This document shows positions 1-60,024 of a stretch of 60,024 nucleotides of DNA, piece by piece. Below the pieces are notes generated by a model. That model was not told the origin of the DNA, searched no databases, and was given only the letters and a program-made list of their open reading frames with translations. The DNA is from Nitrospirota bacterium. Its GTDB lineage: Bacteria > Nitrospirota > 9FT-COMBO-42-15 > HDB-SIOI813. The stretch lies in contig JACRGV010000120.1 of the NCBI GenBank assembly GCA_016212215.1, forward strand, positions 1-60,024. The letters are read 5' to 3'. Position numbers and translations under genes: made by a program. How positions within the stretch are numbered: position 1 is the first letter of the stretch; each line of letters starts with the position of its first letter.

Positions 1-348
1 CAAGACCTCCTCCTGGCAAGCCAGGCCGAGCGGGGGATGCGGCTTATTCAACCTGAAAGGGACTTAATTATCAAGGCACCTGACGCCAATATTATTGACC
101 GGACTCACAAAAAGATCCGCTCTATATACACGCAGGCATACAATTGGGAACCGCCGCTCTCATCATCAATAGAAGGCCTGACCTCAACGAGTATGCGTGA
201 ATATGTAAAAGGATGGATAACCGAATGGGACCTGAAGCGTATTGATCCGCAGGTGCAGATAGAGTTGGAATTTACAAATCTTAAGCAAGATTATACAGAG
301 AATAAAAACCTTGAAACATCAGCAGAAGAAGAAGGAAGTGCGGGGTAA
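1..348 (+). CDS. C-terminal fragment of a probable BREX-type P-loop ATPase (BrxC/BrxD, DUF2791-like)
   Basis: The frame is open from base 1, so this is the 3' end of a gene that starts outside the window; 115 residues are visible. The stretch TSMREYVKGWITEWDL followed by an acidic tail resembles, from memory, the C-terminus of the large ATP-binding proteins of BREX and related phage-defence loci. No Walker motif lies in the visible part, so the family call rests on this tail only. The first ATG in frame (37) is internal to the open frame and is probably not the start. The next gene is on the opposite strand and is a broken Fic gene, which fits an eroding defence island at this edge. Confidence 0.4.
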   Translation, partial: QDLLLASQAERGMRLIQPERDLIIKAPDANIIDRTHKKIRSIYTQAYNWEPPLSSSIEGLTSTSMREYVKGWITEWDLKRIDPQVQIELEFTNLKQDYTENKNLETSAEEEGSAG

Positions 349-369
349 CACACCCGCTTGCACGCCTTT

Positions 370-794
370 TTAAGTATTAAGTAAGTCCGGCAAATCCTTA
401 GGTATCCTGAACCGGAATGTACGTCCGGCCTTGATCTTTTCCAAGTACCCTTTTTCCGCAAGCGTCAGTAGGTCTGCGCGGGCTGTTTGATAAACAACCC
501 TGTGAGAGTTCTTGTGAGATTCAATTGTGTATATAAAATCCGGGTGCTTCAATGCATGCTGGATGAGTGCTTGCTGACGATGATTCATCCGGGAGACTTG
601 TCTCAGAAGGCTTAACGTTTCCCGATACTCTAATTGTTTCCTTTTGAGATAGTCCTGCAACTCCCTTATAGCCAATCGTATCGCCCTTAGATGGTAAGTC
701 AGAAAATAGGTGAGATCATTGTCATCATGTTCCGAGTGCAAAAATGCCTTCTGATATTGTTGTTTCGATTTCAGGAAAATTCTCGATACTGAGA
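370..794 (-). pseudogene. Fic family protein, C-terminal remnant
   Basis: The reading frame gives the C-terminal part of a Fic (AMP-transferase) protein: the typical AFLHSEHDDNDLTYF segment after the catalytic core, a helical region, and a C-terminal winged-helix-like domain (QTARADLLTLAEKGYLEK). The catalytic HPFxxGNGR motif and everything before it are absent. The frame continues upstream past the first possible start (a TTG at 741) into a perfect hairpin at 795-835, where similarity ends. I infer a 5' deletion or insertion at that hairpin. Without the Fic core the fragment cannot AMPylate. Confidence 0.6.
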
Positions 795-835
795 GATCTC
801 TGTAGGGGATATTTTCATTATCCCCTACAGAGATC
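795..835. repeat. Perfect 17-bp inverted repeat, 7-nt loop
   Basis: Left arm 795-811 (GATCTCTGTAGGGGATA) and right arm 819-835 are exact reverse complements. The inner part (GTAGGGGATAATGAAAATA) occurs again at about 40098-40121, beside an ISKra4 transposase remnant, so this is probably the end or excision scar of a mobile element. It marks the break in the Fic gene. Confidence 0.7.
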
Positions 836-934
836 CTCCTGAACCTTATCGGGAAGCCAATAGAGAAAGGGTTTTTCGTTTATATCTGAGATTAGTAATT
901 AAAACATACAGCAAACTACTAACCCGTGTTAAAC

Positions 935-2263
935 TCACACATACTGCCCTGCCGCAAACCCGGATGCCCATGCCCAGTGGAGGTTATAGCCGCCTAATTG
1001 GCCTGTGACATCTGTTACTTCGCCGGTGAAAAAGAGGCCGTGGACTTTATTTGACTCCATTGTCTTGGATGATAGTTCTTCAGTGTCAATGCCGCCGCTT
1101 GTTACCTCGGCCTTTTTAAACCCTTCAGTACCGGATGGAGTTATTGTCCAATTGTGAATCTGTTGTGCGATGTTTCTGAGTTCCTTGTCTGAATACTGGT
1201 TAAGCATTTTTTGATTTATGTAAGATTCACAAAATGCACGGCTAAAACGGTCAGGGAAGAATTGAGATAACAGGGTGCTGATCATCATTCTGCTTTGCCT
1301 GTTTGATGTGAGGATGTCCATAATATTTGTGTCAGGCATCAGATTGATCTGAATCTTCTCATTCGAAGATGACCGTAGCTCACCCCCACCCTGACCCTCC
1401 CCCGTCAAGGGGGAGGGGATTTTGGGTGTTTCACCAGAATTATAATACAGTGAGGCATTCAGGATTGCCGGACCGCTTAATCCCTTATGGGTGAATAGGA
1501 TATTTCCTCTGAATGTACGCTTGTTGTATGTGACTAATGCATCAATTGATATGCCGCTTAGTTCCTTGAATATCCTGAACTCATCTGAGCTGAACATAAG
1601 CGGGACTAATGCAGGCTTTGCATGGATAGTATTAATCCCGAACTGTTTTGCAACAGTGTAGCCAAAGTCTGTTGCACCTATGGCCGGATAAGATAAGCCG
1701 CCGGTGGCGATAACCAATGACTCTGATTCAATAGTTCCCGAATTTGTTTTTATCTGAAAGGGGGTTTTACCGGAAGAAAACCCCATCCCCACCCTAACCC
1801 TCCCCTTGAAGGGGAGGGAATTTTCCTCTCCCTCAGGGAGAGGATTAATGTGAGGGTGGGGTTTTAACTCCTCAACCCTGCAATTTAATGCTATCTGTAC
1901 ATTAACCTTTTCACATTCATTGAGCAGCATCTTTATAATTGCGGCTGAGCCATCCTTACAAAACATCTGTCCTTCTTCTTTTTCATAATAACGGACATTA
2001 TGTTTATCTAAGAGTTCAATGAAATGATTAGGGGTGAAACGGGCAATGGCCGACTTACAAAAGTGGGGATTGTTTGATAGATAATTTTTATCGCTTATAT
2101 TTAAGTTGGTAAAATTACAGTACCCGCCTCCTGAAATACGGACCTTCTCAGCAGGCCGTTTTGCATGGTCAATAATAATAACTGAACGATTACGCCTTCC
2201 TGCCTCAATGGCACACATCAGGCCGGATGCGCCTGCACCGATAATTACAACGTCTTTTTGCAT
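935..2263 (-). CDS. HI0933-family FAD-dependent flavoprotein (BaiN-like)
   Basis: A 442-residue flavoprotein. It has an N-terminal Rossmann dinucleotide-binding motif (VVIIGAGASGLMCAIEAGRR, residues about 5-24), the family-typical RISGGGYCNFTN segment, a second ATGGLSYPAIGATDFGY motif, and a C-terminal GEVTDVTGQLGGYNLHWAWASG FAD-binding signature. Family members are cytosolic FAD oxidoreductases, mostly of unknown substrate. It is longer than the usual ~400 residues because two GC-rich palindromic repeats are read through in frame. One gives KPHPHINPLPEGEENSLPFK (about residues 134-160), the other IPSPLTGEGQGGGELR (about 280-296). The FAD-binding motifs are intact, so the protein may still fold if the inserts lie in loops. 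Confidence 0.85.
   Translation of the reverse strand: MQKDVVIIGAGASGLMCAIEAGRRNRSVIIIDHAKRPAEKVRISGGGYCNFTNLNISDKNYLSNNPHFCKSAIARFTPNHFIELLDKHNVRYYEKEEGQMFCKDGSAAIIKMLLNECEKVNVQIALNCRVEELKPHPHINPLPEGEENSLPFKGRVRVGMGFSSGKTPFQIKTNSGTIESESLVIATGGLSYPAIGATDFGYTVAKQFGINTIHAKPALVPLMFSSDEFRIFKELSGISIDALVTYNKRTFRGNILFTHKGLSGPAILNASLYYNSGETPKIPSPLTGEGQGGGELRSSSNEKIQINLMPDTNIMDILTSNRQSRMMISTLLSQFFPDRFSRAFCESYINQKMLNQYSDKELRNIAQQIHNWTITPSGTEGFKKAEVTSGGIDTEELSSKTMESNKVHGLFFTGEVTDVTGQLGGYNLHWAWASGFAAGQYV
1376..1430. repeat. GC-rich palindromic repeat, type B, inside flavoprotein gene
   Basis: Core CCCTCCCCCGTCAAGGGGGAGGG is an inverted repeat around GTCAA. The unit is preceded by TAGCTCACCCCCACCCTGA. It is related to copies at 8466-8520, 23128-23165, 25284-25322, 40229-40274, 48345-48405 and 48955-49033. 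It is read in frame by the host gene as PSPLTGEGQGGGEL. Confidence 0.8.
1781..1866. repeat. Composite palindromic repeat, type A, inside flavoprotein gene
   Basis: Two small palindromes in tandem: CTCCCCTTGAAGGGGAG and CTCTCCCTCAGGGAGAG. Both sit within an outer inverted repeat, CCCCATCCCCACCCT against GAGGGTGGGG. It differs by only a few bases from the copy at 28973-29057, which sits inside an unrelated gene and is read in the same frame relative to the repeat. Confidence 0.85.
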
Positions 2264-2320
2264 GATCCTGATAGAGCAGGCACCTACTTGATTACAAACG
2301 TATATCGAGATTCATCAAAT

Positions 2321-2746
2321 TTAGCCATTGTGGTCTTTCATGCAATCCATTACATAATTTGTGAAGGCAATCAGGTCATCAAGGCGATGCTCAATCACAT
2401 CCTTCATAATACCTGCATCAAACTCCTGATATTCGTGGACAAGAATATTCCGGAACCCGACCATTCCTTTCAGCTTGTTTGAAAGCTCCTGTGGAATAAT
2501 ATGCCCCGCCGCAAGGATCTCGAAACTTTCCCTGCTTTCTTTGGGGAGTCCCAGCTTTCGTTTTTTAATGACATGGTTGGCCAGATCAATTGCCTGCTCC
2601 GCAGCCCGTTGAAGATTAATGGCAATGGCATCCTGCTTCATATAATCCTCTTCAAAAGGAACATCAGAAGGTCTGACATAGTATAACTGTATCTGCTTAA
2701 TGCAGCGTTCAATGCTCTCCTTTTTATTCAGAACAACATCAATCAC
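2321..2746 (-). CDS. HepT-like toxin (DUF86 HEPN ribonuclease)
   Basis: A 141-residue all-helical HEPN protein of the HepT type. The RNase signature Rx4-6H with trailing Y is present as RNILVHEY near residues 98-105. Its start overlaps the upstream nucleotidyltransferase stop by 4 bp (ATGA), the usual MntA-HepT arrangement. In characterised pairs the nucleotidyltransferase silences HepT by AMPylating the tyrosine of this motif. Function here is inferred from motif and gene order. A housekeeping role is unlikely. Confidence 0.85.
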   Translation of the reverse strand: MIDVVLNKKESIERCIKQIQLYYVRPSDVPFEEDYMKQDAIAINLQRAAEQAIDLANHVIKKRKLGLPKESRESFEILAAGHIIPQELSNKLKGMVGFRNILVHEYQEFDAGIMKDVIEHRLDDLIAFTNYVMDCMKDHNG

Positions 2747-3159
2747 CTCAATATCCTCCCGCTCTTGATGACCTCCTGCAGGATACCTGCCCGTTCCTGG
2801 TTCAGCTTCTGATATGATGACATGACCGCCATCTCAAAGTAATCCACAGCATAGTCCCCGGTTTCCCAGGCTTCATAGATAACCCTGCCTTCATAAATAA
2901 TCTCATGCTGAAAAACAGTATTCATCATCCTAAGGTTGATAAGGTCTATGGTTCTTTTCAAAGCATCTTCGAGGGCATAACAGCATTGACTGATAATAAG
3001 ATTTTTAACCGACCTAGCCTGATGATAAGGAAGAAGAAGTGCAATATCCACATCACTGTTGCGGTTCTCATCAGCCGTTCCGTATGTCCCGAATAGATAA
3101 ATTGCTTCTACATCGGGATAAAAGTTAAGTATTGTTTTTACGATGACTTCATAGCCCAT
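2743..3159 (-). CDS. MntA-like minimal nucleotidyltransferase antitoxin
   Basis: A 138-residue minimal nucleotidyltransferase with the catalytic G[T/S]-x-DxD signature (FGTYGTADENRNSDVDIAL, about residues 23-41). It is the first gene of a two-gene unit with the HepT-like toxin and overlaps it by 4 bp, so translation is probably coupled. Known MntA enzymes transfer AMP to HepT and neutralise it. The active-site aspartates DVD are intact, which suggests a working antitoxin. Confidence 0.85.
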   Translation of the reverse strand: MGYEVIVKTILNFYPDVEAIYLFGTYGTADENRNSDVDIALLLPYHQARSVKNLIISQCCYALEDALKRTIDLINLRMMNTVFQHEIIYEGRVIYEAWETGDYAVDYFEMAVMSSYQKLNQERAGILQEVIKSGRILR

Positions 3160-3481
3160 AGTTTATCATTTGCTTTTCTGTGGATGCGGCTAATATAGCA
3201 GAGCGGGGTTTAAGTGTAAATAGAAACCGAACTCCTTTTTTATGGCCCTCATTACCTGAGTAGGGTGTTTAAACAAGAAAGACCTTGCCAATTGCTACCT
3301 GCATATACCAGAAAACACACTGATAGAGGTATCTTCAAGGTACTTAAAGGGCTGCCATCTCATATTGCTGACCATTACATGACGCTGATGTCTATTGAGA
3401 AGGAGATATATAATAAAAAAACCGAAAGGATTTCTGACTAAAATTTCTTAACTTGTTCTGCCCCACCGGTGCAATGTGATT
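3160..3481. other. Gene-poor stretch between two toxin-antitoxin pairs
   Basis: About 320 bases without a supported gene. On the plus strand a frame stays open from about 3232 to a TAA at 3439-3441 and encodes an unrecognised, lysine-rich stretch ending SIEKEIYNKKTERISD. It has no convincing start or ribosome-binding site and may be a gene remnant. No hairpin terminator with a T-run was seen. Confidence 0.4.
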
Positions 3482-3820
3482 TTATGGCGGATTGAGTTGC
3501 AATTTATATAATCTCTGCCAGAGAACAATAATCTCTTTCTGATCATATTCTCTAAGTTGTCCTAAACTACATAAGATATCATCCTTACTCAAGGATGTAA
3601 TCTTCGCTAATCTTACCCATGATTCCCGCAATAGGCCACTTTCATTCCAATCTATTAGTTTATAATCCCCTTGGCCATTCCTTTCTTTTGTAGTAATAGG
3701 AACCAAAACAATATCTTCATCACCTGTATCCAAAATAACAAGGGCAGGTCGTCTTTTTTTATCTCCGGTGGACTGAAGAAAATCTATCAAAACAACATCT
3801 CCAAACTTATAACCGGTCAT
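3482..3820 (-). CDS. MazF/PemK-family toxin
   Basis: A 112-residue PemK-like endoribonuclease. It begins TGYKFGDVVLIDF and contains the family's RRPALVI block near residue 23 and VPITTKER near residue 45. I chose the ATG at 3820 because an AGAGG motif lies about 10 bases upstream; the longer frame up to 3931 overlaps the antitoxin gene extensively. The start overlaps the upstream antitoxin by 14 bases, as in a coupled toxin-antitoxin operon. MazF enzymes cut mRNA at short sequences; the specificity cannot be read from the sequence. Confidence 0.8.
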   Translation of the reverse strand: MTGYKFGDVVLIDFLQSTGDKKRRPALVILDTGDEDIVLVPITTKERNGQGDYKLIDWNESGLLRESWVRLAKITSLSKDDILCSLGQLREYDQKEIIVLWQRLYKLQLNPP

Positions 3821-4004
3821 AGATCGCATCCTCTTCATCGTAGGCTTTAAGCATGTGATTTTTAGAAGCTTCCTGCCAAATGTGATCTTCTTCCCGGTCG
3901 TTGGCAATAAGGATTTGAATACAAGTTCCACGGGGTGCCGGGATCGGCTGACTTAACTCTAAATGTGTCTCATCTATGACTGTTGCTTTAATAATCTTTG
4001 TCAT
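3807..4004 (-). CDS. Small antitoxin partner of the MazF/PemK toxin
   Basis: A 65-residue protein (MTKIIKATVIDETHLELSQP...) with an N-terminal beta-rich segment like the short DUF2281/AbrB-like antitoxins encoded before PemK toxins, and an acidic C-terminus (EEDAIYDRL) overlapping the toxin start. Order and overlap are the main evidence. I do not recognise a named family with certainty. Confidence 0.65.
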   Translation of the reverse strand: MTKIIKATVIDETHLELSQPIPAPRGTCIQILIANDREEDHIWQEASKNHMLKAYDEEDAIYDRL

Positions 4005-4079
4005 CTTTTTTACCCCTTTTATTTTGGATATGTGGATGGTACCGTTCTAATTTCTTACTTCTTACTTATTACTTCTTCC

Positions 4080-5216
<1,137 letters not shown>

Positions 5217-5474
5217 TTACATTACCCGATAAACGCTGACTCTTTTCTTATCCCTGCCTACACGTTCAAATGTAACGACCCCGGAAATCTTTGCAAAGAG
5301 GCTGTCATCACAACCCTTCCCCACGTTAAAACCCGGATGAAACTTAGTGCCGCGCTGCCTTACTATTATTGAACCTGCAGACACTGATTGACCTCCAAAG
5401 CATTTTACCCCAAGTCTCTGAGCATTACTGTCACGTCCGTTACGGCTGGCCCCTTGCCCTTTTTTATGTGCCAT
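5217..5474 (-). CDS. rpmA: 50S ribosomal protein L27
   Basis: An 85-residue L27 with the hallmark N-terminus [20 protein letters not shown] and the conserved [18 protein letters not shown] block. It lies near the ribosomal peptidyl-transferase centre. The N-terminus starts directly with MAHKKG, so no Firmicutes-style cleaved leader is present. It is part of the dksA-rplU-rpmA-obgE run. Confidence 0.97.
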
Positions 5475-5509
5475 GAAGAACTCCCCTTTCTTATTAATTA
5501 GCAGTATAC

Positions 5510-5660
5510 AGTTTTATACAATTCACCTGAAAATAACCCCCCTCACCCCCCTTTAACTACAAGGGGGGGATTTCTTGGTTATCCCCACCCTAACCCTCCC
5601 CTTGAAGGGGAGGGAATCAACATAGCCCCCTCTCCCTCAGGGAGAGGGTTTACTTTCCAC
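5510..5660. repeat. Cluster of GC-rich palindromic repeats between rplU and rpmA
   Basis: The spacer holds three palindromes: a CCCCCTT-x-AAGGGGGG unit, CTCCCCTTGAAGGGGAG, and CTCTCCCTCAGGGAGAG. They are the same families found elsewhere in the window inside genes. In transcribed RNA they would form strong hairpins in the middle of a ribosomal-protein operon. Confidence 0.75.
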
Positions 5661-5680
5661 TATTCACAATTTACCATTCA

Positions 5681-5992
5681 CTATCCTATAACTTCCTGTA
5701 TCTTTAGTTTTGTGTAATACTGTCTGTGTCCTTTGGTGCGGCGATAATTCTTTCTGCGTTTCTTTTTAAAGATAATGACCTTTCTTGCCCTCTCCTGTGC
5801 AATAATGCTTGCGACAACTTTGGCGTTTTCAACGTAGGGTTTTCCTACATTTAATCCTTCTCCGTTCCCCACAACCAGCACCTTATCAAACTCCACTGAT
5901 GCCCCGGGATCTCCTGTAATCCTCTCAACAGAGATTATGTCTCCCTGAGACACCCTCTGCTGTTTTCCACCTGTTTCAATAATTGCGTACAT
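5681..5992 (-). CDS. rplU: 50S ribosomal protein L21
   Basis: A 103-residue L21: MYAIIETGGKQQRVSQGD at the start, the C-terminal KKKRRKNYRRTKGHRQ basic stretch that binds 23S rRNA, and a KIQEVIG end. The second of two adjacent ATGs (5992) matches the family start. It lies 28 bases after dksA and is followed by rpmA and obgE. Confidence 0.97.
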   Translation of the reverse strand: MYAIIETGGKQQRVSQGDIISVERITGDPGASVEFDKVLVVGNGEGLNVGKPYVENAKVVASIIAQERARKVIIFKKKRRKNYRRTKGHRQYYTKLKIQEVIG

Positions 5993-6020
5993 CACTTCCT
6001 CCTTCGTTTTTAAATATCCC

Positions 6021-6419
6021 CTACTCTCTTAACTTCTCATCCTCTTCCTGCTTAGTCTTACAATCAATACAGTATGTGGTAACCGGACGTGCCAGGAGAC
6101 GTTTATATCCAATCTCCTCTCCGCAATTATCACATATCCCGAATGTACCATCTGTAATGCGGTCAAGTGCCTCATCTATCTTTTTTAAAAGTTTCTGCTC
6201 CCTCTCCTTCAATCTTAAAGTAAAATTATTATCTGCCTCAGCAGCGGCCTGGTCAGTCATATCCGGGAAATTAAGTTTATCCTGACTTATGTTCCCTCCG
6301 ATTACCATTCCTGCCTCTGCTAACAGAGCGGCCTTCTGTTTTTCAAGGTCTTTTCTAATCTCCTCATACTTTCCCTCTGTCTTCTTCAAAGCTGTTGAAC
6401 CTTTTTTCTCAGTTGCCAT
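6021..6419 (-). CDS. dksA: DksA/TraR-family RNA polymerase-binding zinc-finger protein
   Basis: A 132-residue DksA-like protein: an N-terminal coiled coil, then an acidic tip region (DMTDQAAAEADN), then a C4 zinc finger CDNCGEEIGYKRLLARPVTTYCIDC (CxxC...CxxC, about residues 97-120). DksA proteins enter the RNA polymerase secondary channel and modulate rRNA and amino-acid promoters with ppGpp. The gene begins the ribosomal-protein/Obg run, linking a stringent-response factor with Obg. Confidence 0.88.
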   Translation of the reverse strand: MATEKKGSTALKKTEGKYEEIRKDLEKQKAALLAEAGMVIGGNISQDKLNFPDMTDQAAAEADNNFTLRLKEREQKLLKKIDEALDRITDGTFGICDNCGEEIGYKRLLARPVTTYCIDCKTKQEEDEKLRE

Positions 6420-6524
6420 ATCTACGGTCCCCTTTCTACCTGAATATTATCCCAACACCCAGTCTCCACAGAAAGGGTTTAAGGAGTTTATGTACTCGTG
6501 GGCTTATAGATTAAAATAGACGAT

Positions 6525-6553
6525 AGAATAGCAAAAAAACCTTTGACAGTCAA
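6525..6553 (-). promoter_or_regulatory. Candidate sigma-70 promoter for dksA-rplU-rpmA-obgE
   Basis: On the minus strand TTGACT (6553-6548), a 17-base spacer containing a T-run, then TATTCT (6530-6525), about 105 bases before the dksA ATG. The -35 is near consensus and the -10 is weaker. Confidence 0.4.
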
Positions 6554-6560
6554 TTACCTA

Positions 6561-7322
6561 TTATCCTGATCTCTGCCAGAACCATCTGGCATTATAGAGA
6601 GGGCCATAAGGACGGTGTGTTTTAGGGTAAAGTTTTACAAATGGGGCAGATATAATCTCCTCATAGTTAAGGTGAAAAACCTTTGCAAACTCTGAGACCT
6701 CAGCCTTCAGCATTTCATATTCCTTATCTTCCGGCTTTTCAATGCCGACCTCTTTCCCAACCCTTCTGTTATCCACCTCACCTCTTACAAAAATAGTCCC
6801 GCCGTGCATCCCGGTTCCGAGGTAATCACCTGCAATCTGATGTCCGGGCCTTTTTTCAAGTCCCAGTAGAATGATTACACCTCCGGCCATATACTCTCCA
6901 AGAAAGTGGCCTGCTGTCCCGCCGATAACAATTGTAGGTGTCTTCCCCATATATGCCTTCATGTGGATACCTACCCTGTAACCGACATCACCCCGGACAT
7001 ACAGCTTCCCCCCCCGCATACCATATCCACAGACATCTCCGGCATGACCATGCACAAAAATATTACCTGCATTCATTGTATTGCCGACACCATCCTGTGC
7101 ATTGTCAAACACTTCTATTGCCGGGCCATCCATAAACACTGCCATGTCATTTCCCGGTACGCCATGGACATCTATCTTTATGTCATCGCCCTGAAGACCT
7201 GCTCCAATAAAGCGCTGACCGTTTACATTCCTGAGTACAATATGTTTTGCACCTTCAGATATAACCTTGTTTATCTCGTCGTTCAGATCTTTGTAGTGAA
7301 CAGACGCTGCATCTATTTCCAA
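6561..7322 (-). CDS. Glutamate synthase GXGXG-domain subunit (archaeal-type GltB3)
   Basis: A 253-residue right-handed beta-helix domain equivalent to the C-terminal alpha-subunit domain of glutamate synthase. Repeated GxGxG-type turns are visible (GDVCGYGMRGGKLYVRGDVG, MAGGVIILLG, GTGMHGGTIFVRGEV). In the split enzyme this subunit helps form the tunnel that carries ammonia from the amidotransferase to the FMN site. It lies 27 bases downstream of the amidotransferase gene, last of five same-strand genes. Confidence 0.88.
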   Translation of the reverse strand: MEIDAASVHYKDLNDEINKVISEGAKHIVLRNVNGQRFIGAGLQGDDIKIDVHGVPGNDMAVFMDGPAIEVFDNAQDGVGNTMNAGNIFVHGHAGDVCGYGMRGGKLYVRGDVGYRVGIHMKAYMGKTPTIVIGGTAGHFLGEYMAGGVIILLGLEKRPGHQIAGDYLGTGMHGGTIFVRGEVDNRRVGKEVGIEKPEDKEYEMLKAEVSEFAKVFHLNYEEIISAPFVKLYPKTHRPYGPLYNARWFWQRSG

Positions 7323-7349
7323 TTTACTGTCTCCTCCTTTGCCCCGAAA

Positions 7350-8462
7350 TTAAAAGACTTTTTTCGGGTCTACCATCCCTATCACAGGTTCTCCTGCCCT
7401 CGGCATCCATAACCTGTCCGGTTTCGCGCATATTTCCCTGATCGTTGCCTCCTCACTTGCCATAAAAAGTGTCTCATCCTTTTCACCTGCAAAGAGGGGA
7501 CGAAGCTTGATTCTGTCATTAAATCCCACCAGACCGGACTTCCATCCAAATAGTATGGCAAACGGCCCGTTAAGCAACAGGGGGGCATACTGTATACGCA
7601 TGGCCTTTAATGCCTCAGCCAGCTCCCTGTTCTCTGAAAATTCAATATCAATGTCCTTCCAGAAAGGGCTTGCAAGGACATAAAAGGCAGCCCTGAGAGG
7701 CATCTTATGCTGTCTAATAAGAAAGTCCAGTGCATAGGCCACGACTTCAGTATCAGTAAGCAGTGTACACTTATATCCGAACATCTCAAGAAATGCCCTG
7801 TTTGTCCCGTAACTTGTAATCTCACCGTTATGAACGATTGACCAGTCCAGTATGGTAAACGGATGTGCACCTCCCCACCATCCCGGGGTATTGGTAGGAA
7901 ACCTTGTGTGCCCTGTCCATATATATGCCCTGTAGTCTTCAATCATGAAAAAGTCTGCAATATCCGCCGGCTCTCCAACACCTTTAAATGCCCCCATGTT
8001 CTTACCGCTGGATATGATATAGGCGCCTGACACATTATTGTTCATGTCCATAACCGCACGGACAACAAGGTCGTCGTCACCTTCCCAGCCGAGCATTATT
8101 TCCTTCTTAGGCTCTACAAAATATCTCCAGAATATGGGAGGATTCTTAATGAATGGATTGGGCCTTGTTGGTATCTCTTCTTCTCTGTGAACGATGAAAA
8201 ACTGGAATATGACCTTTTCTACAGATGCTTTAACATCTGCATCATCCATCATTATGTGCAAAGCATAATAGTCTGCCATATCAGGATATATGCCATAAGC
8301 AGCAAATCCTGCACCAAGTCCATTCCCCCTCTCCTTCATAAGACAGAGGGACTTTTTAATGTGATGGCCATCTACACATTTACCATCTCTGTTAATAAAC
8401 CCCACAAGCCCGCATCCGCTTGTATCCCGTGGGTCATTATATTTTCTGTTCATTTTCATCAT
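7350..8462 (-). CDS. Glutamate synthase class II glutamine amidotransferase subunit (archaeal-type GltB1)
   Basis: A 370-residue Ntn-type glutaminase domain. The nucleophile is probably the Cys of SGCGLVGF, about 16 residues in, implying a short propeptide as in GltB. Conserved segments include GHTRFPTNTPGWWGGAHPF and WSIVHNGEITSYGTNR. It releases ammonia from glutamine for the FMN subunit. I chose the ATG at 8462: a GGAG lies 8 bases upstream, and that GGAG belongs to the tail of a dispersed palindromic repeat (consensus GAGCTATGGAGATTTTCGG). A GTG at 8483 inside the repeat is an alternative. Confidence 0.88.
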   Translation of the reverse strand: MMKMNRKYNDPRDTSGCGLVGFINRDGKCVDGHHIKKSLCLMKERGNGLGAGFAAYGIYPDMADYYALHIMMDDADVKASVEKVIFQFFIVHREEEIPTRPNPFIKNPPIFWRYFVEPKKEIMLGWEGDDDLVVRAVMDMNNNVSGAYIISSGKNMGAFKGVGEPADIADFFMIEDYRAYIWTGHTRFPTNTPGWWGGAHPFTILDWSIVHNGEITSYGTNRAFLEMFGYKCTLLTDTEVVAYALDFLIRQHKMPLRAAFYVLASPFWKDIDIEFSENRELAEALKAMRIQYAPLLLNGPFAILFGWKSGLVGFNDRIKLRPLFAGEKDETLFMASEEATIREICAKPDRLWMPRAGEPVIGMVDPKKVF

Positions 8463-8465
8463 CCG

Positions 8466-8632
8466 AAAATCTCCATAGCTCACCCTCCCCCTAACCCCCT
8501 CCCGTCAAGGGAGGGGGGAAATCTTAGCACCCTCTCCCCCGGCGGGAGAGCTGCAATTAAATTCCTACCAAATTCCTCCACCCTCCTTTGCGGGGGGAGG
8601 CAGGAGGGGGGCTCCGGGTGAGGGGGCCTTAT
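8466..8632. repeat. Two GC-rich palindromic repeats upstream of the amidotransferase gene
   Basis: A type B unit with ATCTCCATAGCTCACCC flank and CTCCCGTCAAGGGAGG core (about 8466-8520), then a less regular CCTCCTTTGCGGGGGGAGG-type unit (about 8575-8632). With the element at 8695-8820 they fill the 358-base gap between two glutamate synthase genes. No small gene was recognised in the gap. Confidence 0.7.
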
Positions 8633-8694
8633 TTTCATCAACCTTATCTAACTTTCTCCAAAGACACATATTAACAAAAAAATATTCCCACCTA

Positions 8695-8820
8695 AGCTTA
8701 CGTTCAAAAATGCCCAGGTGCAAGGAAGGACAAGGGTTTGAGCCGAGGCGTACTTTCCGTACGGTGAGGCGAAGAACCCGCAGTCCTGACGCCGCAGATG
8801 GGCGTTTTTCAACGTAAGCT
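8695..8820. mobile_element. 126-bp palindromic MITE-like element (AGCTTACGTT family)
   Basis: Ends AGCTTACGTTCAAAAATGCCCA (8695-8716) and TGGGCGTTTTTCAACGTAAGCT (8799-8820) are inverted repeats matching at 20 of 22 positions; the interior is also partly self-complementary. The right end abuts the TAG stop of the oxidoreductase gene at 8821-8823. It encodes nothing and resembles non-autonomous palindromic elements found in many copies in some anaerobic bacterial genomes (from memory). Confidence 0.75.
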
Positions 8821-10119
8821 CTAATCATGGTAACCGGTTTCATCCCGACGCGTAAAAAACTTATTCCTCCACTCCCTCGGCAGGTTTATTAAACCAATCC
8901 TCTTCTGTTGGAGAAGGGTATCTTTAATATCCTCGATGTTTATCTTATTTTTAATCAGCCCGGTCAGAACCCCTGCACCATCTATTGACCCCACTGTAAC
9001 AAAGCCTTTAAGTGTGCCGTCTTTGATTACAAGACTCCGGTAAAAGGATGCCTCAGGGTCATCTATACTCACAACCTTATAACTGGAATCAGGAGGTGTG
9101 GTAATACCTGCTGAAAGTATAGGCATTTTCAGGAACTTCAGGGAATTCATAGGCAGACCGCCGATGTAAGGGAAATTTGCTCCAGCCATATTTGAACCTG
9201 CTACAACGCCCTGCTGATAAGCCAAAGGCCATAGCGGTAAGGAACGCTTTTGACCGTCTGTAATATCCAGTGCCTTTACAACATCACCTGCACCATAAAC
9301 ACCAGGGATATTTGTTGCCATCAGGTCATCAACCTCAAGCCCCCTGTTAAAATTGATGCCCGTGTTATTTATCAAATCTCCATTCGGCACAACACCGATT
9401 GCAGTAATCACCGCCTGACATGGAATGAATTTCCCGCTTTTCAGTTTCACACCTGTAATCTCATCATTATTACCCTGGCCTGCAATCTCCTCAACAGTAT
9501 CATTTAAATAGAAATCAATACCGCCATCTTTCATCAGTTTTTCTGCAATCTCCGAAGACCTCGGATCCAATGCCTTGACAAGCACCCTGTCTCCAAGCTC
9601 AATTACAGAGACCTTCTTGTTAAGGTTATTTAAGGTATACGCTATCTCGGTACCTGTAAACCCTGCACCTATTACAACCACACTTTCAAATTTCGTAAGC
9701 GCCTCTTTTATCTTATGTGCATCTGAAAACTCAGTAAACGAGAATATCTGTTTCTTATTTTCAGAACCGGAAATTGAAGGCTTAAATGGCACACCGCCGA
9801 CAGCGAGCAGGAGTTTTTTATAACCGACCTCTTCACCGCCTTCTATAACGAGCTTTGTCTTATCAGGATTGAGTGCAGTAACCTTTCTGCCATAAAGGGC
9901 ATCAACCCCCATCCGGTTAAAATAGTCTTTACCCCTGTATTCAAGCCAACCGGCAGATTCGCCTTCTATGTAACCGGCAAGCATCGCCTTAGAATAAGAA
10001 CCGAGTGTCTCATAAGATATTGTAAGGATAGAAGACTTTGTGTCATACCTTCTGATACCTTCTATAGCCCCTACTGCCGCTACGTTAGCGCCGACAATAA
10101 CATAATCTGCCTTCTTCAT
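8821..10119 (-). CDS. FAD/NAD(P)-dependent oxidoreductase of the split glutamate synthase
   Basis: A 432-residue pyridine nucleotide-disulfide oxidoreductase-like protein: N-terminal FAD site YVIVGANVAAVGAIEGIRR, central NAD(P) site VVVIGAGFTGTEIAYTLNNL (about residues 142-161), and GVYGAGDVV. It lacks a CxxC redox disulfide and looks like NADH:nitrite or ferredoxin reductase-type flavoproteins. Position between amidotransferase and ferredoxin genes suggests it passes electrons from NAD(P)H, through the Fe-S subunit, to the FMN subunit. It overlaps the ferredoxin gene by 4 bp. Confidence 0.82.
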   Translation of the reverse strand: MKKADYVIVGANVAAVGAIEGIRRYDTKSSILTISYETLGSYSKAMLAGYIEGESAGWLEYRGKDYFNRMGVDALYGRKVTALNPDKTKLVIEGGEEVGYKKLLLAVGGVPFKPSISGSENKKQIFSFTEFSDAHKIKEALTKFESVVVIGAGFTGTEIAYTLNNLNKKVSVIELGDRVLVKALDPRSSEIAEKLMKDGGIDFYLNDTVEEIAGQGNNDEITGVKLKSGKFIPCQAVITAIGVVPNGDLINNTGINFNRGLEVDDLMATNIPGVYGAGDVVKALDITDGQKRSLPLWPLAYQQGVVAGSNMAGANFPYIGGLPMNSLKFLKMPILSAGITTPPDSSYKVVSIDDPEASFYRSLVIKDGTLKGFVTVGSIDGAGVLTGLIKNKINIEDIKDTLLQQKRIGLINLPREWRNKFFTRRDETGYHD

Positions 10120-10601
10120 TTAGAAAGAACCTCCGGCATTGTTTCATCATAAACCAATGCCTTATTCGGACATGCCTCCACGCAGGCCGGCTTTAATCCC
10201 TGTTCAAGCCTGTCAACGCACAGGTCACATTTAAAAGCATGTTTTGTGTCTTCCTTATCATTATGTTTTATATTAGGATGTGCAGAGCCATAAGGACATG
10301 CAATCACACAACCCCAGCATCCGACACAACGCTCTTCATCAAGATAGACTATCCCGTTATCTAATCTCTGAATAGCCCCGCTTATACAGGCATCAAGACA
10401 CCACGGATGTTTACAGTGCCGGCACATGGAAGAAAATGCTGCCGGACCTTTAAGCTCAACAATCGTGTTAGTCTTTCCACGCAGGTTTTCACGCTTGTAT
10501 GACTTAACAGGGTCCTGAGTACGCGAATGAGTAGCCACACACGCCACCTCACAGTTATAACAGGCGATACAGAAGTCTTCGATAATTATTACTTTTTTCA
10601 T
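10116..10601 (-). CDS. Four-cluster 4Fe-4S ferredoxin-like subunit
   Basis: A 161-residue protein with 16 cysteines in four groups: CIACYNCEVAC, CRHCKHPWCLDAC, CVGCWGCVIAC, and CDLC...CVEACPNKA. This is the pattern of DmsB/HycB-type electron-transfer subunits carrying four [4Fe-4S] clusters. It overlaps the oxidoreductase gene by 4 bp (ATGA) and follows the FMN subunit, so it is the probable electron bridge of this glutamate synthase. Confidence 0.85.
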   Translation of the reverse strand: MKKVIIIEDFCIACYNCEVACVATHSRTQDPVKSYKRENLRGKTNTIVELKGPAAFSSMCRHCKHPWCLDACISGAIQRLDNGIVYLDEERCVGCWGCVIACPYGSAHPNIKHNDKEDTKHAFKCDLCVDRLEQGLKPACVEACPNKALVYDETMPEVLSK

Positions 10602-10615
10602 CAGTTAATTCCTTA

Positions 10616-10684
10616 CAGCGGGGTTAGAAAACCCCGCCTAACCAGATATAGATTAAGGATAGGAAGGACATTCCTGTCCCGCCT
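10616..10684. repeat. Dispersed hairpin repeat (GCGGGGTTAGAAAACCCCGCC family)
   Basis: GCGGGG-TTAGAAAA-CCCCGC forms the first hairpin and AGGACATTCCTGTCC the second, separated by a variable linker. A sister copy lies at 30009-30077. Here it sits in the gap between the FMN subunit and ferredoxin genes. Confidence 0.65.
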
Positions 10685-10691
10685 ATTTTAT

Positions 10692-12218
10692 TCAAATTCC
10701 CGCCGGCAACACTCCCAGTATATCGCTTTCCTTCTCTGATAATCCAATGGTCCTGAGTCTTAAACGGTTGCCTTTAAGGGATTCGATCGAGTTGATCCCC
10801 ATGGCACCAAGCATATCTTTTATCTCATGTGACCAGCCCTTTACAAGATTATAAAGCTGTTCTGATGCTATCTCAGGGTTCTGCCTCCTTGCAAGCCTCG
10901 GGTCATTTGTTGTAATACCCCATGCACACCTACCTGTGTTACAGGTCTGACAAAGTGTGCATCCTATTGCCAGCATTGCCGCTGTTGCAATGTAAACTGC
11001 ATCAGCGCCGAGGGCTATTGATTTAATCACATCAGCGCTGTTCCTTATACCGCCCGTTGCAACAATAGAAACTTCATTCCTTATACCTTCTTCACGCAGT
11101 CTCTTATCAACCACTGCTATCGCAACCTCTACAGGTATGCCGACATTGTCTCTTACTGACTTTGGTGTAGCGCCTGTCCCGCCCCTGAAACCGTCCAGCA
11201 CTATAATATCTGCCCCGGCCCTTGCAATACCGCTTGCAATCGCAGCAACATTGTGAACTGCCGCTATCTTTACAATTACAGGTTTTTCATAACGTGTGGT
11301 CTCTTTTATTGCATATATCAACTGTTTGAGGTCTTCAATTGAATAGATGTCATGATGCGGTGCAGGTGAGATTGCATCCGAACCCGGTGGTATCATCCTC
11401 GTCTCTGCAATTTCTGCATTAACTTTCTCTCCGGGGAGATGTCCGCCGATACCAGGCTTTGCCCCCTGCCCAATCTTTATCTCAACTGCAGCAGCAGCCT
11501 TCAGATAATCCCTGCTGACACCAAAGCGTCCTGATGCAACCTGAACAATCCCGCATCCGGCATACGGATAAAGCTTCTTATGAAGACCGCCCTCTCCTGT
11601 GTTCCAGTAAGTACCGAGCTGTAAGGCTGCCCTTGCCATTGACTCCTGAAAATTAAGGTTAATCGAACCGTAGGACATTGCAGAAAACATTATTGGAGTT
11701 TCGAGCTGTAACTGCGGGGCAAGTTTTGTCTTTAAAGATATGTTTCCTTTTTCTGTTTCTTCAATCACTATCTTCTGCCCCTTCCGGCCAAGGAAAGTAC
11801 GTAATTCCATTGGTTCTCTCAGGGGGTCTATTGAAGGATTTGTGACCTGGCAGGCATCAATTAAGAGATGGTCAAAATATATCCTGTGCGGTTTATCATT
11901 ACCTATACCTGTGATAATAATACCGCCGGTATTAGCCTGCAGGTAGGTATCCATGACAAGTTCCCACTTCCAGCTTGAGTGTTCGTAAGGTCTTGAAGGA
12001 TTAGGGACAATCTTGATGGCATCTGTCGGACAGTATGCCTCACATCGCTTACAGCCTACGCATGCCTCGTGCTTATTCCATATTGCGTCCAGCTCTTCAT
12101 CATAGAAGGTTGAATCATAAGAACACTGTTCAACACATCCAAGACATCTGACACACTTATAATCATCCCTCTGAACTATGTAGGGATAAAACTGTATTTG
12201 TGGTTTCTTATAAAGCAT
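10692..12218 (-). CDS. FMN-dependent glutamate synthase catalytic subunit with N-terminal ferredoxin domain (archaeal-type GltB2)
   Basis: A 508-residue protein. Residues about 22-68 carry two [4Fe-4S] motifs (CVRCLGCVEQC, CVGCKRCEAYC). The rest is the TIM-barrel synthase domain with AMSYGSINLNFQESMARAA, EGGLHKKLYPYAGCGIVQVASGRFGV, GAKPGIGGHLPGEKV and DGFRGGTGATP. A C-terminal cysteine cluster CTLCQTCNTGRCAWG probably binds the 3Fe-4S centre. It makes glutamate from 2-oxoglutarate and ammonia. It is the first gene of the five-gene set; the single-chain bacterial GltB fusion is absent. Confidence 0.92.
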   Translation of the reverse strand: MLYKKPQIQFYPYIVQRDDYKCVRCLGCVEQCSYDSTFYDEELDAIWNKHEACVGCKRCEAYCPTDAIKIVPNPSRPYEHSSWKWELVMDTYLQANTGGIIITGIGNDKPHRIYFDHLLIDACQVTNPSIDPLREPMELRTFLGRKGQKIVIEETEKGNISLKTKLAPQLQLETPIMFSAMSYGSINLNFQESMARAALQLGTYWNTGEGGLHKKLYPYAGCGIVQVASGRFGVSRDYLKAAAAVEIKIGQGAKPGIGGHLPGEKVNAEIAETRMIPPGSDAISPAPHHDIYSIEDLKQLIYAIKETTRYEKPVIVKIAAVHNVAAIASGIARAGADIIVLDGFRGGTGATPKSVRDNVGIPVEVAIAVVDKRLREEGIRNEVSIVATGGIRNSADVIKSIALGADAVYIATAAMLAIGCTLCQTCNTGRCAWGITTNDPRLARRQNPEIASEQLYNLVKGWSHEIKDMLGAMGINSIESLKGNRLRLRTIGLSEKESDILGVLPAGI

Positions 12219-12353
12219 ATTATTACCCTCATAACACAGGATTCAAGGGGGCGGTTAACATAGCCCCCTGAAGCTGTGAAAGTCCAGTATAACAGTATGG
12301 GTATTAATTTTCAATAGAATTTAATGCCGCTAAAATATAGGTAGGAAACCCTT

Positions 12354-12536
12354 AGGGTCTGTCATAAAATAACCTATACATTTATGCTTCTCATCTTCCG
12401 GCCATCTTTGTGTGCTCCTCAATCGCAACCCCTCAGCGTAGATTCAACTACGCCTTCGGGTTTGCTCAATCGGTCGCACTCAAACCTGACCGAAATCTGA
12501 GCGCCTAAATGCACAACTTATTTCATGACAGACCCT
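12354..12536. mobile_element. 183-bp MITE-like element, copy 1 (AGGGTCTGTCAT ends)
   Basis: Ends AGGGTCTGTCATAAAATAAC and TTATTTCATGACAGACCCT are inverted repeats. The interior is shared with copies at 13473-13654 and 43085-43268, for example ACTACGCCTTCGGGTTTGCTC and TTCCGGCCATCTTTGTGTG. It has no gene. Its end touches the TAA stop of the YceI gene (12536-12538). Confidence 0.8.
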
Positions 12537-13144
12537 TACTTTGCCTTTATGCCCTCAATATCCAGGGTTATCATAACATCATCACCGACTACCAACCCGC
12601 CGTTATCAAGCACCTTGTTCCATACCATACCAAAATCCTTACGATTGATCTTACCGCTTGCTGAGAAACCTGCGCGAGTGCTACCCCATGGGTCCTTACT
12701 GACTCCATTAAGATTTCCAACAAGGGTAATCTCTTTTGTTATACCACGAAGGGTTAAATCACCTAACACAGTGTATACATCCCCTGTTTTTTTGTAACTC
12801 TTCATCTTAAATGTCATGGTCGGGTACTTTTTTACATCAAAAAAATCCGGCCCCTTGAGGTGGGTATCACGCTTTTTATGATTCGTACTAACGGAAGCAG
12901 TTTTGATATTGGCCTCAAGTGACTTAACGGTTACAGTATCGGGGTCAATATCAATAAAACCTGTAAAATCCATAAACCTTCCGGTGGTCTTTGAAACCGT
13001 CATGTGCGTCACACTGAACCCCACTGTTGAATGGTCCGGGTCAACATTATAACGTGCCATCTCCGCGTGAACCAGACCTGCCGGAACTGAAATTAATAAG
13101 GACAACATAAATACCAACAATGTAAGAAACTTCGAGAGTTTCAT
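12536..13144 (-). CDS. YceI-family periplasmic lipocalin-like protein
   Basis: A 202-residue secreted protein. The chosen ATG at 13144 follows GAAAGGGG and starts a clear signal peptide (MKLSKFLTLLVFMLSLLISV...VHA, about 27 residues). The mature part has the YceI signature: YNVDPDHSTVGFSVTHMTVSKTTGRF, MTFKMKSYKKTGD, GDLTLRGITKEITL and the final VMITLDIEGIKAK. YceI proteins form a beta barrel that binds isoprenoid or other lipophilic ligands in the periplasm. The specific ligand is unknown. It is not part of the neighbouring glutamate synthase or cas operons; a MITE separates it from the former. Confidence 0.9.
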   Translation of the reverse strand: MKLSKFLTLLVFMLSLLISVPAGLVHAEMARYNVDPDHSTVGFSVTHMTVSKTTGRFMDFTGFIDIDPDTVTVKSLEANIKTASVSTNHKKRDTHLKGPDFFDVKKYPTMTFKMKSYKKTGDVYTVLGDLTLRGITKEITLVGNLNGVSKDPWGSTRAGFSASGKINRKDFGMVWNKVLDNGGLVVGDDVMITLDIEGIKAK

Positions 13145-13257
13145 AATGATACCCCTTTCTGTTAAGTTATAGGTTATATAAAGAAAAACTAAGATGAGGA
13201 TACTCATGATGCGGATACATTGGCTATACTGCCAGAAGTTGCCGGACATGTCAATTG

Positions 13258-13290
13258 GTTTCAATCCACGCCCCTGTGCGAGGGGCGAGC
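13258..13290 (-). CRISPR. Single type I-C CRISPR repeat, array otherwise absent
   Basis: The plus strand reads GTTTCAATCCACG followed by CCCCTGTGCGAGGGGCGAGC, a type I-C repeat with an intact hairpin (CGCCCCT against AGGGGCG). Read on the minus strand it ends with the canonical GTGGATTGAAAC. It lies downstream of cas2, where an array is expected, but no second repeat at 65-75-base spacing is found before the YceI gene. It is either a naive one-repeat array or what remains after loss of all spacers. Confidence 0.7.
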
Positions 13291-13472
13291 TTCATCATAA
13301 CTTATTGTATATAATAAATTTTTTTGCTATTTTGTGCGAATCCCATATTTTTCATTGTAAAAATATTCAATTGACAAAGAGCCTTTTTGAAACTTCCCGG
13401 ATTAATTCACTTATTCAACACTGCGAACCATATATAGAAATCTTGTGAACAACAGGTTCGCAACAGCATCTT
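13291..13472 (-). promoter_or_regulatory. Candidate AT-rich CRISPR leader
   Basis: An AT-rich stretch with no gene between a MITE next to cas2 and the single repeat. On the minus strand it lies immediately upstream of the repeat, the position and composition expected of a leader. No leader motif could be verified by eye. Confidence 0.4.
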
Positions 13473-13654
13473 AGGGCTTGCCAAAAAATAACTGTTACAT
13501 CTTGCATCTCATCTCCGTGCCATCTTTGGCCGTGCCTCAATCGCAAAATCCTCAACGTAGTTATTACTACGCCTACGGTTTTGCTCAATCGGCACAACCA
13601 ATTCTGACCCGAATCTGAGCGCAATATCGTTACACTTATTTTTTGACAAACCCT
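13473..13654. mobile_element. MITE-like element, copy 2, inserted at the cas2 stop codon
   Basis: Ends AGGGCTTGCCAAAAAATAAC and TTATTTTTTGACAAACCCT. The interior is divergent but alignable with copies at 12354 and 43085 (shared ACTACGCCTACGGTTTTGCTCAATC). The terminal base overlaps the cas2 TAA (13654-13656). This copy separates cas2 from the leader-like region. Confidence 0.7.
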
Positions 13655-13944
13655 TAAATAATCAACGGCCCCTCCTGATCTATAGCCGCCTTTGCCCCTA
13701 CATGCTCCACGCGATGCTTCCAGTTAGACCCGAGATAGTAAAATCTCAGGCTGTCTTTCTCAGGGTCAATCTCCGAGATTAACCTATTCTTCAACATCGT
13801 CCACTGTGCGGAGTCAACAATACATTCGAACACCGAATACTGTACCCGCTGTCCGTAATCCTTACAGGCACGCGCCACCCTGCGGAGGCGACGCTGCCCC
13901 TTGCCATCGTCGGTGGCAACATCATAACTTACTATTACAAACAT
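13654..13944 (-). CDS. cas2: CRISPR-associated endonuclease Cas2 (type I-C)
   Basis: A 96-residue Cas2: MFVIVSYDVATDDGKGQRRLRRVARACKDYG with the conserved first-strand aspartate (D9), QYSVFECIVD, and the C-terminal LGSNWKHRVEHVGAK typical of subtype I-C. It forms the scaffold of the Cas1-Cas2 integrase. It ends at a MITE but its C-terminus looks complete. A degenerate CRISPR repeat lies 21 bases upstream of its start. Confidence 0.93.
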   Translation of the reverse strand: MFVIVSYDVATDDGKGQRRLRRVARACKDYGQRVQYSVFECIVDSAQWTMLKNRLISEIDPEKDSLRFYYLGSNWKHRVEHVGAKAAIDQEGPLII

Positions 13945-13965
13945 ATCTTGCTCTCACTTCCGTAT

Positions 13966-13997
13966 CTTTCAATCCACGCTCCCTCGCGGATAGCGAC
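13966..13997 (-). CRISPR. Isolated degenerate CRISPR repeat between cas1 and cas2
   Basis: Plus strand CTTTCAATCCACGCTCCCTC then GCGGATAGCGAC, 32 bases. It keeps the TTTCAATCCACGC half and the terminal GCGAC of I-C repeats, but the hairpin is imperfect. It occupies most of the 63-base cas1-cas2 gap. It may be an off-target integration scar or an old repeat trapped by rearrangement. Confidence 0.6.
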
Positions 13998-14007
13998 GGG
14001 TATTTCC

Positions 14008-15039
14008 TTACTTCCATATAAACGGGGGATAATTATCCATATCCCCGCGCAGGTAACGCGCCATCAGCAATGCCTGCATATGAAAAAGCAGGCCGATTGT
14101 AACCTTCTCCTTAAGGAAGGGATGCAGTATCTCTTCCTGCTTCCGCTTCTGGTAGGCCACCAGAACAGTCTTCCTCGTATCATCATCCATCCACACCGCT
14201 CCTGATTCCTTTTTTTGAAATCCCTTTCCCTGTACCTGACAAAGATTAATCATGGACAGAGCCAGACGGTCAGCAAAGAAAGGACGAAATTCCTCCATAA
14301 GGTCGAGTGCAAGTCCATATCTGCCGGGACGATCCCTGTGCAGGAATCCGACAGCAGGGTCAAGTCCAACAGTCTCAAGAGCCGAACGGACATCGTGCAT
14401 CACAATGGTATAGAGAAATGACAGCAGGCAGTTCACATTATCCAGCGGCGGTCTCCGGCTTCGTTCATGGAATTTGAATTGATCTTTTTGTGAGGTAACG
14501 AGATGATCAAAGACACTGAAGTAGGTATATGCCGATTCTCCCTCGATTCCCCGCAATACATCCAGTTCTTGTTCTGAACTCAATCTTCTCAGATAACCTG
14601 AGAGCCGTTGTGACGCCTGCGAAAGCGCATCCGCATCAATCTTTTCTGAATGATCCCTTATCGCACGCTGAAGCACAGTGCGGGAGTTGGCTATCTTGCC
14701 GGTCAATAGCGCGCGTGCAATTAATGCAGACGTGTTCAGGTCATCCGCCCTGCGGTACTGCTCCCGCCTCAGAAGGACATTGCCGGATACAGGCCCCTGA
14801 ACCTTTGCAAGAAAACCACCGTTCTCTGTGAGAAAACTTATAGCCACACCGCTCTCCGCACAGAATCCCATCAGGAACGGGCTGCAGGATATTTGTCCAA
14901 AGCAGACAATCCCTCCAAGTGTGTGAATAGGTGCGCGCAGACGGACTTCATTGTCCACCTTCACAACGACTGTCTCACCATCCTTAGAAAGATACGCCCC
15001 CTTTGTTGTAACGAAGAGAGTATTTAAATGTTTTTTCAT
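14008..15039 (-). CDS. cas1: CRISPR-associated integrase Cas1 (type I-C)
   Basis: A 343-residue Cas1 with the I-C N-terminus MKKHLNTLFVTTKGAYLSKDGETVVVK, a beta-sheet dimerisation domain, and the helical catalytic domain with VNCLLSFLYTIVMHD, the GLDPAVGFLHRDRPGRYGLALDLMEEFRP block (catalytic His/Asp region) and a YPPFIWK end. It integrates spacers together with Cas2. Its ATG overlaps the stop of the upstream BRO-N/DinD-like gene by 4 bases, so the two are translationally coupled. Confidence 0.95.
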   Translation of the reverse strand: MKKHLNTLFVTTKGAYLSKDGETVVVKVDNEVRLRAPIHTLGGIVCFGQISCSPFLMGFCAESGVAISFLTENGGFLAKVQGPVSGNVLLRREQYRRADDLNTSALIARALLTGKIANSRTVLQRAIRDHSEKIDADALSQASQRLSGYLRRLSSEQELDVLRGIEGESAYTYFSVFDHLVTSQKDQFKFHERSRRPPLDNVNCLLSFLYTIVMHDVRSALETVGLDPAVGFLHRDRPGRYGLALDLMEEFRPFFADRLALSMINLCQVQGKGFQKKESGAVWMDDDTRKTVLVAYQKRKQEEILHPFLKEKVTIGLLFHMQALLMARYLRGDMDNYPPFIWK

Positions 15040-15869
15040 CTTCTTTCCAATCTCTTCCGGCTTTCCGGTTCTGTCAGATAGTTCTCCGGTGACACCACTT
15101 TCTTGCCGGTCTTCTTTTCAAGGTCTTCTCTTGCTTTACCTGCTACTTCTCCTCCCTTGAGCGCCGCATGTTTGTTTTCGTGAAATCCCTTTGCATCATC
15201 AACTTTTGTTATCTCAGTTGTCGCGGCCTCGCCGAGCATTGAAAATATAAGCTCAAGGTCGGTCATGTGATCACGCAGATTCTCACGTTTCAACCCCTTT
15301 AAATTCTTATGCCGGCCTGGGGTGATGCCGAATGCAGCCTTTGCAATCTCAGCGGTGAGCATCTCATATTCCCTTCTCTCTTTGACTTCCCTCTTCTTCC
15401 ACTCATCCGTAAGTTCCTCACGAATAGCAATGCCACGCATCCGTTTCTCTATCCAGTCATCAGAATAGCCTTTGGCCTTATACAATGCCCTTGTCCTTTT
15501 AGTAGCCAGTTCAGGATATTCAATCTCCTGCACCCGCTCGTAGCCTGCCTTTGCCATCCAGCGTTTGAAGGGCTCTGCTTTAGGCGAGGGGATGGATTGG
15601 ATAATGCGAAACATCGTCTCAGTGTTTGCACAGTCGGTTTCGTAATATTTTCCGTCCGATGACTGCATCTTCAGTTGTCCGATTTTTTCGGACAACTCAT
15701 CATACCCCTCTTCAGAAAGCTTTTTCTTTAAGTCACTCCAATACTTTCTTGGTCTCTCCGTACCTGTTAACACCTCGACAATGTCAACAATAGAAAACCA
15801 CCACTCGTCATTATACAGCATCCTCCTGATTTGCTTTCCTTTGAAAACCGCTAAATGTGTTTCCGTCAT
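15036..15869 (-). CDS. BRO-N/DinD-like protein in the cas4 position of a type I-C operon
   Basis: A 277-residue protein starting MTETHLAVFKGKQIRR after a GGGAGGGG ribosome-binding site (ATG at 15869; the frame extends further without support). The N-terminus (FKGKQIRRMLYNDEWWFSIVDIV, about residues 8-30) is a Bro-N domain as in baculovirus/phage BRO antirepressors. The rest (ETDCANTETMFRIIQSIPSP, FKRWMAKAGYERVQEIE, KGYSDDWIEKRMRGIAIR, LEKKTGKKVVSPENYL) matches the bacterial BRO/DinD-like family (E. coli DinD is damage-inducible). Type I-C operons normally carry cas4 here; no RecB-type nuclease motif or four-Cys cluster is present, so this is not a Cas4. The stop overlaps cas1 by 4 bases. A 98-base gap after cas7 leaves room for its own promoter. 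A role in adaptation or DNA-damage coupling is inference only. Confidence 0.8.
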   Translation of the reverse strand: MTETHLAVFKGKQIRRMLYNDEWWFSIVDIVEVLTGTERPRKYWSDLKKKLSEEGYDELSEKIGQLKMQSSDGKYYETDCANTETMFRIIQSIPSPKAEPFKRWMAKAGYERVQEIEYPELATKRTRALYKAKGYSDDWIEKRMRGIAIREELTDEWKKREVKERREYEMLTAEIAKAAFGITPGRHKNLKGLKRENLRDHMTDLELIFSMLGEAATTEITKVDDAKGFHENKHAALKGGEVAGKAREDLEKKTGKKVVSPENYLTEPESRKRLERR

Positions 15870-15967
15870 TTGACCCCTCCCTGCCAGTATAAATATTAAA
15901 GATAACCTTACTCCGCCCTTTACAGAATATAAAATGCTGCAAGGTAGAAAGTAGAAGAAGATCATCT

Positions 15968-16927
15968 TCAGAATACATTCTCTTCCGGCCATTCATTAAC
16001 TTCAATCTCTACCGGGAGATTGGTTTTATCTAATGCAATTGTATAATCTTCCTTCCCTCGCGGCAGTTCTGAATTTTTCCTTACTGTTACTCGCTCAAAT
16101 AATCTCCCTGATAGCTCATTACCCAAATGACTTTTATGTTTAAATATCACCAGTTTTACAGGATTCATTTCTCCTCGTGCAGCAGCATGGTCATTTTCAA
16201 ATGCCTTTATAAGGGCTTCCCAAAGCAGCGTTAAATCATCTGCACAGAATCCTGTTTTTTTAGCATCAACAGCAGATACAAATCCTTTCATGCGGTATAA
16301 TGCATAAGGAATGGTGGCCTTCCTGCCAAAAGTTGATGCAAATTCACGATCTTTTTTGGCTTGGTCATCTCTCTCCTTCTCAGTAGTAACACAGCAACGG
16401 GTTATTGAATGCTCTGCTTGGTAAATGCGATCTTCTGAACGAGCAAAAGTAAATTGCACAGGGCCACGGACCGTACCAGCCCCTCTTATTTTCTCTTTAT
16501 TTTGTTTCTTGCTTTTAGCGACTTCTTCTCCTTCCTCTTCCGACGCTTCACCGCCTGCCTTCTCTCCTGTGCTTAATACCGCACCAAATGTCCTGATATC
16601 GTAATAATCATCACACAGTTTCTTACGCTTTTCTGACGTAGTATTACCCGGCGTTTTGCTAATTATTGCATTTAAATAGCTATCTTCGCCGGTTATATCC
16701 CTTTGCCTTATAAAAATATCATATGGAGATTTTGGGTTCTTATCTTCATACTTCAGTTGCACATAGTTACGCACCTTCCTTTTGATACAAACATCCGTCA
16801 CTAACCCATGCTGATCTTCTGCATCTGCCCTTGGTAGGTTCACTTGATCAGGATCACCATTAGGATTACCGTCCTTTACGTCAAAGAAAAAAACAAAATC
16901 ATACCGATTCTTTACTATCTCGCTCAT
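15968..16927 (-). CDS. cas7: Cascade backbone subunit Cas7 (Csd2, type I-C)
   Basis: A 319-residue Csd2 family protein: YDFVFFFDVKDGNPNGDPDQVNLPRAD near the N-terminus, the RTFGAVLS and RGPVQFTFARSEDRIYQAEHSITR blocks, and GRKATIPYALYRMKGFVSA. Several copies coat the crRNA spacer in the type I-C effector. It follows cas8c by one base. A charged insertion (GEKAGGEASEEEGEEVAKSK) falls where the family has a flexible loop. Confidence 0.93.
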   Translation of the reverse strand: MSEIVKNRYDFVFFFDVKDGNPNGDPDQVNLPRADAEDQHGLVTDVCIKRKVRNYVQLKYEDKNPKSPYDIFIRQRDITGEDSYLNAIISKTPGNTTSEKRKKLCDDYYDIRTFGAVLSTGEKAGGEASEEEGEEVAKSKKQNKEKIRGAGTVRGPVQFTFARSEDRIYQAEHSITRCCVTTEKERDDQAKKDREFASTFGRKATIPYALYRMKGFVSAVDAKKTGFCADDLTLLWEALIKAFENDHAAARGEMNPVKLVIFKHKSHLGNELSGRLFERVTVRKNSELPRGKEDYTIALDKTNLPVEIEVNEWPEENVF

Positions 16928-16928
16928 T

Positions 16929-17327
16929 TTATTCCTCCTCTTTGTTTTCTTTTGATTTTAAGTTATCAAACTGTGCCTGCCTTTGATGATAATATCCGAT
17001 TGCAAACTGTCCTTTTTCTTCTAAAGAAAAAGTGGCGGGCAATTTATTAATATCTATGTCTTTCACCAAATCCTGAAGCTCTTTATCCAGTGTGACCGCA
17101 AGTCCGGGCTTTTCATTCTTCAGTTTCCGAAAATGCTTTGAACTCAAATCGAATAACCGACCGAATGCAGCCGAGGGCAAAGTCAACATGTATGTAAAAT
17201 ATCTCTCCCGAATTCCGGCGTTTCTGTCTCCTAATGCGGCATATTGGACGCTCTCAAGTTTTGCAAAGATTTGCCCACAGACATAAGCCACTGGCCTATT
17301 TCCCTGCTCAATCTTTTCTGTTATCAC
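16929..17327 (-). CDS. cas11c: Candidate internally translated small subunit Cas11c
   Basis: Within cas8c and in the same frame, a GTG at 17327 is preceded by AAAGGGGGTGATTTT, a strong Shine-Dalgarno with a 7-base spacing. Translation from it would give the C-terminal 132 residues of Cas8c, beginning [M]ITEKIEQGNRP. Type I-C systems are known to make Cas11 from an internal start in cas8c, and the size is right (about 120-130 residues). The start is my inference from the ribosome-binding site. Confidence 0.65.
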   Translation of the reverse strand: MITEKIEQGNRPVAYVCGQIFAKLESVQYAALGDRNAGIRERYFTYMLTLPSAAFGRLFDLSSKHFRKLKNEKPGLAVTLDKELQDLVKDIDINKLPATFSLEEKGQFAIGYYHQRQAQFDNLKSKENKEEE

Positions 17328-18710
17328 AAAATCACCCCCTTTATTGTTTCTATTTAAAATTAGTTTGATTAAAGCGGCCCGTTCGGCAGTGACCCCATCT
17401 AAACGGGCTCGCTGAAGTACCTTTGTTAATATCCAGTGCGGCGGGGTACTGTTCTTTAAAGCTATGTTCCATAAGTATGTGGCTACTCTTGCTAATGATG
17501 CACCGTCTTTATCATAACTGCCGTCACTATTTTTTCTCTGACAGCATCTTGCCAGATCATACAGTCGGGAATAATGCGATTGGGTCTTCATTAAATCCGA
17601 ATTATATTCATCAATTGCAATATCCTGAAACCACATTGCGATTGATTTTCTAAATTCAAACAGGCTGGTCTCTATCCAATCCCGCACCGCTATCCTTGCT
17701 GCAGAGCCGGAAAGCGTACATGAATAAAACTGGTCAGGTTCAATATATCTGTTATCCCTTTCAGTGCCTGATGTCACCGATTCAATTAACCTTGCGACAT
17801 CTGCCGGATTCGGTGCTTCAAGGTAGTCAATTTCATCCAATTTTTCATTCTTGCGGGTCCAAAACACCATTGCAGTATCCGATCCGAAATTCCTGCGATT
17901 TGTATATCGGAATTCCTTTTTTTCTTTACCTTTTTTGGTTTTGATTGTAACTTCATTACCTGATGATAAAAACCAATTCAACCCTTCGACATATGTCTTG
18001 GCGCAATTTGTACATACTGAAGAATTATTATTCCCTTTTAGGCAATAGGATTCGAAAGCATTTTCATTATATGAAACCAATGCGCAACCACTTGTCTGTC
18101 CATCAGGGACCTTTTTAATCATGCCGTGAGGAATATCCTCAACAGGATAATCGCTCTTACCGCAAATAGAGCATTGTTTTTGTTTGGTTGATAAAAGTTG
18201 TTTCTGTGCAGTCTCATATTCTGCAATTATTCTCTTTAGAACCTCCGGCTTTTCATGAATACGACTACCTTCAGACTGTATTCTAAAGCCTATATTGCCT
18301 TTTCTGTTCTTCTCATCAGGAATAGCAATTTCAAATTCCTTAAGTGCCTTATCCAATCCATTAACTTTATTTTGCTCATAAAATGCTACAACTGGTTTTA
18401 ACTCATTTAGTTCCTGGTATAGAGCTAATTTCTCCAGAAATAATTTATGTTTCTTTCCTGATACTTCTCCTCCGTAGCAAAACATTTCTTCTGCCTTATC
18501 AAGTAATAGTCTTGCTTTCCCCTTTTTTGCAGTTATAGCTTCAGCAATAGTCTGTTTTTTTTCAAACGATTCAAATTTTTGAAAACCACCATCTTCACTA
18601 ATAACTATCTCCATTGAAATTGGCTCTTCCTTTAATGCATTGTGAACACATTCATTCTCTGTTTTGCCTAACCGGATAGTTTTCCCTAACTCGCTTAATT
18701 CCTTAATCAT
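16929..18710 (-). CDS. cas8c: Type I-C large subunit Cas8c (Csd1)
   Basis: A 593-residue Csd1: a central cysteine region CSICGKSDYPVEDIPHGM with later CTNCAK that probably binds zinc (about residues 178-243), the GGDFVITEKIEQG region, a CGQIFAKLESVQYAALGDRNAGIRERYFTYM segment and a helical C-terminus. It recognises the PAM and recruits Cas3. It overlaps cas5 by 4 bases and precedes cas7 by one. Its 3' part contains a probable internal cas11c start (separate entry). Confidence 0.92.
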   Translation of the reverse strand: MIKELSELGKTIRLGKTENECVHNALKEEPISMEIVISEDGGFQKFESFEKKQTIAEAITAKKGKARLLLDKAEEMFCYGGEVSGKKHKLFLEKLALYQELNELKPVVAFYEQNKVNGLDKALKEFEIAIPDEKNRKGNIGFRIQSEGSRIHEKPEVLKRIIAEYETAQKQLLSTKQKQCSICGKSDYPVEDIPHGMIKKVPDGQTSGCALVSYNENAFESYCLKGNNNSSVCTNCAKTYVEGLNWFLSSGNEVTIKTKKGKEKKEFRYTNRRNFGSDTAMVFWTRKNEKLDEIDYLEAPNPADVARLIESVTSGTERDNRYIEPDQFYSCTLSGSAARIAVRDWIETSLFEFRKSIAMWFQDIAIDEYNSDLMKTQSHYSRLYDLARCCQRKNSDGSYDKDGASLARVATYLWNIALKNSTPPHWILTKVLQRARLDGVTAERAALIKLILNRNNKGGDFVITEKIEQGNRPVAYVCGQIFAKLESVQYAALGDRNAGIRERYFTYMLTLPSAAFGRLFDLSSKHFRKLKNEKPGLAVTLDKELQDLVKDIDINKLPATFSLEEKGQFAIGYYHQRQAQFDNLKSKENKEEE

Positions 18711-19456
18711 ATCTCCGCCTCCCTTTCTTCCCGCTGATTGAAGTCATAAAGCACAGCAGATGTTTCGCTGTCTATTGGCGGCTGGATATGGATGGACTGT
18801 ATCATCTTGTCGTTCTCCGCGACTTCACAGTTCAAAATACCGTTGCGCACTGCCACGTCATGGAAGAATAAGGGTTCAGGCTTTCCATTTGCGTTATAAA
18901 ATATATCGAACAGCATACTCCCAATAGGAATAGTCTCCTGTATTGGTTTTTCAGTGCAATCCGGCTCCATAAATTCAGAAGAAAACTCACGCACACCAAG
19001 ATAGGGTCTGCGCCAGCATTGCCCTTTTTTAACGCGGCGGATAAACATTCCATCATTATCAGCATCAATTCCTTTTCTCCCTATATATTTTTCAGGTTTG
19101 TTTTTATCTGACATTTGCTTCTGATAAATTGACGCTTCAATGATGTATGCAACATTTCTCAAAACTACACTATTGCGCTGGGCACGTTTTTCTTCAATAA
19201 TAATAGGGTTGCGGCCTTGCTTGGTATTAATTTCATTACGTTTAATTGAACAGAATTTTACAGGATTCAAAACTAATATACTTCTTACATACCACTGAAA
19301 CTCCGGCTTCCACAAAATTGAATCAAGAATTCCCCTTGCCGCTGATGGCGTCATGCATGGATACGTCATCCGCTCAACCTTCAGGTCCGGCCTCGTGAAA
19401 CAAGCGAAATCGCCTTTTACCTTAACTCTTACGATGCGATCATCAAGCATATACAC
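18707..19456 (-). CDS. cas5: crRNA-processing subunit Cas5 (Cas5d/Cas5c, type I-C)
   Basis: A 249-residue Cas5d: RVKVKGDFACFTRPDLKVERMTYPCMTPSAARGILDSI at the N-terminus and GVREFSSEF in the middle. In type I-C this protein, not Cas6, cuts the CRISPR repeat RNA and then holds the 5' handle; no cas6 is present, as expected. It is second in the operon, 7 bases after cas3 and overlapping cas8c by 4. Confidence 0.93.
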   Translation of the reverse strand: MYMLDDRIVRVKVKGDFACFTRPDLKVERMTYPCMTPSAARGILDSILWKPEFQWYVRSILVLNPVKFCSIKRNEINTKQGRNPIIIEEKRAQRNSVVLRNVAYIIEASIYQKQMSDKNKPEKYIGRKGIDADNDGMFIRRVKKGQCWRRPYLGVREFSSEFMEPDCTEKPIQETIPIGSMLFDIFYNANGKPEPLFFHDVAVRNGILNCEVAENDKMIQSIHIQPPIDSETSAVLYDFNQREEREAEI

Positions 19457-19463
19457 CTCCTGA

Positions 19464-21638
19464 TTATACGATTAATTTATCCGCCTCAATTGGAGCTACA
19501 GAGATACCTGTTTCAGGATCATAATTTCCATACCATACTTTAAACCCCTGAGGCATTGTTTTACACATATTGCCATTTTGAAAAATAAAATGTTGATATA
19601 CCTGTACAGTAAATGTCTGCATCTTCCGGAAATCATCTCTTGACAGAAACTCCTTATACTCAAGCAAATGAAGCAATTGCCTGCTTTCATCGCTGTAGTT
19701 ATAAATATAAAGCCCTTCGGTAGTTTCCTGTATTATGCGATAACTGTCATTTACTGTCTTAAAGTTAAATTGCCTGCGTGCTTCATTGATATTGAATTTA
19801 TCCGGATCAACATAGAGCTTTATTACTTGAGCATAGTATTCATTGAATATCGTATGCCCTTGTAATTGATATATGTCTCGTTTAATCAGCTCCTCAGCAT
19901 GGCCAGCGCACGCAGCATAAGTCTTATCCGGCATCCCACCGTCGTGCAATTTAAACAGAAATACTTTCCCGCCCATCTCGCCTAAAGTGCCTTCACGATT
20001 ACAACGACCTGCAGACTGAATAACCGCCTCAAGCGGTGCCATAGCACGAAACACTACCGGAAAATCAAAATCAACACCTGCTTCAATAAGCTGTGTAGAA
20101 ACTACCAGTATTTTTCTCTTTGCTTCCAGATCATGCCTGATATTTTTGATTACTACTTTTCGATGCAACGGACACATTGACGTTGATAAATGATATTTCT
20201 TTTCCCAATCACCACGATTTTTTGTGTAATTGAAAAACTCTAAGGCGGCTTTTTTGGTGTTAAATATAACAAGCGTGGAAGCATCCGCCTGCGTTACGGT
20301 CTCAAACAACCCCATGCAATCAATCGGATTTAAATCGTTTAATAAGTCATAGTTAACACGCCTTGTTTTCTCATAAAGCATTGAAGGGTTGTCAATTAAG
20401 GGCTGAATTGTACTTATGCCATCAAACCCCTGCCTCTTCTCAAAAGCAGGCTGTGTTGCAGTACAAAACAAAAAGGATGTCTTCATAACTGCCTGAACAT
20501 CTTTTAATATTTGCAGTGTAGGCAGTATCACTTCCTTTGGAAGTACCTGAACCTCGTCAAATATCACCACAGCTTCAGCTATGTTATGAATCTTGCGGCA
20601 CTGTGATGGCCTGTTACTGAAAAGGGATTCAAAGAATTGAACTGTAGTTGTTACAATAATAGGGTAATCCCAATTTTCACACGCCAATTTCTTGCGCTCC
20701 TGAATAGAAGAATAACTCTCAGACACATATATATCATCAAGGTCGCCTTCAATGTAACTGGAATGATGTTCAAGAACCCATTCGTCTCCAAAGATGCCTT
20801 TTAAAACCTGGGCGGTCTGGTCTATGATGTTTATATAAGGAAGGACTATTATTATTCGTTTTAGGCCATTCTTTTTCGCATGACGTATTGCCCATGCCAT
20901 AGATGTAAGAGTTTTACCCATCCCGGTCGGAAGTGATAATGAATAAAATCCACAGGGCATTTCTGCTTTCTGAAGTACTTGATTGCGCGCATCATTTCGT
21001 AATTGATTGATTTCACCCTCTTTAGATTTCTTCAAGAATTCCTCTTCCAATTTGCTTACCATAGAGTCTGCAGGCAATCCAGAACCGATACGCATATTAA
21101 ATTTATCCTGCTCAAAATGCTCTTCTGTTGAAAGCCAATCGCTATCCGTTAAAGCGCTAAAAAGGTACCTGATAAAAACTTCACGTTGTGATTTTTCAGG
21201 AAATGCCAAAGAATTCGGTGCTTGAATATTTGCCTCATTAACTCCTGTGTCGTTAATAAAAGATTGTTTAATATTTGTAAATTCAGAAACTTCTCCCCGT
21301 TTGAAACATTCCGTATCAATTTTCCAAGCCGAGTTATCCGGCAAACCCTTATGATGACCGTCAATAGCAATTGATGCCTCAATAAGTTTACGAATTCTTG
21401 CATATCCCGCGCCCCATGAAGCGTGAGGAACGCTGCCGCGTTTCCCTCCTTTATCAAGATACCTCTGGAACTCAAGCTGATATTTACCGAGATCATGCAA
21501 TAAACCCGCTATCCTGAAAATCGTCTTGTAGGTTTCATCACATGCAAAGGATTCCGCCAATTCTGCAGTTTGGCGCAGATGTTCAGACAAGCTATGTTTC
21601 TCTTTACGACTATTTTCTGAATGAGCGTAATATTTCAT
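19464..21638 (-). CDS. cas3: CRISPR helicase-nuclease Cas3 with fused HD domain
   Basis: A 724-residue Cas3: HD nuclease domain first (GLLHDLGKYQLEFQRYLDKGG, about residues 44-64, and SHASWGAG-like HASWGAG, then DGHHKGLPD), then an SF2 helicase with Walker A LPTGMGKT (about 238), DEVQ motif II (about 364), FCTATQP motif III, and QSAGRCNREG motif VI. It unwinds and degrades target DNA recruited by Cascade. It is the first gene of the operon; divergent to it is the cytochrome gene with a 243-base shared upstream region. Confidence 0.95.
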   Translation of the reverse strand: MKYYAHSENSRKEKHSLSEHLRQTAELAESFACDETYKTIFRIAGLLHDLGKYQLEFQRYLDKGGKRGSVPHASWGAGYARIRKLIEASIAIDGHHKGLPDNSAWKIDTECFKRGEVSEFTNIKQSFINDTGVNEANIQAPNSLAFPEKSQREVFIRYLFSALTDSDWLSTEEHFEQDKFNMRIGSGLPADSMVSKLEEEFLKKSKEGEINQLRNDARNQVLQKAEMPCGFYSLSLPTGMGKTLTSMAWAIRHAKKNGLKRIIIVLPYINIIDQTAQVLKGIFGDEWVLEHHSSYIEGDLDDIYVSESYSSIQERKKLACENWDYPIIVTTTVQFFESLFSNRPSQCRKIHNIAEAVVIFDEVQVLPKEVILPTLQILKDVQAVMKTSFLFCTATQPAFEKRQGFDGISTIQPLIDNPSMLYEKTRRVNYDLLNDLNPIDCMGLFETVTQADASTLVIFNTKKAALEFFNYTKNRGDWEKKYHLSTSMCPLHRKVVIKNIRHDLEAKRKILVVSTQLIEAGVDFDFPVVFRAMAPLEAVIQSAGRCNREGTLGEMGGKVFLFKLHDGGMPDKTYAACAGHAEELIKRDIYQLQGHTIFNEYYAQVIKLYVDPDKFNINEARRQFNFKTVNDSYRIIQETTEGLYIYNYSDESRQLLHLLEYKEFLSRDDFRKMQTFTVQVYQHFIFQNGNMCKTMPQGFKVWYGNYDPETGISVAPIEADKLIV

Positions 21639-21814
21639 AAGTTACCTGCCGTAAGTCTCTCTTTATAAAGATCAATTAAAGTTGTCCGGATTGTGGATTT
21701 ACAAAGAATAATATTGTCATACTGATTTATAGAATGCAAGCCAATAAATTGCATTTATCTGAAGTCTAAGGTCTGAAGTTCAGTGTCTGAATTACAGATC
21801 CTGTTAGTTAATCC

Positions 21815-21842
21815 TTGACAATAAATAATTCTAATCTATAGT
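21815..21842 (+). promoter_or_regulatory. Candidate sigma-70 promoter for the MtrA/MtrB pair
   Basis: TTGACA (21815-21820), a 16-base spacer, then TATAGT (21837-21842), about 40 bases before the cytochrome ATG at 21882. It is the only near-consensus promoter I see in the cas3-cytochrome divergent region. Confidence 0.5.
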
Positions 21843-21881
21843 ATAAGACTTTGAGTTGCTTAATATTATTATATCCTTAAT

Positions 21882-23018
21882 ATGAACTTTGAAAGAATAC
21901 TTACCCCCCTGATTATTGTCATAATTATCATCAGCATTTATCAGGCATACAATATCCATGCAGAAAATGAGACTCCTCAGGAGACACCGCAACAGGCCGT
22001 CACAGAAGTAACAAAGCCTTTGCCCCCTGCAGAAAATACATCAGCCATTCCACCGGCAGAGGGAACGCAACCTATGCCTACGATGGAAACAAGTGCATTA
22101 CCTCCGATTGAATTAACAACTCTTATTATTCCAAAAGAGGGGGCATTCATGATTCCACCTCCTCCTGACAGAAAAAAGGGGTTTGTTGGAGCGGAAAAGT
22201 GCATAAGCTGTCATGAAAAACAACATACCCAATGGAGTAAAACTATCCATGCAAGATGGAAAAAGAGTTTCATCCCTGCAGGAAAGGAAAAGGAAGAAAA
22301 AAGAATAGATTGCGAAACATGTCATGGACCAGGAAGTCTGCATATCAATAATACTAAGGAGCGTTTGTTTATAATATCTTATGGTCCGATGTCAAAAGAT
22401 ACCAGAGAAGAACAGAATAATTCCTGTATTATATGTCATAATCAAGGGAGTCTGTTTTACTGGAATGATAACATGCATGGAAAAACAATGACCTGTACTG
22501 AATGTCATCAGGTTATGAAGAATGTAACAATGAAGAATTTATTGAAGCAAACTTCAATAAAGGAGACCTGCCTTAAGTGCCATGCAGAAAAAAAGAGTAA
22601 AGCTATGCATTCACCACATCTTTCACAGGATGAGGGAAAGATGTCGTGTTCTACATGTCATTCACCGCATGGGTCCGACACACCCGGGCTGCTAAGATCA
22701 TCTTCTGTAAATGAGAACTGCCTTAGCTGTCATTCAGACAAAAGAGGGCCTTATCTTTTTGACCATCTTCCGGTGCAGGAAAACTGCCTTCTGTGCCATG
22801 ATGCACATTCCTCCATTAACAGCCGGCTTCTGAAGATGCGTCAACCTTATCTATGCCTTGAATGTCATACTAATCTGCCGAAGAATCTTCCTGATAATAT
22901 TGATGCGCATGATGTGTTAAACCCCAAGAGCAGGTTTACTTACAACAGGGGCTGTATGAATTGTCACCCGATGATACATGGTTCAAGACATCCCTCCGGT
23001 GCCGGCCTGCAGAGATAA
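21882..23018 (+). CDS. Decaheme c-type cytochrome, MtrA/DmsE-like
   Basis: A 378-residue cytochrome with ten CxxCH heme-binding motifs between about residues 105 and 364 (CISCH, CETCH, CIICH, CTECH, CLKCH, CSTCH, CLSCH, CLLCH, CLECH, CMNCH). The N-terminus has a hydrophobic segment (ILTPLIIVIIIISIYQAY) serving as signal or anchor, then a proline/glutamate-rich linker of about 75 residues that is unusual for MtrA. In known porin-cytochrome systems such a protein threads an outer-membrane barrel and carries electrons out of, or into, the periplasm. The next gene is the barrel. No outer-surface MtrC/OmcA-like cytochrome lies adjacent. Confidence 0.9.
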   Translation: MNFERILTPLIIVIIIISIYQAYNIHAENETPQETPQQAVTEVTKPLPPAENTSAIPPAEGTQPMPTMETSALPPIELTTLIIPKEGAFMIPPPPDRKKGFVGAEKCISCHEKQHTQWSKTIHARWKKSFIPAGKEKEEKRIDCETCHGPGSLHINNTKERLFIISYGPMSKDTREEQNNSCIICHNQGSLFYWNDNMHGKTMTCTECHQVMKNVTMKNLLKQTSIKETCLKCHAEKKSKAMHSPHLSQDEGKMSCSTCHSPHGSDTPGLLRSSSVNENCLSCHSDKRGPYLFDHLPVQENCLLCHDAHSSINSRLLKMRQPYLCLECHTNLPKNLPDNIDAHDVLNPKSRFTYNRGCMNCHPMIHGSRHPSGAGLQR

Positions 23019-23025
23019 ATCAGAT

Positions 23026-25263
23026 ATGAAAAAGTTACTGATCATATTCATTATCATCCTGTTTATTCCAAATATTGTACTTTGCGATGATGGGTCCGGT
23101 GAGACTGTTTCAACACCTGCAGAGTCACCCTCCCCCTCACCCCCTCCAGTCAAGGGAGGGGGGATTATTTCAGAAACCACTCCCGCCAGGGAAGAAGGTA
23201 AGGAACAACCCGCTGCACCCACACCTGCTGAAACCACAGTCAAAGAGCCTACTTTTGAGAATATTTCTATCATGGATATTTCAGGTAAGTTTCAGGACAT
23301 GAAGATTTTTACGGATTCTCCTAAGTCAAGAGAATATAAGACTATACCGGAGGGAACTTATATAGATAATTTCCATTTCATTTTGGGATCAGGGACTCAG
23401 GAGATTTCGGGAAATGCAGGGAATATCAAACCACTGACCAATCTTAATCAGGATGGCTACTGGAACTTAAGTTACAGGAAATATGGTTTGCTCGATGTGG
23501 ATACCGGTCTTAACAGATTTATCAGGACTTATGATGGATCAGGGACTTCATCAACTGATAGTTCTAATATCTTAAAGACAAGGGATATCAATAATATATC
23601 TGTAGAGTTTAGGCCGGGTGACAAGCTCATTATTACTACGAGGCTATCTGTAGAGGAGAGTAACGGGAGAAGCCCGGTTAGCTTTGAAAACTTTACAAAA
23701 CAATCCGGCGTACCCCGAACAGCAATAAGAGAAATTACTGAACCAAAAGATTACAAGACCACAACAATCGGTATAAATATGGAGTACATAGATGATAGTG
23801 TAGACATCCAGCTTGACAACAACTTCGATATATTTACCAACAGACTGACAGATGACATCACATGGGCAAATCTTTTTAAAGGATCGGATGGAAGGGCAAA
23901 AGGGGCGGGAGATTATACAGTTCACACATTATCCTTACGGCCATCCATAAAATTATCAAATAATATTACATTCTATAACACTCTATCTTTTAGCAAAGTC
24001 ACAAGCACTATTGACCTGATTCCTTTTACAACTATCCCTGATGTAGGCGGTGAATTTCTGCGTAATAAGATTGATTCAGACGTAAGAAACCTTACATTAT
24101 CTACGGCGCTTAGTGCAAAACTTTTTTCAAACCTGAGATTCAATATAAAATACAGGCATTATGCCCATAAAAATGATACCCCGAATGCAAAGGAAACACC
24201 TTCATACATAATGATAGATGGGGGCGATGGTAAGGATGGAGGAGTAAATGCAATAAGGTATCCAAGGATAGCGAGATATACCGCCTACTACACAGACAGT
24301 ATTATTCTTGACGGGACATGGTCTCCCGCAAGCCGGTTATACCTTAATACCTTGATAGAAAATAAGGATACCTCACGGGATGAAAGGGAGGTAGAAAAGG
24401 AAAATGAGAAAAAGGCACAGGTAACTATGCGAACCGTTATCCTCAACTCCTTGGCCACAAATTTAGGATATACTTATTCAAAAAGGACGGGTAAGTATGA
24501 CCCCACATATTACAATGCAATCTATGACCCTGATACTTTAAATACCGTTACTCAACATACACTATTACGGACTTTTGATCTCTCTGAACTTGCCTCTCAA
24601 AAAATATCTGCAGGCATAGATTATTCCCCCATTGAGGCATTTTCATTAGGATTAAACTTTTCTTACCTCTTAGAAGAACACAACAATGTTACTATCGGCA
24701 GGATAAGGTCTCAGGGAACATCCGGTTCTGTGTCCCTCCAGATTGAACCTTTTACATTCCTGCAGTTCTATACAGAGTATTATTATGACAAAAAGAAAAC
24801 AACAGGAAGATATAGCTGGACTTATGACAACAATCTAAGTTATACAAAAGATACTAAATATACCGGGTTCACTAAACCTATTACCGGTATCCTTGAAGAT
24901 ACTTCAAATGTATTAACAGCAGGATTTAATATTAAGCCGGGTAAAAGATTCTCAATAAAAGGGGACTACAGCAAGTATGATTTCGCCGGTGCGGACTCTA
25001 AACTGCCTGAGGTCAGCAATATTACCGACACTTATGAAGTTTACATCTCTGCAAAACTCAGAAAAGAACAGGAAGACAGCAGCGATTCGGAAAAGTATTT
25101 AAAAAATGCAAGTATAACAGCCGGATATTACATGGAAAGATACGTGAGAAGCGACTACGCTCTTGATAATTTTCCTGACACAGGCCCTGATAAATTCATA
25201 GGAATCAGAGAGCCTTCTTATAAATACCGACTTATATCACTTTATATGAGTGTTTATTTTTAG
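23026..25263 (+). CDS. MtrB/PioB-family decaheme-associated outer-membrane beta barrel
   Basis: A 745-residue protein. The start at 23026 (MKKLLIIFIIILFIPNIVLC) gives a signal peptide; it lies 7 bases after the cytochrome stop. After a low-complexity segment, the remainder alternates aromatic and polar residues with many Tyr/Asp/Gly turns and ends SLYMSVYF, a terminal Phe typical of outer-membrane barrels. Segments such as GYWNLSYRKYGLLDVDTG and FSLGLNFSYLLEEHNN fit MtrB strands. Near residues 27-42 a palindromic repeat is read in frame (SPSPSPPPVKGGG), just after signal cleavage where it may be tolerated. Confidence 0.85.
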   Translation: MKKLLIIFIIILFIPNIVLCDDGSGETVSTPAESPSPSPPPVKGGGIISETTPAREEGKEQPAAPTPAETTVKEPTFENISIMDISGKFQDMKIFTDSPKSREYKTIPEGTYIDNFHFILGSGTQEISGNAGNIKPLTNLNQDGYWNLSYRKYGLLDVDTGLNRFIRTYDGSGTSSTDSSNILKTRDINNISVEFRPGDKLIITTRLSVEESNGRSPVSFENFTKQSGVPRTAIREITEPKDYKTTTIGINMEYIDDSVDIQLDNNFDIFTNRLTDDITWANLFKGSDGRAKGAGDYTVHTLSLRPSIKLSNNITFYNTLSFSKVTSTIDLIPFTTIPDVGGEFLRNKIDSDVRNLTLSTALSAKLFSNLRFNIKYRHYAHKNDTPNAKETPSYIMIDGGDGKDGGVNAIRYPRIARYTAYYTDSIILDGTWSPASRLYLNTLIENKDTSRDEREVEKENEKKAQVTMRTVILNSLATNLGYTYSKRTGKYDPTYYNAIYDPDTLNTVTQHTLLRTFDLSELASQKISAGIDYSPIEAFSLGLNFSYLLEEHNNVTIGRIRSQGTSGSVSLQIEPFTFLQFYTEYYYDKKKTTGRYSWTYDNNLSYTKDTKYTGFTKPITGILEDTSNVLTAGFNIKPGKRFSIKGDYSKYDFAGADSKLPEVSNITDTYEVYISAKLRKEQEDSSDSEKYLKNASITAGYYMERYVRSDYALDNFPDTGPDKFIGIREPSYKYRLISLYMSVYF
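23128..23165. repeat. Type B palindromic repeat inside the MtrB-like gene
   Basis: ACCCTCCCCCTCACCCCCTC followed by CAGTCAAGGGAGGGGGGAT, the same unit as at 8466-8520. It is read as PSPSPPPVKGGG near the mature N-terminus. Confidence 0.75.
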
Positions 25264-25459
25264 GGGGGAGACATACGCACCCGAAAATATCCATAGCTCA
25301 CCCCCACCCTATCCCTCCCCATGGCCTCTCTCTAATTCTCAATTTGTGGAGGGTAAGAAAACATTGTTACCTTTCCCTCATATAACTCAATCTTTATCTT
25401 AATCTTGCTTCTATCTTCTTACCTCTTACCTCTTACTTCTGCTCACTGCTCACCCCGCG
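25264..25459. repeat. Half type B repeat plus heptamer tract between convergent genes
   Basis: CCGAAAATATCCATAGCTCACCC (about 25279-25302) is the flank of a type B unit whose palindrome is decayed. Further on, a TCTTACCTCTTACCTCTTAC tract (about 25417-25440) repeats a heptamer also seen at 4050-4078, 48296-48340 and 48896-48925. No gene or clear terminator is seen. Confidence 0.5.
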
Positions 25460-25963
25460 TCATTCCTCCCAAAGATGCCTGTCAACATACTGTGCCAGTA
25501 TCTCCTGCATCCTCTCCGGCGGCGGGGTGTCAAAATAGACATTAATGATTGCATGGGCTATCTCATGGGCAAGGACACCGGCTGTCAGCTTTTCAAGAGA
25601 GATATAGATAGTCTTGCTCTTGTGAGAATAGAAGGCGATTGGGGCAGTTTCATAAGTTCTTAGCCCGCCCATACTAAGGAAGGTCCTTTCAACGTCTTTG
25701 TCTTTGGGGTACAAGGTAATATTAAAGTGGAGGTCAGAGGGGTACATATCAAGTAATCTGCTTACCCTCTCAACGATATTGTCCACCCTGCTTTTTACAA
25801 CCTCGGGATTTTTCGATGCCTCGATATAAGAAAACAACCCCTTACTCAGGGTACCTGAAAAACCATACAGGTCTTTATCAGAAGTGTAACAGATTTCAGT
25901 ATAACCGGTCTTATATGCTTTTGATTGGCCTTCACATGCAAAAACAGGCAGGCTGTATATCAT
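25460..25963 (-). CDS. Secreted HExxH metalloprotease-like protein
   Basis: A 167-residue protein with the zinc signature HEIAH in VLAHEIAHAIINVYF (about residues 130-144) and a downstream EILAQYVD helix that could supply the third ligand, resembling small M48/MA-clan (gluzincin) domains. The ATG at 25963 yields only a short hydrophobic leader (MIYSLPVFA). In the same frame, upstream codons encode a better signal sequence (ILCLTAFFIM...) without any ATG, GTG or TTG, so either CTG/ATT starts it or the annotated ATG is real with a minimal leader. It follows the HAMP protein gene by 49 bases. Confidence 0.65.
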   Translation of the reverse strand: MIYSLPVFACEGQSKAYKTGYTEICYTSDKDLYGFSGTLSKGLFSYIEASKNPEVVKSRVDNIVERVSRLLDMYPSDLHFNITLYPKDKDVERTFLSMGGLRTYETAPIAFYSHKSKTIYISLEKLTAGVLAHEIAHAIINVYFDTPPPERMQEILAQYVDRHLWEE

Positions 25964-26012
25964 TATAAAAAAGGCAGTCAGGCACAGAATACCGGCATAA
26001 GATTTATAACCC

Positions 26013-26642
26013 TTATAATCCTTTGCTTCCCTTGTATTCTGAGGTCCTAAAATAGTTTACAGCCTCCTCTAACTCCTCTATCTTCTTAGAGACTGCTGAT
26101 AATTGTCCCTTTAGTTCCTTATCGGCTGATGGGGTATCTGATAAAACTGATTGGATTGCGGCATTTAATGCTGATAGTTCCTGTATCCTTAACTTTGCAT
26201 CACGTATCCTTTTATCCAAAGATACAGTAAGCTCGGTTATGCTGTCTGCCAGTTCTGACAACTGGTCATTATCCCGTAACTTGAATCTATGCGTAAGGTC
26301 ACCCTTTCCGATCTCTTCAAGCACCTTTTCAAAACGGTGCAGAGGCCCGGCAATCCTGTGAGACATGAATATCATTACTGCTATCCCTATTACACCTGTG
26401 ATGGCAAGGATAATCAGATTTGCCAGAAACAAAGTCGGCAGGAAATATTCGGATGTCTTTGCAATCCTGAAATCAGAACCGACAAATCCGGTGGTCAATG
26501 TCCCTCTGGAAAGATAGATAAAAAAGCCGATGGCAAGGATGACCTCTATTAAAATAATAATCAGGAACTTTATTGTAAAATCTACCTGGAACTTCTTTTT
26601 TATGAAATAGTTTCTCCGCCTGAATAAAGGGCTATCACTCAT
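26013..26642 (-). CDS. HAMP-domain membrane protein
   Basis: A 209-residue inner-membrane protein: two hydrophobic segments (FTIKFLIIILIEVILAIGFFIYL, about 23-45, and LFLANLIILAITGVIGIAVMIFM, about 71-93) flank a short periplasmic loop. Then comes a HAMP linker (HRIAGPLHRFEKVLEEIGKGDLTHRFKLRD) and a C-terminal coiled coil. No kinase, cyclase or methyl-accepting output domain follows, so it may signal through partners or be structural. It overlaps the SurA-like gene by 8 bases. Confidence 0.75.
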   Translation of the reverse strand: MSDSPLFRRRNYFIKKKFQVDFTIKFLIIILIEVILAIGFFIYLSRGTLTTGFVGSDFRIAKTSEYFLPTLFLANLIILAITGVIGIAVMIFMSHRIAGPLHRFEKVLEEIGKGDLTHRFKLRDNDQLSELADSITELTVSLDKRIRDAKLRIQELSALNAAIQSVLSDTPSADKELKGQLSAVSKKIEELEEAVNYFRTSEYKGSKGL

Positions 26643-27471
26643 GGGTCATCCCTTTTAAGAGCTTATCGTTTATACTGATAGAGGCTGTCTTCTTTATACC
26701 CCTCAACCACTCTTCAATTGACTCATGTTTTTTCTGTTCAAGTACAAATTCCTTAATCCTGTCATGCAGGTCTTTAAGAGGAGGAACAGGTACACTCTCT
26801 TTATTTAGGACTTTTATTACAGTTATGCGGCCATCCATTTCCTCAATTACCCTGACCTCGCCGGCATTCATATCATACGCCTTATTAAGAACATCCTCTT
26901 CCAGCCCCATCCCTGCTGTCTCATAAGTCAATGGCCCTATCGTCTCTTCACCTTTTATCTCCTCACCTTTCAGCATCTTATTTTTAATGACATCAGTATT
27001 TTTCTTATCTATACCTTCAACAAGCCTGAGGGTCAGTTTATGCTGAAGCCTGTTATACTGCTCCTGTATCTCGTCTTCTGTTACAAACAACCTGTCATTC
27101 CATTCTTTTGTCTTTGCCTCAATTAAATCCCTGATAAGGGTCTGCTCCCAGAATGTCCTGATAGTCTCAATAAACCTCTCATCCTCTGCAAGCCCCATCC
27201 TCGCTGCCTCTTGAATCATGAGTTTCTTATCAATCATAAGCTCAAGCTGTTCTTCGATAACACGGGATGTCAGCTTAAAAGCGTGGTCCCGCCTTGAGTT
27301 TACAGCAAGCTCCTTCTGGAATTCTTTTAAAAGGATGGGAGACTTATTAACGGATGCAACTGCCTGCTCTCTATTTTTTTCTCCTCCACAGGCAGAAATA
27401 AACATAATCAGGATTAAAAAGACGGGAAATATTTTCAGAAAAGTCAATAAAAAAAATATTTCTTTACGCAC
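26635..27471 (-). CDS. SurA/PpiC-like chaperone lipoprotein
   Basis: A 278-residue lipoprotein: signal peptide with lipobox ISAC (FLILIMFISACGG), then a SurA_N-like helical domain (ASVNKSPILLKEFQKELAV, EEQLELMIDKKLMIQEAARMG) and a shortened parvulin-like region (ETIGPLTYETAGMGLEEDVLNKAYDMNAGEV). It probably assists folding of outer-membrane or periplasmic proteins. Peptidyl-prolyl isomerase activity is doubtful because the parvulin domain looks reduced. First gene of a three-gene minus-strand run. Confidence 0.72.
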   Translation of the reverse strand: MRKEIFFLLTFLKIFPVFLILIMFISACGGEKNREQAVASVNKSPILLKEFQKELAVNSRRDHAFKLTSRVIEEQLELMIDKKLMIQEAARMGLAEDERFIETIRTFWEQTLIRDLIEAKTKEWNDRLFVTEDEIQEQYNRLQHKLTLRLVEGIDKKNTDVIKNKMLKGEEIKGEETIGPLTYETAGMGLEEDVLNKAYDMNAGEVRVIEEMDGRITVIKVLNKESVPVPPLKDLHDRIKEFVLEQKKHESIEEWLRGIKKTASISINDKLLKGMTHE

Positions 27472-27495
27472 GGCACGGATTATAACATTTTACAC

Positions 27496-27524
27496 TTGAC
27501 TTGTATATTCCAATTCTTTAAAAT
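27496..27524 (+). promoter_or_regulatory. Candidate sigma-70 promoter for the HU gene
   Basis: TTGACT (27496-27501), 17-base spacer, TAAAAT (27519-27524), about 80 bases before the ATG. A near-perfect ribosome-binding site AAGGAGGTGA follows at 27588-27597. Confidence 0.55.
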
Positions 27525-27603
27525 TCTGGCTTAAACATTAGTAAATCTGGTTATCTTCAAATTACTTGAAAAATACAACAGAAAAGGAAGGAGGTGAAAC
27601 AGG

Positions 27604-27882
27604 ATGACAAAAGCCGAATTCGTTGATGCAATCCAAAAGGCAGCTAAGGGATCCACACTCAGCAAGAGAGAGACAGAAGATTTGGTAGATAGTATCTTTG
27701 ATGTATTGTCCAAGTCTATTAAAAAAGACAAGAGGTTTGCTTATCCGGGCTTTGGTACCTTCACAGTAAGGACCAGAAAGGCCAGGACCGGAAGAAACCC
27801 GAGAACAGGAGAGACAATAAAGATAAAGGCAAGCAAGACTATCTCATTCAAGCCTGCACCAAAGCTAAAGGGTATGCTGTAA
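27604..27882 (+). CDS. HU/IHF-family DNA-binding protein
   Basis: A 92-residue HU-fold protein: MTKAEFVDAIQKAAKG dimerisation helices, then the FGTFTVRTRKARTGRNPRTGETIKIKASKTISFKPAP arm that inserts in the minor groove, with the conserved RNPxTG tip. It bends and compacts DNA and may assist recombination. It has a strong promoter and ribosome-binding site, which fits high expression, and a perfect hairpin just downstream. Confidence 0.95.
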   Translation: MTKAEFVDAIQKAAKGSTLSKRETEDLVDSIFDVLSKSIKKDKRFAYPGFGTFTVRTRKARTGRNPRTGETIKIKASKTISFKPAPKLKGML

Positions 27883-27900
27883 GAGTTAATGATTATTCTG

Positions 27901-27934
27901 ACACAGAGAGAGGAGCATGCTCCTCTCTCTGTGT
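27901..27934. terminator. Perfect 34-bp palindrome, bidirectional terminator between convergent genes
   Basis: ACACAGAGAGAGGAGCA and its exact complement form a 17-bp stem with no loop, 18 bases after the HU stop and 10 bases from the stop of the converging aldolase gene. The following T-run is weak, but placement argues for termination on both strands. Confidence 0.75.
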
Positions 27935-27943
27935 TTATATGGT

Positions 27944-28597
27944 CTACTTGTTATTAGTAACCTTCTGCCAGTCTTCCATAAATTTCTTAATACCAATATC
28001 CGTAAGCGGGTGAGAGGCCAGTTGCAATAATACCTTGTATGGGATAGTGGCAACGTCTGCCCCCATCATAGCGGCATCCACTACATGAAGCGGGTTTCTT
28101 ATGCTTGCAACAATTATCTCTGTGTCATACCCATAGTTATCAAATATACTCCGTATCTGACTTACTATGTCCATACCAATGTGCGACACGTCATCAAGCC
28201 GTCCGACAAACGGGCTTACGTAAGTTGCCCCTGCCTTTGCTGCAAGGAGTGCCTGAGAGGGAGAGAATATAAGGGTGACATTCGTTTTTATACCTTCCTG
28301 AGTGAGGGTGCGAACGGCCTTTAATCCTTCAGGAAGCATAGGTATTTTTACAACAACATTTTTATGGATTGTGCTAAGCTCCCTTGCCTCTTTGACCATG
28401 CCCTCAGCTTCAAGGGAAATAACCTCCGCACTAATCGGTCCATCCACCAGAGAGCATATCTCTTTAACAAGCCCCCTGAACTCCCTGTTCTCCTTTGAAA
28501 CCAGCGACGGGTTGGTAGTAACACCGTCTATTAAACCAAGGCTTACTGCCTCTTTAATCTCTGCAATGTTTGCTGTATCAATAAAAAATTTCATCAC
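27944..28597 (-). CDS. Fructose-6-phosphate aldolase / small transaldolase
   Basis: A 217-residue TalC/FSA-type transaldolase (the second Met at 28594 may be the true start). Key blocks are [32 protein letters not shown], the Schiff-base lysine in VVVKIPML (about residue 86), [32 protein letters not shown], and a final [11 protein letters not shown]. It belongs to the small transaldolase family that acts on dihydroxyacetone or sedoheptulose phosphates in pentose metabolism. Which of the two activities applies cannot be read here. Confidence 0.9.
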
Positions 28598-28615
28598 ACC
28601 TCCTGTTTGTTAGTG

Positions 28616-29995
28616 TTAGTTCAATGACTCATCCAAAAGTTCTACCGTATGTTTTACCTCAGCATTATACCCTAATCTGTTCAAAGAATCCTCAATATGT
28701 ATAGCACATCCGGGACAGCCTGTGGCAACTATTTTTGCACCTGTTTTTTTAATATTCTCTGCCTTCTTCTCTCCTATCTGAGAGGCAAGGTCGTAGTGAT
28801 AAACACTGAATATGCCGCCGAAACCACAGCAGGCATCCGAATCTTCCATATTTACAAAGTCAACAGAGGGGATAGACTTCAGAATATCTCTTGGTTCCTG
28901 ATAAATGCCAAGCCCCTTTTTCAGGTGGCAGGGATCGTGGAAGGTGACGCGGTTTGTTTCATTCGGAAATGACCCCATCCCCACCCTAACCCTCCCCTTG
29001 AAGGGGAGGGAAATTTCCTCTCCCTCAGGGAGAGGATTAAGGTGAGGGTGGGGTTTTTCATCCCTGTTTGTAAATTGCCTGCTCCTAAGCGGTTCAAAGA
29101 TAAACTCATGTACGTCTGTTATTTTATCCGAGAATGCCTGAACATCAAATCCCCCTTCGCCCCCCTTTTCTAAAGGGGGGGATAATAGTACTGGATACTC
29201 CTTCTTCAGCATATTTCCGCATGTTGCACACGAAACAACTATCGCCTCTACGTTCAGCTTAGAAAAAATCTTAACATTCTTCCTTGCCAGTTTCTTTGCC
29301 GTTTCCCTATCCCCGAGTGAAAGTAACGGACTGCCGCAGCAAAACTGTCCTTTCGGGATTATAACATCATAGCCCAGCTTATTCAGTACGCTTATAGTTG
29401 CCTTGCCCATTGCCTGCTTGCTCAGCTCCATAACACAACCGGGATAAAAAGCAACCGTACCTTTTTTATTTGCCTTGGTTGTCCTTATAAGCTCAGGATA
29501 TAAAGAACTCAGCGGCGGACTCCCTATTTCAGGGAGTTTGCGTTTTATATTTTTCCGGACAAACGGGATAGCATTGCTAAACAGCCCGTTTACCGGAAGC
29601 ATCTCATAAATCTTTACAGGAACAGACATCATCCTTGCCATCAACGGCAAAGGCCATCTGAGTCTTAATACTATCTTTGAGGCAATCTTCTCAATAATTC
29701 CAAGCCCTGATTTATCAGCTATATGGGCCTTTGCAGCAAATATAATCTCACTTACCTTTACACCTGTAGGGCAATTTGTATCACAGGTCAGACAACCAAT
29801 ACATGACGTTATCATCCCCTCAAACCGTTCTGTAGTCTCAATACGGCCGTCAAGTACCGCACCGACAAGATTTATCCTCCCGCGTGCAACCATAGTCTCG
29901 TCCCGTGTAATCCCAAACGTAGGACATCCGGTCATGCAGGTACCGCACTTTATGCACTTGTAAATCTCGTCTTTGACTGATGATAGGTAGTTCAT
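28616..29995 (-). CDS. GlcF-like Fe-S oxidoreductase subunit (CCG domains)
   Basis: A 459-residue protein with two [4Fe-4S] motifs at the N-terminus (CIKCGTCMTGCPTFG and CIGCLTCDTNCPTG) and two CCG (cysteine-rich) domains (CVMELSKQ...FCCGSPLLSLGD; DPCHLKKGLG...DACCGFGG). It resembles the iron-sulfur subunit of glycolate or lactate oxidase and HdrD-type proteins. No FAD subunit (GlcD) lies adjacent. Two repeat inserts are read in frame: SPPLEKGGEGGFD (about residues 273-285) and KPHPHLNPLPEGEEISLPFK (about 313-340). The cysteine motifs on both sides are intact. Confidence 0.85.
   Translation of the reverse strand: MNYLSSVKDEIYKCIKCGTCMTGCPTFGITRDETMVARGRINLVGAVLDGRIETTERFEGMITSCIGCLTCDTNCPTGVKVSEIIFAAKAHIADKSGLGIIEKIASKIVLRLRWPLPLMARMMSVPVKIYEMLPVNGLFSNAIPFVRKNIKRKLPEIGSPPLSSLYPELIRTTKANKKGTVAFYPGCVMELSKQAMGKATISVLNKLGYDVIIPKGQFCCGSPLLSLGDRETAKKLARKNVKIFSKLNVEAIVVSCATCGNMLKKEYPVLLSPPLEKGGEGGFDVQAFSDKITDVHEFIFEPLRSRQFTNRDEKPHPHLNPLPEGEEISLPFKGRVRVGMGSFPNETNRVTFHDPCHLKKGLGIYQEPRDILKSIPSVDFVNMEDSDACCGFGGIFSVYHYDLASQIGEKKAENIKKTGAKIVATGCPGCAIHIEDSLNRLGYNAEVKHTVELLDESLN
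28973..29057. repeat. Composite type A repeat inside the GlcF-like gene
   Basis: Near-identical to 1781-1866: CTCCCCTTGAAGGGGAG and CTCTCCCTCAGGGAGAG with CCCCATCCCCACCCT outer arms. It is read in frame as NPLPEGEEISLPFKGRVRVG. Confidence 0.85.
29148..29186. repeat. Type C repeat inside the GlcF-like gene
   Basis: CCCCCCTTTTC-TAAAGGGGGGG palindrome with AATCCCCCTTCG flank, read as SPPLEKGGEGGF. The same unit is intergenic at 56068-56104. Confidence 0.75.
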
Positions 29996-30008
29996 CCGAA
30001 AATCCCTT

Positions 30009-30077
30009 CCGGCGGGGCAAGAAAACCCCGCCTATCCCTATCTACGAGGATAGGCGGGACTTTCTTGTCCCGCTGAT
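30009..30077. repeat. Dispersed hairpin repeat, second copy
   Basis: GGCGGGGCAAGAAAACCCCGCC then AGGATAGGCGGGACTTTCTT and GTCCCGC; partner of 10616-10684. It lies between uvrA and the GlcF-like gene, where it could also attenuate transcription. Confidence 0.65.
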
Positions 30078-30128
30078 TTTCATGTCCCTTTGTGAACCCT
30101 GGCTCATGTGAGTTCATCCGAAAGCCCT

Positions 30129-32645
30129 TCACCTGCTTCCCACAAATTCCCTCAAAAACATCCCCGTATACGACTCATCAATCTTAGCCACCTCTTCCGG
30201 TGTCCCGTACGCAACGATTCTGCCGCCGCCATCACCGCCTTCAGGGCCGAGGTCTATCAAGTAATCCGCATTCTTTATCACATCAGGGTGATGCTCAATC
30301 ACCACGATGGTATTTCCGGCATTAACCAGCCTGTTTAAGACATCAAGGAGCCTCTGAATATCGGCAAAGTGGAGTCCTGTTGTCGGTTCATCAAGTATAT
30401 AGAGCGTCCTGCCTGTTGCACGCCTTGACAGCTCTTTTGAGAGTTTTACCCTCTGTGCCTCTCCGCCTGAGAGTGTTGTTGCCGCCTGCCCTAGTTTCAC
30501 ATAATCAAGGCCAACCTCCCTTAATGTCACCAGTTTATGTCTTATAATTGGGATAGCATCGAAAAACTCAATCGCCTGTGCAACTGTCATATCAAGCACC
30601 TCTGCAATATTCTTCCCCTTGTATTTTATATCAAGGGTCTCCCTGTTGTAGCGCTTCCCCTTACAGACCTCACACGTCACATAAACATCAGGGAGGAAGT
30701 GCATCTCTATCTTTATCAGGCCGTCACCCTGACACGCCTCGCATCTGCCGCCCTTTACATTAAAGCTGTATCTGCCGGATCTGTACCCCCTCATCTTTGA
30801 ATCAGGGAGTTTTGCAAACAGGTCTCGTATGTGCGTAAACAGGCCTGTATATGTAGCAGGGTTTGACCTCGGTGTCCTTCCGATAGGCGACTGATCAATA
30901 TTGATCACCTTATCAAACTCATTCATACCGGTAATCGTACTGCACCCGTCATACTCCTTAGACCTTCTATAGAGGTGATGCGCAACATTTCTGTAAAGTA
31001 CATCAAACAACAGTGTACTCTTTCCTGAACCGGAGACACCGGTAATAGCGGTCAGCAGTCCGATTGGGACAGAGACATCTATATCCTTGAGATTATTCTT
31101 TTTAGCACCCTTTACTGTCAGGAAACGCAGCGGCTTTCTATGGCGTGCCGGCAGGGATATGACCATGTCACCGGAAAGATAGCGGCCTGTAAGGGAGTTT
31201 TTATCCTTCATAATCTGTTTGGGTGTACCCATGGAGATAATTTCACCGCCATGGACACCTGCACCGGGCCCCATATCTATCACATAATCTGATTCCCTGA
31301 TAGTCTCTTCATCATGTTCAACCACAAGGACTGTATTGCCGATGTCCCTCAGCCGTTTAAGCGTGGCAAGCAGTCTTACGTTATCCCTTTGATGAAGACC
31401 GATGCTCGGTTCATCCAATACATACAGGACACCCACAAGGCTTGAGCCGATCTGTGTGGCAAGCCGTATCCTCTGCCCCTCGCCGCCGGAAAGAGTAGCC
31501 GCCTCTCTGTCAAGGGTAAGATAATCAAGCCCTACATTTGACAAAAACAGAAGCCTTTCTTTTATCTCCTTGAGTATGCGCTGGGCAATAAGAGACTCCC
31601 GCTCAGTAAGGGCCAATGTATTGAAAAACCGCACAGCGGCCTTTATGGAAAACCGTGTGGTATCTGCAATCGTCATCCCTTCAATCTTTACTGCAAGAGA
31701 CTCTTTTTTTAATCTTGCACCATTACATAAATGACATATCTCATCAGGCACATCTTCTTCATCATCCTCAGTTCTCAGGTGAACGCCAAGGCCGTCACAC
31801 TCCGGGCACGCACCAACCGGGCTGTTAAATGAGAAAAACCGCGGGGTAATCTCAGGATAGCTTATACCGCAATCAATACAGGCAAGCTTCTCACTGAACA
31901 GGATATCCTTACCTTCTGCGGTGTTAATAATGATTATGCCGTCCGCTAACCGCAATGCAAGCTCAATAGAATCAGCAAGCCTCCTTGTCAATTTTTCAGA
32001 AAGTTCCCTGTTTATGATGAGGCGGTCAATGACAATCTCGATATTATGTTTTTTATTCTTATCAAGGGAAAGCTCCCTTTCAAGGTCTTCAATCCTCCCG
32101 TCAATCCTTGCCCTGACAAAACCCTTCCCCCTCATCTCAGAAAGCTCTTTTCTGTACTCACCCTTCCTGCCTCTGACTATGGGAGATAACACCTGTATCC
32201 TTGTGTCAGAAGGCAGGGATAAAATTTTATCAGTCATCTGCTGGACAGTCTGTGCAGTAATCTCTTTTCCGCATTTATAACAGAAGGGATGGCCGACACG
32301 TGCAAACAGGAGCCTTAAATAATCATATATCTCTGTGATTGTTCCAACTGTTGAGCGGGGATTCCTGCTCGTGGTCTTCTGCTCAATGGAAATGGCCGGT
32401 GACAGCCCTTCAATAGAATCTACATCAGGCTTACTCATCTGCTCAAGAAACTGCCTCGCATAAGCAGACAGGGATTCCACATACCTCCTCTGCCCCTCTG
32501 CATAAATGGTATCAAAGGCAAGCGATGATTTGCCTGAACCGCTGAGGCCCGTAATTACAACAAACTTATCCCGTGGGATTACAACATCAATATTCTTTAG
32601 ATTATGCTCCCTCGCACCTTTTATGATAATACTCTGCTGTTCCAT
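30129..32645 (-). CDS. uvrA: UvrABC excision nuclease subunit A, insertion domain missing
   Basis: An 838-residue UvrA with two ABC ATPase modules: Walker [10 protein letters not shown] (about residue 33) and GVSGSGKST, signatures [12 protein letters not shown] and [11 protein letters not shown], and Walker [14 protein letters not shown] and [10 protein letters not shown]. The UvrB-binding domain is present ([18 protein letters not shown]). Zinc module 1 (CxxC 256/259, 280/283) and the C-terminal zinc module (CEACQGDG...CEVCKGKRY) are intact. Usual UvrA is about 940 residues: here only about 17 mostly acidic residues ([15 protein letters not shown]) link CPECDGLG to CHLCNGARL. The roughly 100-residue insertion domain is absent. 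It starts nucleotide excision repair; damage handling may be altered. Confidence 0.93.
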
Positions 32646-32715
32646 AGGTGAGACTATTTTAACACAGGAGCATCTTTAAATTCACCTTTCCAATAAAGGC
32701 GGTAAAATAATCAAG

Positions 32716-33521
32716 TTACATTTTAACTCCGAGTCTTTTCTTCCATATAGCCATGAGAGGCTGCCAATCAAGTTGATCCGCACTTGAGAGGGCATTAAAG
32801 TAATCTGTCTTATCCTCCGCATTCTTTTCATCGGGAACTAAAGGGACAGGCGGCAAGTCAAGCCTGTAAAGGAGTGAAAACAAAAGCATTCTTATTACAC
32901 GTCCATTAAAATCAAGAAAGGGATGGATGCTTAAGAAACGGCCTTCTGCAAAAGCCAGAGCTTCAATGGGTAAATCGCCGGCATCCGGTTTAGAACCCAT
33001 AGCAGACACTCTCGCTTCCAGATCATGGCAATATTGACGCATCAGAACAGGAACTTCAAAATATGAGGGTGGACAGTGCTTCCCGACAGTAACATTTCTG
33101 TTAAGATACTTGCCGGCCCATGTAGGGAATATTTCTCCAAAGGCGTTTTTGTGAAGCATACAAATAAACTCAGAGGTTATTATCAATTCATGATATTTGT
33201 AAGTTAGAATAGCCGCCATCACCTTCTCAACTCCTTTTGCAAGAAAGGGAGCGAGTTCAGAATATGACTTGATACCGAGGCTGGATTCTATGTACCGTGT
33301 GGTTGAGGAATATTCTTCAGAATCTTCATATACTCTTTCAGCATCTTCAAACTGACGTTTTCGCCCTCGAATGCCATGGAAGCACTTACCTGATACGGAA
33401 TGCTTTCCAGATACATTTTCCTTTTTTCCTCTGGAGTGAGGCTTGTCCTCCACTCTTCTATTTTGTTTCTCTGAGACTTGAGCTTTTTCATCTGATTCAC
33501 CTTTTTGTCTGTTTTTATCAA
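32716..33521 (-). pseudogene. Fic-family protein, frameshifted after the inhibitory motif
   Basis: The N-terminal part (MKKLKSQRNKIEEWRTSLTP... SASMAFEGENVSLKML) is read in one frame and stops at about 33288. The catalytic Fic core (FAEGRFLSIHPFLDFNGRVIR, HPFxxxNGR) continues in another frame that is open from about 33531 to 32716. The upstream part of that second frame is lysine/arginine/serine-rich and looks untranslated. The first segment carries an SxxxEG inhibitory motif (SMAFEG). The simplest view is a one-gene Fic protein with a frameshift near 33290-33310. The alternative is an overlapping separate antitoxin and toxin. Confidence 0.6.
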
Positions 33522-33588
33522 AATCTACCATATAATGATCACAGATTGTAATTGGCTACCCAACAATCAAAATCAACAGCAATGCCGG

Positions 33589-33705
33589 CTACATAACATT
33601 ATCCAAAAGTCTTGCCCCATGACATTTTACAACTATCTCCGCAACATCTTCTTTAAGGCGATATACTATTCTATAATTCTCATAAATCTTATTTATGTAA
33701 GCCAT
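33589..33705 (-). pseudogene. RelE/ParE toxin, C-terminal remnant
   Basis: A 38-codon frame (KIYENYRIVYRLKEDVAEIV, then CHGARLL) matches the C-terminal strands of RelE/ParE toxins; the first ~55 residues of the fold are missing. It begins inside the 3' end of the antitoxin gene, where a toxin should start, so an internal deletion removed the toxin's N-terminal half. Confidence 0.6.
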
Positions 33706-33878
33706 CTGGACATCCGTGTATGAACATCTTCGTGCGGTATCCCTTTACCCTTATCCAGTTCTCTCAATCCTGCATCAACCTGAAATTTGAAATACAACTC
33801 CGCCATAATATCATCAATAGTAGTATCCTCTGGGAGAGATTGAATCATACTAATAACTTGCTCCTTTACACCGGCCAT
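33693..33878 (-). CDS. RelB/ParD-type antitoxin, orphaned
   Basis: A 61-residue protein (ATG at 33878, AGGAGGTGG a few bases upstream): VISMIQSLPEDTTIDDIMAELYF, then FQVDAGLRELDKGKGIPHEDV and RMSRWL. This is the usual small antitoxin preceding RelE/ParE toxins. Its partner survives only as a C-terminal remnant, so it is an orphan antitoxin, perhaps still able to bind related toxins or its operator. Confidence 0.7.
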   Translation of the reverse strand: MAGVKEQVISMIQSLPEDTTIDDIMAELYFKFQVDAGLRELDKGKGIPHEDVHTRMSRWLT

Positions 33879-33962
33879 TTTACCACCTCCTCGACATTCA
33901 CAATATATCATTTTGAAGTACCCCTTCACAAGGGGATAATATAACTTAAGGGGGAGTTACAG

Positions 33963-34047
33963 AATTATTAACGCAGGTTTTATGCCTTATTAGAAAGGGA
34001 GTTATTAGGGATTTTTATCTAAGCAAGAAGAGAATTACGTATGTCCC
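33963..34047. repeat. ~85-bp direct repeat, left copy
   Basis: ATTATTAACGCAGGTTTTAT, then TTAGAAA, GGGATT, TATCTAAGCAAGAAGAGAAT and TACGTATGTCCC. It recurs at 38614-38696 in the same orientation with a few mismatches. The two copies flank a 4.6-kb accessory block. Confidence 0.8.
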
Positions 34048-34070
34048 AGGTTAACTACCAAAATTTCTGA

Positions 34071-34331
34071 TTAAATCTGAGCAATAAGTGTTCCTTTATG
34101 TTGTTTTTCTGTCAGGGCTAATTCAAAAAGACAATTGGCAGCTTTGACCACCTTATCTGCCCATCCAGGTGGAAAGTATGTTTCACCACAACCACTGCAA
34201 ACCCAAGCTGTTATCCCTGAAAGTCTTACCTTAACTCCTTCCCTTTCAAATTCCTGGGTTATTGTTTTTTTCTCAAGCGTGCCTAAACATTCCGGACAGG
34301 GGTGATCCATCAATCCTTTTTTTTGTTTCAT
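34071..34331 (-). CDS. YgiT/MqsA-type zinc-finger antitoxin
   Basis: An 86-residue protein with two CxxC knuckles (CPECLGTLEKKT... CSGCGETYFPP), the YgiT-type zinc finger of MqsA-like antitoxins, followed by a short helical C-terminus; no full HTH domain is visible. The ATG at 34331 overlaps the upstream toxin stop by 4 bases. The order toxin-then-antitoxin is usual for this MqsRA/DUF4258 class. Confidence 0.75.
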   Translation of the reverse strand: MKQKKGLMDHPCPECLGTLEKKTITQEFEREGVKVRLSGITAWVCSGCGETYFPPGWADKVVKAANCLFELALTEKQHKGTLIAQI

Positions 34332-34660
34332 TTTATTTTCCCTCGTCTGTTTGGACTTATCCACCATGGCTTTTGCGGTATATATGCAGTTATGATGTCT
34401 ATAATTTCTGAATTAGTGTAATCGCATATAACATGTAAAGGTGAAGTTGTTGTTTCTGTAAAGTAAAAGCTACCTACAATAAGACATCGCTTCTCGTCAG
34501 TATAATTTTCTAATATTTTGCCATTCTCGATAGCCTCTATAATATTACCCTCAGAAAATCCTTCTTCAATCATATGCCGGATAGCATGAATTTTTATCCT
34601 ATAGTTTTTTGATATAACAAGCGGCCTGATCTTTTCAAGTATTATATGATCTTGCGTCAT
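34328..34660 (-). CDS. DUF4258 toxin-like protein (RelE/MqsR-like fold)
   Basis: A 110-residue protein: YRIKIHAIRHMIEEGFSEGNIIEAIENGKILENYTDEKRCLIVGSF, the His-containing pattern of DUF4258 proteins that pair with YgiT-type antitoxins. The ATG at 34660 (MTQDHIILEKIRPL) fits the family better than a start at 34735. It is the first gene of a coupled pair with the zinc-finger antitoxin, and a likely ribonuclease by analogy. Confidence 0.7.
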   Translation of the reverse strand: MTQDHIILEKIRPLVISKNYRIKIHAIRHMIEEGFSEGNIIEAIENGKILENYTDEKRCLIVGSFYFTETTTSPLHVICDYTNSEIIDIITAYIPQKPWWISPNRRGKIK

Positions 34661-34876
34661 TTTATAACAAAATAGTATGCTATTATTATAATCTTTGCAA
34701 GAAGAAAGTCCTGGCAATATCTCAATTGACAGCATAATCTCATCCTATTGTAACCTCGAAAAAATAAATTCATATGTCTGTTTAAAATCGATCTAATCGG
34801 GGTTCGATCTAATCGGGGTCGGACCATAAATAACCAGGGCTTTTTAGATGTTATAGAAAAGTCCTGAGTTCGTACG

Positions 34877-35172
34877 TCATACAAAATATATCTGTCCCGG
34901 TATATTCTCGATATTAATTACTTTATTAGTTATGGGGTTACGGTACATAATACGATAGTCACCATAAATAATTTCAAGACAGGATGAATCACCAATCTCA
35001 GGAATAATACGTCCTGATAAAGGAAAATCCTGCAGGCGATCAGTCGCCTCAATTAATCGCATCGCAAATAGGGCGGCCCTGTCAACAGAATCGCGTGCAA
35101 TATACTCAGCAATGGAATTAACGTCTTCTAATGCAGAGGGTGCCCAGATTATATGCGATCAGAAATCGGCAT
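34877..35172 (-). pseudogene. ParE/RelE toxin with early frameshift
   Basis: From about 35148 to 34877 the frame reads IIWAPSALEDVNSIAEYIAR, then FAMRLIEATDRLQDFPLSGR and LEIIYGDYRIMYR, a complete ParE fold of about 91 residues. The plausible start, ATG at 35172 with GAAAGAGAGAG before it, gives MPISDRI and then a TAA; one missing base near 35150 separates it from the toxin frame. No antitoxin gene is adjacent. It starts just beyond the attC site, so it may have been a cassette gene. Confidence 0.65.
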
Positions 35173-35189
35173 CTCTCTCTTTCAAACTA

Positions 35190-35251
35190 CATAACGTAAA
35201 GTTGAGGGGCGCGCAGTTTTTGGCGCGTCCCACTCGAACGCCATGTTAGGC
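35190..35251 (-). other. attC-like integron recombination site
   Basis: On the minus strand it starts GCCTAAC (R'') and ends ACGTTATG, with inner arms GGGACGCGCC and GCGCGCCCC around AAAAACT that pair as a hairpin with one G-T mismatch. Length is 62 bases. GTTATG-type cores are known from Vibrio attC sites. It lies downstream of the YciI gene in cassette orientation. Confidence 0.65.
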
Positions 35252-35328
35252 ATTATTCGGGAATTCATAACTGAAAGACACTGGGACAGTCTCACTTTTG
35301 AAGCCAGACAGAACCGACAAGAGTTCAT

Positions 35329-35667
35329 TCAGTTGGCCAGTTCGTTCCAAACCGGCCGCACCTCAATTGTTGCCACCTTTGCCATTGGATGTTGAGATGC
35401 AACGTCAATGGCCTCCTCGACGTTTTCGCACTCTATTAATTCGTAAGCGCACATCTTTTCCTTGGAGCTGGCAAATGGCCCATTCGTGCGCAACAGCTTA
35501 CCCTTACGCACTCGTACAGTTGTTGCGTCACTGGCAGGGCGCAATGGGTTCCCATGCACTCGGACTCCGCGATCTTCCATTTTCTTAACCCATGCGACGA
35601 TATCCGGCACCAGCGTTTCCGTTGGGGTAAATGCATCGTCGTGGCAAATAATCAGTAGGTATTGCAT
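35329..35667 (-). CDS. YCII/DGPF-domain protein carried as a gene cassette
   Basis: A 112-residue YCII-related protein: MQYLLIICHDDAFTPTETLV, GVRVHGNPLRPASDATTVRV, and TNGPFASSKEKMCAYELIEC (the DGPF motif here as NGPF). Function of the family is poorly known; members bind small molecules. It is bounded by an attC-like site downstream and a GCCTAAC core upstream (35687-35693), 20 bases before its start. Base composition is GC-richer than its surroundings, supporting transfer. Confidence 0.8.
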   Translation of the reverse strand: MQYLLIICHDDAFTPTETLVPDIVAWVKKMEDRGVRVHGNPLRPASDATTVRVRKGKLLRTNGPFASSKEKMCAYELIECENVEEAIDVASQHPMAKVATIEVRPVWNELAN

Positions 35668-35686
35668 GTACGTAGTCTCCTTTGTG

Positions 35687-35693
35687 GCCTAAC
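35687..35693 (-). other. Integron core site at the cassette 5' boundary
   Basis: Minus strand GTTAGGC, matching GTTRRRY, immediately before the YciI cassette gene. With the attC at 35190-35251 it defines a cassette of about 0.5 kb. Confidence 0.5.
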
Positions 35694-35699
35694 CAGTTA

Positions 35700-36060
35700 T
35701 TAGATAGTTTTCTGGATAATAACATGCTTTTATAGCCGATTCAATAAAATAAAAATTGTTTATTTGGCGTAATTATTCATCTTCATTACACTAACCGTGT
35801 TGCCTAATATTCCGTTTGTCATATTATACAGTTATCTGCCTAATAGCACATGCTCAATTCCTTCTCCTCTTTTGTGCTTGAGCCCCAAATGCGTCATTGA
35901 ACATTTGTGGAAATTCCTGGCACACCATACATAACTCCCATCTCTATGCAAACCAATTCAGCCAATTCAGTATGATGTCCACAGAAATCTATGCAGATAT
36001 AGAAATATATGTCTTTTTACCCTTTACAGAGGTAAATAAAATAATTATAATGTACCTGCG
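35700..36060. other. AT-rich spacer without recognised genes
   Basis: Upstream of the cassette no integrase gene or convincing attI was found. Two GCCTAAT strings (about 35812 and 35840) could be decayed core sites. A GGAGG at 36062-36066 serves the next gene. Confidence 0.4.
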
Positions 36061-36072
36061 TGGAGGGTAATA

Positions 36073-37356
36073 ATGAAAAAAGATATTTTTAAAAGGATCA
36101 TTACAGATTTCAAGGAAAAAGACCTGTCCTATGTAATGGGAAGAGATATTGCAATCCCTTTGGACACCGGCAAAATCATATCCCTGATCGGCGTGAGAAG
36201 AAGCGGGAAGACCCATGTCCTTTTCTCACTGATAAAGCAAATAAAGAAGACTGTCGCCCCGGAAAATATCCTCTATATCAACTTTGAAGATGACAGGCTC
36301 TTTCCTATTGAGCTGAAAGATCTGAGTGATATGCTGGATGCATATTATGAGATGTATCCTGATAAGAAGAGTGAAAAGGTATACTTCTTCTTCGATGAAA
36401 TCCAGAATGTTGAAAATTGGGAAAAGTTCGTACGCCGGCTGTATGACTCTGAAAAATGCGTAATTTTTATAACAGGTTCATCGGCGAAATTATTGAGCAG
36501 GGAGATCGCTACGGCCCTCCGTGGAAGGACATTGAGCTACGAGGTGTTTCCTCATTCGTTCAGCGAATTTCTGAGGTTTAAGGGGATTAAGGCGGACATG
36601 CATTCTTCCAGATCAATTGCGAAAATCAGAAACACCTTTTCGGAATATCTTGTAAAAGGCGGATTTCCTGAGGTTATCAATTATGATCAGTCGTTGTACG
36701 TGAAGACATTGCAGGAATATATAGATCTTATCACGTACAGGGACATCATCGAACGTCACAAGATTACAAACACATTTCTTCTTAAGCGGCTTATGAAATT
36801 TTGTTTTACCAATATCTCAACGCATGTGAGCTTCAATAAACTCTATAATGATTTCAAGTCCGAGGGGCTCAATCTTTCGAGGAATACGGTTTATGAATAT
36901 ATCTCCTATCTTGAGGATGCTTTTGCGTTGTTTACCATACCACTATACGCCAAATCCGTCAGGGAACAGTGGAGGAACCCGAGAAAGATTTACAGTGTAG
37001 ATGTCGGATTTAAGACCGCGATGGACTATCCTTTTTCCATAGATACCGGCAGGATTTTCGAGAATATCGTTTTTCTTGAGCTGAGAAGAAAAACAGAGAA
37101 TATATATTACGTTAAAGGAAGGTATGAAGTAGACTTCTATTATATTTCCGGAGGGGAAGAGCACCTGCTTAATGTAAGCTATGATCTGGAATCTCCGGCA
37201 ACAAGAGAAAGAGAAATCAGGGGATTAACAGAGGCAATGAAAAAGTTCTCTATAAAAGAGGGGAGCATAGTAACAGCAGAGAACAAAGAAACAATAAAAA
37301 ATGAGGATGGAACTATTCATATAGTCCCGTTATGGGAATGGCTGTTGATAAATTAG
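36073..37356 (+). CDS. AAA ATPase with DUF4143 C-terminal domain (copy 1)
   Basis: A 427-residue ATPase: Walker A GVRRSGKTHV (about residue 43), Walker B FFFDEIQNVENW (about 113), sensor segment FITGSSAKLLSREIATALRGR, then a winged-helix and DUF4143 region (IYSVDVGFKTAM, FENIVFLELRRK, VDFYY). These proteins are common in accessory regions of bacteria and archaea; function is unclear. GGAGGG precedes the ATG. The last 57 bases of this gene recur at 40963-41019. Confidence 0.85.
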   Translation: MKKDIFKRIITDFKEKDLSYVMGRDIAIPLDTGKIISLIGVRRSGKTHVLFSLIKQIKKTVAPENILYINFEDDRLFPIELKDLSDMLDAYYEMYPDKKSEKVYFFFDEIQNVENWEKFVRRLYDSEKCVIFITGSSAKLLSREIATALRGRTLSYEVFPHSFSEFLRFKGIKADMHSSRSIAKIRNTFSEYLVKGGFPEVINYDQSLYVKTLQEYIDLITYRDIIERHKITNTFLLKRLMKFCFTNISTHVSFNKLYNDFKSEGLNLSRNTVYEYISYLEDAFALFTIPLYAKSVREQWRNPRKIYSVDVGFKTAMDYPFSIDTGRIFENIVFLELRRKTENIYYVKGRYEVDFYYISGGEEHLLNVSYDLESPATREREIRGLTEAMKKFSIKEGSIVTAENKETIKNEDGTIHIVPLWEWLLIN

Positions 37357-37412
37357 GAACATCCCAAAACCTAAGCTATTGTGTCCCCGAAGGAAGTATC
37401 GTATCTACTTGC

Positions 37413-37453
37413 TACCATGAAAATCGGAATTGCTATTTCTTATTTTCATGGTA
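37413..37453. promoter_or_regulatory. 12-bp perfect inverted repeat at the start of ATPase copy 2
   Basis: TACCATGAAAAT (37413-37424) and ATTTTCATGGTA (37442-37453) are exact complements, ending 9 bases before the chosen ATG at 37463. It may be an operator or an RNA hairpin blocking translation. Confidence 0.5.
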
Positions 37454-37462
37454 CAATACAGC

Positions 37463-38614
37463 ATGATTCAGAGACTGGAAATCGGGAAACATATTCAGCG
37501 GGCTATTAAACGGAGCCGGGCTGTTGCCCTTGTTGGCCCCCGTCAGTGCGGTAAAACCACTTTAGCCAGGGAATTTGTTGACAGCGCCTCTATTAATTAT
37601 TTTGATCTGGAAGACCCGGAAAGCATCGTCCGCCTTGCTGATCCCATGACAGCGCTTGCACCGTTAAAAGGTATTGTGGTTATTGATGAAATTCAGCGGC
37701 GCCCGGATCTTTTCCCGGTTTTGCGTGTTCTGTTAGACCGCAAACCCCTGCCTGCCAAATTCCTTATCCTGGGAAACGCATCGCCGGATTTATTACAACA
37801 GTCTTCAGAATCACTGGCCGGGCGTATTGAGATAATCGTGATGGGCGGCTTCGGGCTTAATGAGGTAGGGATAAAGAATGAATCCCGTCTTTGGCTGCGG
37901 GGAGGTCTCCCATTGTCATTCCTGGCCAGGAATGAACCGGAAAGTTTTACATGGAGAAAGAGTTTTATTCAAATGTTTCTTGAACGTGACCTGCGGCAAC
38001 AGGGAATTAATATCCCCCCTGTATCTTTGCACCGGTTTTGGACAATGTTAGCTCACAGTCATGGTCAGATATGGAATGCCGCGCCCATTGCAAGTTCGTT
38101 GGGTATCTCTGAGCATACTGTCCGGCGCTATCTGGATATTTTGACCGGCGTGTTCATGGCCCGCCAGCTTCAGCCGTGGCATGCGAACATCAAAAAGCGC
38201 CAGGTGAAAGCTCCTAAAGTTTATATCCGGGACACAGGGATACTTCATGCGTTATTAGGTTTGAAGAACGTGTCGGAGACCTTGAAACATCCCCGCTGCG
38301 GTTCATCATGGGAGGGATTCGTAATCGAGGAGGTTATCAGATCTGTTGACCCTGATGATGTATATTTCTGGGCAACTCATAACGGTGCGGAGATTGATCT
38401 GGTTTTTTCAAAGAATGGACGCATGTACGGCATTGAGTGCAAACGCGCGGATGCTCCTGATTTGACTCCATCCATGCGGATTGCCCTTGAGGATATTGAA
38501 CTTGAACGTATCGCTGTCATATACACCGGAGAAAAACGCTATCCGCTTCATAAAAAGGTAGAGGTTATTCCATTCGAAACGATCACGGGCGGAATGAGAG
38601 AAATATTCAAATAA
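37463..38614 (+). CDS. AAA ATPase with DUF4143 C-terminal domain (copy 2)
   Basis: A 383-residue ATPase of the same superfamily but another subgroup: Walker A GPRQCGKTTLAREF (about residue 25), Walker B IVVIDEIQRRPDLFPVLRVLLD, the LGNASPDLLQQSSESLAGR sensor, then a helix-turn-helix (ISEHTVRRYLDIL) and DUF4143 (KVYIRDTGILHALLG, SWEGFVIEEVI, AEIDLVF). The ATG at 37463 (MIQRLEIGKHIQRAI) is favoured over upstream starts that lie within an inverted repeat. It stops exactly at the right copy of the ~85-bp direct repeat. Confidence 0.85.
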   Translation: MIQRLEIGKHIQRAIKRSRAVALVGPRQCGKTTLAREFVDSASINYFDLEDPESIVRLADPMTALAPLKGIVVIDEIQRRPDLFPVLRVLLDRKPLPAKFLILGNASPDLLQQSSESLAGRIEIIVMGGFGLNEVGIKNESRLWLRGGLPLSFLARNEPESFTWRKSFIQMFLERDLRQQGINIPPVSLHRFWTMLAHSHGQIWNAAPIASSLGISEHTVRRYLDILTGVFMARQLQPWHANIKKRQVKAPKVYIRDTGILHALLGLKNVSETLKHPRCGSSWEGFVIEEVIRSVDPDDVYFWATHNGAEIDLVFSKNGRMYGIECKRADAPDLTPSMRIALEDIELERIAVIYTGEKRYPLHKKVEVIPFETITGGMREIFK

Positions 38615-38696
38615 TTATTAACGCAGGTTTTATACCTTGTTAGAAAAGAAGATATTAGGGATTCTTATCTAAGCAAGAAGAGAATTACGTATGTCC
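38614..38696. repeat. ~85-bp direct repeat, right copy
   Basis: ATTATTAACGCAGGTTTTAT, TATCTAAGCAAGAAGAGAAT, TACGTATGTCCCC; see 33963-34047. The TACGTATGTCCCCGGAATT tail resembles strings often seen at RAYT-type element borders (from memory). Confidence 0.75.
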
Positions 38697-38924
38697 CCGG
38701 AATTAGTAAAATCAATCAGTCCACTTTTACTTTGTCCTCTCCTTAAGGGAGGCTCCCAGCCATACAAATCGGAAAGTATCTTTTTGGAAATTGCTTCTAA
38801 AGGAACAATTTCTTTTAATGAATTAAAGAGAACGCTATTCTTTAACAAACGCATTACCTTGTTTTTCTGGCATTTGACATGCTATGTAATTCACTGTAAT
38901 ATAATGAAATGCAAGGGGGTGTGT

Positions 38925-39344
38925 ATGTCCACTATCCAGAAGAGTTTGAGAATTCCGGAAAAGATTATTAAGGAAATAGAAGTAATCGCAACTACATCAG
39001 GGAAAGACTTTACTGCCGTCGCAAATGAACTGCTCGATGAAGCTGTCAGGACTCACCGTTGTCCTAGTATTGTATTTTCTGAAGGCACCAGCGGGAAAAG
39101 GGCTCGGATTGCTGGAACAGGAATTGAGGTTTGGGAGATTATTGCAACTTATAATAGTGTGGCAAATGACATCAAACGCCTGAGTAAGGCATACCACTGG
39201 CTTACAGAACAACATCTGAAGTCGGCTTTATTGTATTACAAACTTTATAAAGATGAAATAGACAGACTTATTGCAAGGAACGAAGATTTGACGCCGGAAG
39301 AAATCCGTAAAAGACATCCTGTCCTATCTGCGGATAAACAGTGA
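38925..39344 (+). CDS. DUF433-like antitoxin with N-terminal ribbon-helix-helix
   Basis: A 139-residue protein. The N-terminus (KSLRIPEKIIKEIEVIATTSGKDFTAVANELLDEAV) looks like a ribbon-helix-helix DNA-binding segment; the C-terminal half (SGKRARIAGTGIEVWEIIAT, then LTEQHLKSALLYYKLYKDEI) is DUF433-like. Such proteins precede DUF5615 PIN-like toxins, as here, with a 4-bp overlap. GGGGGTGTGT precedes the ATG. Confidence 0.75.
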   Translation: MSTIQKSLRIPEKIIKEIEVIATTSGKDFTAVANELLDEAVRTHRCPSIVFSEGTSGKRARIAGTGIEVWEIIATYNSVANDIKRLSKAYHWLTEQHLKSALLYYKLYKDEIDRLIARNEDLTPEEIRKRHPVLSADKQ

Positions 39345-39685
39345 AATATTATCTGGATGAAGACTTAAGCCCTAAGATTGCAGAGATACTTAGGAGGGGA
39401 GGCATGGATGCGGTCAGTGCCCATGAGGTTGGCATGACTCAGGTAAGTGACCTTGAGCAGCTAAAATATGCATCCTCTGAAAAGCGCTGCGTTGTAACAA
39501 GAAACCGCAATGATTTTATAAAACTTACAGTACAATTCTTTAATGAAAATAGTCCGCACTCAGGTGTTCTGATAGTCCCTCACTCATATCCCGGAGACCA
39601 ATTTAATGTAATAGCAAATGCCTTGAAAAAGTATGCATTGGAGCATAAAGAAGATATGGAGCCTTATACAGCAGACTTTCTGTAA
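39341..39685 (+). CDS. DUF5615 PIN-like toxin
   Basis: A 114-residue PIN-fold protein: MKYYLDEDLSPKIAEILRRGGMDAVSAHE with the first acidic residues (DED) and VVTRNRNDF with the next Asp. DUF5615 proteins are putative ribonucleases of type II toxin-antitoxin pairs. Its ATG overlaps the DUF433 antitoxin stop. Confidence 0.8.
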   Translation: MKYYLDEDLSPKIAEILRRGGMDAVSAHEVGMTQVSDLEQLKYASSEKRCVVTRNRNDFIKLTVQFFNENSPHSGVLIVPHSYPGDQFNVIANALKKYALEHKEDMEPYTADFL

Positions 39686-39763
39686 CCTGATGGTAGGTAC
39701 CACTCTCACAGCCTTGCGAGTACATACATCTGCAAGGTTGTGCGACAAATTTGTTGGTACTTA

Positions 39764-40000
39764 TTAAGCTGCAGCCCTGTATTCCCAAAAATCTTCCCAT
39801 CTGTTACTGAAATAGCAACACCTCAAAGCAATGATGCTGTTTGCTCCTTTGACTGTCCAATGCATCCCGGATTGTTTCAACCTTTGTCCAATAACTGAGC
39901 GACAACCTGATTCAAGAACACCGGAACCAACAAATAACCCCTCCTTTCTGAATTTACCATACCTCATACTCTCTTTATTTTTTTCAAAATAGCTACTCTC
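39764..40000 (-). pseudogene. ISKra4-type transposase, C-terminal remnant
   Basis: The frame gives SYFEKNKESMRYGKFRKEGL, VGSGVLESGCRSVIGQRLKQ, SGMHWTVKGAN and RWEDFWEYRAAA, which matches the C-terminal end of ISKra4-family transposases. The rest of the gene, more than 300 residues, is missing. Upstream is a short hairpin sequence shared with 795-835. Confidence 0.65.
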
Positions 40001-40097
40001 CCTTTCGGCACAGCATCAGTCCATATACTCATCACCCTTAATTTACACCAAGTTGTTGTATAGGGATCATTGGCATCCTTCTGGGCACTGATATTTC

Positions 40098-40121
40098 TGG
40101 GTGTAGGGGATAATGAAAATA
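40098..40121. repeat. Short hairpin shared with the broken Fic gene
   Basis: GTAGGGGATAATGAAAATATCCCC repeats the core of the perfect palindrome at 795-835. Position next to the ISKra4 remnant suggests an element terminus. Confidence 0.55.
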
Positions 40122-40228
40122 TCCCCAAAAATAATAATTTATGTCCTCTTTAGTTCTTTTATTCCCCCTTTCATATTTAATGTATTTTATTCTTGAAATA
40201 TTATGCTTCTTTCTTATAATGAGTGGGG

Positions 40229-40274
40229 AAATAATTTCCCTCCCCCTTGACGGGGGAGGGTCAGGGTGGGGGTG
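40229..40274. repeat. Type B palindromic repeat upstream of the DUF559 gene
   Basis: AATTTCCCTCCCCC then TTGACGGGGGAGGGTCAGGG and TGGGGGTGA; the nuclease ATG (40280) follows 5 bases later, so the repeat supplies the purine-rich translation start region. Confidence 0.8.
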
Positions 40275-40279
40275 ATTCT

Positions 40280-40768
40280 ATGGGAGATAAGATAACAACA
40301 TTGGGGAAAGCCATCAGGAAAAGACCTACAGATGCGGAACAATTGCTATGGAGTCACTTAAGGATGAAACAGATGGCAGGATTAAAATTCAGAAGGCAAC
40401 AGCCTATAGGCAAGTACATAGTTGATTTTGTTTGCTTTGAGAACCGCATTATTATTGAAGTTGATGGCGGACAGCATGCGGGAGAAAAGAATAAGGATAT
40501 AGAAAGAGATGCATACCTTCAACGATTTAGGTTTAAGATTATAAGGTTCTGGAATAATGAGGTGTTACAAAATACAAATGAAGTCTTAGCGGTAATAAGG
40601 GAGAATTGCTTATATCACCCTCCCCTTACCCCCTCCTGCCTCCCCCTGCTAGTGGGGGAGAGATTAAGGAAGGGAAATAATTATAGCCCTCCCGTCAAGG
40701 GAGGGGAGAATTACCCACTCGGAATGAAAAAGAAGCAATTTGTGAAGGAGGATTCCGCTATAGTTTAA
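40280..40768 (+). CDS. DUF559 endonuclease-like protein bracketed by palindromic repeats
   Basis: A 162-residue protein. Residues about 1-115 form a DUF559 domain, a Vsr/PD-(D/E)XK-like nuclease fold: AIRKRPTDAEQLLWSHLR, LKFRRQQPIGKYIVDFVCFE, IIIEVDGGQHAGEK, FKIIRFWNNEVL. The acidic residues D (VDFV) and E-x-D (EVDGGQH) fit the PD-(D/E)XK pattern. The last 45 residues (HPPLTPSCLPLLVGERL, SPPVKGGENYPL) come from read-through of downstream palindromic repeats. Both flanks are repeats of the families dispersed through this window. No methyltransferase is nearby, so it does not look like restriction-modification. A role in repeat mobility is my hypothesis. Confidence 0.85.
   Translation: MGDKITTLGKAIRKRPTDAEQLLWSHLRMKQMAGLKFRRQQPIGKYIVDFVCFENRIIIEVDGGQHAGEKNKDIERDAYLQRFRFKIIRFWNNEVLQNTNEVLAVIRENCLYHPPLTPSCLPLLVGERLRKGNNYSPPVKGGENYPLGMKKKQFVKEDSAIV
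40617..40716. repeat. Palindromic repeats forming the 3' end of the DUF559 gene
   Basis: CACCCTCCCCTTACCCCCTC, a degenerate CTCCCCCTGCTAGTGGGGGAG hairpin, and CCCTCCCGTCAAGGGAGGG. The last is inverted in sense relative to the upstream unit at 40229-40274. They are read in the nuclease frame. Confidence 0.75.
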
Positions 40769-40962
40769 GCATTGAAAGCCTCCCTGGTTGCTCTGCAGGG
40801 CAATACAGAGCGATATAATCATAAACTGGATACATCATTCTATATAATTGCTTTTGAAAGTAGTTAGTAGATTGAAAAGTCACAGGTATGCCTTTCTTTG
40901 ATAGCGTGGATGCACTAAATTATCCTTTTTGGGGCAAATTAAATTATCCCTACAGAGGATGG

Positions 40963-41019
40963 AACTATTCATATAGTCCCGTTATGGGAATGGCTGTTGA
41001 TAAATTAGGAACATCCCAA
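40963..41019 (+). repeat. 57-bp duplicate of the 3' end of ATPase copy 1
   Basis: GAGGATGGAACTATTCATAT, AGTCCCGTTATGGGAATGGC, TGTTGATAAATTAGGAACAT, CCCAA is the same as 37303-37360 including the stop codon, with no mismatch seen. It marks a second, deleted copy or a recombination event. Confidence 0.85.
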
Positions 41020-41040
41020 TTTAATTCTCAAAAAGGCAAC

Positions 41041-41064
41041 TGGAGCGGCGAGCGGATTTGAACC
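41041..41064 (-). tRNA. tRNA 3'-end fragment (Gly-like), not a functional tRNA
   Basis: On the minus strand GGTTCAAATCC then GCTCGCCGCTCCA is a T-loop plus acceptor 3' strand, like the end of tRNA-Gly. The rest of a tRNA does not precede it. Such 3' fragments mark attachment sites of integrated elements. Confidence 0.5.
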
Positions 41065-41114
41065 GATGAAGTTTATTCAGAAAAAGATTTAATAGCAGTT
41101 CCCTGTTATTTCCT

Positions 41115-42050
41115 CTACAAAGAAAAATCCGGCATATACTCAGCAAGCTGTCCCTTAATATAGCTCTTCCATTTATACGGCAGGGTTGCCAGATAGGCCA
41201 ATGCCTTTTTTAATTCATCCGGTCTTTTATAAATCTCCCTTAATATTGCTATTGCCTGCAACATGTCCTTTTCTCTTTTATCTTTAGCCCTTCTATTCTT
41301 TGCGATCAATATCTTATGGTATGCAAGTACCCACGGGCTTGGTACAAGAAATTTATAACCCTCTTTTTCTACCTCAATCTGCTGGTCAAACAACATATTT
41401 AGATACCTTAAAGGTGTTGCACTAACCTTCAGAGGCTTAATGTAAACAGCCTTATATGTTCCCCTGCCGCTATAAGGCGCTAAAAACTCTATCTTAAAAA
41501 TGCCGTTTGTAAAATAATTGGAACCATCAGGGTTAAATCCCAGAGAAAATCCTCGAGGCCTTAGAAGGGCTTCTATATCTATATCACTGCCCTTGTATGG
41601 CAGATTAAACAGAAAATCTATATCCTGTGTCTTAATCGTCGGCAGATTAAGCTTCAACTCCTCCTTCAGTATAGGAATACAGTATGAACCGATGAGAATG
41701 ACCCGAATACCATTCAGGGCAAAAACCTTTATTATGTCATCTACTGTAACCCTTTGCGTATCAATTGCCTTTGCAATAACAGCTATCTCTTTAGCAATCT
41801 CCTTTATTTGTCCTTCAAGCAATTTTCTTCTGCTAATACTCTGAAGCAGTTCGGGGGGTATCTCAGTGCCTAAGGAAACGGACTTCACCTTTTTACCTTC
41901 TCTCCACTGATGATAGTAGTAGATCGTTTTCCCAATATTTTTGGCGGAGATGCTTCCCCTCGGCAGACTCTTGATTTCATCATCAATGTGGAAAAGTTCT
42001 CTTATGAAAAATAGATAATTTTCCTCTAAGGTTTTTTTAACCACACTCAT
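41115..42050 (-). CDS. GSU2403-type nucleotidyltransferase-fold protein
   Basis: A 311-residue protein with an N-terminal helical region and a nucleotidyltransferase-like core: VILIGSYCIPIL (about residue 115), then TQDIDFLFNLP with the DxD pair, RPRGFSLGFNPDGSNYF, FKIEFLAPY and LRYLNMLFDQ. It resembles the GSU2403-family NTP_transf_8 proteins, whose function is unknown. The DID acidic motif suggests a working active site. It is monocistronic and flanked by the debris region. Confidence 0.7.
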   Translation of the reverse strand: MSVVKKTLEENYLFFIRELFHIDDEIKSLPRGSISAKNIGKTIYYYHQWREGKKVKSVSLGTEIPPELLQSISRRKLLEGQIKEIAKEIAVIAKAIDTQRVTVDDIIKVFALNGIRVILIGSYCIPILKEELKLNLPTIKTQDIDFLFNLPYKGSDIDIEALLRPRGFSLGFNPDGSNYFTNGIFKIEFLAPYSGRGTYKAVYIKPLKVSATPLRYLNMLFDQQIEVEKEGYKFLVPSPWVLAYHKILIAKNRRAKDKREKDMLQAIAILREIYKRPDELKKALAYLATLPYKWKSYIKGQLAEYMPDFSL

Positions 42051-42168
42051 AATTAACTACATATTAACTACATATTCTATTCAAGTCAAATTTGTAGTTA
42101 ATGCAATTTTACTATGCCAACACCTTTTGTTATTATACGTTTTCCTAAACTAAGGGCTCTTTAATTTT

Positions 42169-43014
42169 ATGACTCGGGTTCGTTTACTTTTCTTTTTAAT
42201 CTTGATTTATCTGATCGGGATACCATGTCCGGCATTTTCTAATTCAAACCCATCTTTTGATCACATCTTTATCGTAGTTCTTGAAAACACTAATGCAGAA
42301 GATGCCTATTCACAACCATTTATGCGTATGATAGCAAATCAGGGTGCGTACCTTTCTAATTTTCATGGTGTCACCCATCCTTCTCAACCAAATTATCTTG
42401 CCCTGACATCCGGCAGTACATGGAATGTAAACAATGATATGATTACACTTGATACCGGTCATATTGGAGACCTGCTCGAGGCTAAGAAGAAGAGTTGGAA
42501 GGTTTATGTTGACAAATATCCCGGTAACTGTTTTCTGAACGAAAAGCGTGGCGCCTATGTACGCAAGCATGTCCCTTTCTTAAGTTATAAAAATATTCAA
42601 CTTAATCCTGCCCGCTGTGCCAGGATTGTTAACTCAACTGAAATGCTTATAGATATTAAGGATGGTACCCTTCCAAACTTTAGTCTTTATATACCGGACA
42701 ATAATAACAACGGGCACGATACCGGTGTTGCTTATGCCGACACATGGTTGAAAGAAACCTTTGAACATCTTCTTAAAGACAAACATTTTACCCGCGGCCT
42801 TCTCTTTATTGTAATTTTTGATGAAGGCGGTAAGCATAATGACGATAATCACGTTTATGCCATATTCTGGGGTGATTCGGTTTCACCAGGTTCTGTTTCA
42901 AATACCCGTTATGACCACTACAGCCTCCTCCGTACAGTTGAAGATAGTTTCAAATTGGGAACGTTGGGACGAAATGATAAGAAGGCCGGCCCGATTACCG
43001 GTATATGGCGTTAA
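42169..43014 (+). CDS. Secreted phosphoesterase (PF04185 acid phosphatase-like)
   Basis: A 281-residue exported enzyme: signal peptide VRLLFFLILIYLIGIPCPAFS, then the family's FDHIFIVVLENTNAEDAY (metal ligands around EN), GVTHPSQPNYLALTSG, and FDEGGKHNDDNHVYAIFWG. This is the phosphoesterase family that includes bacterial acid phosphatases and phosphatidylinositol-3-phosphatase-like enzymes. The substrate is unknown. A MITE follows 70 bases downstream. Confidence 0.85.
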   Translation: MTRVRLLFFLILIYLIGIPCPAFSNSNPSFDHIFIVVLENTNAEDAYSQPFMRMIANQGAYLSNFHGVTHPSQPNYLALTSGSTWNVNNDMITLDTGHIGDLLEAKKKSWKVYVDKYPGNCFLNEKRGAYVRKHVPFLSYKNIQLNPARCARIVNSTEMLIDIKDGTLPNFSLYIPDNNNNGHDTGVAYADTWLKETFEHLLKDKHFTRGLLFIVIFDEGGKHNDDNHVYAIFWGDSVSPGSVSNTRYDHYSLLRTVEDSFKLGTLGRNDKKAGPITGIWR

Positions 43015-43084
43015 ATTAATCTGCCATTTGTCAATAAAGATTTTATCCATCTCTTGACACCCGTTATTTTTATCTGCTAACCTA

Positions 43085-43268
43085 AGGGCATGTCATGAAA
43101 TAAGTTGTACATTTAGGCGCTCATATTTCGGTCAGGTTTGAGTGCGACCGATTGAGCAAGCCCGAAGGCGTAGTTGAAACTACGTTGAGGGGTTGCGATT
43201 GAGGAGCACACAAAGATGGCCGGAAGATGAGATGCATAAATGTATAGGTTATTTCATGACAGACCCTA
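43085..43268. mobile_element. 184-bp MITE-like element, copy 3 (inverted orientation)
   Basis: Begins AGGGCATGTCATGAAATAAG and ends TTATTTCATGACAGACCCT. The interior matches copy 1 in reverse complement (GGCCGGAAGATGAGATGCAT). Flanking TAA/CTAAG strings suggest a TA-rich target. Confidence 0.8.
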
Positions 43269-43337
43269 AGCGTGCACTAACATGGAGAATACCTCTGCAG
43301 TTAATCCCACAATATAATTAAAAAATATGGAGGAAAA

Positions 43338-44654
43338 TTGATAAAGAAACTCTGTATCCTGATAGCTTTATTTTTTGTCATAAATGCACCTGCTTACGGC
43401 ATCGAGAGCAGGGAACACTATCTTTCGAATGGTCTTAAGATAGTTACTGTAGAAAATCATAAGTCCCCTGTTGTTACCTTTCAGGTATGGTATAAGATTG
43501 GTTCCCGTAATGAGGTAACAGGTAAGACAGGGCTTTCGCATCTTCTTGAACACATGATGTTTAAAGGGACTGCGAAAAACGGCAAGGGTGAGTTTTCAAG
43601 GATCGTATCAAAGAACGGCGGTACTGAAAATGCCTTTACCAGTCAGGATTACACTGCGTACTTTGAGAACTTTTCAAGCGACCGGCTTGACATCTCTCTT
43701 GATCTTGAATCCGACAGGATGGTAAATCTTACAATAGACCCTGCTGAATTTTCGCTTGAACGTGATGTTGTTAAAGAGGAACGAAGGATGCGTACAGACG
43801 ATGACCCTACGTCTGCTCTTGTTGAGGAGTTGTATGCGGTTGCATTTAAGGTTCATCCATATCACGCACCTGTAATAGGGTGGATGACAGACCTGAATAA
43901 TGTTACAAGGGATGACGCATGGAATCATTATAAAAAATATTATGCACCCAATAATGCAACTGTTGTTGTGGTAGGGGATTTTGATACAGAAGATGTAATT
44001 AAAAGAATTGATAAGTACTTCGGCAATATACCAAAAGGCACACCTCCTCAGGAAATGCTTGTTAAAGAACCGGAACAAATGGGGGAAAAGAGGTTTCTTT
44101 ATAAGCGTGAGGCACAGCTTCCATACATTATATATGGATACCATGTCCCTAATTACAGTGACAGGGACCATTATGCACTTGATGTGCTGAGCAATATACT
44201 GTCATCAGGTAAAAGCTCAAGACTTTACAGGAGCGTAGTTTATGATAAGCAGATAGCACTTTCTGCAGGCGGCGGTTATACATCAATCCAGACCGACCCT
44301 GAGATATTTTATTTCTATGCCCAGCTCCGGCCGGGAAGGACAACGGATGAGGCAGAGGCTTCATTGCATGAAGAGATAGAAAAACTGAAAAAGGAACCTG
44401 TGACCCCTAAGGAACTTGAGAAGGCAAGGAATCAGGTGGAGGCGGGATTTATTATGGGACAGGACTCCGTGTTTTATCAGGCAATGTTGATAGGCAAGCT
44501 TGAGACCACAGGTGCAGGTGCTAAGTATTTAGATAAATATATTGATGAGATTAGAAATGTTAAGGCAGAAGACATTATGAGGGTGGCTCAGAAATATTTT
44601 ATAGAAGATAACCGGACAGTGGGTGTTCTGGTGCCGCTGCCTGCTAAACAGTGA
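43338..44654 (+). CDS. M16 zinc protease, catalytic subunit
   Basis: A 438-residue pitrilysin-family protease: signal peptide (IKKLCILIALFFVINAPAYG), the inverted zinc motif HLLEH in GLSHLLEHMMFKGT (about residues 68-72) and the distal Glu region VVKEERRMRTDDDP. The start is TTG at 43338, with GGAGG 5 bases upstream. It acts in the periplasm. The next gene is its inactive-type partner, an arrangement known for heterodimeric M16B peptidases. Confidence 0.9.
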   Translation: MIKKLCILIALFFVINAPAYGIESREHYLSNGLKIVTVENHKSPVVTFQVWYKIGSRNEVTGKTGLSHLLEHMMFKGTAKNGKGEFSRIVSKNGGTENAFTSQDYTAYFENFSSDRLDISLDLESDRMVNLTIDPAEFSLERDVVKEERRMRTDDDPTSALVEELYAVAFKVHPYHAPVIGWMTDLNNVTRDDAWNHYKKYYAPNNATVVVVGDFDTEDVIKRIDKYFGNIPKGTPPQEMLVKEPEQMGEKRFLYKREAQLPYIIYGYHVPNYSDRDHYALDVLSNILSSGKSSRLYRSVVYDKQIALSAGGGYTSIQTDPEIFYFYAQLRPGRTTDEAEASLHEEIEKLKKEPVTPKELEKARNQVEAGFIMGQDSVFYQAMLIGKLETTGAGAKYLDKYIDEIRNVKAEDIMRVAQKYFIEDNRTVGVLVPLPAKQ

Positions 44655-44667
44655 TGAAAGGATATAC

Positions 44668-46020
44668 ATGCACAGAACTAAACAATATGCCGCATTAATC
44701 TACATATTTCTTGCTGTCTTTTTTGTTATTAGTACCTCCTCATTATGCTATTCCTCTCCCAAAATTACACCAAAGAGGGTGGTTTTAAAGAATGGTATTA
44801 CACTGCTTGTTGTTGAGACTCATGCACTTCCAATGGTGAATGTGTCTTTGGCAATAAAAACCGGTGCAATACACGACCCGCAGGGTAAGGCTGGCGTTGC
44901 AAATCTTACAGGCATCCTGCTTGATGAGGGGACTAAGACAAGGACGACAAAACAGATTGCAGAGGAGATTGATTTTATAGGAGGCAGGCTTTCTACTTCA
45001 GGCGGCACGGATTACTCATCTGCATCTCTTGTAGTCCTGAAGAAGGATATAAATAAAGGGCTGGATCTTTTATCGGATGTACTGCTGAATCCAACCTTTC
45101 CTGAAGAGGAGGTGGAAAGGAAAAAAAAGGAGATACTGGCAGGGATAATCTCCGACAAGGATGACCCGGGTGTAATTGCATCAAAGGCCTTTTATAAGGC
45201 TGTGTTTAAAGACCACCCATACTCAATGCCTGTTGAAGGGGATGAAGATACAGTAAAAAACATCACACGGGAAGATGTTGTTACCTTTTACAATAAATAC
45301 TACAAACCCAATAACACTATAATGGTTGTTGTTGGTGATGTTGATGTTAAGGAGATTCAGGGCCTTATTGAGAACTACTTTAAAGCTTGGGAAAAGTCCA
45401 AAATCAAGTTTCCTGATATTCCGCAGGTTGTAAAGTTAAAGAAAACGGAATCTATATTAATTGACAAAAATATCACACAGGCAAACATCATCCTTGGTCA
45501 TACAGGAATATCCAGGGATAACCCTGATTTTTTTGCAGTCTACCTGATGAACTATATACTTGGGGGCGGTGGTTTTTCTTCAAGAATGACAAAGGAGATT
45601 AGGGATAACAGGGGGCTTGCTTACTCAGTTCACAGCGGATTTGATATTAATAAGTATCCCGGCGCCTTTGAGGTAGAGGTTCAGACAAAGAATGAGTCTG
45701 CAACAGAGGCTATAAATAACATACTAATTGAACTCAGGAAGATCAGAGAAGAGCAGGTAACAGATATTGAGATTGATGAGGCAAAGGCATACCTGACAGG
45801 TAGTTTCCCGCTCAAACTGGATACAAATGCCAAGATAGGTAGTTTCCTTGTTTTCATTGAATACTATAACCTCGGGCTTGATTATTTTGAAGAATACCCC
45901 AAAAAGATACAGGCAATTACAAAGGATGATATAATCAGGGCTGCTAAGAAATACATAGACCCGGAGAATTATGTACTTGTGGCAGTTGGGAATCAGAAAG
46001 AGACGGGGCTGAAGAAATAA
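44668..46020 (+). CDS. M16 peptidase-like partner subunit without zinc motif
   Basis: A 450-residue M16 homologue with signal peptide (YAALIYIFLAVFFVISTSSLCYS). At the place of HxxEH it has ANLTGILLDEGT, so the zinc ligands are missing, but the C-terminal glycine-rich loop and RGLAYSVHSG region, typical of the substrate-gripping subunit, are present. It starts 13 bases after the active subunit. Confidence 0.88.
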   Translation: MHRTKQYAALIYIFLAVFFVISTSSLCYSSPKITPKRVVLKNGITLLVVETHALPMVNVSLAIKTGAIHDPQGKAGVANLTGILLDEGTKTRTTKQIAEEIDFIGGRLSTSGGTDYSSASLVVLKKDINKGLDLLSDVLLNPTFPEEEVERKKKEILAGIISDKDDPGVIASKAFYKAVFKDHPYSMPVEGDEDTVKNITREDVVTFYNKYYKPNNTIMVVVGDVDVKEIQGLIENYFKAWEKSKIKFPDIPQVVKLKKTESILIDKNITQANIILGHTGISRDNPDFFAVYLMNYILGGGGFSSRMTKEIRDNRGLAYSVHSGFDINKYPGAFEVEVQTKNESATEAINNILIELRKIREEQVTDIEIDEAKAYLTGSFPLKLDTNAKIGSFLVFIEYYNLGLDYFEEYPKKIQAITKDDIIRAAKKYIDPENYVLVAVGNQKETGLKK

Positions 46021-46023
46021 CAG

Positions 46024-46115
46024 AGACAACCCCACCCTCACCCTGACCCTCTCCCTGAGGGAGAGGTAGCAATGGTTATTCCCTCCCCTTCAAGGGGGGG
46101 GGTGGGGATGGGGTT
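46024..46115. repeat. Composite type A palindromic repeat upstream of larE
   Basis: CTCTCCCTGAGGGAGAG and CTCCCCTTCAAGGGGGGG with outer CAACCCCACCCTCACCCTGA and GTGGGGATGGGG arms; the larE ATG follows within 7 bases. Confidence 0.8.
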
Positions 46116-46121
46116 TATTTT

Positions 46122-46988
46122 ATGAATGAAGATAAAATGCAAGACAACTATCTTAAATTAAAAAGTATAATCGAGTCTATGGGTTCCCTCCTTGTAGCCT
46201 ACTCAGGAGGAGTGGACAGCTCTTTACTGATAAAGGTTGCTTATGATTCCCTTGGAGAAAAGGCAATAGCGGTAACAGCTACCTCTCCAACATACCCGGA
46301 TTATGAGATTGAAGAAGCAAGGTTATTGGCTTCTTCAATAGGGATAAGGCATATACTGATTGAATCAAATGAGCTTGATATTGCGGATTTTGCTAAGAAT
46401 GACAGCAAACGGTGTTATCACTGCAAGAGGGAGTTGTTCGACAAACTGAAGTCAATAGCGGATGAACTTCATATTGAGCATATAGCCTGCGGTACTACAG
46501 TGGATGACCTGAAAGACTACCGCCCCGGCATGGAGGCGGCAAAGGAGCTTGGGGTTAGAAGTCCTCTGGTCGATGCCGGCCTTACAAAACAAATGGTCAG
46601 GGAAATCAGCAAAATGTTAGGGCTGGCAACGTGGGAAAAACCATCGTTTGCATGTCTTTCCTCAAGATTTCCTTATGGGACTGAGATTACAGAAGATAAG
46701 TTAAAACAGGTAGGAATGTGTGAAACCTTCCTCCGTCAGCTAGGCTTTAACCAATTCAGGGTTCGTTATCACGGAGAGATTGCACGGATTGAATTGGATG
46801 GAGAAGGGTTGGCGAGATTATTAAATGATATTACATTGCGCGCTGATATAACAAAGAGGTTTAAAGAATTCGGATTTTCTTACATTACCCTTGACCTTGA
46901 GGGTTACAGGACCGGCAGTATGAATGAGGTTCTTTTGAAGATTAACCCCATCCCCACCCTAACCCTCCCCTTGAAGGGGAGGGAATAA
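46122..46988 (+). CDS. larE: ATP-dependent sacrificial sulfur transferase LarE-like
   Basis: A 288-residue PP-loop protein: SGGVDSSLL (about residue 25), RCYHCKRELF, CGTTVDDLKDYRPG, and PSFACLSSRFPYGTEIT, with the Cys (CLSSR) that donates sulfur in LarE. LarE sulfurises the nickel-pincer cofactor precursor of lactate racemase-type enzymes; larB/larC are not in the window. The last 14 residues (NPIPTLTLPLKGRE) and the stop codon come from a type A palindromic repeat. Confidence 0.85.
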   Translation: MNEDKMQDNYLKLKSIIESMGSLLVAYSGGVDSSLLIKVAYDSLGEKAIAVTATSPTYPDYEIEEARLLASSIGIRHILIESNELDIADFAKNDSKRCYHCKRELFDKLKSIADELHIEHIACGTTVDDLKDYRPGMEAAKELGVRSPLVDAGLTKQMVREISKMLGLATWEKPSFACLSSRFPYGTEITEDKLKQVGMCETFLRQLGFNQFRVRYHGEIARIELDGEGLARLLNDITLRADITKRFKEFGFSYITLDLEGYRTGSMNEVLLKINPIPTLTLPLKGRE

Positions 46989-46990
46989 GG
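46949..46990. repeat. Type A repeat supplying the larE C-terminus and stop
   Basis: CCCCATCCCCACCCTAACCC and TCCCCTTGAAGGGGAGGGAA; the TAA stop falls at the repeat's end. Here the repeat is read on the strand opposite to that in the flavoprotein and GlcF-like genes, giving PTLTLPLKGRE instead. Confidence 0.8.
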
Positions 46991-46991
46991 A

Positions 46992-47678
46992 TCAAGTTTG
47001 GCTTAATCTGGCAAGCAGTTCGGAAGCTTCTTTTTTATATTCTGTTTCAGGATTTTTCTCAAGCAAGGTTTTCAGTATGTCAACTGCCCTGTCTGATTTT
47101 CCATTAGAACTGTATGCGATACTGAGGTAGTATGATGCTTTTTCGGTTACCTTTGTGTCTGAGTAGTCTTTCAGGATGATATTGAACCTTTCGATTGCTG
47201 CTGGATATGCTTCCTGTTTAAGATAGAAATTACCGATATAGAATTCACGTTCAGCAAGTTTTTCCTTGCATATCTTTGTTTTCTTAACTGCCTCATCTTT
47301 ATATTCAGAAAGCGGATAATCTCTTACAAGAACTTCAAATGCTGCAAGGGCTTTCTCAAGAGGTTCTATATCCCTGTCTATTGTACGGAATCTGTTAAAG
47401 TATGAGAGTGCAATCCTGTATTGAACATAAGATGCTGATTTGTGTACCGGATGATATTCAAGAAACCGGCGGTATTCCTGCGCCGCCCCCGAGTAGTCTT
47501 CATCTTTAAACAATTTATCCCCCTTGTCTAACAGGACTTTTGCATCATAAAGTTCTTTGAGGGATTCTGTTTCACTTGAAAGGGTATCTGTCTTGGTAGT
47601 GCCTGCACAGCCGGTAAACACTACTGCCGAAGCTAAGCAGATTATTACAGATGATGTGATTATGTACTTTTTTAACAT
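46992..47678 (-). CDS. bamD: Outer-membrane assembly lipoprotein BamD-like
   Basis: A 228-residue lipoprotein: signal peptide with lipobox FTGC (about residue 23), then TPR repeats (LYDAKVLLDKGDKLFKDEDYSGAAQEYRRFLEYHP, YVQYRIALSYF, FEVLVRDYPLSEYKDEA, FYLKQEAYPAAIERFNIILKDYSDT). BamD is the essential partner of BamA in outer-membrane protein insertion. It converges with larE, with a 3-base gap. Confidence 0.85.
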   Translation of the reverse strand: MLKKYIITSSVIICLASAVVFTGCAGTTKTDTLSSETESLKELYDAKVLLDKGDKLFKDEDYSGAAQEYRRFLEYHPVHKSASYVQYRIALSYFNRFRTIDRDIEPLEKALAAFEVLVRDYPLSEYKDEAVKKTKICKEKLAEREFYIGNFYLKQEAYPAAIERFNIILKDYSDTKVTEKASYYLSIAYSSNGKSDRAVDILKTLLEKNPETEYKKEASELLARLSQT

Positions 47679-47734
47679 AAGCAGGTTACATTATAATCGG
47701 ATTTCTGCTAAAATAGCAAGCACAAAATTACAAC

Positions 47735-48910
47735 ATGGTTAATACAAATATATACATAGCAGGTACCGGTTCTTATCTCCCTTCAACTATAATTACTAAT
47801 CGGAATATTTCAGACTCAACTGGAGTAAGTTCCGAAGATATTGAGAAGATGACAGGAATCCAGGAACGCCGCATGGCAGGCCGTGATGAGGCCACATCTG
47901 ATTTAGCTACAAAGGCGGCGGTTTCAGCCCTTGAGTCAGCAGGGATAAAGGCAGGGGATTTAGACTTTATTATCTTATCAACTACTTCACCGGATATGCC
48001 CTTTCCCGCAACTGCCTGTATAGTTCAGGAAAATATCGGTGCAAACAAAGCTGCGGCATTTGATATTAATGCCTCATGTTCAGGTTTTTTATATGCGTTA
48101 AATATTGCAGAGGTGTTCCTTAAAAATGGTGAGGGGAGTTGTGCCCTTGTTATTGCCGCTGAGATAAAATCAAGGTTTGTTAATCCTACAGACAGGGAGA
48201 CAGCAATCTTATTTGGAGATGGCGCCGGGGCTGTGGTATTGAAGAGTGAACAGGTTATGAGCGATGCGCTATCTAAGGGGGATGAAAATAGTGAGCAGAA
48301 GCAAGAGGTAAGAAGTAAGAAGCAAGAAATAAGAAATACAACAGAAATTCCCCCTCCATTGACGGGAGGGAGACAGGGGGAGGGTGAGCTAAGGAGATTT
48401 TCGAGTGAATATGATATAAGCAAGAAGGGCATCTTAAAGACCCGGCTTTTTGCCCAAGGCAAAAACTGGGACTGGATTCACCTCCCTGCAGGCGGTTCAA
48501 GAATACCAATAACCGAAGCCACAGTTTTTCAGGGATTGCACTTTATGAAAATGGATGGGGGCAAGGTCTACAGGGCCGCAATAAGGACACTTGAGAAGGT
48601 AATAACTGACATTACAAAAGAATGTAATCTGAACATAAATGACATAGACCATTATATCTTCCATCAGGCCAACCTGAGGATTGTTAAGCAGGTTATGAAG
48701 CGGCTGGGCATTAACGAAGAAAAGGTTCCAATATCATTAGAATATTATGGTAACACCTCATCAGCCTCAATACCGATTACACTTGATCCGGCAGTAAGAA
48801 GCGGAAGGATTAAGGAAGGAAACCTAATCCTAATGGCCTCATTTGGCGGCGGGCTTACGTGGGGGGCGAGTATTCTGCGTTGGGAGAAAAGAAGGGAAGT
48901 AAGAGGTTAG
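47735..48910 (+). CDS. fabH: 3-oxoacyl-ACP synthase III (FabH) with repeat insertion
   Basis: A 391-residue KAS III, longer than the usual ~330. Conserved parts: IAGTGSYLPSTIITN, the nucleophile in NASCSGFLYAL (Cys about 113), HYIFHQANLRI (His) and EYYGNTSSASIP (Asn). An insertion of about 60 residues lies at about 177-235, on the loop after FGDGAGAVVLKS. It consists of a heptamer-repeat-coded KQEVRSKKQEIRN stretch plus a type B palindrome read as PPPLTGGRQGEGEL. It starts fatty-acid synthesis from acetyl-CoA. No other fab genes are adjacent. Confidence 0.88.
   Translation: MVNTNIYIAGTGSYLPSTIITNRNISDSTGVSSEDIEKMTGIQERRMAGRDEATSDLATKAAVSALESAGIKAGDLDFIILSTTSPDMPFPATACIVQENIGANKAAAFDINASCSGFLYALNIAEVFLKNGEGSCALVIAAEIKSRFVNPTDRETAILFGDGAGAVVLKSEQVMSDALSKGDENSEQKQEVRSKKQEIRNTTEIPPPLTGGRQGEGELRRFSSEYDISKKGILKTRLFAQGKNWDWIHLPAGGSRIPITEATVFQGLHFMKMDGGKVYRAAIRTLEKVITDITKECNLNINDIDHYIFHQANLRIVKQVMKRLGINEEKVPISLEYYGNTSSASIPITLDPAVRSGRIKEGNLILMASFGGGLTWGASILRWEKRREVRG
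48285..48410. repeat. Heptamer tract plus type B palindrome inside fabH
   Basis: AAGCAAGAGGTAAGAAGTAA and AAGCAAGAAATAAGAAATAC, then TTCCCCCTCCATTGACGGGA and GGGTGAGCTAAGGAGATTTT. The ATTTTCG tail equals the flank of the 8466 copy. Confidence 0.8.
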
Positions 48911-48954
48911 AAACAAGAAGTAAGAAGAATTCTGAAATAATGCCCCTTCACATG

Positions 48955-49033
48955 GACACTCTCCCGTCAGGTGAGAGGGGGCCATGTTTATCCCCCCTCC
49001 CTTGACGGGAGGGGGTCAGGGGGAGGGTGAGCT
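48955..49033. repeat. Type B palindromic repeat before the thioesterase gene
   Basis: CACTCTCCCGTCAGGTGAGAG and CCCTCCCTTGACGGGAGGG, ending GGGTGAGCTATGG as in the copy before the amidotransferase gene. Confidence 0.75.
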
Positions 49034-49047
49034 ATGGTAACTTCTAT

Positions 49048-49443
49048 ATGAAACTTATCGCTGATAACAAATGCTTTGTCTGCGGAAGGGAAAACCCGGC
49101 AGGTCTCAAAATCCCTTTTAAAGTAGACAGGGATAATAAGGCCATATCTTGCGAATTTACCCCAGGCCCGGAATATCAGGGGTTCAAGGGAATAACACAC
49201 GGCGGTATTATTGCAACACTTTTAGATGAGGCAATGGTCAGGCTTGCCTTTGACCTTGGAATTTATGCAGTCACCGCTTCTATTGAAGTGCGTTACATCA
49301 ACCCGCTCAACTCAGGAGAAAAGGTTCACGTATCAGCATCAATAACAAAAGAGGCAAGGAAATTACTTGAGGCAGAGGCAGAGGCCCATACACCGGATGG
49401 CAAATCTGTAGCAAGGGCAAAGGCAAAGTTAATAAGGGTTTAA
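49048..49443 (+). CDS. PaaI-like hotdog thioesterase
   Basis: A 131-residue hotdog-fold protein: CFVCGRENPAGLKIPF, YQGFKGITHGGIIATLLDEAM (HGG motif with the catalytic-region Asp/Glu), and VRYINPLNSGEKVHV. It probably hydrolyses an acyl-CoA; the substrate is unknown. I chose the ATG at 49048 on family length. A GTG at 49027, inside the repeat and adjacent to its GGGAGG, is an alternative that adds 7 residues. Confidence 0.8.
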   Translation: MKLIADNKCFVCGRENPAGLKIPFKVDRDNKAISCEFTPGPEYQGFKGITHGGIIATLLDEAMVRLAFDLGIYAVTASIEVRYINPLNSGEKVHVSASITKEARKLLEAEAEAHTPDGKSVARAKAKLIRV

Positions 49444-49460
49444 GATTGTTTTTGGGGTAA

Positions 49461-49742
49461 TTACGCTGAGTGGGTAAAGCGATGGTTTCCATGGATAAAG
49501 TTATAAAGCCAGTCTAATTTATCCACCCTTGCCCTGCCCCAGAAGTCGTTTTCTACAGCATTCCTTACCCCTGGCCACATCTCCACAAACTCATCCCGTG
49601 TTATGTAGCTAAAGAGTTTATTGGTCGGGAATATTGTGAAGAGTCTGATTAGTGCCCACCTGTGATCAGGGTGTGATTTATCATGAAGTGCAAGCATGAA
49701 TTCTTCTTCTGAAATGTTTACATCCCATAGCAGTGCCTTCAT
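49461..49742 (-). CDS. Uncharacterised protein coupled to an AbiEii-like nucleotidyltransferase
   Basis: A 93-residue protein starting MKALLWDVNISEEEFMLAL, with a C-terminal W/N/H-rich part (WPGVRNAVENDFWGRARVDK, FIHGNHRF). The ATG at 49742 overlaps the upstream toxin-like gene's TGA in an ATGA, so they are co-translated. I do not recognise a family. The position suggests a partner or antitoxin, though AbiEi-type antitoxins normally come first. Confidence 0.6.
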   Translation of the reverse strand: MKALLWDVNISEEEFMLALHDKSHPDHRWALIRLFTIFPTNKLFSYITRDEFVEMWPGVRNAVENDFWGRARVDKLDWLYNFIHGNHRFTHSA

Positions 49743-50434
49743 AAACTCTCTCCAATCTGCCTGGTAATTCCTTGCAACGAAACATCCCTTAGCCATGCCG
49801 AAAGTGTTCGTGAATCAAGAGCTTTAATAAGCCTAACTCTGTCCAGTGATATTTCAGAAGTTTCTCCAAGTCTCTTATAAAAGCTCAACCAGTCAAGTCC
49901 TATATTATGTTCAGTAGTGTAATCTATCATTTCAAATATAGGTTTTACGCTATTCAAAAAATATAAATCTACAAGATCCTTAGGACGTTCGTTCAGGTGA
50001 TACTTACCATAAGTGATGGAGTATAGCTTTCTGTAATATATAAGTTCGATAGCATCAACGATTACAGGGCTGTCTGTAAAATCTTTTCTCCCCGCAGGCT
50101 CCCACATTCCTGAGAATGGGTCCTCTAAGAAGTCCAGTTTTACTGCGACACCTGAGTACGATACCACAAATATAATATATTTAATCTGGCCTTCTCTATC
50201 TGCCCTCTCAATTTCTTCGCAAATGAAACCTCTGGTCCTGAGATTCAGGTTTATGATTCTATATATATACTCAAAATCAAGAACGAAGTTTTTGCAGAAG
50301 AAATCTAAGTCTTCTGATTCCCTATGATGGAGATAATATCTGGAAAGAGCCGTTCCGCCTGAGAGGACAAATGGAAATTCAGAAGCACCATAAAAGGCTT
50401 CAAGAATCATATCTTGTATTTGATACAAATTCAT
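49739..50434 (-). CDS. AbiEii/AbiGii-type nucleotidyltransferase toxin-like protein
   Basis: A 231-residue protein with the AbiEii signature FVLSGGTALSRYYLHHRESEDLDFF (about residues 22-46, GGTA...R.S.DLDFF) and VKLDFLEDPF carrying the third acidic residue. AbiEii proteins are nucleotidyltransferase toxins of type IV toxin-antitoxin or abortive-infection systems. The usual AbiEi regulator is not upstream; instead a small unknown gene follows. Confidence 0.78.
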   Translation of the reverse strand: MNLYQIQDMILEAFYGASEFPFVLSGGTALSRYYLHHRESEDLDFFCKNFVLDFEYIYRIINLNLRTRGFICEEIERADREGQIKYIIFVVSYSGVAVKLDFLEDPFSGMWEPAGRKDFTDSPVIVDAIELIYYRKLYSITYGKYHLNERPKDLVDLYFLNSVKPIFEMIDYTTEHNIGLDWLSFYKRLGETSEISLDRVRLIKALDSRTLSAWLRDVSLQGITRQIGESL

Positions 50435-50582
50435 GTTTTTGATTATAACAGATTCGTTAAGGCATAGAAATACTCGTTAATAAATGTTTTCGTTGTCTAT
50501 ATATAGTATCAACTTTTATCCCTTCCCCATAAGATTGTATTTTTCTCTTTACTTTTGATTTTGTTTATGTTAAAAAGTTTCC

Positions 50583-53500
50583 ATGCGTCTGCGAAAGCTT
50601 GAGATATTAGGATTCAAGACCTTCCCGGAAAAGACCACCCTTCATATACAACATGGAATAACCTGTATAGTCGGTCCCAATGGCTGCGGTAAGAGCAATA
50701 TTGTGGATGCACTTCTATGGGTTATGGGGGAGCAGAGTACCAAGACCCTCAGAGGTGAAAAGATGGAGGATGTCATTTTCTTTGGAAGCGATAGTAGAAA
50801 ATCTATCGGAATGTCCGAGGTGACCATCACTATAGGCGACCTGCACGGGGAGCTTACCTCACAGTATTCTGAATACTCTGAGATAGAGGTCACAAGAAGG
50901 CTCTTCCGTTCAGGTGAGAGTGAATACCTGATCAACAAAGTACCGTGCAGGCTGAAGGATATAAGGGATATTCTTATAGATGCAGGGGTAGGGTTCAAAG
51001 GGCATACAGTTATAGAGCAGGGCAGGGTTGAGAGAATTCTAACATCTACACCTGAAGACCGCCGGGCAATTATCGAAGACACTGCCGGCATCATGAAATA
51101 TAAGTTCAGGAAGACAGAGGCCCTGAGAAAATTAGAGTCTACTCAGCATAATCTCCTAAGGGTCCGCGACATCGTATCAGAGGTAAAAAGACAGATAAAT
51201 TCACTGGACAGGCAGGTGCGGAAGGCAAGGGAATATCAGGAACTTGCCGCAAAGATTAAAGAGCAGGAGCTTTTACTTACGGCTGTTAAATATACAGGGA
51301 TGGATAATGATTTGAAGGCATTACTTCTTAAAGAAGAGGGCGTAAGGGAAGCAGAGATGAAAAATCTGTCGGAACTTGCAGGTATTGAGGCAGAATCAGA
51401 AGAGACAAAATCCCTATTACTCGGTGATGACAGGAAGTTGAACGAGTTACGGGGGACCCTTAACAATCTGGATAAAGAGATCAGTGAAAGCGAGAATAAG
51501 CTGATCGTGATTGAAAACCAGATAACCCATCAGCGGGAAGATGATAAACGATTACACAAAGAGATAACAGAGCTTAAGGAAGATATAATTACGCTAAAGG
51601 CGTCTCTTGAATCACTAAGCAGTGAAAAACTCGCGCTTGAAGAAATACTTTCAAAAGGGGAAACAGGGATTGCTGAGGCTGAAACAAAATATGGACAGGC
51701 AAGTCATGAATTTTCAAGCATTCAGGAGAGATTAGAGAGTGCCCGCTCCAGGGTGTTCGGCACTGTTGGAAAGGTTACTGAGGTAAAAAATAAACAGAAT
51801 TATATTCAATCCAGGATTTTTGAGATCAATAGAAGAAAAGAGCGAATTACAAGTGAGAAGGAGGAAAACTCCAATACTATATCAGGAACCATTGAACGGA
51901 TGATGTCTAAGGAAGAGTCTGAGAGGCACTTAAATGCCGGTCTTGCTGAAAAGTCAGACTCAAAATTACTATTATCTGAACAGCTTGCAGTAACAGAAAA
52001 TTCAATATCAGGATTAACGGATAAACTTAACAGCAGGCGTGAATTACTCCACCGCAGTGAGGCAAGATTTCATTCCCTTGAAGAGATGGAGAAAAACCTT
52101 GTCGGCTATCAGGAAGGCGTAAGGACGATCCTACTGTCAAAGTCCAAAGAGGGTGCATCTTTTCAGGGTATTCAAGGTATTGTCGCTGATTTCTTTGATG
52201 TGAAGTTCAACCTCCCTCCCCTTCAAGGGGAGGGCTGGGGTGGGGATGGGGTTTTCCCTGATGAAAAAACCGCTGAGATGGTTATTGAATCCGTCCTCGG
52301 CGACCGTTTGCAAAATATCGTAGTTGAAGGCCATGAAAATACAGAAGCGGCTATTGCCTATTTAAAAACAAACTCTGCCGGAAGAACAACATTTATACCT
52401 TCAAAACCCCGCCCTAACCCTCTCCCCTTAGGGGAGAGGGTTAGGGTGAGGGGGAGCTCAGGTGAAAACGGCATTATTGGCCCTGCACTTGCCTTTGTGG
52501 ATTATAAAGAAGAGTATAAGCCCCTTGTAGAACATCTACTTTCAGATGTAGTTGTTGTAGATAACCTGAAGAACGCCATTACCCTTTGGAATGAAGATAA
52601 TAATTGTACCTTTGTAACGTTGGATGGCGAAATTGTGGAACCATCTGGACGTATAACAGGCGGTACATCAAATGGCAAGTCCCCGGGACTAATCCAGAAA
52701 AGAAAAGAACTTAAAACACTTCAAAATGAGGTCATCAAATTAAAGCGGGAGACCTCAGAGCTTGAAGGAGAGCTTGAAAATCTAAAGCAGGACAAGGGTA
52801 ATTTCCAGCAGCAGATAGTTGAATTAAACGACCTGATACGCAAGGATGAGATAGCGATTGTAAATATTGAAAAAGACATCCATGTACTTAAAGATGACGA
52901 GAAGAAGGTACAACTACGGTTAGAGACACTGCTTATTGAAGAAAACGAGATTAACAGCGAGATTGTTTCTTTATCCACAGACTTAAATAAATATGAAACA
53001 GAGATTCAGGGGCTTGTAACTGAACAATCAGCAGGTGAGAAGGAGATACAGGAGCTTATAGAGATACAAAAGACAGCGAGGCTGCATTGGGAAGAGGCAC
53101 AAAGGGAGATTACCTCAAGGAAGTTAGAGATTACAACAAGCAGAGAGAGACGGGATGCCATATCCCATCGTATTAAAGAGATTGAGGGGCGCATTGAGAT
53201 TGCAGTGCGTTCTATTGATGAGAAGGGGTTATACCTGAATACGATAGGACAAAAGATAGATAGTTATAATTCTGAGAAGACTGAGATTGAGTCAGCGATA
53301 ACAATCCTGTGGCAGAAAAAGGAGACACTTTCTAAAGAGATTGTAAGCATGGAAGATGAACGGGCACATAAAGAAGAGGGCCTGAATATTTCAGAAACAG
53401 GTATTAAGGAAAAAAGAAATATAATTGATGAATTAAAGCAGATATTAAACCAGTGTGAGGTACAAAAGACCGAGATACGCCTGCAAATGACCCATTTATG

Positions 53501-54254
53501 TGAAACAATATTCAATACCTATCAACTTGCCTTAGAAGAAGAGATTAAGAAATTATCAACTGAAGAAATTAATACTGAAGAGATGACAGGGGCGCTGACT
53601 GCTCTAAAAGAGCGGGTGAACAGGATGGGGCCGATTAATATGGCATCCATTGAAGAATATCAGGAATTAAACCAGAGATATGAATTTCTGACTACTCAGG
53701 AAGCAGACCTCACGCAGGCATGTGAAACCCTGCATGAGACTATTTCAAAGATAAATAAGACAACAAAAGAGATGTTCTTAACGACATTCAATATTATTAA
53801 TGAAAAATTCCAAAACCTGTTTCAGATGTTTTTCCAGGGCGGCAGTTCAAGGCTTGTGCTTACAGATGAATCAAATGTACTGGACTCCGGTATTGAGATA
53901 TTTGCCCAGCCTCCGGGTAAAAAGGTAAGCCAGTTAGCCCTGTTATCCGGAGGTGAAAAAGCCCTTACAGCCCTGTCACTTATATTTGCAACCTTCCTCG
54001 CCAGACCTACACCCTTCTGCGTGCTTGATGAAATTGATGCACCGCTTGATGAGGGAAATACCGAGCGTTTTATAAATACACTTCGAGACATGACCGCTTT
54101 TTCACAGTTCATTGTAATTACTCATAACAAACGGACAATGGAGGCCGGTGATACACTTTATGGTATTACAATGGAAGAACCCGGTGTCTCAAGGATTGTG
54201 TCTGTCAATCTTACAAGGAGAGAAGAAGAGACTCCAATGCTTGTTGCAGTCTGA
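50583..54254 (+). CDS. smc: Chromosome segregation ATPase SMC
   Basis: A 1223-residue SMC: N-terminal Walker A VGPNGCGKSNIVDAL (about residues 31-45), long coiled coils (about 170-500 and 690-1030), a hinge (about 515-685, IQGIVADFF...GRTTFIP...VVVDNLKNAI), and C-terminal LLSGGEKALTALSLIFA signature plus Walker B FCVLDEIDAPLDE. It condenses and segregates the chromosome with ScpAB, which are not here. Two palindromic repeats are read in frame within the hinge: FNLPPLQGEGWGGDG (about 541-555) and PRPNPLPLGERVRVRGS (about 607-623). Confidence 0.95.
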   Translation: MRLRKLEILGFKTFPEKTTLHIQHGITCIVGPNGCGKSNIVDALLWVMGEQSTKTLRGEKMEDVIFFGSDSRKSIGMSEVTITIGDLHGELTSQYSEYSEIEVTRRLFRSGESEYLINKVPCRLKDIRDILIDAGVGFKGHTVIEQGRVERILTSTPEDRRAIIEDTAGIMKYKFRKTEALRKLESTQHNLLRVRDIVSEVKRQINSLDRQVRKAREYQELAAKIKEQELLLTAVKYTGMDNDLKALLLKEEGVREAEMKNLSELAGIEAESEETKSLLLGDDRKLNELRGTLNNLDKEISESENKLIVIENQITHQREDDKRLHKEITELKEDIITLKASLESLSSEKLALEEILSKGETGIAEAETKYGQASHEFSSIQERLESARSRVFGTVGKVTEVKNKQNYIQSRIFEINRRKERITSEKEENSNTISGTIERMMSKEESERHLNAGLAEKSDSKLLLSEQLAVTENSISGLTDKLNSRRELLHRSEARFHSLEEMEKNLVGYQEGVRTILLSKSKEGASFQGIQGIVADFFDVKFNLPPLQGEGWGGDGVFPDEKTAEMVIESVLGDRLQNIVVEGHENTEAAIAYLKTNSAGRTTFIPSKPRPNPLPLGERVRVRGSSGENGIIGPALAFVDYKEEYKPLVEHLLSDVVVVDNLKNAITLWNEDNNCTFVTLDGEIVEPSGRITGGTSNGKSPGLIQKRKELKTLQNEVIKLKRETSELEGELENLKQDKGNFQQQIVELNDLIRKDEIAIVNIEKDIHVLKDDEKKVQLRLETLLIEENEINSEIVSLSTDLNKYETEIQGLVTEQSAGEKEIQELIEIQKTARLHWEEAQREITSRKLEITTSRERRDAISHRIKEIEGRIEIAVRSIDEKGLYLNTIGQKIDSYNSEKTEIESAITILWQKKETLSKEIVSMEDERAHKEEGLNISETGIKEKRNIIDELKQILNQCEVQKTEIRLQMTHLCETIFNTYQLALEEEIKKLSTEEINTEEMTGALTALKERVNRMGPINMASIEEYQELNQRYEFLTTQEADLTQACETLHETISKINKTTKEMFLTTFNIINEKFQNLFQMFFQGGSSRLVLTDESNVLDSGIEIFAQPPGKKVSQLALLSGGEKALTALSLIFATFLARPTPFCVLDEIDAPLDEGNTERFINTLRDMTAFSQFIVITHNKRTMEAGDTLYGITMEEPGVSRIVSVNLTRREEETPMLVAV
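52205..52256. repeat. Type A repeat inside the SMC hinge (first)
   Basis: CCTCCCTCCCCTTCAAGGGG then AGGGCTGGGGTGGGGATGGGG; read as NLPPLQGEGWGGDGV. Confidence 0.8.
52408..52456. repeat. Type A-related repeat inside the SMC hinge (second)
   Basis: CCCTAACCCTCTCCCCTTAG and GGGAGAGGGTTAGGGTGAGG form an almost perfect palindrome; read as PNPLPLGERVRVR. Confidence 0.8.
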
Positions 54255-54287
54255 AATCACGTATCATTATAAAGTTAAAGTCTTTTT

Positions 54288-54322
54288 TATCCCCGATAAA
54301 AGCATTCGGGGAGGAATCTGAT
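54288..54322. repeat. REP-like hairpin
   Basis: ATCCCCGATAAAAGCATTCG then GGGAGGAATCTGA, stem CCCCGA/TTCGGGG type. A near copy is at 56230-56264. Confidence 0.65.
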
Positions 54323-54390
54323 AGTCCCCATTTTAAACAGGAGAGGGAAACAATCTGTGGTCTTGCATGTCTGCGGATGGTAGCGGCCTT

Positions 54391-54648
54391 TCACTTCCAC
54401 ATCTTTTCATCTAAAATTTCAAAATCAGCGATTCTCTTTTGGAATTCTGCGAAATCCTTTTCACTCCATGTTCCTGCAAGATGGTCAAGGTCGTTATGAA
54501 TAATGTTCCTTCTTTTTTTTTGAAGTCCAAGGGACTCCCTCAGGGTCTTCAGCAGAACAGCATTGACACTGATACCCTCCTTTTTAGCCCGTTCTTTTAA
54601 TATCCTTGCTGTTGTTTCATCTATTCCACGAATCGTTATTGTACTCAT
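54391..54648 (-). CDS. FitA-like ribbon-helix-helix antitoxin
   Basis: An 85-residue protein: MSTITIRGIDETTARILKERAKKEGISVNAVLLKTLRES is an Arc/MetJ-type ribbon-helix-helix, followed by a toxin-binding tail (HLAGTWSEKDFAEFQKRIADFE). The ATG at 54648 has AAGGAGGAG just before it. Unusually it lies downstream of its PIN toxin gene rather than before it. Confidence 0.82.
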   Translation of the reverse strand: MSTITIRGIDETTARILKERAKKEGISVNAVLLKTLRESLGLQKKRRNIIHNDLDHLAGTWSEKDFAEFQKRIADFEILDEKMWK

Positions 54649-54660
54649 CACTCCTCCTTA

Positions 54661-55059
54661 TCAAAGAGCTTTACTCTTAAGAATAAGACCATCAATATGG
54701 TTGAAATGTTCATCAAGGGTTAAAAGGGATAGCCCGTGCCTCAATGCGGATGCCGCTATCCACATATCATTAGAAGGGATTGGTTTACCCTTTTTCTTTA
54801 AATCCCGGTAGACTTTTGCATAAAATTCTGCTGTTTCTTCATCTACCGGAAGCAAGTGAACACGGGGGGAATCCATGAATTCGTTAAGTTCCTCAATATT
54901 CTTTTCTTCCTTACTTCCACCCTTAAACCCTCCCAATAGCTCACCAAGCACAACCACACTTAACCCTATATACTCGACCGACCTGATGACCCCTGTGACC
55001 ATAGAGTCATCTTTCTTGAAAGCGCCATACGCATTTGTATCTAAAAGAATCTTTTTCAT
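54661..55059 (-). CDS. vapC: VapC/FitB-family PIN ribonuclease toxin
   Basis: A 132-residue PIN domain: ILLDTNAYGAF (first Asp), VVVLGELLGGFK (Glu), SNDMWIAASALRHGLSLLTLDEHF (Asp pairs). It would cut tRNA or rRNA if active. It is first in a two-gene unit with the ribbon-helix-helix antitoxin, 12 bases apart, the reverse of the standard VapBC order. Confidence 0.85.
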   Translation of the reverse strand: MKKILLDTNAYGAFKKDDSMVTGVIRSVEYIGLSVVVLGELLGGFKGGSKEEKNIEELNEFMDSPRVHLLPVDEETAEFYAKVYRDLKKKGKPIPSNDMWIAASALRHGLSLLTLDEHFNHIDGLILKSKAL

Positions 55060-55120
55060 AGTTTGTATCGGTATTATGATAGCATTTTGAACTCAAATTA
55101 TGCAATCACTTTCCCCTTTT

Positions 55121-55369
55121 CTATTTTAACCACAACAGTACACTTCGTTGGGCACATGATTTTTCAGGGAAGTTGTTTATTATTCGGCAAAATTCCTTAC
55201 TTTTAGGATCATAAATTATTGCATTGATGATGAATTCGTCATTTTCGACTTTGGCTTCAAGATAGAAATAAGTAATACCCTTTGCACCAATCTCTATGTA
55301 GTTAGTAAAGTTTGATGCAACCATAAATGCCTTCTGTCCGGGTTGCACAAATATATAATTACCTCTCAT
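55121..55369 (-). CDS. Small uncharacterised protein
   Basis: An 82-residue frame, MRGNYIFVQPGQKAFMVASN through LLWLK, with alternating hydrophobic strands and no motif I recognise. It sits between a DUF4160/DUF2442 pair and the VapC pair. It may be real or a decayed gene; coding character is moderate. Confidence 0.4.
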   Translation of the reverse strand: MRGNYIFVQPGQKAFMVASNFTNYIEIGAKGITYFYLEAKVENDEFIINAIIYDPKSKEFCRIINNFPEKSCAQRSVLLWLK

Positions 55370-55446
55370 TAGGACCTCAAATGAAACGCAAATCGGGCGG
55401 TGGAAGGAATAAAGAGAACCGTCCCTGTAAGATCCATGATAAGATG

Positions 55447-55704
55447 TTAGGCAATCTTTCTTTTTCGCTCCGGTATATGGATGATTCCAAGTAACCCATC
55501 AATGGAAATATCTTCATCCAATAAAGGCCAATGTATTCCGTATCCCGATGGTGATACTTCAAACGTATTTCTTTCCTTCTCTGATGCACTTTCAAGTACC
55601 GGTGATATTTGTTTTAATTCAAACTTACTTTCTTTTCCATCAATTCTCAGAATAAATAAATTCCCCTCAAATCTTAGATTACTGATCTCATGACATTTCT
55701 TCAT
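55447..55704 (-). CDS. DUF2442 protein (pair 1)
   Basis: An 85-residue DUF2442 protein: FEGNLFILRIDGKESKFELK and the family-typical GIHWPLLDEDISIDGLLG near the C-terminus. DUF2442 genes follow DUF4160 genes in many genomes as putative toxin-antitoxin pairs. Here the ATG overlaps the DUF4160 stop by 4 bases. Confidence 0.85.
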   Translation of the reverse strand: MKKCHEISNLRFEGNLFILRIDGKESKFELKQISPVLESASEKERNTFEVSPSGYGIHWPLLDEDISIDGLLGIIHIPERKRKIA

Positions 55705-55958
55705 TTTTTACGTCTCCTCTGAAATTCATCCCATTGCTGCTCAATATATTCAAAATGTTCATATATTATTTTCTTAATCTGTCTTTTATCTTTTTGTGAC
55801 ATATTATATGCAAAAGTCTCTTCAACTGCATAATTTTCTATATCAAGCCAATATTTACATTCCATCTCTCCATTTCGACAATGCACATGAATCGGCTCAT
55901 CGCCTTCATTAGCATAGAAAAACAATCTCCACCCCATTATCATAAGTATAGTCGGCAT
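55701..55958 (-). CDS. DUF4160 protein (pair 1)
   Basis: An 85-residue DUF4160 protein: MPTILMIMGWRLFFYANEGD, PIHVHCRNGEMECKYWLD, with the conserved HVH motif and an amphipathic C-terminal helix region. First gene of a coupled pair with DUF2442. Function is not established. Confidence 0.85.
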   Translation of the reverse strand: MPTILMIMGWRLFFYANEGDEPIHVHCRNGEMECKYWLDIENYAVEETFAYNMSQKDKRQIKKIIYEHFEYIEQQWDEFQRRRKK

Positions 55959-56356
55959 TTCTTTATTTCTCTCTTTTCACAATCTACCGGTATTCTATTA
56001 TTTTATGTCAGAATATCAACATGATGTTTGCATGTCAATAATAATACCGCTTCTTCAGGGAATCTCGCATCCCCCTTTAGAAAAGGGGGGCGAGGGGGGA
56101 TTTGAAGCATAGCTATTCGAATTAGAGGCATCCATTTATTATATTGATGAAAAGAGAAACTGACAATTCAAGACCCGACCCCCATTCGACCCCCATTTTT
56201 ATTTTTCCTGTTGTCATTCCCGCAGTGTTTAATCCCCGATAAAAGTATTCGGGGAGGAATCTGATTATAAAATGAACTAATACACATTAAAAGAGATTGC
56301 GGATCTTTTGGGAGTTCACTATAATACAGTAAAGCATTAACTGAAAGGAGGATGTA
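55959..56356. other. Repeat-rich spacer before the ParE pair
   Basis: Contains a type C palindrome at 56068-56104 (CCCCCTTTAGAAAAGGGGGG), two short CGACCCCCATT strings, a REP-like hairpin at 56230-56264 (ATCCCCGATAAAAGTATTCG then GGGAGGAATCTGA), and a RAYT remnant (separate entry). No intact gene. Confidence 0.6.
56284..56340 (+). pseudogene. Remnant of a RAYT (Y1) transposase C-terminal helix-turn-helix
   Basis: The frame reads TLKEIADLLGVHYNTVKH then TAA, matching the C-terminal helix-turn-helix of REP-associated tyrosine transposases (LKEIADYLGLHYSTVS-type). The catalytic part is gone. REP-like hairpins lie on both sides within a kilobase. Confidence 0.5.
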
Positions 56357-56572
56357 ATGTCAATCACTATACCATTGGGAAAAATGACAATTGAAGAGAA
56401 GATTCAGGCAATGGAATCAATTTGGGATGATTTGTGTAAAAATGCAGATAGTGTTCCATCCCCAACATGGCATAAAGATGTATTGGATGAGAGAGCTGAA
56501 GGGATAAATCGTGGAGATCTTAAATTTGTAGATTGGGATACAGCCAAGAAGAATATAAGAAAAGAAATTTAA
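56357..56572 (+). CDS. Addiction-module antitoxin (PF09720 type)
   Basis: A 71-residue protein: MTIEEKIQAMESIWDDLCKN, SPTWHKDVLDERAEGINRGD, FVDWDTAKKNIRKEI, the typical small antitoxin (TIGR02574-like) upstream of ParE toxins. GAAAGGAGG lies before the ATG. Its stop and the toxin start share one base (TAATG). Confidence 0.85.
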   Translation: MSITIPLGKMTIEEKIQAMESIWDDLCKNADSVPSPTWHKDVLDERAEGINRGDLKFVDWDTAKKNIRKEI

Positions 56573-56865
56573 TGAAAATCAAAATACTTTCGTCAGCATG
56601 CCAGGATTTGATTGATGGTTACTGGTTTTATGAAAAGCAGTCCGAGGGAGTAGGTGCGTATTTCATAGATACGCTTTTCTCAGATATTGATTCCCTGATT
56701 GTCAATTCTGGTATTCATCCTAAACATTTTGAGAAATACCATCGCTTACTATCAAAACGATTTCCGTTCGCTGTTTATTACAGTGTTGAGGATCAAACTG
56801 CACTTGTATATGCTGTGATTGACTGTCGCAGGAGCCCAGCGTGGATAAAAAAGAAATTTGGATAA
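56572..56865 (+). CDS. ParE/RelE-family toxin
   Basis: A 97-residue toxin: MKIKILSSACQDLIDGYWFY, RFPFAVYYSVEDQTALVYAV, CRRSPAWIKKK. Complete relative to family length, so this pair, unlike two other RelE/ParE genes in the window, looks functional. Targets are gyrase or ribosome-bound mRNA depending on subgroup, not decidable here. Confidence 0.85.
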   Translation: MKIKILSSACQDLIDGYWFYEKQSEGVGAYFIDTLFSDIDSLIVNSGIHPKHFEKYHRLLSKRFPFAVYYSVEDQTALVYAVIDCRRSPAWIKKKFG

Positions 56866-57225
56866 AGCATCTGAATTGTGCGTTGAAGTCCAGTTAATCT
56901 TTAGATGAATTGAATGGAGTAAAAAGTGACAATTCAAGACCTCAAGACCCCCATTTCATTTCCGTAATACCTGAGTTCAGTATGGCCGTTGGTCTGAGTA
57001 ACATTGACAATAATTGGGAATTAAGTGCGGTGTCCCCGGAATTCAAGCCATTCTATTCCTCCTGCTGTCATTCCCGCAGTTTTTAAGCGGGAATCTTATT
57101 ACTAAAATAATTAATAGTTTCGGAAACAAATAAAGAGAACCGTCCCCTTTAAGTTCTCCCTACCCCTTGTAAATCAGAAGGATAGTGTAAGGATAGTGTG
57201 GTCCGACCCCTTCTATTTTTGATTC
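56866..57225. other. Repeat-bearing spacer before IS21 remnant
   Basis: Holds a REP hairpin at 57066-57096 (TGTCATTCCCGCAG...AAGCGGGAATCT) and strings such as GAGAACCGTCCCC and GGTCCGACCCC, also present near 34815 and 55407, that look like element-border scars. No gene recognised. Confidence 0.5.
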
Positions 57226-58146
57226 CATAACCTGAAGTCAGGGATATTAAGACCAAACACTTATGACCCTGTGCTTAACAGGGCTTATGCCGAATGCGGC
57301 AAACACTATGGACTTATAATAGACCCGGCAAAGGCATATATGGCTGCACATAAGGGGAAGGTGGAGAGAAGAGTGCCTGTGGTAAGGGAGCAGTTCCTGT
57401 CATCCTATGAATCAAAAGACATAGCAGATGCAAACAGGCAGGTAAAAGAATGGTGTGCCTCCGGTTACGGTATGCAGATTCACGGGACTATAAAGAGGAG
57501 ACCCTATGAGGTGTTTAAGGAAGAAGAACAAATGCACCTGCTTAATATTCCTGATGAGAAGTTTTATATACCCCTGTGGAAGGAGGCAAAGGTTCACAGG
57601 GATCATCACATAGTGTTTGATAATAGTTACTACTCCATGCCCACCAGATTCGTCGGTAAAAAGGTGTGGTGCCGGGGCGGGTTTGATACGGTACAGATAT
57701 TCTATGATGAGGAGTTAGTAAAGACCCATCAGAGGTCATACAGGGCAGGGACATTTAAAACGGATGAAGGGGATTATCCTCCTGAGAAGTCTAAGTATCT
57801 GCTGAGGACACTTTCTTTTTATCAGAGAGAGGCAGCAATACATGGGGAGCATGTATGCCAGTTAGTTACTAAGATTATGGAAGAACATGCATACCGTAAC
57901 CTGCGTAAGGTGCAGGGCATCTTCAGGCTGGCAGGTAAATATGGCACTGAGGCAATAGACCTTACCTGTAAGAGATGTCTTTTCTATGATGACTACAGGA
58001 TGACTACTATAAAAAGGATACTGGATAAGCAGATGTATAATCTTCCTCTTCCTGAGGAGATTGCAGGGCCGGTAAATGTTAATGCAGGGGATGGAACATC
58101 GTTTGTCCGTCCTGCTGAGTATTTTATGCACGGGGAGATACAATGA
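57226..58146 (+). pseudogene. istA: IS21-family transposase IstA, 5'-truncated
   Basis: The frame is open from about 57226 and reads FHNLKSGILRPNTYDPVLNR, then the C-terminal half of IstA (VERRVPVVREQFLSSYESKD, the MQIHGTIKRRPYEVF region and a C-terminal beta-barrel part). About 200 N-terminal residues with the helix-turn-helix and two of the DDE residues are missing. The internal ATG at 57271 is not a natural start. It overlaps istB by 4 bases as in intact IS21. Confidence 0.85.
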
Positions 58147-58925
58147 ATATAACAGGACAGATAGATAATAAGTTACGGCTGTTACGTTTAACAGGAATGC
58201 TTGAGACCCTGCCGGTAAGGCAGAAGCAGGCAGAGGATGGGAACAGCGGCTATATGGATTTCCTCATGAGTTTACTTGAGGATGAGTGTGAGAGGAGGCA
58301 ATCCGGCAGGCTTATAAAAAGGCTCAAGGCGGCAGGGTTTGAAGATGAGAAGACCCTTGAGGGGTTTGACTTCTCTTTTAATCCTGAGGTTCCGGTAAAG
58401 AGGATAAAACAACTGGCAAACTGTGCTTATATTGACAGCAGGGAGAATATATTTTTACTTGGGCCTGTGGGTGTGGGTAAAACCCATATTGCTCAGGCCC
58501 TTGGGCATATAGCGTGCAGGATGGGATATGATGTTTTATTTACCAAGGCAGTAAAGATGTTTAGCTACATAAACGGAGGCAGGGCGGATAATAGCTGGGA
58601 GGCCAGGGTCAAAAGATATGCCTCCGTACAGCTACTCATCATAGATGACTTTGGGCTTAAGCCGTTAACCGGTACACAGGCAGATGACTTCTACGAAATA
58701 ATAAGTGAGCGGTATATGAAGAAATCTACCATCTTTACAAGTAACAGAGAGATAACAGAGTGGCAGGGTTTATTCCAAGACCCCATTATTGCAAACTCCG
58801 TGATGGATCGGATGGCTCATAACTCTCATCAGATTACAATGACCGGAGAGTCATATAGAAATAAGGGTAAGATACCATTAAAAAATAAACACGATAGAAA
58901 AGATGGTAAAGATAGTGTTGAGTAG
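58143..58925 (+). CDS. istB: IS21-family helper ATPase IstB
   Basis: A 260-residue AAA+ protein: LRLLRLTGMLETLPVRQKQA, Walker A LLGPVGVGKTHIAQALGH (about residue 105), Walker B LLIIDDFGLKPL, and SNREITEWQGLFQDPI. Full length, and it could still assist a related IstA supplied elsewhere. Confidence 0.92.
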   Translation: MNITGQIDNKLRLLRLTGMLETLPVRQKQAEDGNSGYMDFLMSLLEDECERRQSGRLIKRLKAAGFEDEKTLEGFDFSFNPEVPVKRIKQLANCAYIDSRENIFLLGPVGVGKTHIAQALGHIACRMGYDVLFTKAVKMFSYINGGRADNSWEARVKRYASVQLLIIDDFGLKPLTGTQADDFYEIISERYMKKSTIFTSNREITEWQGLFQDPIIANSVMDRMAHNSHQITMTGESYRNKGKIPLKNKHDRKDGKDSVE

Positions 58926-59164
58926 AACATAGCAGAAGTTAAATCAAACAGAAAGGGGGTGGTTATCAAACAAGAAATAAAAGTAATAGACATAATCACC
59001 GGAAGAGTTTTATAATTTAACCCAGAAAAAGTGGGGAATAAAACTGAAACTGGGGTGGGGAATAAAGTTGGGATAGAAAATAAATCTGTCCCCATTAGGT
59101 CGCCATTAGGTCGTTAATGTTCCCATTCATGTTCTTTAATGGGTGACACCTTAGCTATCTTCGA
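58926..59164. other. Spacer after IS21 remnant
   Basis: Contains GTGGGGAATAAAACTGAAAC and GGTGGGGAATAAAGTTGGGA direct repeats and CTGTCCCCATTAGGTCG-type strings. The IS21 right end was not identified. No gene. Confidence 0.4.
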
Positions 59165-59431
59165 TTATATTTTTTTTGGCCTTGGGGCAGGTGAGCCGTA
59201 TAACATACCTTCAACACTAATGTCTTCATCAACGTCAGGCCAATGTATTCCCTGACCATCTCCGATGATTTCATAATTAAGCCGCTGCTCTGGTGTTGCC
59301 TCAGAGAGCCGCCATGACCAGGCAAGCGGCACACTAATTGTACGTCCATCAATCAGATGTGCCGTTATGATGTCGTCCGTAACAGTCGCATCTTTAATTT
59401 TAATTTCCTGAAGATTAACCGCAATGCTCAT
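59165..59431 (-). CDS. DUF2442 protein (pair 2)
   Basis: An 88-residue DUF2442 protein: VNLQEIKIKDATVTDDIITA, RTISVPLAWSWRLSEATPEQR, GIHWPDVDEDISVEGML. It is the longer subgroup, with a PLAW(S)xRL segment missing in the copy at 55447. Overlaps its DUF4160 partner by 17 bases. Confidence 0.88.
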   Translation of the reverse strand: MSIAVNLQEIKIKDATVTDDIITAHLIDGRTISVPLAWSWRLSEATPEQRLNYEIIGDGQGIHWPDVDEDISVEGMLYGSPAPRPKKI

Positions 59432-59651
59432 CCCATGCCTCCATTATGCAATCTATGTTTTTATAAATAATTTCTCTAATAACATTTAACTCCCTAGGTG
59501 AAAAACCGTGATTTCTACATAATGCAATAGGTTCTAACCAAAATTTACAAACCATATTTTCTTTTTGAACATGAATATGCTTTGGTTCATTGCAATCAAA
59601 ACTATAGAAGAAAAACCTGTATGGACCTTCCATATTTTTAATTGTTGGCAT
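59415..59651 (-). CDS. DUF4160 protein (pair 2)
   Basis: A 78-residue DUF4160 protein: MPTIKNMEGPYRFFFYSFDC, KHIHVQKENMVCKFWLEPI with the HIHV motif, and a final IDCIMEAWDEHCG. Divergent from the copy at 55701, so the pairs were probably acquired separately. Confidence 0.85.
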   Translation of the reverse strand: MPTIKNMEGPYRFFFYSFDCNEPKHIHVQKENMVCKFWLEPIALCRNHGFSPRELNVIREIIYKNIDCIMEAWDEHCG

Positions 59652-59768
59652 GTCAATTATTATCGTTGAATTACAGGTAGTTTGTCAAAATATTTTTTGT
59701 TTTTGTTTATAGCATAAAAAAATCCTGAATCTTCCCTGCACGTAAAATATATCCGGCACTATTATTCA

Positions 59769-59897
59769 CTTTTCTTTGGGTTTGTGGAGACTATTAAGAG
59801 GACAAGAAGCATCCCTGCACCCATAATCGGAATAAATACAGATAACGGCCTCAGAATACTTGATGGAAATCATAGACTTTCTGCCGTAAGCGGTTAA
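59769..59897 (+). pseudogene. Fragment of a ParB/sulfiredoxin-like nuclease-domain protein
   Basis: The open frame ends SIPAPIIGINTDNGLRILDG and NHRLSAVSG*, the D-G-N-H-R motif of ParB-type domains. Neither side gives the remainder, and the stop comes just after the motif, so I call a remnant. Confidence 0.45.
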
Positions 59898-59965
59898 ATA
59901 ACCCCATCTTCACAAGTTGAGGGGAAGATGGCATGATGGTATCCAACAATGAAAGGAGAGCCGTC

Positions 59966-60024
59966 ATGTCAAATTATTTTGAAGAGTGTAGTGAAGTAGG
60001 GGATAGTGATAAGGGCAAGTTCTG
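59966..60024 (+). CDS. Start of a gene truncated by the window edge
   Basis: ATG at 59966 with GAAAGGAG 12 bases upstream; reads MSNYFEECSEVGDSDKGKF and runs off the end. Too short to identify. Confidence 0.45.
   Translation, partial: MSNYFEECSEVGDSDKGKF

What the first reader, a model, noticed from the sequence alone, without database searches (positions are those of the whole stretch)
15036..15869. BRO-N/DinD-like gene takes the place of cas4 in a type I-C CRISPR adaptation module
Seen: the operon order is cas3-cas5-cas8c-cas7-X-cas1-cas2, and X overlaps cas1 by 4 bases (ATGA). X has a Bro-N N-terminus and DinD-like body, with no Cas4 nuclease or cysteine cluster. Known: type I-C normally encodes cas4 here, and Cas4 trims prespacers and selects PAM. 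Inferred: X may act in prespacer handling, regulate adaptation as an antirepressor, or link acquisition to DNA damage. It may equally be a passenger that displaced cas4.
Basis: partly seen in the sequence, partly recalled or inferred. Interest (0 to 1): 0.85.

Follow-up and report, generated by a model that had tools for sequence, protein, structure and literature searches.

The report
BRO/DinD-like gene at CRISPR module border
A DNA-binding gene of unknown job sits where the 'cutting' and 'memory' halves of CRISPR operons meet, in many bacteria and in two CRISPR types; here the usual neighbour cas4 was recently deleted, so the gene did not replace cas4 but is an overlooked CRISPR companion that may handle broken DNA ends.

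Summary
The operon is as described: cas3-cas5c-cas8c-cas7c-X-cas1c-cas2, with a 4-nt ATGA overlap between X and cas1. X has a Bro-N domain and no Cas4 match. The cas4-replacement idea fails. A 63-nt cas4 stub (first ~20 codons) still overlaps the end of cas7, and X coexists with an intact cas4 in the 14 other I-C border loci read (one exception, L088, is decaying). The window's operon is a chimera: effector plus stub from one lineage, X-cas1-cas2 from another. X itself is more interesting than claimed. Of 122 distinct homologues, 40 lie in cas operons, both type I-C and type I-E (which never has cas4), at the effector/adaptation border or the operon start. Of these, 37, the window's included, fall in one lineage that switches repeatedly between I-C and I-E. 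X is under strong purifying selection and almost absent from viruses. Its predicted fold significantly matches only DdrC, a DNA-binding, DNA-protecting Deinococcus protein. Outside CRISPR it sits beside restriction-modification genes. The same slot holds RhuM, Fic, YhcG, IVP and toxin-like genes, so a passenger role remains possible. Best guess: a non-enzymatic DNA-end/ssDNA-binding accessory.

The parts
15036..15869 (-). X: Bro-N + DinD-like/DdrC-like protein, 277 aa
15916..15978 (-). cas4 stub: first ~20 codons of a type I-C cas4 (MYSEDDLLLLSTLQHFIFCKG), overlapping the cas7 stop by 11 nt as in relative L092
15870..15915 (-). junction between the cas4 stub and X; homology to the L092-like effector side ends at ~15934, homology to the L088-like X-cas1-cas2 side begins at 15877
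14008..15039 (-). cas1 (type I-C), overlaps X by 4 nt
13654..13944 (-). cas2
15968..16927 (-). cas7 (type I-C)
16929..18710 (-). cas8c
18707..19456 (-). cas5c
19464..21638 (-). cas3
13258..13291 (-). lone CRISPR repeat; 31/31 nt identical to array repeats of relative L149
13967..14000 (-). lone, imperfect CRISPR repeat in the cas1-cas2 gap; 87% identical to array repeats of L092 and L073

Best explanation
X belongs to a lineage of Bro-N/DinD-like proteins dedicated mainly to type I CRISPR-Cas operons (I-C and I-E). It is encoded at the border between the effector and adaptation modules or at the operon start, and is usually translationally coupled to its neighbour. It did not replace Cas4: in this genome an effector block from one lineage was joined to an X-cas1-cas2 block from another, and cas4 was cut to a 20-codon stub at the joint (shown from sequence, barring mis-assembly). 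Function (inferred): X is a non-enzymatic DNA-end/ssDNA-binding protein of the DdrC/DinD type. It would bind DNA ends or fragments made by Cas3 (or by restriction enzymes elsewhere), protecting or bridging them so that they feed Cas1-Cas2 or do less harm to the host. Its exchangeable N-terminal segment would set DNA or partner specificity.
For: Location: 39 of 121 distinct homologues, plus the window, have cas genes within three genes. They include cas6e-X-cas1e, cas7-X-cas4-cas1, cas4-X-cas1 and X-cas3. Lineage: on a tree of the body alone (residues 80-265), 37 of the 40 CRISPR-linked X fall in one group of 45 (support 86/90), with 10 I-C/I-E switches; cas/other needs 11 changes against 34 in shuffles. 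Selection: dN/dS about 0.03 against L149 and 0.07 for L174/L178; X is 88% identical to L149 where Cas1 is 80%. Fold: the AlphaFold2 model (pLDDT 86) matches only DdrC in the PDB (E 2.4e-6); DdrC binds ssDNA and dsDNA, shields them from nucleases, anneals and circularises DNA (PMC5436757). Non-CRISPR neighbours are mostly restriction-modification genes. cas4 stub and chimera. N-terminal cassette exchange: the two segment types need 21 changes on the body tree (at least 7 forced by starred branches).
Against: The same slot carries RhuM, Fic, YhcG/DUF1016, IVP, PIN and DUF5615 genes, so it may simply tolerate inserts. X is absent from most I-C and I-E loci of the phylum. Some copies are fragments (L077, L079, L085). 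The DdrC match is of fold, with TM-score only 0.3-0.5 over the whole chain. No DNA-binding or acquisition data exist. The homologue sample favours close relatives of the window's X.
Confidence: 0.45

Rival explanations
1. X is a passenger or selfish/addiction-type cargo gene. The effector/adaptation border tolerates inserts, and X moves among defence operons (CRISPR, R-M) without working with Cas proteins.
For: Recognised cargo genes occur only at the border: 24 of 86 border junctions, 0 of about 194 others. Gaps over 400 bp: 26/79 at the border against 3/175 inside. Cargo families are the usual R-M companions: RhuM, Fic, YhcG. X occurs in R-M operons. X is fused to Fic in L175.
Against: A long-lived CRISPR-dedicated lineage that keeps to CRISPR while switching between I-C and I-E; strong purifying selection; repeated tight or ATGA coupling; near absence from viruses.
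Confidence: 0.35
2. X is a DNA-binding regulator (antirepressor-like) that controls cas expression, for example in response to infection or DNA damage.
For: Bro-N domain; viral structural matches are antirepressors and repressor-domain proteins; X is often first in the operon, upstream of cas3; ORF6N genes occur in this genome's I-B operon.
Against: The most conserved part is the C-terminal body, not the Bro-N segment; X is often buried in the middle of the operon between overlapping genes, unusual for a regulator; no operator was identified.
Confidence: 0.13
3. X functionally substitutes for Cas4 (prespacer trimming, PAM choice) in this genome.
For: Position next to cas1 and absence of an intact cas4 in the operon; the same X-cas1-cas2 block without cas4 in L088 of the same family.
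Against: X lacks nuclease motifs and the cysteine cluster; X coexists with cas4 in 14 other I-C loci; X sits upstream of cas1 in type I-E; the cas4 stub shows recent loss; cas1 of L088 is broken; the array is missing in the window genome; two other cas4 genes exist in this genome.
Confidence: 0.04
4. X is a phage-derived inhibitor or domesticated phage antirepressor with no role in immunity.
For: Bro-N is typical of phage antirepressors; PHROG_15286 exists.
Against: Only 4 of 50,697 phage records and 1 IMG/VR contig carry a relative, against more than 300 genome stretches.
Confidence: 0.03

Closest known systems
PADLOC candidate family PDC-S13 (PDLC04920) and PHROG_15286
   Same: Full-length match (E 1.5e-118 and 1.6e-89); X is a member by sequence
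   Different: These are unnamed families (a candidate defence gene, unknown function). No link to the CRISPR adaptation module was found in the papers searched
E. coli DinD
   Same: Bro-N-type N-terminus and related C-terminal body (hhalign E 9.9e-6)
   Different: Only distantly alike (probability 82%, residues 152-277). DinD is a chromosomal SOS gene; X lies in defence operons. RecA-filament inhibition by DinD is recalled knowledge (Uranga 2011), not checked here
DdrC of Deinococcus radiodurans
   Same: Only significant PDB fold match (E 2.4e-6); non-enzymatic DNA-damage DNA binder (PMC5436757)
   Different: About 15% identity; DdrC is described as restricted to Deinococcaceae and induced by radiation through DdrO/IrrE
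RhuM-family genes in cas operons (B. fragilis II-C between cas1 and cas9, PMC5704556; here between cas4 and cas1 in six I-C loci)
   Same: Unexplained DNA-binding-type cargo next to cas1
   Different: Different family (PF13310); X is not RhuM
Cas4 of type I-C
   Same: Gene position next to cas1
   Different: No sequence relation; a Cas4 stub is present beside X

Membership tests
Cas4 | PF01930 / RecB-like nuclease match | tested here: not met
   No hit in Pfam, NCBIfam or PADLOC Cas4 models
Cas4 | Fe-S cysteine cluster | tested here: not met
   One cysteine in X (sequence)
Bro-N (BRO) domain proteins | PF02498 above gathering score at the N-terminus | tested here: met
   52.6 bits, residues 13-107, cutoff 25.6
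PADLOC PDC-S13 | Full-length HMM match | tested here: met
   E 1.5e-118, residues 1-272 of 277
PADLOC PDC-S13 | Demonstrated anti-phage activity | not testable with these tools
   Candidate family only; no paper found
DinD | Sequence homology over the DinD C-terminal body | tested here: inconclusive
   hhalign E 9.9e-6, probability 82%; single-sequence comparison E 0.028
DinD | LexA/SOS induction; modulation of RecA filaments | not tested
   Needs experiment; no LexA-box search made
DdrC | DdrC-like two-domain fold | tested here: met
   Foldseek E 2.4e-6, probability 1.0; whole-chain TM only 0.3-0.5
DdrC | ssDNA/dsDNA end binding and nuclease protection | not testable with these tools
   Needs purified protein
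CRISPR-associated (cas operon) accessory gene | Recurrent placement in cas operons across lineages and subtypes | tested here: met
   40 of 122 homologues; I-C and I-E; 37 of 40 in one lineage
CRISPR-associated (cas operon) accessory gene | Functional requirement in adaptation or interference | not testable with these tools
   Needs genetics
Type I-C CRISPR-Cas | cas3, cas5c, cas8c, cas7c, cas1c, cas2 | tested here: met
   NCBIfam models above cutoff for cas5c, cas8c, cas7c, cas1c, cas2 and the Cas3 core; PADLOC Cas3c
Type I-C CRISPR-Cas | Intact cas4 and a CRISPR array | tested here: not met
   cas4 stub only; two lone repeats

The most novel reading that the evidence does not exclude
X is an undescribed accessory of the type I adaptation machinery, independent of Cas4 and shared by I-C and I-E. 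It would be a DdrC-like DNA-end-binding protein with an exchangeable N-terminal cassette that captures or shields Cas3-made fragments for Cas1-Cas2, and a related version would serve restriction-modification systems.
Probability: 0.2. Interest if true: 0.8.

Novelty: new variant of a known kind. Interest (0 to 1): 0.58.

Why it matters
How DNA fragments from Cas3 and restriction enzymes reach Cas1-Cas2 without being degraded is still an open question. A DNA-end-binding-type protein that recurs at the effector/adaptation border of two CRISPR subtypes, and beside restriction genes, is a directly testable candidate. Even if X is only a passenger, the data show a defined cargo slot in type I operons and how module shuffling can delete cas4.

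Tried and rejected
Cas4 replacement: rejected (stub; coexistence of X and cas4; type I-E). Phage origin or anti-CRISPR role: disfavoured. Sequence search of the PDB found no relative. A single-sequence DinD comparison was too weak, so a DinD profile was built. The 1575-aa 'fusion' in L114 is a scaffolding artefact: a run of N joins a purine-synthesis gene to X. Several I-E gaps over 400 bp at cas5e|cas1e come from an unrecognised cas6e and were removed from the gap test. Paper searches for Bro-N/DinD with CRISPR or PDC-S13 found nothing specific, but subscription papers are not held.

Full report
Observation. On the minus strand the window encodes cas3, cas5c, cas8c, cas7c, X, cas1c and cas2. 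X (15869-15036, 277 aa) overlaps cas1 by ATGA. It matches Bro-N (PF02498, E 7.5e-14), PHROG_15286 (E 1.6e-89) and the PADLOC candidate PDC-S13 (E 1.5e-118), and nothing in NCBIfam. X occurs once in this genome.

cas4 was lost, not replaced. The 99-nt gap between cas7 and X holds the first ~20 codons of a type I-C cas4 (15978-15916: MYSEDDLLLLSTLQHFIFCKG), overlapping the cas7 stop by 11 nt exactly as in relative L092. Its first 19 residues are 15/19 identical to other Cas4c N-termini; shuffled versions reach at most 9. DNA homology to the L092 effector runs from 21519 to ~15934, while homology to the X-cas1-cas2 block of L088 starts at 15877. Effector proteins cas3, cas5 and cas7 are 73-79% identical to L092 (cas8 55%), but its Cas1 is only 65%; the closest Cas1 proteins (80-90%) come with effectors only about 21-46% identical. 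The operon is therefore chimeric, with the joint inside cas4. In the closest relative by X, L149, the order is cas7-X-cas4-cas1-cas2 followed by a CRISPR array whose repeat is identical over 31 nt to the lone repeat at 13258 in the window.

X coexists with cas4 elsewhere. I-C border loci with X and an intact cas4: L149, L164, L170, L173, L174, L175, L176, L177, L178, L183 (X before cas4) and L073, L184, L195, L207 (X after cas4). The only other cas4-less case, L088 of the same family, has no effector and a broken cas1. X also sits between cas6e (or cas5e) and cas1e in type I-E, which has no cas4: L109/L201, L128, L129, L150, L157, L160, L161, L166, L168, L179, L194, L196. In L109/L201 and L161 both junctions are 4-nt overlaps.

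How widespread and how specific. A scan of 84,980 species genomes gave 80 best loci, from Nitrospirota, Deltaproteobacteria, Elusimicrobia, Omnitrophota, CPR bacteria and archaea. With the phylum sample this made 121 distinct homologues, 39 with a cas gene within three genes; the window's X makes 40 of 122. Positions are the effector/adaptation border or the operon start (before cas3 or cas5); none was seen inside the effector block. Most non-CRISPR neighbours with a recognised domain carry restriction-modification domains: ResIII, N6_Mtase, DEAD, Eco57I, MmeI, SNF2. X is almost absent from viruses: 4 of 50,697 phage records and 1 IMG/VR contig.

A CRISPR-dedicated lineage. On the full-length tree, cas/other labels need 10 changes against 34 in shuffles. 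The N-terminal segment (about residues 33-77) comes in at least two types that change 21 times on a body-only tree, which suggests cassette exchange. On the body tree 37 of the 40 CRISPR-linked X, the window's included, fall in one group of 45 (support 86/90), with 10 I-C/I-E switches; the window's nearest kin are L150 (I-E) and L149 (I-C). The sample is biased towards the window's X, so fractions should not be read as global frequencies. The body is strongly conserved, and dN/dS is about 0.03 against L149 (synonymous sites near saturation) and 0.07 for L174/L178.

The border is a cargo slot. In a sample chosen by cas1 and not by X (56 distinct loci), recognised cargo genes lie at cas4|cas1 (10/36), cas7|cas4 (7/28), cas3|cas4 (2/6), cas6e|cas1e (4/12) and cas5e|cas1e (1/4), and at no other junction (0 of about 194). 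Since the cargo list was drawn up from the border, a family-free test was added: gaps over 400 bp occur at 26/79 border junctions and 3/175 others (Fisher p 4e-12), though loci are not independent. Besides X the slot holds RhuM, Fic, YhcG, an IVP-like four-helix protein, PIN and DUF5615 genes (the PIN and DUF5615 names are by eye). L175 has X fused to a Fic-like domain (by eye). This genome's own I-B locus carries ORF6N (antirepressor-type) genes at its cas6|cas1 border and between cas7 and cas5.

Function. The AlphaFold2 model (pLDDT 86, pTM 0.64) significantly matches only DdrC in the PDB (E 2.4e-6); viral matches are Bro-N, KilA-N and repressor-domain proteins. The C-terminal body is distantly DinD-like. 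DdrC binds ssDNA and dsDNA, protects DNA from nucleases, anneals strands and circularises linear DNA (PMC5436757). What unites the contexts of X (I-C, I-E, restriction-modification) is enzymatic cutting of DNA. The most economical function is therefore a non-enzymatic DNA-end or ssDNA binder that handles the products. Shown: location, lineage, selection, fold similarity, cas4 loss. Inferred: DNA-end binding, and any role with Cas1-Cas2 or host protection. The main rival is a passenger gene in a permissive slot.

Novelty. The family is already listed as a candidate defence gene (PDC-S13), and RhuM beside cas1 has been reported in type II-C (PMC5704556). No report of a Bro-N/DinD-like gene at the effector/adaptation border of type I-C and I-E was found in the papers held, a limited library.

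Noticed in passing
window 13258-13291 and 13967-14000: Two lone I-C-type repeats and no array in the genome. The one between cas1 and cas2 was found in no relative's cas1-cas2 gap, and the two resemble arrays of different relatives (L149; L092/L073). Array collapse in assembly is possible.
   Followed up: partly
L255:7987-8508 and L255:12225-12746 (own genome, contig C93): Type I-B operon of the same genome carries two ORF6N-domain genes, one at the cas6b|cas1 border and one between cas7 and cas5.
   Followed up: partly
X residues ~33-77 (window about 15773-15639): N-terminal segment of X exists in exchangeable types (..PRKYWSDL.. versus ..SGYIKDMRRRD..) that change many times on the tree of the body, suggesting cassette swapping.
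   Followed up: partly
L069, L076, L078, L079, L084, L086, L195, L179: RhuM-family genes sit just upstream of cas1 in I-C and I-E operons, often overlapping cas1 by 4 nt.
   Followed up: partly
L071-L075, L078, L079, L082, L083, L085, L166, L170, L207: IVP/S23-like four-helix-bundle genes recur just before cas4, or before cas1e, at the same border slot.
   Followed up: no
L175:4034-5794; L178:959-1864; L166:7588-7803: Fic-family genes recur beside X at the border; in L175 X is fused in frame to a Fic-like domain.
   Followed up: no
L257 (own contig C73): Separate cas4-cas1-cas2 module with a 15-repeat array; its Cas4 could in principle act in trans.
   Followed up: partly

Follow-up and report, generated by a model that had tools for sequence, protein, structure and literature searches.

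Does a DUF559 endonuclease gene that is bracketed by dispersed palindromic repeats spread these repeats? This question is raised by a 60,024-nt stretch of DNA from a Nitrospirota bacterium (the window), for which the initial annotation proposed, by analogy with RAYT transposases and the REP sequences around them, that the nuclease mobilises the flanking palindromes. The features on which our answer is based are compiled in Table 1.

Table 1. Positions of the DUF559 unit and of solo repeats in the window.
Feature	Position	Strand	Remarks
Left outer terminal inverted repeat, GCTTCTTTCTTATAATGAGTGGGGAAA	40205..40231	+	common to own-genome copies L002, L004-L006 and L009
Upstream triplex-motif repeat	40238..40272	+	hairpin CCCTCCCCC-TTGAC-GGGGGAGGG, spacer TCA, mirror tail GGGTGGGGG
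DUF559 / COG2852 Vsr-like PD-(D/E)XK nuclease gene	40280..40768	+	ATG 40280, stop 40768; domain 40289-40606
Downstream triplex-motif repeat, inverted	40616..40706	-	tail 40616-40628, hairpin 40687-40706
Right outer terminal inverted repeat, TTACCCACTCGGAATGAAAAAGAAGC	40711..40736	-	local alignment of flanks
Solo single repeat in HI0933-like flavoprotein gene (935-2263, -)	1365..1436 (edges approximate)	-	in-frame, 24 residues
Solo tails-out repeat pair in the same gene	1780..1865		in-frame, 28-residue insertion
Solo tails-out repeat pair in CCG-domain (GlcF-like) gene (28616-29995, -)	28972..29057		in-frame
A/T-rich type repeat in the same gene	29148..29180	-	takes the place of the relatives' variable loop, +24 nt
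Intergenic repeat cluster	46032..46112		
Solo repeat with extended tail, GTGAGCTATGG	48990..49037	+	
Repeat in SMC hinge region (gene 50583-54254)	52214..52246	+	second copy 52418-52452

The nuclease gene and the anatomy of its flanking repeats

The encoded protein matches DUF559 (PF04480) with an E-value of 1.8e-39, ORF residues 5-109 covering profile positions 3-107 of 109 (Pfam). Residues D49, E60, D62 and H66, which correspond to a catalytic-type D, ExD and H, are invariant in 64 homologues. The AF2 model of the protein has a pLDDT of 85.7 and finds its best structural match in 3hrl, a solved DUF559 protein (VIA Z 16.2). Second-best is the homing endonuclease I-Bth0305I (3r3p, Z 11.6), to which the sequence is also related with an E-value of 2e-4; the Z score to Vsr (1cw0) is 9.5, and the match to TnsA of Tn7 is weak (Z 6.6). 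The predicted fold is that of a Vsr-like PD-(D/E)XK nuclease, in agreement with the initial annotation.

The tail of the upstream repeat is directed into the DUF559 gene, with 7 bases separating the repeat and the ATG, and its DNA fold is calculated at -10.8 kcal/mol. A nested palindromic insert of 53 nt (about 40629-40686) interrupts the downstream repeat; among the own-genome copies it is present in L004, L006 and L011 and missing from L002, L003, L005, L010 and L015. The final ~54 codons of the gene run through this inverted, split repeat. That the gene directly follows a repeat and that its end is made of repeat sequence had both been noticed at the outset, and both descriptions hold. A 65-nt stretch occurs with 100% identity at 37303-37367 and 40955-41019, the latter copy lying downstream of the DUF559 unit. 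Adjoining DUF433 and DUF5615 (PIN-like) genes at 38691-39685 are neighbours of the unit and resemble a toxin-antitoxin pair. An 88-nt repeat (92%) is located at 33963-34050 and 38613-38700, and its second copy immediately precedes the DUF433 ORF at 38691.

Across loci the repeats share one layout. Two arms, the 5' one rich in pyrimidines and the 3' one rich in purines, enclose a short loop; then come a spacer and a gene-directed tail that is the mirror of the hairpin's 3' arm. The spacer between hairpin and tail has 3 nt in 80 of 87 perfect cases and mostly follows YTR. Among mirror-filtered repeats 661 of 664 G positions of the arm face a tail G, and of 182 A positions 177 face either A (103) or T (74); altogether 838 of 846 arm-tail positions obey G.G, A.A or T.A triads. 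Without the filter, 47 of 87 asymmetric arms have a perfect mirror, compared with 6.7 on average and 15 at most when tails were swapped 500 times. Reading the tail as a direct repeat was rejected, since the mirror is better in 62 of the 87 and the direct repeat in 10. Judged by base sequence, the pairing of arm and tail is that of the antiparallel purine triplex rule. By its hairpin, 3-nt spacer and purine-triplex mirror tail the repeat is thus identified as the known BoxC/PIT/'TM' intrastrand triplex motif. At the loci L092, L101 and L132 a second hairpin replaces the 3-nt spacer, as though the loop tolerates insertions; a spacer with a hairpin of its own would be expected of a tail that folds back over it.

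Knowledge of the BoxC/PIT/TM repeats, which mark unstable loci, dates back to the 1990s. Besides Holder et al. (2015), Hoyne and Maher are to be named for these intrastrand triplex motifs. The window repeat has the same build as the BoxC/PIT/TM motif, a hairpin with a third strand mirroring the purine arm, and a BoxC-type sequence is present at the Escherichia coli ycjD locus. E. coli MG1655 contains 23 copies and the motif occurs in more than 260 bacteria, dispersed and sometimes in inverted pairs, with TTA or CCG as spacer and a third strand that mirrors the purine arm (PMC4666352). Holder et al. (2015) demonstrated in vitro that the E. coli motif forms a triplex; triplex repeats are tied to instability, and neither a mobility gene beside them nor a functional link was ever found (PMC4666352). 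The present repeats differ in that they enclose DUF559 and follow it from genome to genome. Hence, the repeat class is already known; the apparent novelty lies in its tie to DUF559. No literature tying DUF559 to repeats of this type was found in the sources covered, among which subscription journals are mostly missing. The initial annotation was right about dispersed palindromes but overlooked both the known triplex motif and the stem-mirroring tail. At gathering thresholds, the window contained no match to an Rfam family. A rule by which each DUF559 gene has one T-type and one C-type spacer, as in E. coli pairs, was discarded (25 mixed vs 20 same, p 0.46).

Solo repeats as insertions

A strict scan for hairpins with a mirror tail detected 17 repeats in the 60-kb window and 0 in block shuffles. 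Several of these 17 places are intragenic, as the first description of scattered repeats had stated; the genes concerned are 935-2263, 22978-25263, 28616-29995 and 50583-54254. Both insertions in the HI0933-like gene are missing from 8 relatives, one of them of the same genus, and the pair in the CCG-domain gene is missing from the relatives G001, G002, G004, G005 and G006. Such in-frame insertions in conserved genes support mobility of the repeats. The solo inserts in window genes end near the repeat itself, and neither a target duplication nor a precise end was established for solo repeats. The peptide encoded by the paired unit is found again at dozens of sites in the same genome. A 191-nt MITE-like sequence is present in two inverted copies (12348-12538 and 43083-43273) that are 95% alike and carry internal terminal repeats AGGGTCTGTCAT; partial relatives of it lie at 13503-13592.

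In the own genome 20 of 23 solo pairs are arranged tails-out. Other loci and the window together gave 12 vs 12, so that a universal tails-out bias of solo neighbours was rejected and is not claimed here. A solo tails-out pair looks like two joined ends of a DUF559 unit. Alignments of Azospirillum strains revealed no repeat insertion. Clean empty sites were also sought for E. coli repeats (gntP-fimH, argE-ppc, ypfG-tkt) and had to be given up: the loci differ by an exchange of the repeat segment for other sequence and not by a clean insertion, and consequently neither a unit boundary nor a target duplication was obtained.

Association of DUF559 with the repeats

The own genome (2.99 Mb, 164 contigs) contains 13 DUF559 matches. 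All copies with both flanks on the contig (L001-L008) have a repeat on both sides, and fragments at contig ends have one on the remaining side, with the exception of L013, a weak partial match with none. L007 and L008 represent a second DUF559 subfamily with a distinct repeat type, CCTCCCCTTTACAAGGGGAGG, which is found as solo copies too. Several own-genome copies are surrounded by outer terminal inverted repeats, GGTTCTTTCTC..GAGTGGGTAAA. Features of the ISL3 type are GGxTCTTC termini, present on several DUF559 copies other than that of the window, and a target duplication of 8 bp, AAGTTTAG, seen at L007 alone. Both L007 (contig C123) and L008 (contig C4) are DUF559 units within ISL3-like ends GGTTCTTCCGGGATTCGT. 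Since several copies lie inside such ends, another transposase may move them.

Beyond this genome, flanks were surveyed in 80 named loci or genomes from many phyla plus viral contigs. A strict repeat within 150 bp is present on both sides of 35 of 81 DUF559 genes compared with 0 of 1,111 control ORFs of similar size from the same loci, and on one side of 24 further genes compared with 22 of the 1,111 controls. A looser inverted-flank score of at least 30 is reached by 63 of 90 DUF559 genes, whereas of 1,613 control positions from these loci 11 reach it. Where a side of a DUF559 gene bears a repeat, the nearest one points its tail inward (105 of 121 sides). The initial annotation held that DUF559 genes without flanking palindromes would argue against its proposal; they form a minority, comprising 22 of the 81 genes, for which a strict repeat within 150 bp is absent, and distant phage-type matches, which have no flanking repeats in the surveyed loci. 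In E. coli ycjD is accompanied by repeats on its downstream side only. The survey also yielded two observations of other kinds. L151 and L152 (Picosynechococcus plasmids) carry dense arrays of short GGGGG-type triplex repeats around DUF559 that differ strongly between the related plasmids. At L248, a second DUF559 gene of Sinorhizobium K101, the downstream flank has another palindromic family, CCCCCTCTGCCCTGCCGGGCATCTCCCCCACAAGGGGGAGAT, with no mirror tail.

Sinorhizobium K101 also provides a block of ~730 bp consisting of a repeat pair, DUF559 and a second repeat pair, flanked by two genes that are direct neighbours in Shinella PSBB067. Because the site is empty in Shinella, the block was gained or lost as a single unit. 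Anatomy and statistics together establish the DUF559-triplex-repeat unit as an entity, one that is either there or missing as a whole block; it is real, and it is mobile.

For the correlation of nuclease and repeat number, a covariance model of the repeat was run on 148 genomes of the phylum that were also searched for DUF559. At least 10 repeats were counted in 38 of 50 genomes with DUF559 and in 8 of 98 without it (p 4e-17); the medians are 25.5 and 0.5 repeats per genome, respectively, with counts saturating near 47. Shuffling the labels within families, to which 138 of the 148 genomes are assigned, gave a mean of 29.4 and a maximum of 37 in 5,000 permutations against the observed 38, and the simpler sign test, with 10 families up and 3 down, gives weak support (p 0.09). 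Relatives without DUF559 from the family to which the window belongs are as repeat-rich as those with it. Across the 148 genomes repeat number follows DUF559, and the repeat-rich genomes without the nuclease that the initial annotation named as counter-evidence do exist, as a minority of 8 of 46. One of them was inspected. G022, a complete DUF559-free genome (L314-L341), carries the triplex repeat inside a MITE bounded by terminal inverted repeats (ends GGGTTTCACAAAATT / AATTTCGTGAAACCC), and no DUF559 remnant was found in this MITE.

The type of repeat also corresponds to the nuclease. Dispersed repeats more than 1 kb off resemble the flanking repeats of their own DUF559 gene more closely than those of other loci (0.654 vs 0.492, 0 of 5,000 permutations). 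Protein distance and repeat distance are correlated as well (r 0.51, permutation maximum 0.22), a correlation that shared descent alone could yield. As an association, the link between nuclease and repeats is strongly supported.

Possible mode of spread and relation to known systems

We regard it as somewhat better than an even chance that DUF559 and the hairpin-plus-mirror-tail repeats constitute one mobile unit in which the nuclease recognises the folded repeat and spreads it. The unit consists of the DUF559 gene between two repeats with inward tails, and each side frequently bears a complete repeat pair. In single-stranded form the repeat could fold into a hairpin, and the tail could be placed as third strand on the purine arm to form an intrastrand triplex. 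The Vsr-like nuclease would recognise this structure at both unit ends and nick or cut beside it, whereby its own unit is mobilised. Acting in trans, it might mobilise solo single and paired repeats in the same manner, and integration would probably be finished by replication or repair enzymes. Of the RAYT/REP-like link proposed initially, the association stands (flanks, genome correlation, co-specificity and block movement), while recognition and cleavage of the repeat hairpin by DUF559, and DUF559 as the cause of the spread, are what we infer from it. Several results count against the nuclease as the spreader of the repeats: the tails-out solo pairs as opposed to the tails-in enclosure of DUF559, the 8 of 46 repeat-rich genomes without DUF559 together with the pattern in the window's own family, and the one-sided repeats of ycjD together with the replacement of E. 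coli repeat segments. The ISL3-like ends and the MITE of G022 indicate that other transposases can carry the repeats too.

Other explanations divide the roles of nuclease and repeats differently. DUF559 might be a homing-endonuclease-like selfish gene for which existing repeats serve as cut sites or homology arms, but we consider this unlikely; the gene would then be copied between repeats by break repair, and something else would spread the repeats. The second-best structural match, I-Bth0305I, would suit such a gene, as would the repeat-rich genomes without DUF559 and the finding that recombination hotspots in evolving Legionella include DUF559 segments (PMC12308824). However, whole tails-in repeats enclose DUF559 rather than the halves of one cleaved repeat, and homing leaves unexplained why repeat number tracks DUF559 and why the repeat type matches. 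That both DUF559 and the repeats are passengers of unrelated DDE transposases acting on outer terminal repeats is more improbable still. The outer repeats on several own-genome copies, the target duplication of L007 and the repeat within the G022 MITE agree with it. Yet the outer ends differ between the own genome and G022, and even between the DUF559 subfamilies of one genome, whereas the part that is constant across phyla is DUF559 with the mirror-tail repeat; moreover, the solo inserts in window genes terminate close to the repeat.

We attach still less probability to DUF559 being a host repair enzyme, either for very-short-patch repair or for clearing triplexes, with the repeats as its substrate or regulator and not mobilised by it. 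The Vsr fold and the instability linked with triplex repeats (PMC4666352) are in line with such a function. In Caulobacter the DUF559 protein VsrA causes DNA damage in vivo upon loss of a cytosine methyltransferase, and its authors propose mismatch repair (PMC12907096). This damage implies that DUF559 members can be active. A housekeeping repair gene, however, would not be expected in many copies (13 matches in one genome), with patchy occurrence and fragmented genes, nor would a whole block be present or absent as a unit. Mobilisation of the repeats by a RAYT (Y1 tyrosine transposase), as for REP, with an incidental DUF559, is nearly refuted and retains hardly any probability. Although Y1_Tnp is found in 105 of the 148 genomes, the own genome is without it (PF01797), and among the 148 genomes it is a poor predictor of repeat richness (odds ratio 2.5, p 0.05); RAYT was therefore rejected as mobiliser.

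Tentatively, and with less assurance than for the nuclease as spreader of the repeats, we propose a class of prokaryotic mobile elements in which a lone Vsr-like PD-(D/E)XK nuclease recognises intrastrand triplexes as element ends and disperses non-autonomous triplex repeats; such a nuclease would be the missing engine of BoxC/PIT/TM in bacteria. The nuclease is the first concrete, named candidate for moving BoxC-type repeats, whose origin and spread lacked an explanation, and the candidate includes the E. coli gene ycjD and the solved structure 3hrl. Should it act on triplexes, transposon ends would be defined here in a novel manner, the enzyme might serve as a structure-specific nickase, and a large domain-of-unknown-function family would be given a function.

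Among known systems, TnsA of Tn7 is likewise a PD-(D/E)XK nuclease and acts in transposition, but no partner transposase is annotated beside the window DUF559. Vsr shares the fold and Caulobacter VsrA the DUF559 domain, whereas the window gene differs from both by its position within a repeat-bounded block. EDxHD homing endonucleases such as I-Bth0305I have a Vsr-like catalytic fold and are single-gene selfish units, a likeness that here is one of fold alone; in contrast to them, the DUF559 unit is without an intron or demonstrated homing site and has constant flanking triplex repeats. Closest in layout are REP/RAYT systems (REPtrons, REPINs, BIMEs), where short inverted palindromes also surround a single nuclease gene and solo and paired copies are dispersed, including within genes. 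Nevertheless, the DUF559-repeat unit works like a REPtron in layout and is not a REPtron, since enzyme, tag and pair orientation differ. Its enzyme is a Vsr-like PD-(D/E)XK nuclease and not a Y1 HUH protein. No GTAG (or CGTC) is found at the hairpin foot; instead, the DUF559 repeats have a YTR-type spacer and a triplex-fitting mirror tail. Finally, the prevailing tails-out orientation of own-genome solo pairs is opposite to the tails-in flanks of DUF559.
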